A stretch of DNA of 24,291 nucleotides, taken from the IMG/VR virus record IMGVR_UViG_3300044960_000820, positions 1-24,291 of that record. The stretch is one strand, 5' to 3'. A program made the translations under genes and the position numbers. Positions 1 to 24,291 of the stretch are shown piece after piece. Source of the stretch: a virus. The notes below the pieces were generated by a model. The model did not search any database and was not told the origin of the DNA. It saw only the letters and a list, made by a program, of their open reading frames with translations. Numbering within the stretch: the stretch's first letter is position 1; each line of letters begins with the position of its first letter.

Positions 1-505
1 AGGCAAAATTCGCCTCGCTGCCGGTGTAGTCGCACTTAAAGACGATCTGCTGCGACGTGCCGAATGTCGGGAAGCCGCTGTTCTGCGCCTTGTAGAGTTT
101 GTTCGTCGCCGCCTGCAAGTCGGTCTGCGTCGCAGCCTCTGCGGTCGTCGAGTCGCCGACGCCGCAACGCGCGTTGGTGTTGTTGTACGCCGTCGCGCTC
201 CCGCCGGCAACCAACGTCCAGAGCTCGTTGATGCCCTCGTTGAGCATCAAGTTGCCCGAAAACTCAGTCACCGCAAACGGCCGCAGCGCGGCGCGCGCGC
301 GCGGATCGCGCGGCAAGGACGCGATCTTATAGCGCTCGATCCGCCAGTCGGTGCGCCGAATGAACTGCTCGACCATCGAGCGGCGCCGATCGATTTGGAC
401 ATCGTCTCGGCTCTTCGCCTTGTCGGCAGGTAAATTGGCCGCGCATGCGACGACCAACGTAATCGCAATCCAGAGGCAGAAATATTTCGCGAATTGCTTC
501 GTCAT
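1..505 (-). CDS. Phage structural-type protein with N-terminal signal, cut by window edge
   Basis: Partial gene: 168 codons are visible and the frame runs open off the left edge. ATG at 505 follows a good ribosome site (AAGGAGAAG) and the stop codon of the preceding gene directly abuts it. Residues 1-20 have a basic start, a hydrophobic core and a VVAC sequence that fits a lipobox, so the product may be exported or a lipoprotein. The later part carries a GVGDS motif, a TQTDLQ segment and an EANFA segment. I recall this combination from a widespread family of uncharacterised phage virion or tail proteins, but I cannot confirm it by search. It lies just downstream of the tail tube gene, so a tail role is likely. 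The signal peptide is odd for a virion component. Confidence 0.7.
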   Translation of the reverse strand, partial: MTKQFAKYFCLWIAITLVVACAANLPADKAKSRDDVQIDRRRSMVEQFIRRTDWRIERYKIASLPRDPRARAALRPFAVTEFSGNLMLNEGINELWTLVAGGSATAYNNTNARCGVGDSTTAEAATQTDLQAATNKLYKAQNSGFPTFGTSQQIVFKCDYTGSEANFA

Positions 506-718
506 CTACTTCTCCTTTCCTTTGGCCGCGTCGCCCACCCCTACCTCGCGCCGCTTCTCGACCAGCTCGAAGAGCCCGCTCGGATACAGAAAGCGCTCCC
601 ACTCCTCGCGCGCGCAGCGATACGGCCCCTGCTGATCGCGAAATAATCGCACGTAGAGACCGTCGCTGGAATGAAATATCGGCGTATAGGCGCCGGGCTT
701 GAAAACGAATTCGATCAT
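506..718 (-). CDS. Small hypothetical protein of the tail module
   Basis: This gene encodes 70 aa. Its ATG at 718 overlaps the TGA of the tail tube gene in an ATGA junction, so translation is probably coupled. The protein begins MIEFVFKPGAYTPIF, has several aromatic residues in the first half, and ends in a charged lysine/glutamate tail. A longer reading of the frame back to 814 lies wholly inside the tail tube gene and is unlikely to be used. I do not recognise a family. Its position directly after the tail tube suggests a tail assembly or minor tail component. Confidence 0.7.
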   Translation of the reverse strand: MIEFVFKPGAYTPIFHSSDGLYVRLFRDQQGPYRCAREEWERFLYPSGLFELVEKRREVGVGDAAKGKEK

Positions 719-1659
719 GAGGTCACTATGGACAGCTCGTCGCTTGCGCTGTCGGTAGTCGCGCGAAATCGCAGGCCGACGCCGTAAGTGCGAATGCGCT
801 CGCGCGCGCCCCACTGCGGCGCGTCGTACTGCACGGCCGGAGCATTGATCGCGACGCGGTTGCCAACGCTAGTTCCGATGGTGTTGGACTGGAGCGCGAC
901 GCTGGCTCCCGCGACGAAATTGGCCCAAAAAGGATGCGTCGCTTCGGTCACCGCCTCCGGATCGATTCGGCCGGTGACATTGCGGCGTCCGAGCACGTAT
1001 CCGACGACGCCGTTCGCTGCGTGAAAATCCTCTCTCACCGAGAGATTGGTCTCGATAGTGAATTCGATGCCGGGACCGATAAAGGAATAGCCGCCCAATG
1101 TGGCGCCGATCCCCTGCACCGGCACCGGCACGCTCGGATCAAAGACGGCGCCGCTCGCGATCGCGGCATCGGTCACCGCGTTGTAAATGCCCGCGATCTC
1201 GCATTCCATGCGTAGAAACTGACCGACTTGTTCGCGTATCGTCGCGCGCCGCCCGAAGCAGCCGGTGAGTTTATGCAGCACGCCGTCCATATAGGCGTAG
1301 ACGGTGGCGGAAGAAAAGCCGGAATTGACGAAAGCGTAGGTCACGTTCGAGGTAGCGTTCACCGTTTCGCCGAAGCCGAAACATTTCAAGATCGGCCCGA
1401 AACGCGGCACCGCGTCCGCCGCTCCGCCGGCGCCTTTCAGCTCAAAAGAGAAACGAATCCCGGCCAGCACTCGCGCCACCGTGTCTTTTGGCATCGATAA
1501 TGAATCGCGCAAGACGTTGCGTTGGAGCAGTGTCGGATCGGCGCTCGGCGTCAAATCCTCCACTGCCACAGCATTGGCCGCGGCGGTCGGGACGGCATCG
1601 ACGCCATAGGTCGTCTCGCTCTTGACGAGCAATAATCCTCTATCGACCGAAAACGGCAT
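715..1659 (-). CDS. Major tail tube protein
   Basis: This 314-aa product most resembles siphovirus tail tube proteins of the Phage_tube_2 type. These polymerise into the inner tube through which DNA leaves the virion. The N-terminus (LLLVKSETTYGVDAVPT then AANAV) shows the family's typical K-x-E-T-x-Y-G-x-D-x-x-PT pattern. The rest alternates short glycine- and serine-rich beta segments, with a GRR-x-VTGRIDPEAVTE stretch near residue 230 and a final strand rich in R and T. ATG at 1659 has an AAGGAG ribosome site. It follows tail completion genes, as expected in head-to-tail order. No sheath gene is present, arguing for a non-contractile tail. Confidence 0.82.
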   Translation of the reverse strand: MPFSVDRGLLLVKSETTYGVDAVPTAAANAVAVEDLTPSADPTLLQRNVLRDSLSMPKDTVARVLAGIRFSFELKGAGGAADAVPRFGPILKCFGFGETVNATSNVTYAFVNSGFSSATVYAYMDGVLHKLTGCFGRRATIREQVGQFLRMECEIAGIYNAVTDAAIASGAVFDPSVPVPVQGIGATLGGYSFIGPGIEFTIETNLSVREDFHAANGVVGYVLGRRNVTGRIDPEAVTEATHPFWANFVAGASVALQSNTIGTSVGNRVAINAPAVQYDAPQWGARERIRTYGVGLRFRATTDSASDELSIVTS

Positions 1660-1834
1660 GTCCTTCTCCTTTCGGCTCCATGTCCGTCGGCGGATCGCGG
1701 AGGACGATATCTTCGCCCTCGATCACCCAGCTGCCGCCGAACGGCATGCGATGGCCCTTCACTCTTAAACCGACGACGCGATCTCTATGCGGCAGTCGTT
1801 GCGCTTCGTCGAAATCCATCGCTTCCGCTTCCAT
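1640..1834 (-). CDS. Small hypothetical tail-module protein
   Basis: This 64-aa protein starts at ATG 1834, which has GGAGG about ten bases upstream. The frame can be read back to 2173, but that extension is arginine-rich and antisense-like inside the neighbouring gene. The gene overlaps the tail tube start by 20 bases, so the two are probably co-translated. The sequence holds an RVVGLRVKG strand and an acidic GEDIVLRDPPTD stretch and has no membrane segment. I do not recognise it. A small protein between tail terminator and tail tube is common in siphoviruses without a defined role. Confidence 0.6.
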   Translation of the reverse strand: MEAEAMDFDEAQRLPHRDRVVGLRVKGHRMPFGGSWVIEGEDIVLRDPPTDMEPKGEGHAVFGR

Positions 1835-1854
1835 TTCGCTAAATCCTCCAAAAA

Positions 1855-2319
1855 TCAGAAATTGATCCGCTCCCAAACTGTCTGTCTCAATTCGGCATAG
1901 TGACAGAGCACCCCGCCGAACAATCGCTCCGTGATAACGCTCGCGATCATCTCCTCGCTGTCTAGCGCCGCGCCATTGAGCGTGCGTAGCGGGAGAAACT
2001 TGTCGAGAATCGCGTCGATCAGGTCCTGAAAGGCCTTCTCGCTGGCGCTTGCATCGCGCAGCCCGCGATAGCCGCGGATGAGCATCATGTGCGGCCGATC
2101 GGCGATCGCGTTGGGCGATAGGCCGGAAATCGTTTTTCGCGTCGGCCCGGTCGATTCGCGAGTAATCTCCCAACCCAGGATGTTGCCGCTCGGATCCTGA
2201 AACATCTCGATAAACTTGGCCCAGTCGGCCGTCATCCGAGAATACTCATGCACCACGCCGATGCCGGGCACGCTTTGCAAAATCAGCTTATACTGGGCGC
2301 GAATCTGGTCGAGGGACAT
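1855..2319 (-). CDS. Tail terminator candidate (lambda gpU position)
   Basis: This 154-aa protein starts at ATG 2319, preceded by GGAAGG; the upstream in-frame codon at 2334 is only TTG. The helical start (MSLDQIRAQYKLILQSVPGIG) resembles tail terminator and minor tail proteins that begin with an amphipathic helix followed by a target-size beta domain. The middle carries PHMMLIRGYRGL, reminiscent of the strand-helix pattern in that family, and a helix around residues 95-115. It lies between a gp10-like gene and the tail tube, the conserved site of the terminator, which stops tail polymerisation and joins tail to head. The call rests mainly on gene order. Confidence 0.55.
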   Translation of the reverse strand: MSLDQIRAQYKLILQSVPGIGVVHEYSRMTADWAKFIEMFQDPSGNILGWEITRESTGPTRKTISGLSPNAIADRPHMMLIRGYRGLRDASASEKAFQDLIDAILDKFLPLRTLNGAALDSEEMIASVITERLFGGVLCHYAELRQTVWERINF

Positions 2320-2321
2320 TT

Positions 2322-2822
2322 CTATGCCTTCCAATCGATCGAAATTCGCTGACCGATCCCGTCGGCTAAGCGCGCCAGCGTCGGCTCGGCCGCGCGCAAG
2401 CCTTTTTCGAACATATGGCCGTAGCGCGGATCGCGCAAAGCGCGCGTGCCTTTTTGCGCGATGCTTCGCGCGACGGCGAAGGCGACGGATTTGTCGTTCG
2501 ATCCCAGCTTTCGTTTCGCCCAGAGCGCGATCGGGCCGATCGGCGGCATCTTGCCGGGTTCGCGCCCGCGCTCGACGATGGGGGCGTAGAGCTGAGTCGA
2601 TGACACGACAACCTCTCGTATCGGAAGGCCGCGCGGCTCGGAAAACACGCTGCCCCTTAAGACGCCGGTCGCGCCGATCGGCGTTTCGATGGCGACCGCT
2701 CGTTGCACCGCCAGCCCCATTTCGACCAGCGTGGCGCCGATCGCATCGTCGGCCTGGCGCTGCATATTCGCCGCCACCGGCGCCTGCGACAAATCGACTT
2801 GAAAAATGATCTTCAGCGCCAT
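2322..2822 (-). CDS. HK97 gp10-like tail completion / head closure protein
   Basis: This 166-aa protein has the layout of the HK97 gp10-like family: an N-terminal helical region, an ETPIGATGVLRGSV segment after a conserved V-x-x-x-TP turn, a strand ending APIVERGREPGKMPP, and a C-terminal helix with MFEKGL. The family acts at the head-tail junction of siphoviruses. ATG at 2822 overlaps the preceding gene by 10 bases, and the tail terminator candidate starts 2 bases after its stop. The motif pattern and the gene order agree. Confidence 0.78.
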   Translation of the reverse strand: MALKIIFQVDLSQAPVAANMQRQADDAIGATLVEMGLAVQRAVAIETPIGATGVLRGSVFSEPRGLPIREVVVSSTQLYAPIVERGREPGKMPPIGPIALWAKRKLGSNDKSVAFAVARSIAQKGTRALRDPRYGHMFEKGLRAAEPTLARLADGIGQRISIDWKA

Positions 2823-3514
2823 CGTCTCGGATGCGTCAATCTATCTTCGCCCCAAGGATAATCGACGTCCATGTCCTTCGACGCGAACGCCGCGGCGACA
2901 TCGTTTTCTTTGACTCCGATCATGCGAAAATAAGTCTGCCGCTCTCGCGCCGCGTTTTGCGCCGCGTCGAAGCTCTTCGATTTGTGATCGACCGCGTCAG
3001 CGCCGATCGTCGAATCGACCGTCTGGAGATAGCGGTTGCTTAGCGATTGGAGAGCGAAGGCGGCGCCGAGATGGCATAGAGCCTCGAAATCGGCGTCCGC
3101 GATCGTGGACGATGAGGCGCCGAGCGCATGGCGTAGCGTGTACGTGACGACCACCTGCTCCGTCGCTCCCGGCGTCGCAGTCAAAAGACGAAGCACCTGA
3201 CCGGTCGGCTGGTCGTAGACCATCCAATCCTCGTCCTCGAGATAAATCGGTTCGCGTCGGCCCGCGGGATATTCGACCCGGAGGATTGTGGAGAATTCTT
3301 TCTCCCAATCGGTCGGGCCGGGCGCCGCGCCGAGCGGGAAATCCACCGCGCTGCCGTCGCCGCTAAAAACGTGCAGTCGCCGATGCGGCCGATAGCGCGA
3401 ATGTTCGCGCACGGCCGCATCGATGGCCGCTTCCTTGCCGGACTCGTCCAGGTCGCCCGCCTGCTCGAGCAATATTTGATCGAGCCGGGCGAGATAATCG
3501 GTGAGAAGCTTCAT
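2813..3514 (-). CDS. Head-tail connector / adaptor protein candidate
   Basis: This 233-aa protein sits immediately before the gp10-like gene, where head-tail adaptors are encoded. It has an acidic N-terminal helix, a beta-rich centre (residues roughly 45-125) ending EQVVVTYTLRHAL, then helices with an ALCHLGAAFALQSLSNRY stretch near residue 150. A helical block of this kind is common in head-completion proteins. ATG at 3514 overlaps the previous stop (TGATG junction). I cannot assign it to a precise family; the call is from position and fold impression. Confidence 0.55.
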   Translation of the reverse strand: MKLLTDYLARLDQILLEQAGDLDESGKEAAIDAAVREHSRYRPHRRLHVFSGDGSAVDFPLGAAPGPTDWEKEFSTILRVEYPAGRREPIYLEDEDWMVYDQPTGQVLRLLTATPGATEQVVVTYTLRHALGASSSTIADADFEALCHLGAAFALQSLSNRYLQTVDSTIGADAVDHKSKSFDAAQNAARERQTYFRMIGVKENDVAAAFASKDMDVDYPWGEDRLTHPRRWR

Positions 3515-3963
3515 CAGAGCCTACAGAACACCATCGCGATCGTAATGTCGTTCCAGGTCGGCGAGGTGCCGCCGATCGTGAGATCGACGGTAATTACCGC
3601 CTCGTCGGCAATCGAAGAGTCGGCAATCGTCGCCTCGCTGACGCTGCCGGCGGTCACCGAAACCGGCGAGCTGAGCATGGTGGTGCCGCCTTTTTTCACA
3701 TCGACTGTCAATGTCGGCGATGTGCCGCCGGACGCCCGCGCGCTCGCCATCACCGTGACCAGCGTCGCCGGAAACGGCATCTTAAAGCGCACGACGCCGG
3801 TAGCGCTCGCGGTGTATTGGCCGGAGATATGAAACGGCAACACCATCGGACAGGTCGAACCCGGCGGGAAATTGGGAGTATCCGCGCTCGCCAGCGGCGA
3901 GAGAGAGAAAAATAGCGCGCCGGCAAGCAGCGCGCTCAACAGCTTAGAGCGAAAGCGTTTCAT
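3514..3963 (-). CDS. Exported beta-rich protein between capsid and connector genes
   Basis: This 149-aa protein opens with a classical Sec signal peptide: basic MKRFRSK, a hydrophobic core over residues 8-25, and an ASA-D cleavage site near residue 27. The mature part alternates strands rich in T, S, V and A, with a repeated GGTSPT motif and an MPFPATLVTVMASA segment. That pattern recalls single-domain jelly-roll or sandwich proteins seen as phage decoration or fibre proteins. ATG at 3963 has a GGAGA ribosome site. A cleavable signal is unexpected in a head gene. It may be a cargo protein for the host surface, or a virion protein with a coincidental hydrophobic N-terminus. Confidence 0.72.
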   Translation of the reverse strand: MKRFRSKLLSALLAGALFFSLSPLASADTPNFPPGSTCPMVLPFHISGQYTASATGVVRFKMPFPATLVTVMASARASGGTSPTLTVDVKKGGTTMLSSPVSVTAGSVSEATIADSSIADEAVITVDLTIGGTSPTWNDITIAMVFCRL

Positions 3964-3984
3964 TGGATTCTCCTTTGGTCCAAA

Positions 3985-5475
3985 TTACACCTGGGCTTTA
4001 AACGCGCCACGATAATCGCCGATCATCGCGCCGTACTCGTGACGGATCTTCCATTGGAGCTTGTCCGCGACGAACATCTGTCCGACGGTGGGCTGATCGG
4101 CGAGGAACATCTCCGGCTCTTCCTGGCCGTTGATGAAGCCGACGATCATGATATCGACTTCGTTCGGATCACGGAAAAGGCCCCAGTCGTTGACGTCGGT
4201 GAGCAGCGGATTCACCAAGATGCGTTCGTTGTTCGCGCCGAATATCTGATACATGTCGTTGGGCGTGAAATTGGCGTCGAGGTACTCCGCTTGATTGACC
4301 TTATATGCCGTCGCGCGCAGCTCCTGGGGCACGACCAGCAAGAGATTTTGCATCGAGCGATCGCTCAAGCCCAGGCGCTCATTAGAGCTGAGCTCGGTCA
4401 TCTTGGCGAGAACATCGACCGCGGACGAGAGACTGGCCGCCGACAGGGCGGTCGCTCCCAAATTGCCGTGACCTACGGTGAACCAAGCCGTGCCATCGCC
4501 GGTATAGGTCGCGTTGCTCACCCAGAAATTCCAAATATAGCGGGCGAAGGTGCGGCGCGCCGCGCGGCCCCAACCCTGCACTCGACGGGTCAAGCCGCGC
4601 AGATCGTCATTCATGATCGCCTTCCGCGTGATGGTCAGGAGATTGCCCTTTTGGAGCGGCGTGAAGCTGATCTTTTCTTCGCCCGGCTTGGTCGCCTCGA
4701 CGTAATCGGCGGTCTCTGGATCGACGGTCGAGAGATCGCCGAAATAGCCGACCCGCTCCGCTTCCTGGAGCTTAAAATTCTCCAGCGTCAGAATTGGCGG
4801 CGAAATAATCCTGCGCTCCCCGTACTCCGCCGCGGCATAGTCTTGCAAGAGGCGGCGATTCATCGAGGTGCCCAGCAAACTGGGGAAGTCGGCGGCGATA
4901 ATCGCTTCCTGCGATCGCAGCCTTTCGCGCGCAATGTAGCCGCGCACTTCGGAATCGCCCGTCACCGCGACATAGGCTTGGCGCAGCGAACGAAAAACCA
5001 GCCCGGGATCCCCCTCGGCCTTGACGCCGAGCATGCGGTCCATCGCGATCTGATGCTTATCGACTGCTTCCTGTCCGACTTCGACGCGCGTATCGCCGGC
5101 GCCGAGCACCAGGCCGCTGCGAGCCAATTGATCGAGCGTCTCTTGCTCGAGCGCCACCGCCTCATCCAACGCTTCGCGCGCGAACACTTTGCCGCCGAAC
5201 TGCTTTTCGATTTTCTTTTTGACCGGCTCCGGCAGCCGGATCTCGGCCAGTTTGCGCGTCAGATAAGCCTCGCATGAATCTTTGATCATCTGGTCGCGCA
5301 ATGCGCGGATTTCCTGCGCTTCCTGAGCGCTAAGGGTGCGCGCCGAGCTCGCATCGGATAGCGCCTCGGACAAGGCTTCGGCGGCGCGCTCGATGGTCGG
5401 ATGATCGCCCAACCGCGCGATCAGATCGTCGCGCTTGCATCGCTTGAGCAGCGCGAGAATGTCTTCTACTTTCAT
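3985..5475 (-). other. Possible nested scaffold-capsid product from an internal start
   Basis: Inside the protease-capsid fusion, codon 281 is an ATG at 5475. It is preceded by AAAGGAG at 5484-5490 with 8 bases of spacing, a better ribosome site than the one at the full-length start. Initiation here would give 496 aa with scaffold and capsid but no protease, which could raise the capsid-to-protease ratio. Nested starts of this kind are known for lambda C/Nu3 and Mu I/Z. This is an inference from the sequence; the site might also be fortuitous. Confidence 0.5.
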
Positions 5476-6315
5476 TTCCCCGTCTCCTTTGGCGACACTC
5501 TCGGTCGCCCGCAAAAATGCCCCGCCGGCTGCCGGCGCGGTGGCTAAATCGACGCTCTCTAATCCCAAAAACCGCATCACCCATACCAGGCCGCTGGGCA
5601 GCCGCGCGGCCTCTACGGGCGCATTGATCGAGACCCCATTGACATGACCCGCTCTCATCTGATCGACGAGCCAGTCGCGATACGTCTCATCGATCTCCGC
5701 CTCGGCGCGCGGCTCGTAGAATCCGGCGGATTCCGTCGCGCGAGGATTGATCAGCTTGCCGATGACCTTGCTCGCGCGGCCCTCATGGCCGAACACGCCA
5801 GGCAAGGACTCCACCGCGCGAAGCGGCGCGCCGTCCACGAAGCGAAGCAGCGTCTCGAGCGCTTTGCGAGTATATATCCAGGGCGGATTTTTCTTGTTCG
5901 GTCCTTCGCGTATGAGCCGCACCTCCCATCTCTTCCCCTTCGGCGCGAGCGCTTCGAGCGCTTCGGACACCGCGACGTATTGCTTTTCGACCTCGACCGG
6001 ATCGCCAAAGCTGTAGCCCTGATCGGAGATCGAGTAGGGAACGCGATAATATTTCCCGTCGCGCGCGACGATCAAATAATCCTCGAACACCCCCTCGCAC
6101 CAGGTGTTCGGTCTGTCCGCCTCGTTCACGGTCTCGTAATAGGCATCGCGCACCGCTTGCGCCCGCTCGTCCAATGACGCCTCTTCGCGCGCCGCCATGA
6201 TGCGGAGAATCTCCTTCTCGCGCCGAAGAGCCTCTTCCTCTGAGTCGAATTCCCCGAGGCGCTTCCGGCCGTCCTCGGAGTAGAGGACGTATTTGCCGTC
6301 TTCGATTTTGATCAT
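3985..6315 (-). CDS. Fused prohead protease, scaffold and major capsid protein
   Basis: This 776-aa protein combines three parts normally made separately. Residues 1-40 contain a GKYVLYSEDG stretch seen at the start of some phage head proteins. Residues about 125-270 look like a prohead serine protease: GHEGRASKVIGKL (His177), GHVNGVSINAPV (Ser229) and LESVDLATAPAAGG (Asp256 region). Residues 280-400 are charged and helical, typical of a scaffold (delta) domain. Residues 470-776 form a Mu-type capsid domain with SMNRRLLQDYA near 484, a GYFGDLSTVDPETADY stretch near 523 and LLLVVPQELRATAY near 660. Capsid assembly would then need self-cleavage. Its ATG overlaps the upstream TGA. Confidence 0.8.
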   Translation of the reverse strand: MIKIEDGKYVLYSEDGRKRLGEFDSEEEALRREKEILRIMAAREEASLDERAQAVRDAYYETVNEADRPNTWCEGVFEDYLIVARDGKYYRVPYSISDQGYSFGDPVEVEKQYVAVSEALEALAPKGKRWEVRLIREGPNKKNPPWIYTRKALETLLRFVDGAPLRAVESLPGVFGHEGRASKVIGKLINPRATESAGFYEPRAEAEIDETYRDWLVDQMRAGHVNGVSINAPVEAARLPSGLVWVMRFLGLESVDLATAPAAGGAFLRATESVAKGDGEMKVEDILALLKRCKRDDLIARLGDHPTIERAAEALSEALSDASSARTLSAQEAQEIRALRDQMIKDSCEAYLTRKLAEIRLPEPVKKKIEKQFGGKVFAREALDEAVALEQETLDQLARSGLVLGAGDTRVEVGQEAVDKHQIAMDRMLGVKAEGDPGLVFRSLRQAYVAVTGDSEVRGYIARERLRSQEAIIAADFPSLLGTSMNRRLLQDYAAAEYGERRIISPPILTLENFKLQEAERVGYFGDLSTVDPETADYVEATKPGEEKISFTPLQKGNLLTITRKAIMNDDLRGLTRRVQGWGRAARRTFARYIWNFWVSNATYTGDGTAWFTVGHGNLGATALSAASLSSAVDVLAKMTELSSNERLGLSDRSMQNLLLVVPQELRATAYKVNQAEYLDANFTPNDMYQIFGANNERILVNPLLTDVNDWGLFRDPNEVDIMIVGFINGQEEPEMFLADQPTVGQMFVADKLQWKIRHEYGAMIGDYRGAFKAQV

Positions 6316-6542
6316 TTTTTCACCTCGCCGGTGAGATCGACAGCCGACAGCTTCGCTTCCGGCTGGTCGCCGGCGGAATAGGTCAGTTTTTTCCCGCCGC
6401 GCGTCACGATGACAATCTGCTTGAGCCCCTCGATCCAGCGTCGGTGAAAAATATGCTCGGGCTTGATGCCGTAGGCCTCCATCGCCATCGCCAGCAAATC
6501 CTTTTCGCCGGTCGCGCCAGCCTCATCTTTTTCTTTCGCCAT
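6312..6542 (-). CDS. Small hypothetical protein before the capsid gene
   Basis: This 76-aa protein starts at ATG 6542, which follows a strong AAGGAGAGGAGA ribosome site; the longer frame back to 6743 lies inside the preceding gene. An acidic-basic N-terminus (MAKEKDEAGATGEKD) leads into a helix, then IKPEHIFHRRWIEGLKQIVIV, a basic GGKK turn and a C-terminal lysine pair. Its TGA overlaps the capsid fusion ATG in an ATGA junction. I do not recognise a family. Its place between the F-like gene and the capsid gene suggests a small head-assembly protein. Confidence 0.7.
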   Translation of the reverse strand: MAKEKDEAGATGEKDLLAMAMEAYGIKPEHIFHRRWIEGLKQIVIVTRGGKKLTYSAGDQPEAKLSAVDLTGEVKK

Positions 6543-6558
6543 TCTCCTCTCCTTTTTT

Positions 6559-7431
6559 TTATGCTGCGAGATCGAGATTCCACTCCTTTTTGTACGGTAT
6601 CGATTGGCAGCCGCAATTGATCGTCTGGCAGGCCAAGCCGCTGGGATCGCGCGGAAATAGCAATCGATCCTCCGGACAGCGGCCCGCGCCGGGAATGTCG
6701 TAGGGCTTATCCACGTCGCGCACTTGCCCGTGGATCGCGGCATGTTGGCGGCGACTTACTCCCGACCAGAGCCATTGCTTTTGCAAGCCGGGCACGATCG
6801 TCTTGGCGTCCTCCAGTCGCGCCTGCGCGGCCATCGACTGTACGCGGCCCGCCTCCGTGCGCAGGATCGTCTCGGCGCGATTTTGCAGCGAGCCGAACTG
6901 AAGCGGATCATCTATCTGTCGTTCGATTTTCTTGATCGCTTCGAACGGCGACTGCACGCCGGTCACCGCCAGGCTCACCTCCCGGGTGATTTTGGCGATC
7001 GTGTCCTCGGTCACATATTGAATCAGGCTCGCGTTGAAGCGTTGGGCGATCTGGAACACCGAGAGCGAGCTTGCCGGCAGCTGCATTTCTATGCCGACTG
7101 ATTGAAGAGGCGCATCGACCGAGGCCTGGCCGAGCGCGGCATAGTCGCGGAAGATGCCGCGAGATTCCGCGAGATATCGATCGCGAAAATCGCTCATCGC
7201 CCGCTCAATGTCGGCGGACAAAGAAGGCAGGCGATAGGCCTCGTAGTCGCGCGCCGAGGCCAATCGGGTCGCGATCTCGCGGCGCAGATCGCGCGTCAAA
7301 AATGTTACGCGATCGTGCGCCTGCTCGTCCAACAGCTTAGCTTCATCGAGGAACCGGCGCGTCGCCTCCAGCGGCGTGCGCGCGTTCATCATATCTACAA
7401 ACGGCCGATCGGCCTCTACCGCTCTAAGCAT
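6559..7431 (-). CDS. Mu F-like head morphogenesis (minor head) protein
   Basis: This 290-aa protein matches the phage Mu F / SPP1 gp7 head morphogenesis type, which associates with the portal and inner capsid. Typical elements are a long helical N-terminal half; AETILRTEAGRVQSMAAQ near residue 185; WLWSGVSRRQHAAIHGQ near residue 220, with its S-R-x-x-H-A-x-x-x-G-Q pattern; and a cysteine-rich end (CQTINCGCQS) near 270. The gene overlaps the portal stop by 8 bases and is followed by the capsid genes, as in Mu-like phages. The ATG at 7431 has only a weak ribosome site, so coupling to the portal gene is likely. Confidence 0.85.
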   Translation of the reverse strand: MLRAVEADRPFVDMMNARTPLEATRRFLDEAKLLDEQAHDRVTFLTRDLRREIATRLASARDYEAYRLPSLSADIERAMSDFRDRYLAESRGIFRDYAALGQASVDAPLQSVGIEMQLPASSLSVFQIAQRFNASLIQYVTEDTIAKITREVSLAVTGVQSPFEAIKKIERQIDDPLQFGSLQNRAETILRTEAGRVQSMAAQARLEDAKTIVPGLQKQWLWSGVSRRQHAAIHGQVRDVDKPYDIPGAGRCPEDRLLFPRDPSGLACQTINCGCQSIPYKKEWNLDLAA

Positions 7432-8830
7432 AGCTTTTGCGCGCCGGACGCGCCTCTTGGGCGTAATCGGCGGTTATTTGTTCCGTGCCATCGGACATCG
7501 AGATGTCCGCCGGCTCGATCTCCATGCCGAGAGTGGCGGCGATATTGGCGAAAACGTTCGCCGCCGTCTCGCGCGTGATCCATCGTTGCGTCTGAGCGAT
7601 CATCAATGAGGTCGTAATTTGCGACAGCGCCGTGCCGAGCTTGACCATATCCTTGGGCGACATTTCGGGTGCGATGATCTTGAAAGCATCGACCGCCGCG
7701 ATCATTTCGCCGTCGCGTTTGCGCACCTGTCGTTTGACGTGGCCGGCGGCAATCTTGGTCCTGATCTGGTAGCGAATAATCTGCCGCAGCATATCCTTCA
7801 CTATCAGCTGCGCCATACCGAGGCTCTTGAGCGCCGCCGGATCCATCTCCTGGGCGCTCGCTCGATTGACATCCGATCCCTCAGCAAACCAGGTCGGCGG
7901 CAGCCCGTGCGCCGCCAGAATGTGATTTTTGATCAGCCGCGCGTCCGCGGTCGCGTCGTCGGCGCTCATGTTCGGCGCCACCGCCTTGCGCTCGACCATT
8001 TCGTTGTGGATAAACTCCATGCCGCGCTTCGGCGGCGGCATATTCTTTTTACGCTCTTCGATCTGCTCCTGGGTCAAGCCCTTCATCGTCGTATCCCAGA
8101 TAAAGGAATTGACCAGCGAGCGCATATCTATGCGATCGAAAATAAACTGCTCGTAGCCGTCGAGTGAGTCCGAGGTCGCGAGCAGCTCCGAACGGCCGCG
8201 CGCGGCGTTGCTTACATTGTTAACGGCGAAATAGAAGCAGTCGCCGTCGCCGAAGGTTTCGCGCAGTCTCGCGGCGGCGGGGCTGAAAATGTTTTCGTCT
8301 GTGTCGTGGATGATTCTGTAGCGTTTGCCCCGCTTGCCGCCGCGCGATTTGAGCACGACGCCGATGCGAACCTCGCAGTTCTCCGGATCGGTGATGACCT
8401 CTTTGATCGACGCCGGATCGACATAGCCGAGCCGCACATCGCCGGCGAACTCGGAGACAAAAGCCGGATAGCATTGCTCGCCCAGGCCGAAGAGCTGGCG
8501 AATTTTTTGCGGCAGCTTTTGCTCGAGCTGGTTCACCGGATCGTACCAAAATTTTTGAATGATCCTATCGATTTCATCGTTATCGGCGACCCAGCCAATC
8601 CCCTCGCCGGACAAAAAATCGCGATACTTGGCTATGATCGCGCGGGCCATCGGATTGGTCTCCATCAGCCAGTATGCGATCTCGATCATGCGTTCCTGGC
8701 TGAGCGGCGTGAGATCCCGTTCCGAGGCCGTCAGCGGACGAAAGCCCTCTCCCGGATCGCGCAATGTTCCCCCCGGCGGGATCGCCGCCTCGCGAGCGAA
8801 CAGCGAACGGACTTTATCGATCACCTTCAC
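7424..8830 (-). CDS. Portal protein
   Basis: This 468-aa protein has the signature of portal proteins, the dodecameric ring at one capsid vertex that admits the DNA. Visible elements are YWLMETNPMARAIIAKYRDFLSG near residue 52, a glycine-basic hairpin (SRGGKRGKR) near 160, an acidic FGDGDCFYFAVNNVSN stretch near 190, and the helical HGLPPTWFAEG-SDVNRASAQEM segment near 315. The length is usual. The start is GTG at 8830, without a clear ribosome site and 5 bases after the upstream stop; a second GTG at 8824 is possible. It precedes the F-like gene and follows terminase, in standard order. Confidence 0.88.
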   Translation of the reverse strand: MKVIDKVRSLFAREAAIPPGGTLRDPGEGFRPLTASERDLTPLSQERMIEIAYWLMETNPMARAIIAKYRDFLSGEGIGWVADNDEIDRIIQKFWYDPVNQLEQKLPQKIRQLFGLGEQCYPAFVSEFAGDVRLGYVDPASIKEVITDPENCEVRIGVVLKSRGGKRGKRYRIIHDTDENIFSPAAARLRETFGDGDCFYFAVNNVSNAARGRSELLATSDSLDGYEQFIFDRIDMRSLVNSFIWDTTMKGLTQEQIEERKKNMPPPKRGMEFIHNEMVERKAVAPNMSADDATADARLIKNHILAAHGLPPTWFAEGSDVNRASAQEMDPAALKSLGMAQLIVKDMLRQIIRYQIRTKIAAGHVKRQVRKRDGEMIAAVDAFKIIAPEMSPKDMVKLGTALSQITTSLMIAQTQRWITRETAANVFANIAATLGMEIEPADISMSDGTEQITADYAQEARPARKSYA

Positions 8831-8834
8831 CTTA

Positions 8835-9065
8835 TTATATATCTCCGAATCCCATCGCCGCCCGGGCTTTTAAGGATTGACGCTCCATACGCTCGGCGAG
8901 CGTCGGTCGAGCGCGCCGACGCCGCAGCAGAGTCGCATATTCGACATAGGCCCGGCGCAAGAAGTCCCGCTTGCACTGGACCCCGCAAAACCTTTGTGTC
9001 CTACCGTTCGACCGCCGAAGATATTCGCGACCGCAGAAATCGCATTGGCTTGTCTGAGATTCCAT
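8835..9065 (-). CDS. Small zinc-finger protein
   Basis: This 76-aa protein has CDFCG and FCGVQC, giving a C-x2-C plus C-x3-C arrangement that should bind one zinc. This FCS-like finger (C-x-x-C-G-...-R-F-C-x-x-x-C) is common at the start of phage and mobile-element proteins. A basic, helical tail rich in arginine follows, which would suit nucleic acid binding. I chose ATG at 9065, after GGGGGT; the longer frame to 9095 would start at TTG. It sits between terminase and portal. It could help DNA packaging or regulation, as small Mu Com-like zinc proteins do, but that is a guess. Confidence 0.68.
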   Translation of the reverse strand: MESQTSQCDFCGREYLRRSNGRTQRFCGVQCKRDFLRRAYVEYATLLRRRRARPTLAERMERQSLKARAAMGFGDI

Positions 9066-9098
9066 TAGGACCCCCCGAATTTCGCACAGAATCAAATG

Positions 9099-10559
9099 CT
9101 ACGTTTGAATCTCCACCCCGACCATGCCCAACCTATGCCGCGAGCCCGATCGCGTTTTTAATCGAAATATGGCCGGCTGTCGCTCAATCGCCACCTCGCC
9201 GACGGCCGCTGCCGGCCCGCCGGCCGCCATCTCGGCCAGAGCGGCAGCCCAGAAGTAATCGGCGTGACCGGTCTCGTCGCTGCGCTCGGCGTCGAAACGG
9301 AAATGGCCGGTCGCCGTCGCATAGCGCTTGACCGAATGGATCGAGTTGCGGATCTTGGTCTCGGCCGGCAGCACCCGGCGATGGTCGTCGAGCGATTGCT
9401 TGAATTTGCCGGCCAGCGCTTCTTTGTTCGCGCTGGTAAAATCAATAGGCTCGACCTTCCACGCGCCAAATTTGGTTTGCGCGGTCTCGGCGAGCTGCAT
9501 GCCGAGGCCGCTCTGATCGATGCAAGCCCGACGGAGCCGCGGCAGACCGAGAATCGCATGCAGAACCAGGCGCTGCATGAAAAAGGGCGCGCGCGAGAGC
9601 GATATCACCGCCTGCGGCTTCACGACGCGTCCGATTCGCTCATCGAGCCAGAATACGGTCAGATCGCGACGCCGGCCGATGTCCACGCCGAGATACAGCT
9701 CGCCGCCGAATTCGATGCCGGCGAAAATATCCTCGCAGTCGATATCGATTTCAATCTTGGTCTCGCGATAGCGGTCGAAGGCGGCTTGGGCGCGCGCCAG
9801 CAACGATTCGGCCCACGGCGGCATGATCTCCACCTCCGGGTCCTCGCAAGCGGTAATCAGATCGAAGCCGATGTAAGCGGTCGCCTCATCTATATATTTA
9901 ACGAGATATTCCTGCTCGGCGCCCTCCTGGTCGTCCATCGCGGCTATCAGGGCCTCCGGCGAGATGGCGTTCCCCTCCTCGTCCTTCAATTCCAGGCCCT
10001 GGGCGACCGCCTGAAAAATATCCAGAGCGTGGTGATCGAACTTTTCGTTGGCCTCCAGTTCATAAAATTTGTTCTGCTTGCCATTGGGCGTCGAATAAAC
10101 GCGTATTTTGTAGCCGCGCGTGATAGTGGGAAACAGCGCCGTCCAAATCGCTCGGCTGTCCTGGTGAAATGCAAATTCATCGAGCAACACGTTCGCCGAT
10201 GTGCCGCGCGCGGTGTCGGGGTTGGCCGGCAAGCCGTAAATCGCGGAGCCGTTGGGGAAATGGAGTTCGAGCATTTTATATTTTCGCTCGTTGTCGCCTT
10301 CGAAAACCCCTTCGATCTCTTCCGCCGCCATGCCGTAAGCCATCGCGTGCTTTTTGGCCTCTGCTATTAGTCTTTTGGATTGCCGTTCGCCGCGCGATAG
10401 AAAGAGCCATTCGGTCTTGCGCGAATAGCAATCATCCACCGCCTCGAGCGTTGCGATAAAGCTCTTCCCCGTCTGCCGCGCCCAACGCCGATGCTTGAAG
10501 CGCGCCTTTTTCGCCATTTCGGCCTTTTGATATTCGGTGAGCTTAATCGCCGGCTGCAT
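9099..10559 (-). CDS. Terminase large subunit (Mu gp28-like)
   Basis: This 486-aa DNA-packaging motor has both expected parts. The ATPase domain has RRWARQTGKS as Walker A (residues 24-33), VLLDEFAF as Walker B (near 124-131) and VYSTPNG as the coupling motif (154-160). The nuclease domain has an RNase H-like acidic set: YLGVDIG (Asp293), ACIDQSG (Asp348) and HADYFWAAAL (Asp434). Cleavage of concatemeric or host-joined DNA during headful packaging is its known role; in transposable phages it cuts integrated copies. ATG at 10559 overlaps the small terminase by 17 bases. All key residues are present, so it should be functional. Confidence 0.93.
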   Translation of the reverse strand: MQPAIKLTEYQKAEMAKKARFKHRRWARQTGKSFIATLEAVDDCYSRKTEWLFLSRGERQSKRLIAEAKKHAMAYGMAAEEIEGVFEGDNERKYKMLELHFPNGSAIYGLPANPDTARGTSANVLLDEFAFHQDSRAIWTALFPTITRGYKIRVYSTPNGKQNKFYELEANEKFDHHALDIFQAVAQGLELKDEEGNAISPEALIAAMDDQEGAEQEYLVKYIDEATAYIGFDLITACEDPEVEIMPPWAESLLARAQAAFDRYRETKIEIDIDCEDIFAGIEFGGELYLGVDIGRRRDLTVFWLDERIGRVVKPQAVISLSRAPFFMQRLVLHAILGLPRLRRACIDQSGLGMQLAETAQTKFGAWKVEPIDFTSANKEALAGKFKQSLDDHRRVLPAETKIRNSIHSVKRYATATGHFRFDAERSDETGHADYFWAAALAEMAAGGPAAAVGEVAIERQPAIFRLKTRSGSRHRLGMVGVEIQT

Positions 10560-11166
10560 CGATTATGCCGTACACTTCCTCGCGTATTTTCTTCAGCGTC
10601 GCCGCATCGAGGCCCTTTTTCCGGCCGATCTCTTCGATCGCCTTGGCGGCGCCGGCCGCTTTTTGCTGCGCCGCCTCGATCGCCGCCTCTTTCATCTGCA
10701 GCGCCCGCTCCAGCAGGGCGATTTTTTCCCGATCGTTGCGCGTCCGTTCCTGCAATATCCGATTGCGCTCGCGTTGCACGTCGATGCGCTTTTCCGCCGC
10801 CGCCAAATAACCCAGCTCGATCGGATCGCTCTCGTCGAAGCGCTTGGCTGCCAGCAGCTGAGCGACCGTGAGCCTTTGCTTCACCAGCTCCTCCACGTCG
10901 GTCGTCGGACTGTTTTTCAACGCGGCGAGCATGCCGTCCGCCTCTTTGCGCGCCTCGATGAACGGTCGCTCCACCGCGAGCCAATACTCGCGATAGCGAT
11001 AGATCGCGTTGTCGTCGATCCGCTCGCCGGTTTTTTCGGCGACTTCATCGCAAATCGACTGCACCGAGCGGACCCCCGGCCCCTCGACGAACGCCCGCTC
11101 GATGATTTCGCGCGCCGCGCGCGACAATCGCGCGATCGCGGGAAATGTTTTGCGCCTGACTTTCAC
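10543..11166 (-). CDS. Terminase small subunit (Mu gp27-like, DUF3486 type)
   Basis: This 207-aa protein resembles Mu gp27. It has an N-terminal DNA-recognition region with helix-turn-helix character (SRAAREIIERAFVEG, then VRSVQSICDEVAEKTGERIDDNAIYRY), then a long helical, charged coiled-coil region over residues 95-190. It would recognise phage DNA ends and hand them to the large subunit, whose gene overlaps it by 17 bases. The start codon is GTG at 11166 with GAGG about 8 bases upstream. The order small terminase, large terminase, portal, F is the Mu arrangement. Confidence 0.85.
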   Translation of the reverse strand: MKVRRKTFPAIARLSRAAREIIERAFVEGPGVRSVQSICDEVAEKTGERIDDNAIYRYREYWLAVERPFIEARKEADGMLAALKNSPTTDVEELVKQRLTVAQLLAAKRFDESDPIELGYLAAAEKRIDVQRERNRILQERTRNDREKIALLERALQMKEAAIEAAQQKAAGAAKAIEEIGRKKGLDAATLKKIREEVYGIIDAAGD

Positions 11167-11182
11167 CTCTCACGCCTCGTCC

Positions 11183-11515
11183 TCATTCGATATGCACCCC
11201 CGCATCCCGGATATTGCCCTCTAAGAGATCGGTGCCGGCGGCCGTGATGCGCCACATGAGCGACTCGGTTTTGCCGACGCGGACGCGTTTTTGCTTGACG
11301 TACTCCTTGTCGAGCAAATAGTAGAGATTGCCGCGCAACATCTCGCGCGTTTGCGGATATCGCCGGCCGACCTTCAAATAGAGCAGGTCTTCGTCGAGGT
11401 AGGTCTCGATCGACTCTCTATCGCCGCGTTCGCGCTCGATGGCGGCCTGAAGGACCTCCAGGATCATTCCGCGCGTGGCGAACTTTTCCTCCCTATCGTC
11501 TCTGATCCTAGCCAT
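11183..11515 (-). CDS. Winged-helix-like protein upstream of terminase
   Basis: This 110-aa protein looks like a small winged helix-turn-helix. Helices span residues 15-30 and 55-70; then comes a recognition-type stretch (REMLRGNLYYLLDKEYVKQ) and a wing (VRVGKTESLMWRITAAGTDLLEG). Similar proteins with a closing G-x-D-L-L-E-G are familiar just upstream of small terminase genes in Mu-like phages. Whether they act in packaging or transcription is not known to me. ATG at 11515 overlaps the preceding stop by 8 bases. DNA binding is inferred from fold only. Confidence 0.72.
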   Translation of the reverse strand: MARIRDDREEKFATRGMILEVLQAAIERERGDRESIETYLDEDLLYLKVGRRYPQTREMLRGNLYYLLDKEYVKQKRVRVGKTESLMWRITAAGTDLLEGNIRDAGVHIE

Positions 11516-11876
11516 GTTTCATCTCGTCGAGCCGAGCGTGCAGTCTCTCGACCGATCGATGGAGCATTTCTTGACCGATCAGGATTTCCTCAAACTTCAT
11601 CTGGTCCTTCTGCGGCAGATTCTTCACCGCATCGGCCAATGTCGTCAGCGCAACGGCCTGGCGGGTCTGCGCAAGCAAAAAGCGCGGCAGGAAATAGATC
11701 GCCGCGCCCAGGATGACGAAAGCAACGAAAAAATCCGATCCCTGCTCGCGTATGAGCTGTTGCACCCACGGCGGCACCTCGGCGAGCGTGTGAATCGCGC
11801 CGAAGGCGCCGATCGTCGCGCCGATCGCTGCCGCCGGCGTCGTCCATTTTTTTGCGTGCCCGTTCTCCTCGTTCAA
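11508..11876 (-). CDS. Membrane protein with C-terminal coiled coil (DUF2730/Mu gp25-like candidate)
   Basis: This 122-aa protein has two hydrophobic segments, AAAIGATIGAFGAIHTLA (residues 15-32) and FFVAFVILGAAIYFLPRFLLA (49-69). A charged helical tail over residues 85-120 suits a coiled coil. Mu-like phages encode a one- or two-pass membrane protein of this size before the winged-helix and terminase genes. Start is TTG at 11876, overlapping the previous TGA (TTGA junction), with GGGG 6 bases upstream; no better start exists. A holin or spanin-like role is possible but unproven. Confidence 0.65.
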   Translation of the reverse strand: MNEENGHAKKWTTPAAAIGATIGAFGAIHTLAEVPPWVQQLIREQGSDFFVAFVILGAAIYFLPRFLLAQTRQAVALTTLADAVKNLPQKDQMKFEEILIGQEMLHRSVERLHARLDEMKHG

Positions 11877-12457
11877 AAAATCCCCTTTTTGTCCGGCGCC
11901 GATTCGGCAATTTTCTGGAGCAAATACTTGAGCGCGGCTTCTAGATCGTCCAGGCGCTTGCTCATCTCGCTCGTCGCTCCGTGCTCAATCTTCACGGCGC
12001 CAAGCTCGGAGACTTCGATCTTCGATCCGGGCTCGTTGCTGCGACAGATCGTGATGCTGCCGTAGCCGCCGCCGCCCGGAACGAGCGGCACGCCCGCACC
12101 TGGCGCGATCGTCATTGCGCCGCCGCCGCCGCCGGCGCGCAAGCACGCCGACGCGCGGTCCCGCGAGAGGGCGACCAGCGCATCTTTAATGTCGGATGAG
12201 AACATCGGCGAGCAGCCGAGCAGAGGAAAAAACAAAAATAAGACTAGCAGTTTTTTATCCGGTGGGTCCCAACGCCAAAAAAAATGCACCAGCAAGCCGC
12301 CCACGACCGCGCCCACAAGCACGCCGAAAAATGGCCAGGCATCGAAGATGGTCGCCATCGCCGCGGATAAGGTTTCCTCGCCGCTGGTCAGGGCATAACA
12401 CTCATAGAGGAGCAGTCCGACGATTGCGCTAAGCCATGCGAGCTTGCCTTTTGTCAT
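11873..12457 (-). CDS. Multi-pass membrane protein with internal lipobox and glycine-rich region
   Basis: This 194-aa protein starts at ATG 12457 in an ATGA overlap with the previous gene. Hydrophobic segments lie at residues 8-24, 42-60 and 68-82. The third, KKLLVLFLFFPLLGC, reads exactly like a lipoprotein signal with Cys82 as the acylated residue. Then follow a glycine-rich stretch (residues 108-133), a cysteine-containing ITICRS, and a helical coiled-coil end. It may be a fusion of a two-pass membrane protein with a lipoprotein, or two overlapping products. A lysis role (holin/spanin) fits the position but is inference. Confidence 0.6.
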   Translation of the reverse strand: MTKGKLAWLSAIVGLLLYECYALTSGEETLSAAMATIFDAWPFFGVLVGAVVGGLLVHFFWRWDPPDKKLLVLFLFFPLLGCSPMFSSDIKDALVALSRDRASACLRAGGGGGAMTIAPGAGVPLVPGGGGYGSITICRSNEPGSKIEVSELGAVKIEHGATSEMSKRLDDLEAALKYLLQKIAESAPDKKGIF

Positions 12458-12864
12458 TCGACGAACTCCCATTCCACCTCGCGCAGTCCCCACTCCTCTG
12501 GCCGAAAACCTAGGGCCTCGATCACGGCGTCGGAAAGATCGATGCCTGCGCCGTTGATGGGGTATTTTTTGGCGTCGCCCTCGCGCACTTGTCCGCGCAT
12601 CGTTTCCGCGCGCGGTCGTGCGCCGCCGAAAACATAAGCCTCATCGTCTGGATAGCTGCGGAACGGAAACCACGGTCCGAGATCGAGCACCGGGCAAATA
12701 ACGCTGCGCGCGGAGGTCGCGGTCGGCCTTCGCACTACCCTCACCGTGCGCCAGAGCGCGCGGCGCGCCGGCAGCGCGACGAACAGAGAATCCTCTCTGA
12801 TCGTGAGCCCGGCGGCCGTCAGGCCGCCGATCAGTCCCTCGCGCGAGGCGACGACCGTGATCAT
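12454..12864 (-). CDS. Double-psi beta-barrel-like protein (RlpA/3D type), possible lysis protein
   Basis: This 136-aa protein shows features I associate with small double-psi beta-barrel (RlpA/3D-like) phage proteins: an opening ITVVASREGLIGGLTAAG, FVALPARRALWRTVRVVR (residues 29-46), DLGPWFP near residue 63, and NGAGIDLSDAVIEALGF near 106. Such barrels occur in peptidoglycan-active enzymes. It is the first gene of the late operon. The start is ATG at 12864, only five bases after the T-run of the leader terminator, with no clear ribosome site (a TTG lies two codons upstream). No lysozyme or transglycosylase is otherwise visible, so this could be the lysis enzyme. Confidence 0.55.
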   Translation of the reverse strand: MITVVASREGLIGGLTAAGLTIREDSLFVALPARRALWRTVRVVRRPTATSARSVICPVLDLGPWFPFRSYPDDEAYVFGGARPRAETMRGQVREGDAKKYPINGAGIDLSDAVIEALGFRPEEWGLREVEWEFVE

Positions 12865-12868
12865 GCGC

Positions 12869-12930
12869 AAAAAAAGGCTCTATCGCCGCGCGCTCAGAAG
12901 ACGCCACTCTCCGCGCGCAAGCGATGAGCC
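12869..12930 (-). terminator. Intrinsic terminator in the late operon leader
   Basis: Read on the minus strand, arm 12930-12926 (GGCTC) pairs with 12880-12876 (GAGCC); the stem continues with 5 bp (12125 side: 12125 is not involved; positions 12121-12125 plus 800, that is 12921-12925, with 12882-12886) and 6 bp (12913-12918 with 12888-12893), around a 19-base loop. Seven T residues (12875-12869) follow at once. That is a textbook rho-independent terminator of 16 paired bases. It lies five bases before the first late start codon, so no promoter fits between. All late transcription must cross it. Confidence 0.75.
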
Positions 12931-12940
12931 GTTTGTTTCT

Positions 12941-12969
12941 ATTATAGCGCTCGCACGCGAAAAGCGAAA
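12941..12969 (-). promoter_or_regulatory. Candidate late promoter, TATAAT with poor -35
   Basis: On the minus strand a perfect TATAAT lies at 12946-12941. At 17 bases upstream the sequence is TTTCGC, a poor -35 match, so an activator may be needed, as for Mu middle and late promoters. TTTCGC and TTTTCGC lie close together there as a short direct repeat that could be a binding site. RNA would start near 12934, four bases before the terminator hairpin. Confidence 0.5.
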
Positions 12970-12983
12970 TACCAATCGATTAC

Positions 12984-13012
12984 TTGCTATCGGAGCTAAG
13001 CGCGCTTATAAT
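12984..13012 (+). promoter_or_regulatory. Strong sigma-70 promoter for the small RHH-like gene
   Basis: TTGCTA at 12984-12989 and TATAAT at 13007-13012 are separated by exactly 17 bases. The predicted start near 13019 falls at the ribosome site GGAGG (13020-13024) of the gene at 13037, giving a very short leader. It diverges from the candidate late promoter at 12941. Confidence 0.75.
12997..13008. promoter_or_regulatory. 12-bp perfect palindrome over the -10 box, candidate operator
   Basis: TAAGCGCGCTTA is a perfect palindrome that covers the end of the spacer and the first two bases of the TATAAT. Binding here would block the rightward promoter. A ribbon-helix-helix protein, as encoded just downstream, typically binds such short palindromes and represses itself. 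Confidence 0.45.
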
Positions 13013-13036
13013 GCTTCGCGGAGGATGAATAAAAAA

Positions 13037-13234
13037 ATGGCGAATAAGAAAATCTTGTTGCGCAACGTTCCGCCGGCGCTCCATGATGCCGCGAAGACAA
13101 TTGCGGCCCATCTCGGCATCTCGCTCGAACGTCTCATTCTCGAGGCCGTCCATGCCCATTGCCTGCGCATCGCGCACGAGCGGAACATCACCGAGCACGT
13201 AATATCTCAAATAGAAAAGGGACGACCTAGATAG
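13037..13234 (+). CDS. Small Arc/FitA-like ribbon-helix-helix protein candidate
   Basis: This 65-aa protein starts at ATG 13037 and is the only plus-strand gene among the leftward block. A basic MANKK opening is followed by ILLRNVP (the predicted DNA-contacting strand), PALHDAAKTIAAHLGISLERLILEAV (two helices with a GIS turn) and a C-terminal helix. That strand-helix-helix order matches Arc/MetJ-type antitoxins and regulators such as FitA. An ATG at 13025 sits directly against GGAGG, so 13037, 12 bases away, is preferred. No toxin gene is adjacent in the same direction, so a regulator is more likely than an antitoxin. Its stop is 2 bases from a convergent gene. Confidence 0.65.
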   Translation: MANKKILLRNVPPALHDAAKTIAAHLGISLERLILEAVHAHCLRIAHERNITEHVISQIEKGRPR

Positions 13235-13236
13235 GC

Positions 13237-13662
13237 CTAGATGGAGCGCAGGGCGTTAATCAAACACGCGATCTCGTTGGGTATTAGACATGCGCGCCGC
13301 GATTTGCGTGTTTCGTGACCCAGGCGACGCAGGTTGTGGAAGCCGATCCAGAGACGTCCGGGGACGCGCCCCTCGCGCTTTTCGTCCTCGGGGTGGATGT
13401 CGGGATGGAATTCAAGCAGGCAATCGACAGCAGTCTTGTAGCTCCGCGGCTGCCGGGTTTTGACGGAATCGTCGATCGTCGCGATGAAATCATCGATTTC
13501 ATCGTCGGCTAGAACGCTGGAGACGTAATGGTAGCCGCTGGCCGATCCGGCGGACGGCCAGCGGAAGATCAACCAAATTTTCTGCGGCCGCTTGCGATCC
13601 CGATATAGCCGAAGCTCCCCGAGATGCGCGAGCGGGATGACCACGTCGGATTCGCGAATCAT
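13237..13662 (-). CDS. Hypothetical protein ending the accessory operon
   Basis: This 141-aa protein has no family I recognise. The N-terminal half looks beta-rich (VVIPLAHLGELRLYRD, KIWLIFRWPSAG, YHYVSSVLA). An acidic helix follows (DDEIDDFIATIDD), then a C-terminal half with GRLWIGFHNLRRLGHETRK and a conserved-looking cysteine pair near the end. ATG at 13662 overlaps the upstream TGA (ATGA junction). It ends 2 bases from the convergent small regulator gene, so read-through transcripts of this operon would be antisense to that gene. Confidence 0.65.
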   Translation of the reverse strand: MIRESDVVIPLAHLGELRLYRDRKRPQKIWLIFRWPSAGSASGYHYVSSVLADDEIDDFIATIDDSVKTRQPRSYKTAVDCLLEFHPDIHPEDEKREGRVPGRLWIGFHNLRRLGHETRKSRRACLIPNEIACLINALRSI

Positions 13663-14057
13663 CGGCGCATTTGGGCTCGGCGCATTTGGGCTCGAAAGGC
13701 GCGATGTTCGTCGGTCTCCTCATCGCGCAGCTCTTTGGCCACTCGCGAAATAGTCTCCCAATTACGCTCGATCACGAGCGTGGCAGTGACCGACTCCCAC
13801 TCGCCAGCGTGGATCGGGACGAACTCTTCGTCTCCGCTCGCATTGCAATAGAGGGCATCGACCATGTTGAGGTACGCATAGCGCGCGACCGGAGGAATCA
13901 TCCGCTCAATATCCGGTCTCTCCGGAAAATTGATTTCCCCGGCGGGAGAAATGCAGCCGGCGCCAATCTCGAGCAGATCGGATACATCCTGCGCCTGCTC
14001 GGCGCTCGCCGAAGCGAGCGCTTTGCCCAGTTCCTGGGCCGCCTCTTTGATCGTCAT
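13659..14057 (-). CDS. Hypothetical acidic protein of the accessory operon
   Basis: This 132-aa protein begins MTIKEAAQELGKALASASAEQAQDV. It carries mostly helices, an SPAGEINFPERPDIERMIPP segment, and a C-terminal charged helix ending in a duplicated AQMRR. I chose ATG at 14057, preceded by AAAGGAG. An alternative in-frame ATG at 14174 has an even better GGAGGTG site inside the end of the vWA gene. It would add 39 residues translated from the hairpin region at 14069-14159, which does not look like protein-selected sequence. Function unknown; it is co-transcribed with the MoxR-vWA pair. Confidence 0.6.
   Translation of the reverse strand: MTIKEAAQELGKALASASAEQAQDVSDLLEIGAGCISPAGEINFPERPDIERMIPPVARYAYLNMVDALYCNASGDEEFVPIHAGEWESVTATLVIERNWETISRVAKELRDEETDEHRAFRAQMRRAQMRR
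13664..13693. repeat. 15-bp perfect tandem duplication
   Basis: The unit GGCGCATTTGGGCTC occurs twice head to tail at 13664-13678 and 13679-13693. It lies at the end of the upstream gene and doubles its last five residues (AQMRR), two bases before the next start codon at 13662. It looks like a recent slippage duplication. Confidence 0.9.
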
Positions 14058-14068
14058 AGAAAACTCCT

Positions 14069-14159
14069 TTCCCCCGTCGCGGGGGAATATCTCGATGGCG
14101 AGGGTCTGCCTCGTCAGCGGCGGGAGACCATTCCCGCCGGACCGGGGAAAAGCCCCGGT
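14069..14159. repeat. Cluster of three hairpins before an operon gene
   Basis: Three perfect inverted repeats follow one another: 14069-14076 with 14080-14087 (8 bp, loop TCG), 14119-14125 with 14132-14138 (7 bp), and 14141-14147 with 14153-14159 (7 bp, loop AAAAG). The last could act as a weak terminator. The first lies directly against the ribosome site of the gene at 14057. The region resembles the leader at 16781-16822 and may be a dispersed palindromic element. Confidence 0.75.
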
Positions 14160-14175
14160 TTCGGCTAATGTCATT

Positions 14176-15354
14176 TCACACCTCCATTTTAATCGTCTCG
14201 CCCCAGGGCGCGACCCGGTCGGTAGTCGATACCCAGAGCACTGGCGTTTCGGGCGCGCGATCGGGGAATGTCCCCTCCAGGTCGGTCAAATAGATCACGC
14301 ACGCTGGCATGAGACCCTCGCGATCGAGGCGCTTGAACACGGGGCGGAAATCAGTGCCGCCGCCGCCGCGCGGGGAAAGCGTGATGTCATCGCCGCGCTG
14401 GAATTCGTCCACGCGCTGGACCGCAGCATCGCAATAGATCACGTACAGCGCCTCCGGCGCGCAATCGTCCATGATCGCGGCGATCTCCGCGCCGAAGGCG
14501 TCGAGCTCGATTTGACCGATCGAGCCGCTCGTGTCGATCGCAACCACGAGCGGGGGCGTGGTCTCGGAGCGCAGCGCGGGGAGATAGAGCCCGCTCGGCA
14601 CAAAACGCGGATTGGGCATCTTCCATGAGTAATCCGCCGCTTGCTGAACGAAGCGGCGTAGCGCCGTACGCCAATCGACGTGCGATTTCTTGAGCTGGTC
14701 GACAAGTCGCTCTAGGGAGGCGGGAAGCTTCCCCTGCTGCTTCGCCTGTGCGGCGGCCTGTAAAGTGGCCACGCGCCATTCCTCTTCCTGCGCGGGGTCG
14801 TCGGGATCGGCATCTCGGACCTCTCCGCAGGCTGGCTCAGGGGCGCTCTCTCCGGATTCGCCCCCACCCTTGCTGTCACCCTCTTCGCCGCCAGCGCCGC
14901 TCTCCGCGCCGCCGCCGGCTCCGTCGCCGTCGCCTTGCTCTTGTTTCTGATCCTTTGAAGGCGGCGGCTCATAGAGTGTCGAGTAGATCTGCTCGACGGC
15001 GCGGCCAGGCTCTGCGTCCGTGAGTGTGCCAGGTGGGAGAGAAAATCCCGCCTCGGCGACGATCGATGAAACGCACATCTCGGACGCGCGAGACCACCGC
15101 TTGAGATCGCGTCCATCGCGACGCCAAGGGTGTCCGTTTGCTACTTGCATGATTTTGACCGCGAGCAGCGCCTCGACTTCGTCAAGCGAGAGCTGCTCAA
15201 CGGCGCTTGGATTGTATCCGAGGCGTCGGCCATCCACCCAAGCGGTCTTGCAGCTTGGATCGGCGACGGGATCGAGGCGAAGGGCGAGCGTCCCAAAAAA
15301 CGGCTGCTCAAGCACGAGATTAACTCGCGCTTGGACGATTTTCTTATGCTCCAT
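14176..15354 (-). CDS. vWA-domain protein (DUF2201-like), MoxR partner
   Basis: This 392-aa protein pairs with the AAA+ ATPase encoded just upstream. Residues 1-130 resemble the N-terminal part of DUF2201 (putative metallopeptidase) proteins, with GHPWRRDGRDLKRWSRA near residue 74 and AEAGFSLPPG near 100. The HExxH zinc motif usual there is not visible (KIMQVANGH instead). Residues 131-190 are an acidic, glycine-rich linker. Residues 195-392 form a vWA-like domain with a complete MIDAS: DTSGS (Asp274, Ser276, Ser278), Thr334 in GGGGTDF and Asp358 in YLTDLEG. It binds a metal and a protein partner. The start at 15354 has GGGAGG and overlaps the ATPase gene by 11 bases. Confidence 0.8.
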   Translation of the reverse strand: MEHKKIVQARVNLVLEQPFFGTLALRLDPVADPSCKTAWVDGRRLGYNPSAVEQLSLDEVEALLAVKIMQVANGHPWRRDGRDLKRWSRASEMCVSSIVAEAGFSLPPGTLTDAEPGRAVEQIYSTLYEPPPSKDQKQEQGDGDGAGGGAESGAGGEEGDSKGGGESGESAPEPACGEVRDADPDDPAQEEEWRVATLQAAAQAKQQGKLPASLERLVDQLKKSHVDWRTALRRFVQQAADYSWKMPNPRFVPSGLYLPALRSETTPPLVVAIDTSGSIGQIELDAFGAEIAAIMDDCAPEALYVIYCDAAVQRVDEFQRGDDITLSPRGGGGTDFRPVFKRLDREGLMPACVIYLTDLEGTFPDRAPETPVLWVSTTDRVAPWGETIKMEV

Positions 15355-16381
15355 CGTCCACCTCCCCGCTGATAAGCTTGCCGATGTCGCTACTCAGGAG
15401 CTGGAGGAAGGGTGGCGAATGAATCAGTTTCGCGTTACGCCGCACGGCGTCGCGGAGGAGCAGCACGGCAAATTCCCCGCGCCCCGCATCGTTGAGGCGC
15501 ATCGCATACTTCGCGACGCGAGCGAAGTTCGCCTCCGTCGCGCGCGCGGCCAGACCCGTTGCGACCGCGTAGAGAGCTGCTGGCTGAGAGGGGAGCGGCG
15601 CGGAGTCGGGATCGAGCAGAATCGCGTCAAGAGACGGTAGCTCTCGATAGATTTGGAGGAAGGCGACGAACTCCGCCGCCGGGCCGTCGCCGACCGCGCC
15701 CTGGAGCGCGGCAAGCTCGATCGCAGGGGATAGTTTGAGCGCGATGATCTTCCCCGCCGCCGCCCAGGTGCGCGGGCAGGGGGAATTGACAAGATCTGCG
15801 GTGGGATTGAATTGGTGCAGCAGCTCGGGCCGAAAACGGACAAACGCAACGAGCTCGGCGGGTTGATTGGTGCGCAAAGCCCAGTTGCACCAATCGTCCA
15901 GATTCGCCTCGACATGGACAATCGAGACGAACCGCGACTTCACCGACTCCAGGATACCGGAGACGCCGGCGCGATCGGTGCGCCGATTGGTCGCCGCCAC
16001 GAAGGTCACGCACTCCGGGAGCGCATGACCGTTGACGCGGCGCGCGAGCAGGAGCTGCATATAGCTCGCCTGCACGGCGGGGGTCGCCTGGCCCAGGTCG
16101 TCGAGAAACCAGACGGTCGGTTGCTCCGCGTGCAGCGCACGCGAGAGATCACCGAATGGGAGAAAGGTGGCGCTTTCGCCATCCTTCCCGACCCACGGCA
16201 GTCCCTTCGCATCGGTCGGGTCGCTCACGACCGGATGCGAGACGATAAGATCCGCGCCCGAGGCCTGGGCGGCCTGGGCGACGAGATCGGACTTGCCGAC
16301 GCCCGGCGCTCCGACGAGGAGCACCGGGAGGCGGGCATTGATGGTAGACGTGAGCAGCGTCGAGACATCACGCGGCCTCAT
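15344..16381 (-). CDS. MoxR-type AAA+ ATPase
   Basis: This 345-aa protein is an AAA+ ATPase of the MoxR/AAA_5 kind, chaperone-like remodelling enzymes usually paired with vWA proteins. GAPGVGKS (residues 24-31) is Walker A, VWFLDDL (90-96) is Walker B, TFVAATNR (126-133) is sensor 1, and SVKSRF (146-151) probably holds the arginine finger. The C-terminal third is helical. ATG at 16381 has a perfect AGGAGG site, so the longer frame to 16429 is not needed. It overlaps both neighbours by 11-14 bases. The ATPase should act on whatever its vWA partner binds. No substrate is evident. Confidence 0.85.
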   Translation of the reverse strand: MRPRDVSTLLTSTINARLPVLLVGAPGVGKSDLVAQAAQASGADLIVSHPVVSDPTDAKGLPWVGKDGESATFLPFGDLSRALHAEQPTVWFLDDLGQATPAVQASYMQLLLARRVNGHALPECVTFVAATNRRTDRAGVSGILESVKSRFVSIVHVEANLDDWCNWALRTNQPAELVAFVRFRPELLHQFNPTADLVNSPCPRTWAAAGKIIALKLSPAIELAALQGAVGDGPAAEFVAFLQIYRELPSLDAILLDPDSAPLPSQPAALYAVATGLAARATEANFARVAKYAMRLNDAGRGEFAVLLLRDAVRRNAKLIHSPPFLQLLSSDIGKLISGEVDDGA

Positions 16382-16769
16382 CACGCACCTCCTGGCGGAT
16401 CTTTTCCGCCATGCGGTCGAGCCGCGCATGGGTCAGCTCGAGCGCAGGGTCGAGCCGCTCGACGGCAGCGATCACGTCGATGAGGCGAGGGAGCACATCT
16501 CGGTGCTTCTCCAGCGCGCGGAGTGCGCGCCGGACTCCCGCTTCACTCACGCCGTACAGGCGCGCGACATGCGGGAGAGTACGGCAGTGGACCATGAGGG
16601 AGAACGGCCATGCGGCGGAGGGTCTCCTGATGCGCGAGCAGCAATCCTGCCGCTCGCGGTCGGAAGGATAGAATCTTTTTTTCTTGTCGAAGTCGCCGTC
16701 CGGATGGCGGCTTCGGCTTTGGCGCGCGAGGTATTCGCGCGCGGCGTCAATCTCTCTCTGGATCTGCAT
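16368..16769 (-). CDS. Helix-turn-helix-like protein starting the MoxR-vWA operon
   Basis: This 133-aa protein is mostly helical and basic. LPHVARLYGVSEAGVRRALRA near residue 75 has the helix-turn-helix pattern (A-x-x-x-G-V-S then a second helix), so DNA binding is plausible. The C-terminal part, DVIAAVERLDPALELTHARLD, is a long helix. ATG at 16769 follows AAAGGAG; an upstream in-frame ATG at 16835 would add 22 residues read through a hairpin region. It is the first gene downstream of the leftward promoter at 16845-16873, and its end overlaps the ATPase start. Possibly an operon regulator. Confidence 0.65.
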   Translation of the reverse strand: MQIQREIDAAREYLARQSRSRHPDGDFDKKKRFYPSDRERQDCCSRIRRPSAAWPFSLMVHCRTLPHVARLYGVSEAGVRRALRALEKHRDVLPRLIDVIAAVERLDPALELTHARLDRMAEKIRQEVRDEAA

Positions 16770-16780
16770 AGTAACTCCTT

Positions 16781-16822
16781 TCCCCCTTCGCGGGGATCGC
16801 CCGTCCGCGTGCCGGGACGGGC
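16781..16822. repeat. Hairpin pair in the accessory operon leader
   Basis: Two inverted repeats lie between promoter and first gene: 16781-16785 with 16792-16796 (5 bp, ending against the ribosome site), and 16799-16806 with 16815-16822 (8 bp perfect). The layout matches the hairpin cluster at 14069-14159, including the same AAAGGAGTT ribosome site just beyond it. Confidence 0.7.
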
Positions 16823-16844
16823 TGTTCCGTGACATTTCGATATC

Positions 16845-16873
16845 ATTATTATCATGCTTACACGCTTTGTCAA
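16845..16873 (-). promoter_or_regulatory. Strong leftward promoter of the accessory operon
   Basis: On the minus strand TTGACA is at 16873-16868 and AATAAT at 16850-16845, with 17 bases between (11 of 12 consensus positions). RNA would begin near 16838 and carry a leader of about 70 bases with the two hairpins. It drives the HTH, MoxR, vWA and following genes. It lies downstream of the repressor genes, so the operon can be expressed independently. Confidence 0.75.
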
Positions 16874-16921
16874 TACCCCGATAATATTTTTTTATGCCGT
16901 AGAATTTGCTTATAAAATCAG

Positions 16922-17041
16922 CTAGATAGGGCGCCACAGTAGCGGCGATTCCGGCGCGCCGCGATCGTCGGCGATTTTCGCCGGAATGGCGGCGAGGAGT
17001 GCAGCGCCGACGAAAATCAAACACCAAAATAAAGTTTCCAT
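16922..17041 (-). CDS. 39-aa single-pass membrane peptide
   Basis: ATG at 17041 has GGAGG with 9 bases of spacing; the frame ends in TAG at 16922. The peptide starts METLFWCLIFVGAALLAAIP, a hydrophobic helix, followed by a short polar tail with PESPLLWRPI. It is read in the same direction as the repressor gene and the membrane protein at 17074. A typical phage membrane microprotein; possible roles are superinfection exclusion or regulation, but nothing in the sequence decides. Confidence 0.6.
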   Translation of the reverse strand: METLFWCLIFVGAALLAAIPAKIADDRGAPESPLLWRPI

Positions 17042-17073
17042 GATGAATGTCCTCCTTCGCTACCATATTATTA

Positions 17074-17439
17074 TTATCGCCGATCGCCGCCGTAGATTTT
17101 ATCCAGGCGGCGCCAGGCCCGATCATCCTTGAGCCATGCTGGCAACGCGCCGCCGTTGCGTTCCTTGATCTCGTTTTCCAGCGCGATAAATCGATTGCGA
17201 ATATCGCCGCCTCGTCTTCGATGCGGCGCGAGCAATTTGTTCAGCTCGTTTCCATCTCTCACGAATAGCGCGCGAGACAGCGCCTTTTCATAGTCCGCGT
17301 CCATCCGATAATAGTTCGAGAGAATCTCGCTCATCTCCGCCAGTGCGCGTTGGCGATAGAGTCTTTCTTCGCGCTCCCGATGCAGCCAGGCGCCGACAAT
17401 GGCGAGAGACAGAGAGATAATGATGATCAGAGTTTTCAT
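17074..17439 (-). CDS. Membrane-anchored helical protein next to the repressor
   Basis: This 121-aa protein has one N-terminal membrane helix (TLIIIISLSLAIVGAWL, residues 3-19). A long charged helical region with many arginines and glutamates follows, ending in ALPAWLKDDRAWRRLDKIYGG. ATG at 17439 overlaps the repressor TGA (ATGA junction), so it is expressed with the repressor and probably in the lysogen. Membrane proteins encoded next to repressors often alter the host in lysogeny, for example by superinfection exclusion. The bulk of the protein would be outside or inside depending on orientation, which I cannot settle. No known family. Confidence 0.65.
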   Translation of the reverse strand: MKTLIIIISLSLAIVGAWLHREREERLYRQRALAEMSEILSNYYRMDADYEKALSRALFVRDGNELNKLLAPHRRRGGDIRNRFIALENEIKERNGGALPAWLKDDRAWRRLDKIYGGDRR

Positions 17440-17858
17440 CGCGATTCTCCTTTTTTGTTTTCTTCGCGCACAATACGACGAAAAATCACGACGCTTTTCA
17501 GCAGCGCATCTATTATGTCATCCGGCGCCTCTCGCGCGAGCTCCTTGATTAAATGCACGAGCTTGAGCCTGTCGGACTTTCCGTAATTCTCCGGAGCCTC
17601 GGCTACTTCTAAAATTATTTTTCCTTCGGCGCTGCCGGTAACGAGCCAATCGATGGTCTGGCCGAAAATCGCCGCGAGAGAGGCTGCAATCGACAATGAT
17701 AGGCCTTGGCCAGACTCTAGTTTGTTGACTGCGCTCTTGTCGGAGTATCCGAGCATCATCGACAGATCCTCCTGCGTCCAGCCTCGCCGTTGCCTCTCCG
17801 AGCGAATCCTCGATCCGATCTCACATAGGTCGAGGTGGCTAATTTTTCTACTTGACAC
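17436..17858 (-). CDS. XRE-family repressor (lysogeny regulator)
   Basis: This 140-aa protein has a clear HTH_3 domain: EIGSRIRSERQRRGWTQEDLS, then MLGYSDKSAVNKLESGQ and SLSIAASLAAIFGQTIDWL (residues 13-71). A helical C-terminal part is suited to dimerisation. It probably holds down the rightward early genes, as the Mu c and lambda-type repressors do. The start is a GTG at 17858 and no ribosome site is visible, so initiation may be weak. Its first codons overlap the -35 of the early promoter (17852-17857), so the two transcripts begin against each other. It is divergent from the Cro/Ner-like gene, as in a classical switch. Confidence 0.8.
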   Translation of the reverse strand: MSSRKISHLDLCEIGSRIRSERQRRGWTQEDLSMMLGYSDKSAVNKLESGQGLSLSIAASLAAIFGQTIDWLVTGSAEGKIILEVAEAPENYGKSDRLKLVHLIKELAREAPDDIIDALLKSVVIFRRIVREENKKGESR

Positions 17859-17880
17859 GGGTTGATGGATTCGCTATTTT
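17852..17880 (+). promoter_or_regulatory. Early rightward promoter
   Basis: Plus-strand TTGACA at 17852-17857 and TATTTT at 17875-17880 with a 17-base spacer. The -35 is perfect and the -10 matches four of six. RNA would start near 17887 and run through the regulator, transposase and MuB genes. The -35 lies over the first codons of the repressor gene. Confidence 0.65.
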
Positions 17881-17892
17881 CATGCGCACGGC

Positions 17893-17898
17893 AGTATA
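17893..17898 (-). promoter_or_regulatory. Candidate -10 of the repressor promoter
   Basis: On the minus strand TATACT matches the -10 consensus in five of six bases and sits about 35 bases upstream of the repressor GTG. The sequence 17 bases further upstream is not a good -35, so this promoter may need an activator or be weak. Confidence 0.35.
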
Positions 17899-17923
17899 AA
17901 ACTCGTTTACCCCTATAATCCAG

Positions 17924-18160
17924 ATGGACATCCAACTCAAGCTCGCTCTCATAAGACGCAACTTGACCCTGGCCGACGTGGCGGCGGCGGTCAATCGGTC
18001 TCAGACCCTTATATCGCTGATCTTGAACGGCAAACGCGGCGGCTGGGCGCATCGCGCTAAAATCCGCGCGCTCCTCGGCGTGGATAAAAAAGCGCTGCCG
18101 GATAAGCCCCCCGCCCGGAGCAAGCGCTCTCGAAATCGCACGCCGGGGAGTAGCAAATGA
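17924..18160 (+). CDS. Small Cro/Ner-like HTH regulator
   Basis: This 78-aa protein begins MDIQLKLALIRRNLTLADVAAAVNRSQTLISLILNGK, a compact helix-turn-helix of the Cro/Ner kind, followed by a proline-, arginine- and lysine-rich tail suited to DNA backbone contacts. In Mu-like phages the first early gene is ner, which represses early and repressor transcription. The ATG at 17924 has no ribosome site; a TATAAT at 17914-17919 suggests a leaderless message is possible. It ends in an ATGA overlap with the next gene. Confidence 0.7.
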   Translation: MDIQLKLALIRRNLTLADVAAAVNRSQTLISLILNGKRGGWAHRAKIRALLGVDKKALPDKPPARSKRSRNRTPGSSK

Positions 18161-18348
18161 GCGTGATCGTCGTCGATTTCCGCGCCGCGCTCAGAGCGCA
18201 AATCGATCGCATGGCGGCCAAGCACGCGGCGATGCAGGCCGCGATCGGTGAATTGTCGCCGGACGAGTTGCCGGAGCATCTAAGGCGGCTCGAAGAGCAC
18301 GCCGAAAAATTATCCCGCCTGGCGTCTCGTTTAATGGAGGAAACATGA
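18157..18348 (+). CDS. Small helical early protein
   Basis: This 63-aa protein is almost entirely helical, with heptad-like leucines (LSPDELPEHLRRLEEHAEKL) and a coiled-coil look. ATG at 18157 overlaps the previous stop, and GGGGAG lies 7 bases upstream. I do not recognise it. It is the second gene of the early operon and is probably co-translated. Confidence 0.6.
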   Translation: MSVIVVDFRAALRAQIDRMAAKHAAMQAAIGELSPDELPEHLRRLEEHAEKLSRLASRLMEET

Positions 18349-18473
18349 AAATTATTCCCGTCGCGGTCGCTCTGCTCGCGGCCTTCGCCGCGGGCATCTA
18401 TGTCGGCGCGCGGATCGTCGAGCGATCCGAGCGCGAGCTCGCCAAATTCGTGCTCACCGGGAGAAGGCTATGA
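18345..18473 (+). CDS. 42-aa membrane peptide
   Basis: ATG at 18345 overlaps the previous TGA and has GGAGG upstream. The peptide has a basic start and a hydrophobic helix (IIPVAVALLAAFAAGIYVGA), then a charged tail with RIVERSERELAK. It is a single-pass membrane peptide of unknown role, followed at once by a second one. Confidence 0.6.
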   Translation: MKIIPVAVALLAAFAAGIYVGARIVERSERELAKFVLTGRRL

Positions 18474-18565
18474 TGTGGTTACTCGAAATTTTTTTCCTTT
18501 GGCTGCTTATCGGCTTCGTCGTCGCGCTCGCTTTCGGCGCGCTCTGCTCGACCGGCGATGAATGA
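18470..18565 (+). CDS. 31-aa membrane peptide
   Basis: ATG at 18470 overlaps the previous gene by four bases and follows an AGAAGG site. The peptide is mostly a hydrophobic helix (LLEIFFLWLLIGFVVALAFG) with a short polar end. With the preceding gene it makes a pair of early membrane peptides. A Kil-like or membrane-modifying role is conceivable but unsupported. Confidence 0.5.
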   Translation: MMWLLEIFFLWLLIGFVVALAFGALCSTGDE

Positions 18566-18752
18566 CCTGGTTGAGGCATTCGTCGTCCGCGTACGACGGA
18601 TGCTCAGAGAGATCGACGACGTCGACGATCTCGTTGCGGCATTGCGCCTCGAGATCGAGCGTGAATTTCCCGCGCGGAGGGCGGCGAGATCGCCGTTTGC
18701 TCGCCGGGCGCGCCAACGCCCTCGCCCTCCGCGCGCGGGAGGGTCTCGATGA
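18558..18752 (+). CDS. Small early protein with repeat-derived C-terminus
   Basis: This 64-aa protein starts at ATG 18558, overlapping the previous gene by 8 bases, with no ribosome site of its own. The N-terminal 37 residues (MNDLVEAFVVRVRRML, then DDVDDLVAALRLEIE) look like a regular acidic helix. The C-terminal part is arginine- and proline-rich and is read through an inverted-repeat element at 18668-18741. It ends in an ATGA overlap with the transposase gene, whose GGGAGGG ribosome site is also part of that element. The C-terminus may be an insertion rather than original protein. Confidence 0.5.
   Translation: MNDLVEAFVVRVRRMLREIDDVDDLVAALRLEIEREFPARRAARSPFARRARQRPRPPRAGGSR
18668..18741. 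repeat. Imperfect inverted repeat before the transposase gene
   Basis: The left arm TCCCGCGCGGAGGGCG (18668-18683) pairs with 18724-18741, whose reverse complement has the same sequence plus two extra bases. The space between holds a smaller palindrome (GGCGAGATCGCC region). The right arm overlaps the transposase ribosome site, so folding could hide it. Confidence 0.65.
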
Positions 18753-20521
18753 GAGATATCGATTCCGCCGGTGGCGTGGCCGGCGGATATATCGGCGGCG
18801 ACCCCAGCGGCGCAACCTCCTCGCCGCCAGGCGCATCGCCTGCGCCGCTCGATAAATCCCCCTTCCTCGCTGCGCCCGCAGCGGGGAAGGGGGATGATGA
18901 AATAGCGCGGGCTAACGCTATCGCCGACACGCTCAGTCATTATCCAATCTCCGAGGCGGCCAAACGCTTAGGCTGGTCGGAGATCACCACGCGGCGAAAA
19001 CTGCGCGCTATGCAACGTGATGGCATCGCTGCGCTATTGCGGAGAGCGCGCGCCGATCGCGGCTGTCCGCGCGTCGCCGACGATGAAACGATCAGGCGCG
19101 TGCAGCGCGAATATCTCCATCCCCATCGCCCAACTGCGAGGAGTATATATCGACGGCTCGCGACCGACTGCCATCGCAGCGGCGTCGAGGCGCCGAGCTA
19201 CTCCTTCGTCTTGCGCGCCATCCGCCGCATCGATCCCGATCTGATCGCTCGCTATCGATACGGCGAACGGAGATACGACGATCGCTACGCCTACGTCACG
19301 CTGCGGCGCAAACCGGCGCGACCGCGTCAATGGTGCGACGCCGATCATCATCCGTGCGATCACGCGGTCGTTTTCGCCGACGGCTCGATCGGTCGGCCCT
19401 GGCTGACGGCGATTCAGGATATCGCGACCAACGAGATTCTCGGTATCCATCTGACGCGCGGAAAGCCGGTCGGCAAGGGCACCTATCCCGGCGCACAAGC
19501 GATCGGGTTATGCATTCGGAACGCGATTCTGCGCAAAAGCGCCGAGTGGCCGAGCTACGGTCTCTTCGATCATCTCTATGCCGATCTCGGACGGGACTTC
19601 CGCTCTGAGTATGTGCGCGCCGTCTGCCGCGATCTCGGCATCGCGATCGTGCACACCCGCGGCTACCACGGCAAATCGAAGCCGATCGAGCGTTGGTTCG
19701 GCGTCATGGAAGACGCGCTCCGCGCCCTGCCCGGCTATGTCGGCCGCCGACCAGAGGATAACCCCCAGCGACAAAATCTGGTGCCTCGCCCCTTCAATCG
19801 CGACGATCTCCTCACGATCGAGCAGTTCGAACAAAAGCTGATCGACTGGATCGTTTGCGATTTCCATCATGCGCCATCCAGCGCGCTTGAGGGGTTATCG
19901 CCGCTCGAGGCCTTGCGCGCGCACGTCGATAGCGGTTTTGTCGCGCGCGAGGTGCGCGATGAACGCGCTCTGGACCTGTTGCTCATGCGCAAAGCGAATA
20001 AACGCGTGCGCAACGCCGGCGTGCAACATTTCGGCCGCTGGTACTTCGCGCCCGAGCTGTTGTCAATAATCGGCCGGCAGGTACAGGTCGCTTGGGATCC
20101 GGCGCGGGTGGGCGAGCTGGTGATCTATCTCGATAATCGCTTTCTCTGCACAGCACGCAATCGGGAGCTGGTCGATTATGGCGCGAGCGAGGAGACGCTG
20201 CGACGGGAGCGCGAGCTTAAGCGCCAGCAGCGCCAGGAACTGAGGCGGCGCTATGAAGAGCTAATCCGACAGCGCCAATATCCCAGCGAGCTTGCTAGGG
20301 CGAGAGCAGAAGAGGAAGAGAGCCGCGAGAAAAGACAAATCGCTGTCGGCGCCGAGGCGCCGGCCGCGACAGCTCTATTGCCCAAATATGCGCGCGCGAT
20401 CAAGGCGCTCGATCGGCCGCCGGTTCGGCCGGCGCGAGCGGCGCCGCGGCGCATCGACGACACGCCGGCCACGGAGGAAATGTTCCACCGCGTCGTCAAT
20501 CCCTGGCTGGAGGACGAATGA
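18749..20521 (+). CDS. Mu-type DDE transposase (MuA-like)
   Basis: This 590-aa protein is the transposase, homologous in layout to MuA. Residues 55-120 look like a DNA-binding helix-turn-helix (SEAAKRLGWSEITTRRKLRAMQRDG). The catalytic core shows an Asp near 197-199 (QWCDADHH), Asp279 (YADLGRDF) and Glu314 (KPIERWFG), the DDE triad of the RNase H-like fold. The rest is a beta-barrel and helical region typical of Mu C-terminal domains, with charged helices after residue 480 suitable for MuB contact. It cuts and joins phage ends to target DNA. ATG 18749 follows GGGAGGG. Residues 36-49 come from a palindromic element. Confidence 0.9.
   Translation: MRDIDSAGGVAGGYIGGDPSGATSSPPGASPAPLDKSPFLAAPAAGKGDDEIARANAIADTLSHYPISEAAKRLGWSEITTRRKLRAMQRDGIAALLRRARADRGCPRVADDETIRRVQREYLHPHRPTARSIYRRLATDCHRSGVEAPSYSFVLRAIRRIDPDLIARYRYGERRYDDRYAYVTLRRKPARPRQWCDADHHPCDHAVVFADGSIGRPWLTAIQDIATNEILGIHLTRGKPVGKGTYPGAQAIGLCIRNAILRKSAEWPSYGLFDHLYADLGRDFRSEYVRAVCRDLGIAIVHTRGYHGKSKPIERWFGVMEDALRALPGYVGRRPEDNPQRQNLVPRPFNRDDLLTIEQFEQKLIDWIVCDFHHAPSSALEGLSPLEALRAHVDSGFVAREVRDERALDLLLMRKANKRVRNAGVQHFGRWYFAPELLSIIGRQVQVAWDPARVGELVIYLDNRFLCTARNRELVDYGASEETLRRERELKRQQRQELRRRYEELIRQRQYPSELARARAEEEESREKRQIAVGAEAPAATALLPKYARAIKALDRPPVRPARAAPRRIDDTPATEEMFHRVVNPWLEDE
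18856..18895. repeat. 19-bp palindromic element inside the transposase gene
   Basis: Arms 18856-18874 and 18877-18895 pair over 19 bases with a single T-G mismatch and a two-base loop. The element falls in frame and encodes residues 36-49 (KSPFLAAPAAGKGD). The composition (CCCCCTTCC then GGAAGGGGG) recalls dispersed palindromic repeats of bacterial chromosomes that insert in frame. Confidence 0.85.
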
Positions 20522-20658
20522 AACAGAGCAATCCGTTTCGTCGCTATCACGGCCCGTGTGTCGGTCACTGCGCGCGACGCGATCCGGTGCGACTCTGGTG
20601 GTGTCACCTCTGCGATCGCATCGGCTGCTGGAATTGGTTGATCAATCATACGGATTAA
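20518..20658 (+). CDS. 46-aa zinc-ribbon peptide
   Basis: ATG at 20518 overlaps the transposase TGA. The peptide has a PCVGHC site followed by WWCHLC, a C-x3-C then C-x2-C arrangement with histidines nearby, suited to one zinc. It ends before a strong ribosome site for the MuB-like gene. Function unknown; possibly a small nucleic acid-binding factor for transposition. Confidence 0.55.
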   Translation: MKQSNPFRRYHGPCVGHCARRDPVRLWWCHLCDRIGCWNWLINHTD

Positions 20659-20671
20659 GGAGGTGCTTAAA

Positions 20672-21709
20672 ATGGTGGCGGATGTTGCGCACATTGAAGA
20701 TCGCGTCGAAACCATTACGGAAAAAAAACGCGTCGAGAACGCCCGCTCATGGATCGAGGGGTGGATCAAGGAAAATCGCCTGACCTACACCGCGGCGGCG
20801 CGCCAGATCGGTCTCGGCGACGCTGCGCGCACTCCGGTGGCGCGATTCGTCGAGCGGAGACATGAGGGCGATCCGACCCGTCTTGTCCTCGCAATCGAAC
20901 AGTTTCGCGCGACGATCGAGGGGCCGGAAGGCGTCTCGGAGATCATCGGCTTTCGCGAGACTCGCTGCGCGCGGCTAATATGGTCCGCGGCGCACGACGC
21001 GCGCGACAATCACAAGATGGCCGCAGTGATCGGTTATACCGGTTGCGGCAAGACCGAAGCGTTGAAGCAATTCCAACGTCGCACCTATCGAGACAATAAG
21101 CCGCCGGTGCGCGTCGTCACCGCAAATGTATTGATCAATGCGCCGTTTCTCGCGCGCAAGCTCGCGCTCGAAATGGGCTTGGTCGAGCGCGGCGGGGAAC
21201 CGGCGATGTGCCTGGAGCTGGTCAATCGACGACTGCGCGCGCACCCGGAGTTCTGGATCGTGGACGAAGCTAATTTCCTCAAGGAAAGCTGTCTCCACGT
21301 GCTACGCAATATCCACGACGTAACCGGCACGGGCATCCTGCTCGCAGGCACGCCGAGCTTCATCGCGCTGGTCGCGAATCGATCCGGCGGGACGACTGCT
21401 CGCGACGATGATCGTGAGATCGAACGCGGGCCCGATGGACCGCTCGCGCTTTTCGCCGATCGGATTTTTTCCACGGTCTTGCCCGGTATTACCGAGGATG
21501 AAATTACCGAGATCGCCGAATCGGTGCTGAATTGCGAGCTGACTGACGCGGCGCTTGCCAAGCTTGTCATCGTCGTGAATCGCAATATGAGACTGCTCAC
21601 GCGCATGATGCTCCAGCTTCGTGAATTTCGGCGCCGAGCGGGCACGCGCAAAGTCGATGATAAAATGATCGATGCGGCATGGATTAAATTGACCCATGTC
21701 GGACCATAG
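20672..21709 (+). CDS. MuB-like AAA ATPase, target DNA activator
   Basis: This 345-aa protein resembles MuB, which binds target DNA in the ATP form and stimulates the transposase. An N-terminal helical region (residues 20-60, with WIKENRLTYTAAARQIG) recalls the MuB DNA-binding helix-turn-helix. Walker A is GYTGCGKT (121-128), Walker B is FWIVDEAN (194-201), and LLAGTP near 230 resembles sensor 1. The C-terminal helical part fits the MuB C-domain. ATG at 20672 has AAGGAGG at 8 bases; the GTG at 20663 lies within the ribosome site region and is less likely. It follows the transposase, as in Mu. Confidence 0.88.
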   Translation: MVADVAHIEDRVETITEKKRVENARSWIEGWIKENRLTYTAAARQIGLGDAARTPVARFVERRHEGDPTRLVLAIEQFRATIEGPEGVSEIIGFRETRCARLIWSAAHDARDNHKMAAVIGYTGCGKTEALKQFQRRTYRDNKPPVRVVTANVLINAPFLARKLALEMGLVERGGEPAMCLELVNRRLRAHPEFWIVDEANFLKESCLHVLRNIHDVTGTGILLAGTPSFIALVANRSGGTTARDDDREIERGPDGPLALFADRIFSTVLPGITEDEITEIAESVLNCELTDAALAKLVIVVNRNMRLLTRMMLQLREFRRRAGTRKVDDKMIDAAWIKLTHVGP

Positions 21710-21723
21710 CTCAGGAGGAACAA

Positions 21724-21927
21724 ATGAGACCGATTCTCACTCGCGACGAAAACGGATCGATCGTCAAACATTGGACGCTCGAGGCCGCCGAGGCGGCGGA
21801 CGCCGAGCGTCGCAAGCGCTACGATGAGCAAATCCGCGCGCTCCTGACTGCGCGGCGCCGCTCGCGCCTGGCCGCGCTGATCGAAGCGGCGCGGCGCCTT
21901 TTCCGCCGGACGCGGAGGCCGATCTAA
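21724..21927 (+). CDS. Small basic early protein
   Basis: This 67-aa protein starts at ATG 21724 with GGAGG upstream. An acidic-basic start (MRPILTRDENGSIVKHWTLEAAEAADAERR is split here into MRPILTRDENG and the helix after it) leads to a long arginine-rich helix ending RRLFRRTRRPI. The strong basic C-terminus suggests nucleic acid binding or membrane contact. I do not recognise a family. Confidence 0.6.
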   Translation: MRPILTRDENGSIVKHWTLEAAEAADAERRKRYDEQIRALLTARRRSRLAALIEAARRLFRRTRRPI

Positions 21928-21932
21928 CGGAT

Positions 21933-22475
21933 ATGAGACAGGACGGACCTCACCGGGCGAAGCGACTTGGCGCGTATCCGCTGTGCGCGCGCTGCAAGAC
22001 GCGAGAAGCGATCAGCTATCGGCCGGGCGCTCTCTGCGAGCCGTGCAAAAGCCTCGTGTATATGCGCGCGAGAGCGGACGTGACCAAGGCGACGCAAATC
22101 GCCAAACGCCTCTATCTCGCCGATCGCGCGCGATATCGGCCGATCTTCGAATTCATGAACTCGACGATAAAAAAATCGCGCAGGGCCGATCTGGCGCTGC
22201 GATGCGTCGAGCAGCTCGAGGAGCGCGAGGCGCGCGGCGCGCCGGTGGCGGACGTAAGGGCCTATCTCGCCGGCACTCTTCGCCGCCTCCTCGGCGCCGA
22301 GGAAGCGGTCGCGCTGAGACGAGAGCGCGGCGGAGAGAATTTTTTGGCGGAATTCACCTCAAAGATCGTGGAGGCGATCGAAAATGCCGATCGTAGTAAA
22401 AGTACTGGGCGATCTCGATGTGCTCGCGGCCAGCAGCGTGCGCTATTTGGTCGAGCGTCTCGCTCGGTCAAATAG
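21933..22475 (+). CDS. Zinc-ribbon protein overlapping the STAS gene
   Basis: This 180-aa protein opens with CARCK and CEPCK (C-x2-C, 14 residues, C-x2-C), a zinc ribbon, then a long helical basic region. The last 30 residues overlap the next gene by 92 bases in another frame; they are serine- and arginine-rich and look like read-through, so the functional protein may end near residue 150. ATG at 21933 has only a weak ribosome site. Possible DNA- or RNA-binding protein. No recognised family. Confidence 0.55.
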   Translation: MRQDGPHRAKRLGAYPLCARCKTREAISYRPGALCEPCKSLVYMRARADVTKATQIAKRLYLADRARYRPIFEFMNSTIKKSRRADLALRCVEQLEEREARGAPVADVRAYLAGTLRRLLGAEEAVALRRERGGENFLAEFTSKIVEAIENADRSKSTGRSRCARGQQRALFGRASRSVK

Positions 22476-22713
22476 TCGCATCGTGATCGATATGGGAGCG
22501 GTCGATTGGATCGATCCGCTCGCGATCGGCGTCGTGCTCGCGGCCAAGGCCGCCGTCGAGGCGGGCGGCGGCGATCTGCGCATCGCGCGAATGACGCCAT
22601 TCGTGCGCGCGATTTTGACGAGGTACGGCGCTGACGAGATTTTCGAATGTTACGACAGCGTCGAGGACGCCTGCGATAGTTTTGGAGGATTAGACGATGG
22701 CGCGCGCTGTTGA
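22384..22713 (+). CDS. STAS-domain protein (anti-sigma antagonist-like)
   Basis: This 109-aa protein has the full STAS fold pattern: VKVLGDLDVLAASSVRYLVERL, then IVIDMGAVDWIDPLAIGVVLAAKAAVEAGG and a strand LRIARM, ending YDSVEDACDSF. STAS proteins such as SpoIIAA bind anti-sigma or partner kinases. The usual phosphorylatable DSSG motif is replaced by DPLA (IDPLAIG), so serine phosphorylation there is unlikely. GGAGG is 9 bases before the ATG. STAS proteins are unusual in phages; a partner kinase gene is not visible here. Its function in the early operon is unknown. Confidence 0.75.
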   Translation: MPIVVKVLGDLDVLAASSVRYLVERLARSNSRIVIDMGAVDWIDPLAIGVVLAAKAAVEAGGGDLRIARMTPFVRAILTRYGADEIFECYDSVEDACDSFGGLDDGARC

Positions 22714-23026
22714 GACCGTGGTGGTCAAAACGATAGTCAGAAATATTACGGAAAAAGGATTTTGGATCGGCGACGGCGGCCCGCGATGGGGCCACGATCG
22801 TAATATATTCGTCGCGCGCAGTCAGATTGTCGATGCCGATTGCGATCTCGACGACGTGACGATCGGCGAGGAAATCGAAATCGAGATACCCGCCTGGCTG
22901 GCAAGGAGGTTCGAAAATGAAACAGATAACAATCGACGTAACGGACAAGGAGTCCGCCGACGAAGCATTGGCGACGATCTCAGAGATGATGGATGGGATC
23001 GCTGTCGAGGAGGCAATCGCAAATAG
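22697..23026 (+). CDS. Small beta-rich early protein overlapping Gam
   Basis: This 109-aa protein starts at ATG 22697, preceded by GGAGG, and overlaps the STAS gene by 17 bases. Residues 5-70 suggest a small beta barrel (VVVKTIVRNITEKGFWIG, IFVARSQIVDADC, GEEIEIEIPAWLARR). The last 37 residues overlap the Gam gene by 110 bases; they are arginine-, aspartate- and glycine-rich and look like read-through rather than selected protein. An OB-like nucleic acid-binding role is a weak guess. Confidence 0.55.
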   Translation: MARAVETVVVKTIVRNITEKGFWIGDGGPRWGHDRNIFVARSQIVDADCDLDDVTIGEEIEIEIPAWLARRFENETDNNRRNGQGVRRRSIGDDLRDDGWDRCRGGNRK

Positions 23027-23402
23027 AGAGATAGAAGATATCCGAGAGCGACTGATTAAGTCCACGAGCGAATATCGCGAGATCATCGCCGCCTGCGAGC
23101 GCGCGCTTCAGGACTGGGCCAAGATCGCGCGGAGGGAATGGCCGGCGAAATCTTGCGAGCTGAACCACGGCGTAGTCGGCTTTCGCTTGCCGAAGGCCGC
23201 GATAAAGCTTCTGGTCGCCGTGGAGACCGCGATCGAGCGCCTGCGCGCGCGCAGGATGACGAGCTGCATCCGCGTCAAGGAAGAGCTGGACAAAGAAGCC
23301 CTCGCCGCCTACGAGGATGAGGTGATCGAGGCGGTCGGCTGCAAGCGCAAGCAAGGCCGCGAAAAATTTTATTATGAGATTAAACGCGAAGAAGTGCGCT
23401 AA
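22917..23402 (+). CDS. gam: Gam-like host-nuclease inhibitor
   Basis: This 161-aa protein looks like the Mu Gam family, which binds double-strand DNA ends as a dimer and protects them from host exonucleases, much as Ku does. It has a long N-terminal helix, ELNHGVVGFRLPKAAIKL near residue 80 (matching the family's G-x-V-x-F-R-x-P turn), and a long C-terminal helix ending EKFYYEIKREEVR. ATG at 22917 has AAGGAGG with 7 bases of spacing. It follows the transposase and MuB genes as in Mu. The TAATG junction couples it to the next gene. Confidence 0.82.
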   Translation: MKQITIDVTDKESADEALATISEMMDGIAVEEAIANREIEDIRERLIKSTSEYREIIAACERALQDWAKIARREWPAKSCELNHGVVGFRLPKAAIKLLVAVETAIERLRARRMTSCIRVKEELDKEALAAYEDEVIEAVGCKRKQGREKFYYEIKREEVR

Positions 23403-23752
23403 TGGACGATCGAGAAATGAGCGCGCTCGAAAAATCGATCTGGGAATTTTTGCGCCAGCACTTCGCCGGCATCGAGCGAGCGACGCCGCGCGTCACGATT
23501 CTCGCGCGATATAATTTGATCGCTCACTCCCAGATCGGCGATCGCGATTTTCGTGACATCGTCTCTCGGCTGGTAACTGTGTATAAAAAGCCGATCTGCA
23601 CGACTCCCCATCGCGGTTATTACGTCGCACGGACGGAGCGGGAAAAAACCGAGGCGCTCAATTATCTCGATTCGATACTGAGCGAGATCGCAGACCGTCG
23701 TCGCGCTCTCGCCGATACCGATCCGCTCGAGCGCCAGGAGAGCTTGTTTTGA
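23402..23752 (+). CDS. Winged-helix-like early protein with C-terminal clamp-type motif
   Basis: This 116-aa protein has helices at residues 5-20 and 45-60, with RDFRDIVSRLVTVYKKPICTTPHRGYYVA fitting a helix followed by a wing. Similar small proteins stand between Gam and GemA in Mu-like phages. The last five residues, QESLF, match the beta-clamp binding pattern Q-x-x-L-F, so it may contact the host DNA polymerase clamp. Its start overlaps the Gam stop as TAATG with a weak ribosome site. DNA binding is inferred from the fold only. Confidence 0.6.
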   Translation: MDDREMSALEKSIWEFLRQHFAGIERATPRVTILARYNLIAHSQIGDRDFRDIVSRLVTVYKKPICTTPHRGYYVARTEREKTEALNYLDSILSEIADRRRALADTDPLERQESLF

Positions 23753-24186
23753 TCTCGCGGCAAAAAATTAAACTCTTGCATCTGGCGAAACGAGAGCTTG
23801 GGTGGAGCGATGATCTATATCGCCAGGTGTTGCGCGATCATGGCGGCGTGGCATCATCGCTCGATTTGGATGATGAAGGATTCCGCCGGGTAATCGATCA
23901 TGCGAAGGCATTGGGATTTTGGGTTCAACGCAGACGAAAACTGGAGACGTTTCGGGACGCCTCCGATCTGCCAACCGTTGCTCAGCTTAAAATAATCGAG
24001 CACCTCCGTCATGATCTATGCGTTTATGTGCCGGGCCTGCGCCACGCCAATTTTTGGCGCGGATTCCTGGTCAAGCGTCTCGGCGTGCCTGCGCTTGGTC
24101 CTCAGACGCGTGCTCAAGCCAATCGCGTGATCGAAGCGCTTAAGCAACGCTTGGGTCGCGCTATGCGCGCGCAGTCGCACATCTAG
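23749..24186 (+). CDS. gemA: GemA / Mu gp16-like regulator (DUF1018 type)
   Basis: This 145-aa protein resembles Mu gp16/GemA. It has an N-terminal helix with Q-x-x-KLLHLAKRELGWSDDLYRQVL near residue 6, SSLDLDDEGFRRVIDHAKALGF in the middle, and FWRGFLVKRLGVPALGPQTR near 105. The family affects host gene expression and DNA supercoiling in Mu. The start is TTG at 23749, overlapping the previous stop, with AGGAG at the right distance, so this TTG is credible. It follows Gam and the winged-helix gene, in Mu-like order. Confidence 0.82.
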   Translation: MISRQKIKLLHLAKRELGWSDDLYRQVLRDHGGVASSLDLDDEGFRRVIDHAKALGFWVQRRRKLETFRDASDLPTVAQLKIIEHLRHDLCVYVPGLRHANFWRGFLVKRLGVPALGPQTRAQANRVIEALKQRLGRAMRAQSHI

Positions 24187-24191
24187 AGGTT

Positions 24192-24291
24192 GTGGTTAGA
24201 TTTCTGTTTGTATTGCTGCTCGGCCTTCTCGAAGCGTGCGCCGTGCCGCCGCCGCTTCTCCGTTCTGAAGTCGAAGTCTTTAGAGTGGGCG
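24192..24291 (+). CDS. Putative lipoprotein, cut by right edge
   Basis: A frame from GTG at 24192 stays open to the right edge (33 codons). It reads as a basic start, a hydrophobic core (FLFVLLLGLLEAC) and then PPP; Cys15 could be a lipidated residue, though the -2 position is glutamate. GAGG lies only three bases upstream of the GTG, so the start is uncertain. In Mu the next gene here would be mor, which this is not. A signal-bearing early protein is plausible. Confidence 0.45.
   Translation, partial: MVRFLFVLLLGLLEACAVPPPLLRSEVEVFRVG

Follow-up and report, generated by a model that had tools for sequence, protein, structure and literature searches.

The window analysed here is a 24,291-base virus fragment (GC 60%) that, judged by its gene content and order, is a fragment of a B3-like transposable phage: it encodes Mu-type transposase and B proteins, GemA and a Mu-type terminase, and its late genes diverge from the early genes. 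The rightward early genes include those for the transposase, the B protein, Gam and GemA, the leftward late genes include the terminase subunits, and the interval between the two sets holds leftward genes for a repressor-like protein, a MoxR-type ATPase and a VWA protein. The MoxR-type ATPase and VWA (DUF2201) pair (14176-16429, minus strand) is in an unusual cargo position between the repressor and the late genes. A type II hammerhead ribozyme with the expected core (14166-14100, minus strand; RF02276, 54.9 bits, gathering cut-off 37, E 1e-8) is placed after the stop codon of the VWA gene and before the leftward gene that follows, some 1.2 kb upstream of the late leader. The record stops 105 bp past GemA, and a lipoprotein-like ORF (signal peptide with LLEAC) begins right after GemA (24192-24291, plus strand) and is cut by the record end. 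The features that concern us are:

12454..12864, minus strand: first late gene (late-1), 136 aa, no family match
12864-12862, minus strand: ATG of late-1, four bases (GCGC) after the T-run
12869..12875, minus strand: seven-T run after the hairpin
12876..12930, minus strand: putative terminator hairpin, 55 nt, about 16-22 bp, one bulged A
12941..12946, minus strand: perfect −10 TATAAT without a −35; predicted RNA start about 12934
12974..12981, no strand: perfect 8-bp palindrome AATCGATT, centre 12977.5, a candidate activator site
12984..13012, plus strand: predicted promoter of the ribbon-helix-helix gene, TTGCTA-N17-TATAAT
13025..13234, plus strand: small divergent ribbon-helix-helix gene (start 13025 or 13037), FitA/HicB-like (below the Pfam cut-off)
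13237..17858, minus strand: repressor-side genes (repressor-like HTH, MoxR-type ATPase, VWA protein, others)
23749..24186, plus strand: GemA homolog, last of the early genes

The product of late-1 had no match in PDB, Pfam or PHROG, and its structure model was discarded as too poor (mean pLDDT 33).

Read along the minus strand from 12946 to 12862, the late leader consists of TATAAT, ten bases, the 55-nt hairpin, TTTTTTT, GCGC and the ATG, which confirms each position that a preliminary description of this DNA had assigned to the hairpin, T-run, start codon and TATAAT. The 16-bp stem described there is the sum of the pairs GGCTC/GAGCC, ATCGC/GCGAT and GCGCGC/GCGCGC; the minimum-energy fold extends these by an upper stem and contains one bulged A. 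The RNA from 12934 to 12869 has a folding energy of −34.7 kcal/mol (z −3.7), which 0 of 200 shuffles matched, and the hairpin itself (12930-12876) one of −33.3 kcal/mol, a strength reached by 4 of 3000 shuffles of the upstream sequence in front of a fixed T-run. A GC-rich stem with a T-run directly after it has the form of an intrinsic (Rho-independent) terminator. On the minus strand of the window this is the strongest hairpin leading into a T-run and, under a stricter filter that admits well-paired single hairpins, the sole site below −30 kcal/mol on either strand. A simple terminator scan with a loop limit of 8 nt failed to call the site, probably because a bulge and a mismatch break the long stem and because of that limit.

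TATAAT occurs just five times in the window, both strands together. The copy at 12946-12941 ends 10 nt before the hairpin, its best −35 (TTCGCT) matches three of six positions, and the start predicted from it (12934) lies 4 nt upstream of the stem. A transcript terminated at the T-run would be about 66 nt long and nearly all structured, so the short RNA of about 65 bases envisaged earlier is possible. The earlier statement that no promoter fits after the terminator also stands: in the window, no −10-like hexamer (A at position 2, T at position 6, at least 4/6 matches) is so placed that RNA would begin between hairpin and ATG. Upstream, the palindrome AATCGATT is centred at −43.5 relative to the predicted late start and at about −41.5 relative to that predicted for the divergent gene, and its arms do not match a Mor-type element. 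The promoter of the ribbon-helix-helix gene contains a perfect 12-bp palindrome, TAAGCGCGCTTA (12997-13008), a possible operator.

A near-identical relative, contig L002/L009, matches the window at 99.9% over 2546 to 13227 and not beyond, a span that takes in the late operon with its leader and almost the whole divergent ribbon-helix-helix gene. Its leader is identical to that of the window, so it is uninformative on selection of the stem and shows only what is co-inherited; the co-inherited neighbour of the window leader is the ribbon-helix-helix protein. In L002, the DNA past the ribbon-helix-helix gene (3-512, minus strand) is swapped for a segment that encodes an ORF containing CxxC. The relatives that do inform on selection are a pair of prophage copies in a single metagenome-assembled genome (MAG, G001), C21 (L111) and C6 (L112), which we located by searching with late-region DNA and whose late-1 proteins are 65-66% identical to that of the window (58-60% by BLAST, with gaps counted). 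In both, a strong hairpin leads into TTTTTTATTTTGCG-ATG. The C21 hairpin has a perfect 13-bp stem (−27.1 kcal/mol, z −6.1) and the C6 hairpin folds at −20.7 kcal/mol (z −2.9); shuffles as good number 5 and 24 per 3000, compared with 4 for the window. Thus all three known orthologous late-1 leaders carry a hairpin and T6-7 at 4-8 nt from the ATG. The C21 and C6 stems share no evident sequence with that of the window. Unrelated stems at the same place in orthologs indicate that the position of the terminator is kept while its letters are replaced, so of the conservation proposed as a check in the preliminary description, terminator position held in three of three leaders and stem sequence did not. 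Because the nearest two relatives keep a stop signal there despite different letters, it is probably a real control switch and not a chance hairpin. On fold energy, shuffles and these orthologous leaders, we regard the hairpin and T-run as very probably a real, selected terminator directly before the late operon, as first proposed. Further relatives were scarce: with the transposase as query, a genome scan gave one relative, viral scans with the transposase or late-1 gave none or the twin contig only, and searches of the order, class and phylum around the MAG added none.

The genes flanking the C21 and C6 leaders are 85-95% identical, whereas from GemA to the last bases of the hairpin, an interval comprising the leader and a Com-like gene, the two have no detectable DNA match, as expected if a regulator and its target had been exchanged together. 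In each, the terminator directly follows the early genes GemA and the Com-like ORF on the same strand. The C21 promoter, TTGACA-N16-TATTAT, ends 71 nt before the hairpin and would start RNA at −65 relative to it; the C6 leader has TTGACA with a weak −10. By the same hexamer rule, neither contains a −10 that would give a start between hairpin and ATG, other sigma factors being possible. The 20 nt before the late-1 ATG contain no Shine–Dalgarno-like sequence in the window, C21 or C6.

What we observe is the structure itself, the geometry of the promoter, and hairpins of unrelated sequence at the same place in the orthologs. The reading we favour, with a probability of about one half, is that the late leader holds a regulated terminator, built like lambda pR'-tR', which a dedicated factor overrides and which also insulates the late operon. 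RNA initiated from TATAAT (about 12934), or coming in from the repressor-side genes on the minus strand (13237..17858), would run into the terminator and stop near 12869, the former leaving a hairpin RNA of about 66 nt; a phage factor would then let RNA polymerase pass and so switch the late genes on, as Q does at lambda pR'-tR'. Efficient termination, its override by a factor and the identity of that factor are what we infer.

In lambda, a promoter, a short leader and an intrinsic terminator precede the lysis and morphogenesis genes. The same order of promoter, short leader and terminator before late genes can be read in the DNA here, with a window promoter that has no −35, and our scan recovered lambda tR' itself (−24.3 kcal/mol, T6, about 170 nt after the TTGAC core). 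Moreover, C21 and C6 have a small gene between the early genes and the leader, placed as Q is. The likeness has limits: no Q homolog was identified, and the window terminator abuts the first late start codon, whereas that of lambda lies several hundred bases before S. The put RNAs of HK022, offered as an analogy in the preliminary description, also act on a terminator near a phage promoter, but put hairpins must be transcribed ahead of the terminator, and the window leader leaves no space for them: its RNA would start with the terminator hairpin itself. The analogy is therefore a poor fit, and lambda pR'-tR' would be the closer comparison. Several findings count against antitermination. The predicted RNA start is 4 nt from the hairpin, so there is no leader for a put-like element; the window does not have the TTGAC promoter seen in C21 and many relatives; and no antiterminator was identified, a scan of the early genes in the window (the record does not reach the early end of the phage) giving no antiterminator match and a search of the window for Com no match.

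A wider survey places the leader among transposable phages. Terminase alignment added 80 viral loci; together with the earlier ones, 80 had enough upstream sequence to survey, and in 28 of these 80 a strong sense terminator precedes the terminase. Many relatives, B3 among them, are without such a terminator. At 0.8-3.6 kb upstream of the terminase we counted 33 sense terminators in 207 kb, compared with 15 on the opposite strand there and 18 sense terminators in 544 kb downstream. Part of the contrast between upstream and downstream reflects avoidance of terminators inside the late operon, because the antisense strand of the downstream late region, a rough neutral reference, holds 55 distinct sites in about 544 kb; measured against that strand, the enrichment is modest. 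Hairpin-plus-T sites in the late regions of the 80 loci are about threefold rarer on the sense than on the antisense strand, as if avoided. Without hand selection, 10 of 26 upstream sense terminators have TTGAC, the −35 core, 75-150 nt before the hairpin (1.4 expected), compared with 10 of 87 control terminators (5.2 expected). In a weaker test on 20 hand-picked leaders, 14 had TTGAC (3.1 expected), mostly at 82-126 nt upstream of the hairpin. From sequence, TTGAC followed by a terminator before the late genes appears in these relatives to be the pR'-tR' arrangement. The hairpins of L012 and L013 were dropped as coding, since the start codon falls inside the hairpin, as was L026, whose terminator precedes a Gam-like gene; in L073 and its kin the terminator stands before the Mor gene. 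A gene-filtered version of the survey was abandoned because spurious GC-rich ORFs masked true sites, the target included.

The main rival is insulation alone, which we consider possible and clearly less probable than a regulated terminator. Here the terminator would block repressor-side (window) or early-operon (C21, C6) transcription from entering the late genes, and late RNA would come from strong or phage-modified initiation leaking through, with no dedicated antitermination. The position of the C21 and C6 terminators right after GemA and the Com-like ORF on the same strand suits this, as does the window, where the minus strand has no stronger terminator separating the repressor-side genes from the late operon. 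However, the window TATAAT and the C21 TTGACA promoter are upstream of the terminator, so an insulator would block the late promoter too, and a promoter just before the terminator recurs among relatives.

The textbook account of late control in Mu-like transposable phages is that Mor and C activate promoters. The preliminary description counted the absence of Mor from the window against such control; this argument fails, because the record ends 105 bp after GemA, and in Pseudomonas phage B3 the gene next after GemA encodes a Mor-like activator. A Mor-domain search of the MAG that holds C21 and C6 gave no match, which would be more telling; the Mor-domain model can miss divergent activators, as in L084 and L089, which are unmatched despite Mor-type dyads. 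With B3-like gene content and order, the window has a late promoter that fits a Mor/C trait, a −10 without a −35, and so resembles the Mor-dependent Pm of Mu (PMC4390567). The leaders of the window, C21 and C6 nevertheless differ from Mu and B3 in having no Mor-type dyad or inverted repeat; at −43.5 the window has no 16-bp Mor/C element with 5-bp inverted repeats, only the central AATCGATT palindrome. Nor did the scan find a strong terminator between mor and lys in Mu, or a comparable strong hairpin and T-run before the B3 late genes.

Four relatives combine both elements. In L084, L087, L089 and L096, a hairpin directly before the late start accompanies the dyad (T/C)TTAA-N6-TTAAA, which resembles the Mor site of Mu Pm (PMC4390567) and which several of these contigs carry three or more times. 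The −10 overlaps the first hairpin bases, the Shine–Dalgarno sequence lies in the 3' arm, and T5-T7 serves as the spacer; the stems differ between phages while the structure is constant. L084 and L089 have the arrangement at two promoters each. The dyad promoters with a predicted start in the hairpin are:

L087, 7039-7071: Mor-type dyad promoter
L096, 6911-6942: Mor-type dyad promoter
L084, about 6211-6248 and 18981 onward: Mor-type dyad promoters
L089, 7496-7533 and 20036 onward: Mor-type dyad promoters

With the start inside the 5' arm, late RNA of these phages would not contain the terminator, which only read-through RNA would form. Hairpins of the T4 lysozyme type likewise form only in read-through transcripts. 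A related dyad, CTTTAA-N6-TTAAA, occurs at spaced late-type promoters in L056, L057 and L062 (three sites each) and at two sites within the available stretch of L059; at the first such promoter, a perfect inverted repeat, CACGCCGCC..GGCGGCGTG, has the −10 in its loop.

A promoter inside the terminator, as fits these four phages (dyad, overlapping −10, Shine–Dalgarno sequence in the 3' arm), is an unlikely account of the window: its one good −10 stops 10 nt short of the hairpin, which puts the predicted start ahead of the whole hairpin, and neither the window nor C21 or C6 has a Mor-type dyad. Somewhat less likely still is a role for the terminated transcript in its own right, as a stable small regulatory RNA of the lysogen; the predicted RNA of about 66 nt is almost wholly structured, but it has no credible Rfam match, and relatives conserve the terminator position alone and not the sequence. 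Least likely is a chance hairpin beside a T-run, for although weak hairpins before T-runs are common in this window of 60% GC, three independent strong hairpins stand at the same place before an orthologous gene.

If a factor overrides the terminator, the neighbouring small genes are candidates. In C6, C21, L024, L031 and L038, a Com-like zinc ribbon is encoded upstream of the leader terminator and ends 89-300 nt from it. Those of L024, L031 and L038 exceed the Pfam cut-off for Com and end 138-300 nt before it, the C6 ORF is sub-threshold and ends 89 nt before it, and the C21 ORF has one CxxC pair only. Those that close the early region and immediately precede the leader terminator, and the C6 ORF, are:

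L031, 6582-6725: Com-like gene
L024, 7245-7397: Com-like gene
L038, 39-194: Com-like gene
L112, around 2834-2634, minus strand: Com-like ORF of C6

No Mor match accompanies the adjacent Com-like genes in L024, L031 and the MAG, whereas all records with Com elsewhere (L012, L057, L087, L096) have Mor. Com of Mu, a translational activator with the motif CC(N)2-3GAG, binds a hairpin adjoining the structure in which the mom start is hidden (PMC6483171). This motif is present in all five leaders with an adjacent Com-like ORF and in 1 of 14 others; its 6 occurrences in the Com-adjacent leaders compare with 3.35 expected, and base composition accounts for much of them. We tentatively raise, as a rather doubtful extension, that one branch of transposable phages has its late switch on RNA and not at a Mor/C promoter, with a small RNA-binding Com-like zinc ribbon from a gene just upstream, or another exchangeable factor in the case of the window, opening the terminator.

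Searches of open-access papers turned up none in which transposable phages control their late genes by antitermination, a weak argument for novelty, and no description of a comparable late-leader terminator in these phages. The preliminary description was right on the structure and on its likely importance: a terminator kept at the late start in relatives in which Mor is not detected suggests that part of the group may use lambda-like polymerase passage. The leaders are short and can be tested in reporters, and the adjacent exchangeable genes are candidate factors. Among the other surveyed leaders, those of L060 (85-320), L066 (7800-8026) and L072 (1290-1520) can be aligned and share TTGAC, TGCCGA in the promoter spacer and a first hairpin, GGCGGATG..CATCCGCC, with the terminator next.

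Follow-up and report, generated by a model that had tools for sequence, protein, structure and literature searches.

MoxR AAA+ ATPases and vWA proteins cooperate as metal-dependent chaperones that remodel or insert their partners. The working logic of MoxR-vWA pairs has been reviewed (PMC7159879), and NorQD has been found to drive metal insertion (PMC13036017). Such pairs are common phage genes: N4 gp24 (AAA+) and gp25 are among the listed core genes of N4-like viruses (PMC7650795), and the p618/p892 MoxR/vWA pair of Acidianus two-tailed virus has been proposed as a tail or virion assembly helper, a proposal that we take from its citation in two other papers (PMC7159879, PMC9964418). Here we describe a locus which, as judged from its sequence, is a variant of the known phage MoxR-vWA pair that has neither the middle gene nor the peptidase site.

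The DNA analysed, referred to below as the window, is a linear fragment of 24,291 nt, corresponding to positions 1-24,291 of virus record IMGVR_UViG_3300044960_000820. The features that define its carrier are the following:

13025-13234, plus strand: ribbon-helix-helix (Arc/HicB-like) gene, convergent with the cassette and apparent recombination border of the cargo site (HicB E=1e-3, phrog_582 6e-4)
17436-17858, minus strand: cI-type repressor, upstream neighbour of the cassette (HTH_3 1e-10, phrog_8 2e-12)
17924-18160, plus strand: Ner-like repressor, first gene of the early operon (phrog_1468 4e-8)
18749-20521, plus strand: MuA-type transposase (phrog_310 1e-76)
20663-21709, plus strand: MuB-type transposition ATPase (phrog_296 5e-30)

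MuA and MuB are transcribed rightward from the Ner-like gene, and the cI-type repressor and the head genes leftward. By gene content, with MuA, MuB and a repressor/Ner switch present, the phage is transposable and Mu/B3-like; its nearest large terminases belong to transposable phages such as Alteromonadaceae phage B23, Rhodovulum phage RhkS_P1 and Pseudomonas phage B3. Terminase relatives were absent from the 398 Pseudomonadota genomes searched at a cut-off of 1e-60, single-sequence patterns confirmed no transposase relatives among viral contigs, and positions 12500-18700 of the window showed no DNA similarity to phages. The cassette (13237-16769, minus strand) is a single intact operon with the repressor on one side and the late genes on the other. 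It does not belong to the early transposition operon, and its 3' end at 13237 faces the convergent ribbon-helix-helix gene. It comprises:

16845-16873, minus strand: promoter-like site TTGACA-17 nt-AATAAT for the cassette (11/12 matches to consensus only)
16773-16795, minus strand: hairpin and Shine-Dalgarno element CCCCGCGAAGGGGGAAAGGAGTT before gene 1 (copy 2 at 14062-14084; 0 expected in shuffles)
16368-16769, minus strand: gene 1, 133 aa, weakly HTH-like, HPDGDFD...CCxxIRxPS...LMxHCRTxxHVAxLYGV (GntR E=0.055)
15344-16381, minus strand: gene 2, MoxR AAA+ ATPase, 345 aa (Pfam AAA_5 4.9e-7, phrog_1297 2.8e-72)
14176-15354, minus strand: gene 3, DUF2201_N + DUF2201 vWA protein, 392 aa (DUF2201_N 2.6e-45, DUF2201 2.6e-27, phrog_1314 6e-79)
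14062-14174, minus strand: run of four hairpins between the vWA gene and gene 4, ending in the second hairpin and Shine-Dalgarno element (fold -52 kcal/mol, z -2.1)
13659-14057, minus strand: gene 4, orphan, 132 aa (no Pfam, PHROG or PADLOC match)
13237-13662, minus strand: gene 5, orphan, 141 aa (no Pfam, PHROG or PADLOC match)

An earlier, sequence-only reading had described overlapping HTH-like, MoxR and vWA genes followed by two unknown genes, with a complete ATPase, a full MIDAS and a strong promoter of their own, on a transposable phage, and this description is borne out. All five frames are open, with overlaps of 14 nt (HTH-like/MoxR), 11 nt (MoxR/vWA) and 4 nt (gene 4/gene 5). Walker A, Walker B, the sensor and the arginine finger of the ATPase are all present in the alignment, the MIDAS of the vWA protein (DxSxS/T/D) is intact, and the candidate promoter, near-consensus and identified by consensus matching only, is the best of six sites, where shuffles give 1.5. 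Gene 1 is a small intact gene, starting at 16769 behind a Shine-Dalgarno AAGGAG, but its assignment as HTH is weak and it has no PHROG match. Its distant phage relatives are an ORF in locus L035 (42% over 71 aa) and one in Moraxella phage Mcat17 (39% over 56 aa).

The 23-nt hairpin and Shine-Dalgarno element precedes gene 1 and gene 4, is found nowhere else in the window nor in any other locus fetched, and is possibly a shared translational control site. Because the same element stands before both genes, the most likely start of gene 4 is 14057, which gives 132 aa and a Shine-Dalgarno of its own, and not 14174; the Pfam, PHROG and PADLOC searches with this gene used a longer frame of 171 aa that contains it. 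In both places tandem hairpins are followed by the near-identical element (14062-14174 for gene 4, 16773-16830 for gene 1). Single-sequence scans of viral contigs confirmed no relatives of genes 1, 4 or 5.

Genes 2 and 3 are assigned by their matches to the phage MoxR-DUF2201 pair (PHROG 1297/1314). The label "HNH endonuclease" attached to phrog_1314 can be discarded for the window protein, which has a DUF2201 metallopeptidase-type domain and a vWA domain; this name has been copied into many phage records, and the members that we examined have the same two domains. In the predicted structure of the vWA protein (pLDDT 87.8) the vWA fold occupies residues 262-392, with Z up to 11.4; the structure alignment excluded three rows from annotated phage records, and the VIA-align list was filled by the vWA part, so that the N-domain was barely covered.

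Using tblastn, MoxR relatives were found in 743 of 50,697 phage records and relatives of the vWA protein in 449, all below 60% identity and mostly in N4-like schitoviruses, with some giant phages. Profile-guided scans yielded 95 viral stretches, of which 80 were kept, and eight bacterial loci, and 105 plasmid records, many of them in Burkholderiales, contain a MoxR match. About 85 relatives were compared, from phages and from conjugative plasmids. The majority encode a middle protein of about 289 aa along with the pair, and nearly all have a vWA protein with an N-terminal HExxH metallopeptidase domain; the closest are up to 66% identical in MoxR and up to about 50% in the vWA protein. Of the 80 cassette-bearing virus records searched, many of which are fragments, none apart from the window has a MuA match. 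The five-gene set that the sequence-only reading proposed to look for in other phages and defence islands did not turn up; only the MoxR-vWA pair recurs, usually with the middle gene. Its carriers are for the most part conjugative plasmids and phages that are not transposable, and not classical defence islands. The triad of MoxR, middle and vWA genes adjoins PRTRC (ubiquitin-like ThiF) genes on the conjugative plasmid pBMC401 and in Cupriavidus necator, and on pBMC401 it also adjoins type IV secretion genes.

The middle protein is present in the nearest relatives too (L002, L021, L022 and L024). It is missing from all six frames of the window when searched at full sensitivity with a profile built from 73 middle proteins, which rules out a copy hidden elsewhere in this stretch. 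In the MoxR tree the window falls within the carriers of the middle gene, so the loss of this gene is derived, and by gene content the cassette is not a member of the MoxR-DUF3150-like-vWA three-gene set as such. The middle-protein family, present in more than 70 loci (for example L024:11037-11897), has no significant Pfam or PHROG match in the members tried. Its family model (pLDDT 95.7) resembles a phage protein labelled DUF3150 (TM 0.87); against the PDB, Foldseek gave no significant match and the best VIA-align Z was 9.3, to helical bundles only. The middle protein, with this DUF3150-like fold, is probably the third subunit of the phage MoxR-vWA machine.

The N-terminal half of the vWA protein is a metallopeptidase-type domain, a point that the sequence-only reading had missed, and the conserved residues of this domain have been replaced:

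15067-15159, minus strand: lost metal site, residues 66-96, VKIMQ...S88...E92...S96 in place of HExxH...N...D...N (comparison with 64 relatives)

In the 64 relatives H66, E67, H70, N88, D92 and N96 are 95-100% conserved. The window protein departs from the family at 9 of the 80 columns conserved at 80% or above, and seven of these departures (V66, K67, I68, Q70, S88, E92 and S96) lie on HExxH and NxxxDxxxN, at positions whose family residues are H, E, V, H, N, D and N (88-100% conserved). The probability that nine random departures would include all three HExxH positions is 0.001. Since the domain weakly matches selecase and M48-type peptidases by profile and fold, N88, D92 and N96, on the second helix, may be taken as the third ligand and its neighbours. 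Lacking HExxH, the window protein is, by this comparison, not an active DUF2201 peptidase. The catalytic Glu has also been lost in L018, L045, L058 and L059, the last of which lacks the first His as well; both histidines are lost in the window protein only, among the proteins aligned. A coupled loss of the middle gene and HExxH is not supported by single losses in either direction, since these four loci retain the middle gene, whereas N4-like LIT1, phage G and phiFa keep HExxH with no recognisable middle protein. Locus L023 was considered as a second copy without HExxH and rejected: it keeps HEILH. An intein-like insert immediately ahead of the conserved DYAIN motif splits its vWA gene (11098-13266), whose N-terminal part lies in a different frame; the split gene is followed by genes resembling a reverse transcriptase (14184-15026) and then a tyrosine recombinase.

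The sole sister contig found, L103, is a second IMG/VR contig (3300045136_000820) that is 99.93% identical to window positions 1-13227 and unrelated beyond, so that one further feature can be placed:

13228, strand not applicable: break point, end of identity to L103 (none beyond 13227)

The break lies within the final codons of the ribbon-helix-helix gene. Of the nine mismatches between the two contigs, eight are located within about 150 bases of it, and over the last 150 nt or so of that gene L103 differs by nine codon changes, eight of them silent. Because the mismatches cluster near the break and all but one of the changes in this gene are silent, the break has the appearance of a recombination border separating two natural alleles, and not that of an artificial join made in assembly. 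Past this point L103 carries a partial csf1 (type IV Cas8-like; L103:1-443, 145 codons, PADLOC typeIV_Cas8 7e-12), coupled to the ribbon-helix-helix gene by overlapping stop and start codons. L103 covers one border of the exchange, as the contig ends inside csf1. This csf1 has no NCBIfam match, and tblastn found no relatives of it in plasmids or phages; to find a type IV Cas gene on a transposable phage is noteworthy in itself. According to Pinilla-Redondo et al. 2020 (as cited in PMC10910872), type IV CRISPR systems serve as weapons when plasmids compete.

The cassette was absent, without trace, from all six related transposable phages compared. Together with the swap in L103 this argues that the cargo position is exchangeable, and since L103 switches to csf1 at the cassette edge, the interpretation of the cassette as exchangeable accessory cargo, not a part of virion assembly, is well supported by these comparisons, as is its structure. 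The sequence-only reading had proposed that the cassette could be an accessory unit separate from the lytic modules, and this part of its interpretation agrees with what was found: relatives of the pair exist, its frames are open, and it is not a fixed part of virion assembly. Its suggestions of lysogen expression, of defence or superinfection control, and of effector roles for genes 4 and 5 are conjectural.

We consider it reasonably probable that the cassette is a streamlined MoxR-vWA remodelling module, carried as exchangeable phage cargo and acting most likely against competing mobile elements or host proteins. It would have been acquired horizontally and derived from a three-part mobile-element machine consisting of MoxR, a DUF3150-like middle protein and a minigluzincin-type vWA protein. 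By analogy with other MoxR proteins, gene 2 would form a hexamer that spends ATP on remodelling a client captured by the vWA MIDAS, while the peptidase-type domain, its metal ligands gone, may be retained as a folded scaffold. Since the metal ligands and the middle protein are absent, the window version would unfold, assemble, inhibit or block its client without cutting it. Its own promoter beside the repressor suggests expression during lysogeny; a role against other elements or host proteins is favoured because of this position, the promoter and the CRISPR gene in the sister phage, which hints at a role of the pair in mobile-element conflict. A more specific proposal is that the site bordered by the ribbon-helix-helix gene swaps inter-element weapons, and that the dead-peptidase MoxR-vWA pair is a new superinfection-control or anti-element class that remodels without proteolysis and is equivalent to the type IV CRISPR of the sister; we put this forward tentatively and regard it as possible but doubtful.

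Relatives belong to the early regions of virulent phages or else to conjugative plasmids, a distribution that fits replication or establishment as well as conflict. The pair might assemble or disassemble a replication or transcription complex for the early replication or takeover of the element, also in a transposable phage. The place of gp24 and gp25 among N4-like core genes would be in keeping with this, as would the LIT1 pair, which adjoins helicase and DNA polymerase genes, and the neighbours of the pair: conserved helicase, primase and DnaB-like genes, as read from the sequence, in viral contigs, and on plasmids genes for RecT, SSB, toprim, PRTRC or type IV secretion. We nevertheless find such a role unlikely in the window, where the pair lies outside the early transposition operon, on the opposite strand and beside the repressor, and where two features that the majority of relatives retain, the peptidase site and the middle gene, have been lost; csf1 at the border in the sister phage and the six transposable relatives without the pair also speak against it.

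Absence of the middle gene and of the catalytic residues could also mean that the cassette is a decaying, functionless remnant of a MoxR-middle-vWA locus, heading for loss. This is quite improbable, however, as every frame is open and overlapping, the strong promoter-like site and the Shine-Dalgarno sites are retained, MoxR deviates from its family in just 3 of 102 conserved columns (family median 6), and the vWA protein, apart from the metal site, deviates in only two, both conservatively (F251 and W384). With seven of nine departures on the metal site, and MIDAS, vWA fold and MoxR conserved, the change looks like a targeted loss of peptidase chemistry rather than decay.

NorD is among the fold matches of the vWA protein, and the shared pair logic and the metal insertion by NorQD (PMC13036017) raise the alternative of a metal-cofactor chaperone like NorQ-NorD or CoxD-CoxE, carried as metabolic cargo and serving in the lysogen to mature a metalloenzyme of the host or of the phage; given that no metalloenzyme gene was recognised in the operon or its neighbourhood, that the DUF2201 branch is distinct from NorD/CoxE, and that the relatives are genes of mobile elements and not of respiratory operons, we hold this to be highly improbable. 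A helper of tail or virion assembly, for which there is the archaeal-virus precedent (PMC7159879, PMC9964418), deserves hardly any credence, as the cassette lies outside the late operon with its own promoter, is lacking in transposable relatives, and has its border replaced in a phage with near-identical structural genes.

The remodelling module that we favour can be set against several known systems. RavA-ViaA, NorQ-NorD and CoxD-CoxE likewise combine a MoxR AAA+ ring with a MIDAS vWA partner, and a likeness in working would be expected by analogy; their vWA proteins have another architecture, and the N-terminal peptidase-type domain is the window's. The vWA-MoxR ternary conflict systems (PMC7159879) share the MoxR-vWA core and have a proposed conflict role, but their third component is VMAP, iSTAND, FtsH or a beta-propeller, whereas it is DUF3150-like in the relatives of the window and missing in the window itself; the other cassette genes have no Pfam match to VMAP, STAND, FtsH or propeller domains (bpMoxR E=0.008, below the cut-off). 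Judged by its matches, the cassette is not a defence system catalogued in PADLOC: the vWA protein and the orphans have none, and for MoxR the single match is to IetA and is confined to the P-loop region (E=0.02), in a collection that has no model for a MoxR-vWA pair. Minigluzincin peptidases (selecase MJ1213) are weakly matched by the N-domain in profile and fold, but the zinc-binding and catalytic residues that they possess are missing in the window protein. The nearest relatives are the MoxR-middle-vWA triads of viral contigs and conjugative plasmids, from which the window differs by lacking the middle gene and the metal site and by its two orphan genes, which are not shared. The phage MoxR-DUF2201 pair (PHROG 1297 + 1314; N4 gp24/gp25 of Schitoviridae, phage G gp576) consists of a homologous ATPase and vWA protein, in the same gene order in N4-like phages and with 24-31% identity to the window pair in LIT1. 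N4-like pairs keep HExxH and are located in early regions of virulent phages, whereas the window pair is cargo of a transposable phage with a dead site; this variant keeps the motor and the client-binding site, and would thus separate remodelling from cutting.

Follow-up and report, generated by a model that had tools for sequence, protein, structure and literature searches.

The gene at 22384-22713 (+ strand) of the window, by which we mean the whole stretch of DNA analysed here (24,291 bases, a complete IMG/VR virus record that is linear and possibly a fragment), encodes a STAS-only protein of 109 aa. The gene belongs to the early operon of a Mu-like phage, and where the phosphorylation loop D-S-x-G would be expected its product reads I-D-P-L-A-I-G. 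Its counterparts in two sister Mu-like elements show strong sequence kinship to a chromosomal STAS family located in the dcw cluster, and the window protein, which the tree moderately joins to this family and whose HMM scores are about equal for the two families compared, may share that kinship. Judged from the alignments, the missing phosphoserine is the mark of this cellular family and no phage invention. We tentatively prefer, as a possibility only, the explanation that the phage protein is a mimic, or else a competitor, of the STAS that its host encodes in the dcw cluster, and place it ahead of the hijacking of a sigma pathway.

With genes for MuA, MuB, Gam and GemA in order, the window is a Mu-like transposable phage. 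Its early operon on the + strand comprises a MuA-like transposase (18749-20521; phrog_310, E 1e-76; Mu-transpos_C, E 3.3e-13), a MuB-like AAA ATPase (20663-21709; phrog_296, E 5.3e-30), a small ORF of 67 aa without a family in Pfam or PHROGs (21724-21927), an ORF with two CxxC pairs (21933-22475), the STAS gene, another small ORF (22697-23026), a Mu Gam-like DNA end-protection protein (22917-23402; Pfam Phage_Mu_Gam, E 9.6e-28), a phrog_2113 protein (23402-23752; E 3e-11) and a GemA-like protein (23749-24186; Pfam GemA, E 1.3e-13). An HTH repressor-like gene (17436-17858, - strand; Pfam HTH_3, E 1.1e-10) is divergent from this operon, and the head and tail genes are on the - strand. The STAS gene overlaps both of its neighbours, the CxxC ORF by 92 bases at its start and the following small ORF by 17 bases at its end, as is common within operons. 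Its place between MuB and Gam agrees with the earlier note, in which it was taken for an early phage gene.

The - strand of the window holds some further features. A MoxR-like AAA ATPase (phrog_1297) adjoins a DUF2201 metallopeptidase/VWA protein (phrog_1314) at 14176-16429; phrog_1314 is labelled as an HNH endonuclease in PHROGs, yet the window protein matches Pfam DUF2201 with an E of 2.8e-45. In addition, a 776-aa ORF at 3985-6315 combines a head-protease-like part with the major capsid protein in a single fusion.

The STAS ORF has an ATG start, with GGAGG ahead of it at 22370-22374, and its assignment is supported by Pfam (PF01740, E 1.4e-14; 54.2 bits against a curated cut-off of 22.6), by the structural model and by STAS matches in the PDB; the gene had thus been correctly placed and described, including its altered loop. 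The closest sequences with a solved structure belong to two anti-sigma antagonists, TM1442 (1sbo, E 1.4e-5) and SpoIIAA (1th8, E 3.6e-4). An AlphaFold2 model built from four aligned relatives reached a mean pLDDT of 89 and a pTM of 0.81, and its best Foldseek match was 1vc1 (E 7.2e-7). VIA-align gave a Z of 15.2 to 1vc1 (TM1442; 96 residues, rmsd 1.3) and of 14.6 to SpoIIAA (1thn), with RsbS and SulP STAS domains also among the top structural matches, so the protein does model as STAS, as the earlier note had required. The G-D-L-D motif of partner-switching STAS proteins is present. The curated NCBIfam scores were missed for both ant_ant_sig (48.1 against 53.45 bits) and spoIIAA (36.3 against 114.75), and PHROGs offers no STAS family that fits it, the top match having an E of 0.53.

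Both direct reading and alignment place the substituted loop at 22510-22530 (+ strand, residues 43-49). Compared with D-S-x-G, residues 44-47 read D-P-L-A, in which Asp is retained while Ser is replaced by Pro and Gly by Ala. Because the loop holds neither Ser nor Thr, phosphorylation of a loop serine in the manner of SpoIIAA is impossible, as had been anticipated. The window copy is the only one with a hydroxyl at neither loop place, since the sister phage proteins, with the loops I-Q-P-M-T-M-G and I-A-P-M-T-L-G, have Pro for Ser but keep a Thr two residues on.

These sister proteins come from Centralia_MAG_52, an uncultured bacterium. The only relative of the window MuB among the named genome contigs (59% identity) is on a contig of this genome, L002, on which MuA, MuB, STAS (P0009; Pfam STAS, E 3.6e-12) and Gam follow one another as they do in the window; a second contig (G001:C21, with loci L012 and L016) encodes MuA, MuB, STAS (P0012), Gam and GemA. 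Identity between the window and the sister elements is 53% for MuA and 59% for MuB, and 28-32% for STAS. That the three STAS genes represent one phage gene is better argued from their shared operon place together with the relatedness of MuA and MuB. The sister STAS genes have diverged at 39% of their synonymous sites and at 15% of the nonsynonymous ones (dN/dS 0.30), a ratio by which the pair evolves like a real protein. L002 and L016, both from one draft genome, are mosaics, with blocks of 73-96% DNA identity, about 84% in the STAS region, and MuB proteins that are far apart. The proteins encoded after STAS look alike by eye (IEIPAWLARRF at 22697-23026 of the window, IRIPRWIAERL at L002:9042-9257), although they were not linked by tblastn at E 0.05. 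In a further relative with MuA and MuB (G014:C208, a 5-kb contig), no STAS gene was found in the 2.3 kb after MuB. Relatives of MuB were found in two of the 35 genomes of the order to which Centralia_MAG_52 belongs and in none of the rest of the class (2 of 148 in total), and in the phylum sample only the Centralia genome itself, one of 395, had one. The Centralia phage contigs could be misbinned.

In the same Centralia genome, a chromosomal STAS gene lies just upstream of rsmH, and its product shares 37% identity with the window protein and 44% with the sister phage proteins, whereas the RsbR- and RsbS-like proteins of this genome reach at most 24 bits with the window protein. Searching 148 genomes of the class with a four-row alignment, we found a dcw-linked STAS in 33 of the 35 genomes of the order at E ≤ 2e-44, the next matches being at 1e-15. 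Six further genomes with a more distant dcw-linked STAS were added from phylum samples (about 390-395 genomes of the larger phylum, with part of the first-look candidates scored). The gene order mraZ-STAS-rsmH, on one strand, is present at all 36 chromosomal loci considered, which are made up of 29 of the 32 loci listed from other genomes of the order, the Centralia locus (G001) and the six of the second group. By contrast, neither mraZ nor rsmH was found at any of the 22 STAS loci that served as controls, which came from the same sample of the phylum. As mraZ is upstream at 36 of 36 loci, a replacement of mraZ by the dcw-linked STAS was rejected. A STAS gene in this position (L018:3277-3636, - strand; L031-L065) was not described in the literature searched, which mostly excluded subscription journals, and none of the papers listed there joined STAS with dcw, mraZ, rsmH or mraW.

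None of the dcw-linked proteins from the 36 loci has a D-S-x-G loop; at this place, 30 proteins of the order carry N-Y-L-S-I-G, five others N-Y-L-T and the remaining one N-Y-L-C. The serine is present at the D-S-x-G place in all 11 RsbV-like control proteins, the set used for trees and HMMs; they derive from the 22 loci brought in by the A6 model itself, after leaving out 11 loci with a STAS that tblastn missed at E ≤ 1e-3 with the Centralia chromosomal query. Loss of the serine had been read in the earlier note as an escape of the phage from host kinases, but this was not supported: all 36 chromosomal relatives lack the serine too, and the sister phages retain a shifted Thr. Serine loss as a phage-specific trait was rejected on account of those 36 relatives. 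A missing phosphoserine alone does not imply a phage weapon against host kinases.

The kinship of the sister phage proteins to the dcw family is clear from HMM scores, with 96.2 bits (P0009) and 98.2 bits (P0012) for the dcw model against 59.0 and 67.2 bits for the RsbV-like model. The window protein scored 59.5 and 62.5 bits, respectively. Phages and dcw family fell on one side of the tree both with 52 rows (support 94/84) and with 27 rows (97/85), and support dropped to 90/57 once the seven motif columns were removed; the 27-row and motif-less trees used 13 of the 36 dcw rows and were made without RsbS and RsbR. The window protein sits on a long branch, and neither tree unites the three phage proteins in a single clade. 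The scores of a Fusobacterium STAS whose loop reads N-S-L-A-M-G were almost the same with the two models (81 and 80 bits). In Fusobacterium vincentii (L089:1041-1800), an RsbW-like ATPase gene directly precedes this STAS gene, and the loop, I-N-S-L-A-M-G, is possibly an intermediate between D-S-x-G and the loops of the phage and dcw proteins.

Scans of viral_contigs with STAS, MuA and MuB queries confirmed no relative, by a method that depends on short conserved peptides and may let distant ones escape. In 50,697 phage records, tblastn produced a single short match at E 0.5 (25% identity) for one of the two STAS proteins used as queries and nothing for the other, and plasmid records gave six ordinary STAS matches. 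A STAS gene in a Mu-like phage or prophage was likewise not described in the literature covered, most subscription journals lying outside it.

In the reading of the earlier note, the protein would be an anti-anti-sigma factor immune to phosphorylation, which by binding a host anti-sigma kinase would set a sigma factor free to the benefit of the phage. Its resemblance in fold to TM1442, RsbV and SpoIIAA, the retained G-D-L-D motif and the equal scores with RsbV-like proteins and the dcw family all speak for such a role, as do the RsbW-like ATPase gene beside the Fusobacterium STAS with its similar loop and the presence of an RsbR-RsbS-RsbT-like cluster in the Centralia genome. This cluster (L019:4834-6155, - strand, and just downstream) is stressosome-like, and after its RsbR-, RsbS- and RsbT-like genes come those of two response regulators and one histidine kinase; the alphaproteobacterial NepR stress system was rejected for the host lineage, as no NepR was found in the Centralia genome. 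However, the serine loss is common to the 36 chromosomal relatives, and the Pro and Ala of the loop might also spoil the contact with a kinase. An anti-sigma target was not supported by gene content: no HATPase_c_2, and hence no RsbW/SpoIIAB-like kinase beside the STAS gene, was found in the window, a record that may be a fragment, and no HATPase_c_2 match at E ≤ 1e-6 was found in 10 of the 35 genomes of the order (drafts that may miss genes, some of them small), nine of which are among the 33 with a dcw-linked STAS. We consider the sigma-pathway role rather unlikely.

An alternative of slightly lower standing, unlikely in our estimation, is that the protein is a regulator of the phage's own, whose partner would be a phage protein (MuB, the neighbouring CxxC product or an activator of late genes) and which would have no host target. 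The fixed place in the early operon of three phages, the overlaps with its neighbours and the lack of a known function for the neighbouring ORFs would all suit such a role, but the protein is kin to a cellular family and did not turn up in the search of 50,697 phage records, from which it follows that Mu-like phages in general manage without a STAS gene. PMC13373217 describes CapS and VapS, in which the STAS domain is switched through a conserved Ser/Thr; the GHKL kinase is activated by DNA damage, through single-stranded DNA, and its phosphorylation of CapS or VapS turns on immune operons or the VapC toxin. With the CapK-CapS and VapK-VapS-VapC systems of PMC13373217 as precedent, a phage protein without the serine could act as a counter-defence decoy for a STAS repressor or antitoxin of this type and keep kinase-triggered immune operons or VapC off. 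An early gene beside Gam suits the timing of a decoy, but the protein has no wHTH as in CapS, the kinship of the sister phage proteins points to the dcw family, and four STAS proteins tested gave no PADLOC match, with a 2023 library that predates PMC13373217; we regard this role as improbable. Least probable is a chance passenger gene without present function: the window protein is divergent from its sisters, yet the dN/dS of the sister pair, the intact ORF and the confident fold speak against it.

Competition with the dcw-linked STAS is favoured because no ATPase of the HATPase_c_2 type was found in the window or in those 10 genomes of the order. Under this competition model, the gene product would be an early STAS-only phage protein that binds a host protein and lacks the serine-phosphorylation switch. 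It would mimic, or compete with, the dcw-linked STAS for the putative partner of the latter during lytic growth, and host division, wall synthesis or expression of the dcw cluster would be altered as a result. The kinship of the window protein itself, the infection of a host with a dcw-linked STAS by the window phage, the competition for a partner and the effect on division or wall are all inferred. As the nearest bacterial look-alikes are in a cell-division cluster, the phage protein may target host division or the growth of the wall instead of a stress sigma factor. Mu itself has a protein, Kil, whose gene follows B and which is known to block cell division; this makes division a plausible aim for the region of the genome that holds the STAS gene. 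It is more doubtful whether Mu-like phages of this uncultured order took over a version of the host dcw-cluster STAS and use it early to seize the division and wall-building programme. If this is true, STAS proteins would control, or serve to control, division or wall growth beyond sigma factors, and the phage would show the lever. That almost all genomes of the order hold a STAS gene between mraZ and rsmH also hints at a regulator or accessory protein of the dcw cluster.

STAS proteins that act outside sigma control have precedents. Some STAS-only proteins act on non-sigma targets, among them RbaV, which affects the production of gene transfer agents (PMC8256260; see also PMC3999984). CapS and VapS resemble the phage protein as STAS proteins outside sigma control that are tied to phage biology, but differ, by their description in PMC13373217, in the wHTH of CapS and in the conserved Ser or Thr of both.

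Compared with RsbV and SpoIIAA, the window protein is alike in fold, size and G-D-x-D motif, and its score with the RsbV-like HMM equals that with the dcw family, but the phosphorylated Ser is absent and no RsbW/SpoIIAB-like gene lies beside it. Stressosome RsbS is also a STAS-only protein and a good structural match to the window model (6jhk, Z 14.9); however, the RsbS-like protein of Centralia scores 3.7 bits against the dcw-family model and retains D-S in its loop, and the phage gene has no RsbT beside it. The early region shares gene order and families with that of Mu-like phages (A, B ... gam ... gemA), but differs from 50,697 public phage records, in which no STAS gene was found (tblastn, E ≤ 1e-5 or near). 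As for the dcw-linked STAS proteins, their N-Y-L-S/T/C residues stand against D-P-L-A in the window protein, whose gene is in a phage operon and not between mraZ and rsmH; identity to the window protein, which lacks most of the C-terminal tail, is 33-37%. Nevertheless, dcw-linked and phage proteins are alike in being STAS-only, of about 120 aa, with neither Ser nor Gly at the D-S-x-G place, and the sister phage proteins share with the dcw-linked STAS the SFDxxWEG C-terminal tail and an identity of 41-44%.
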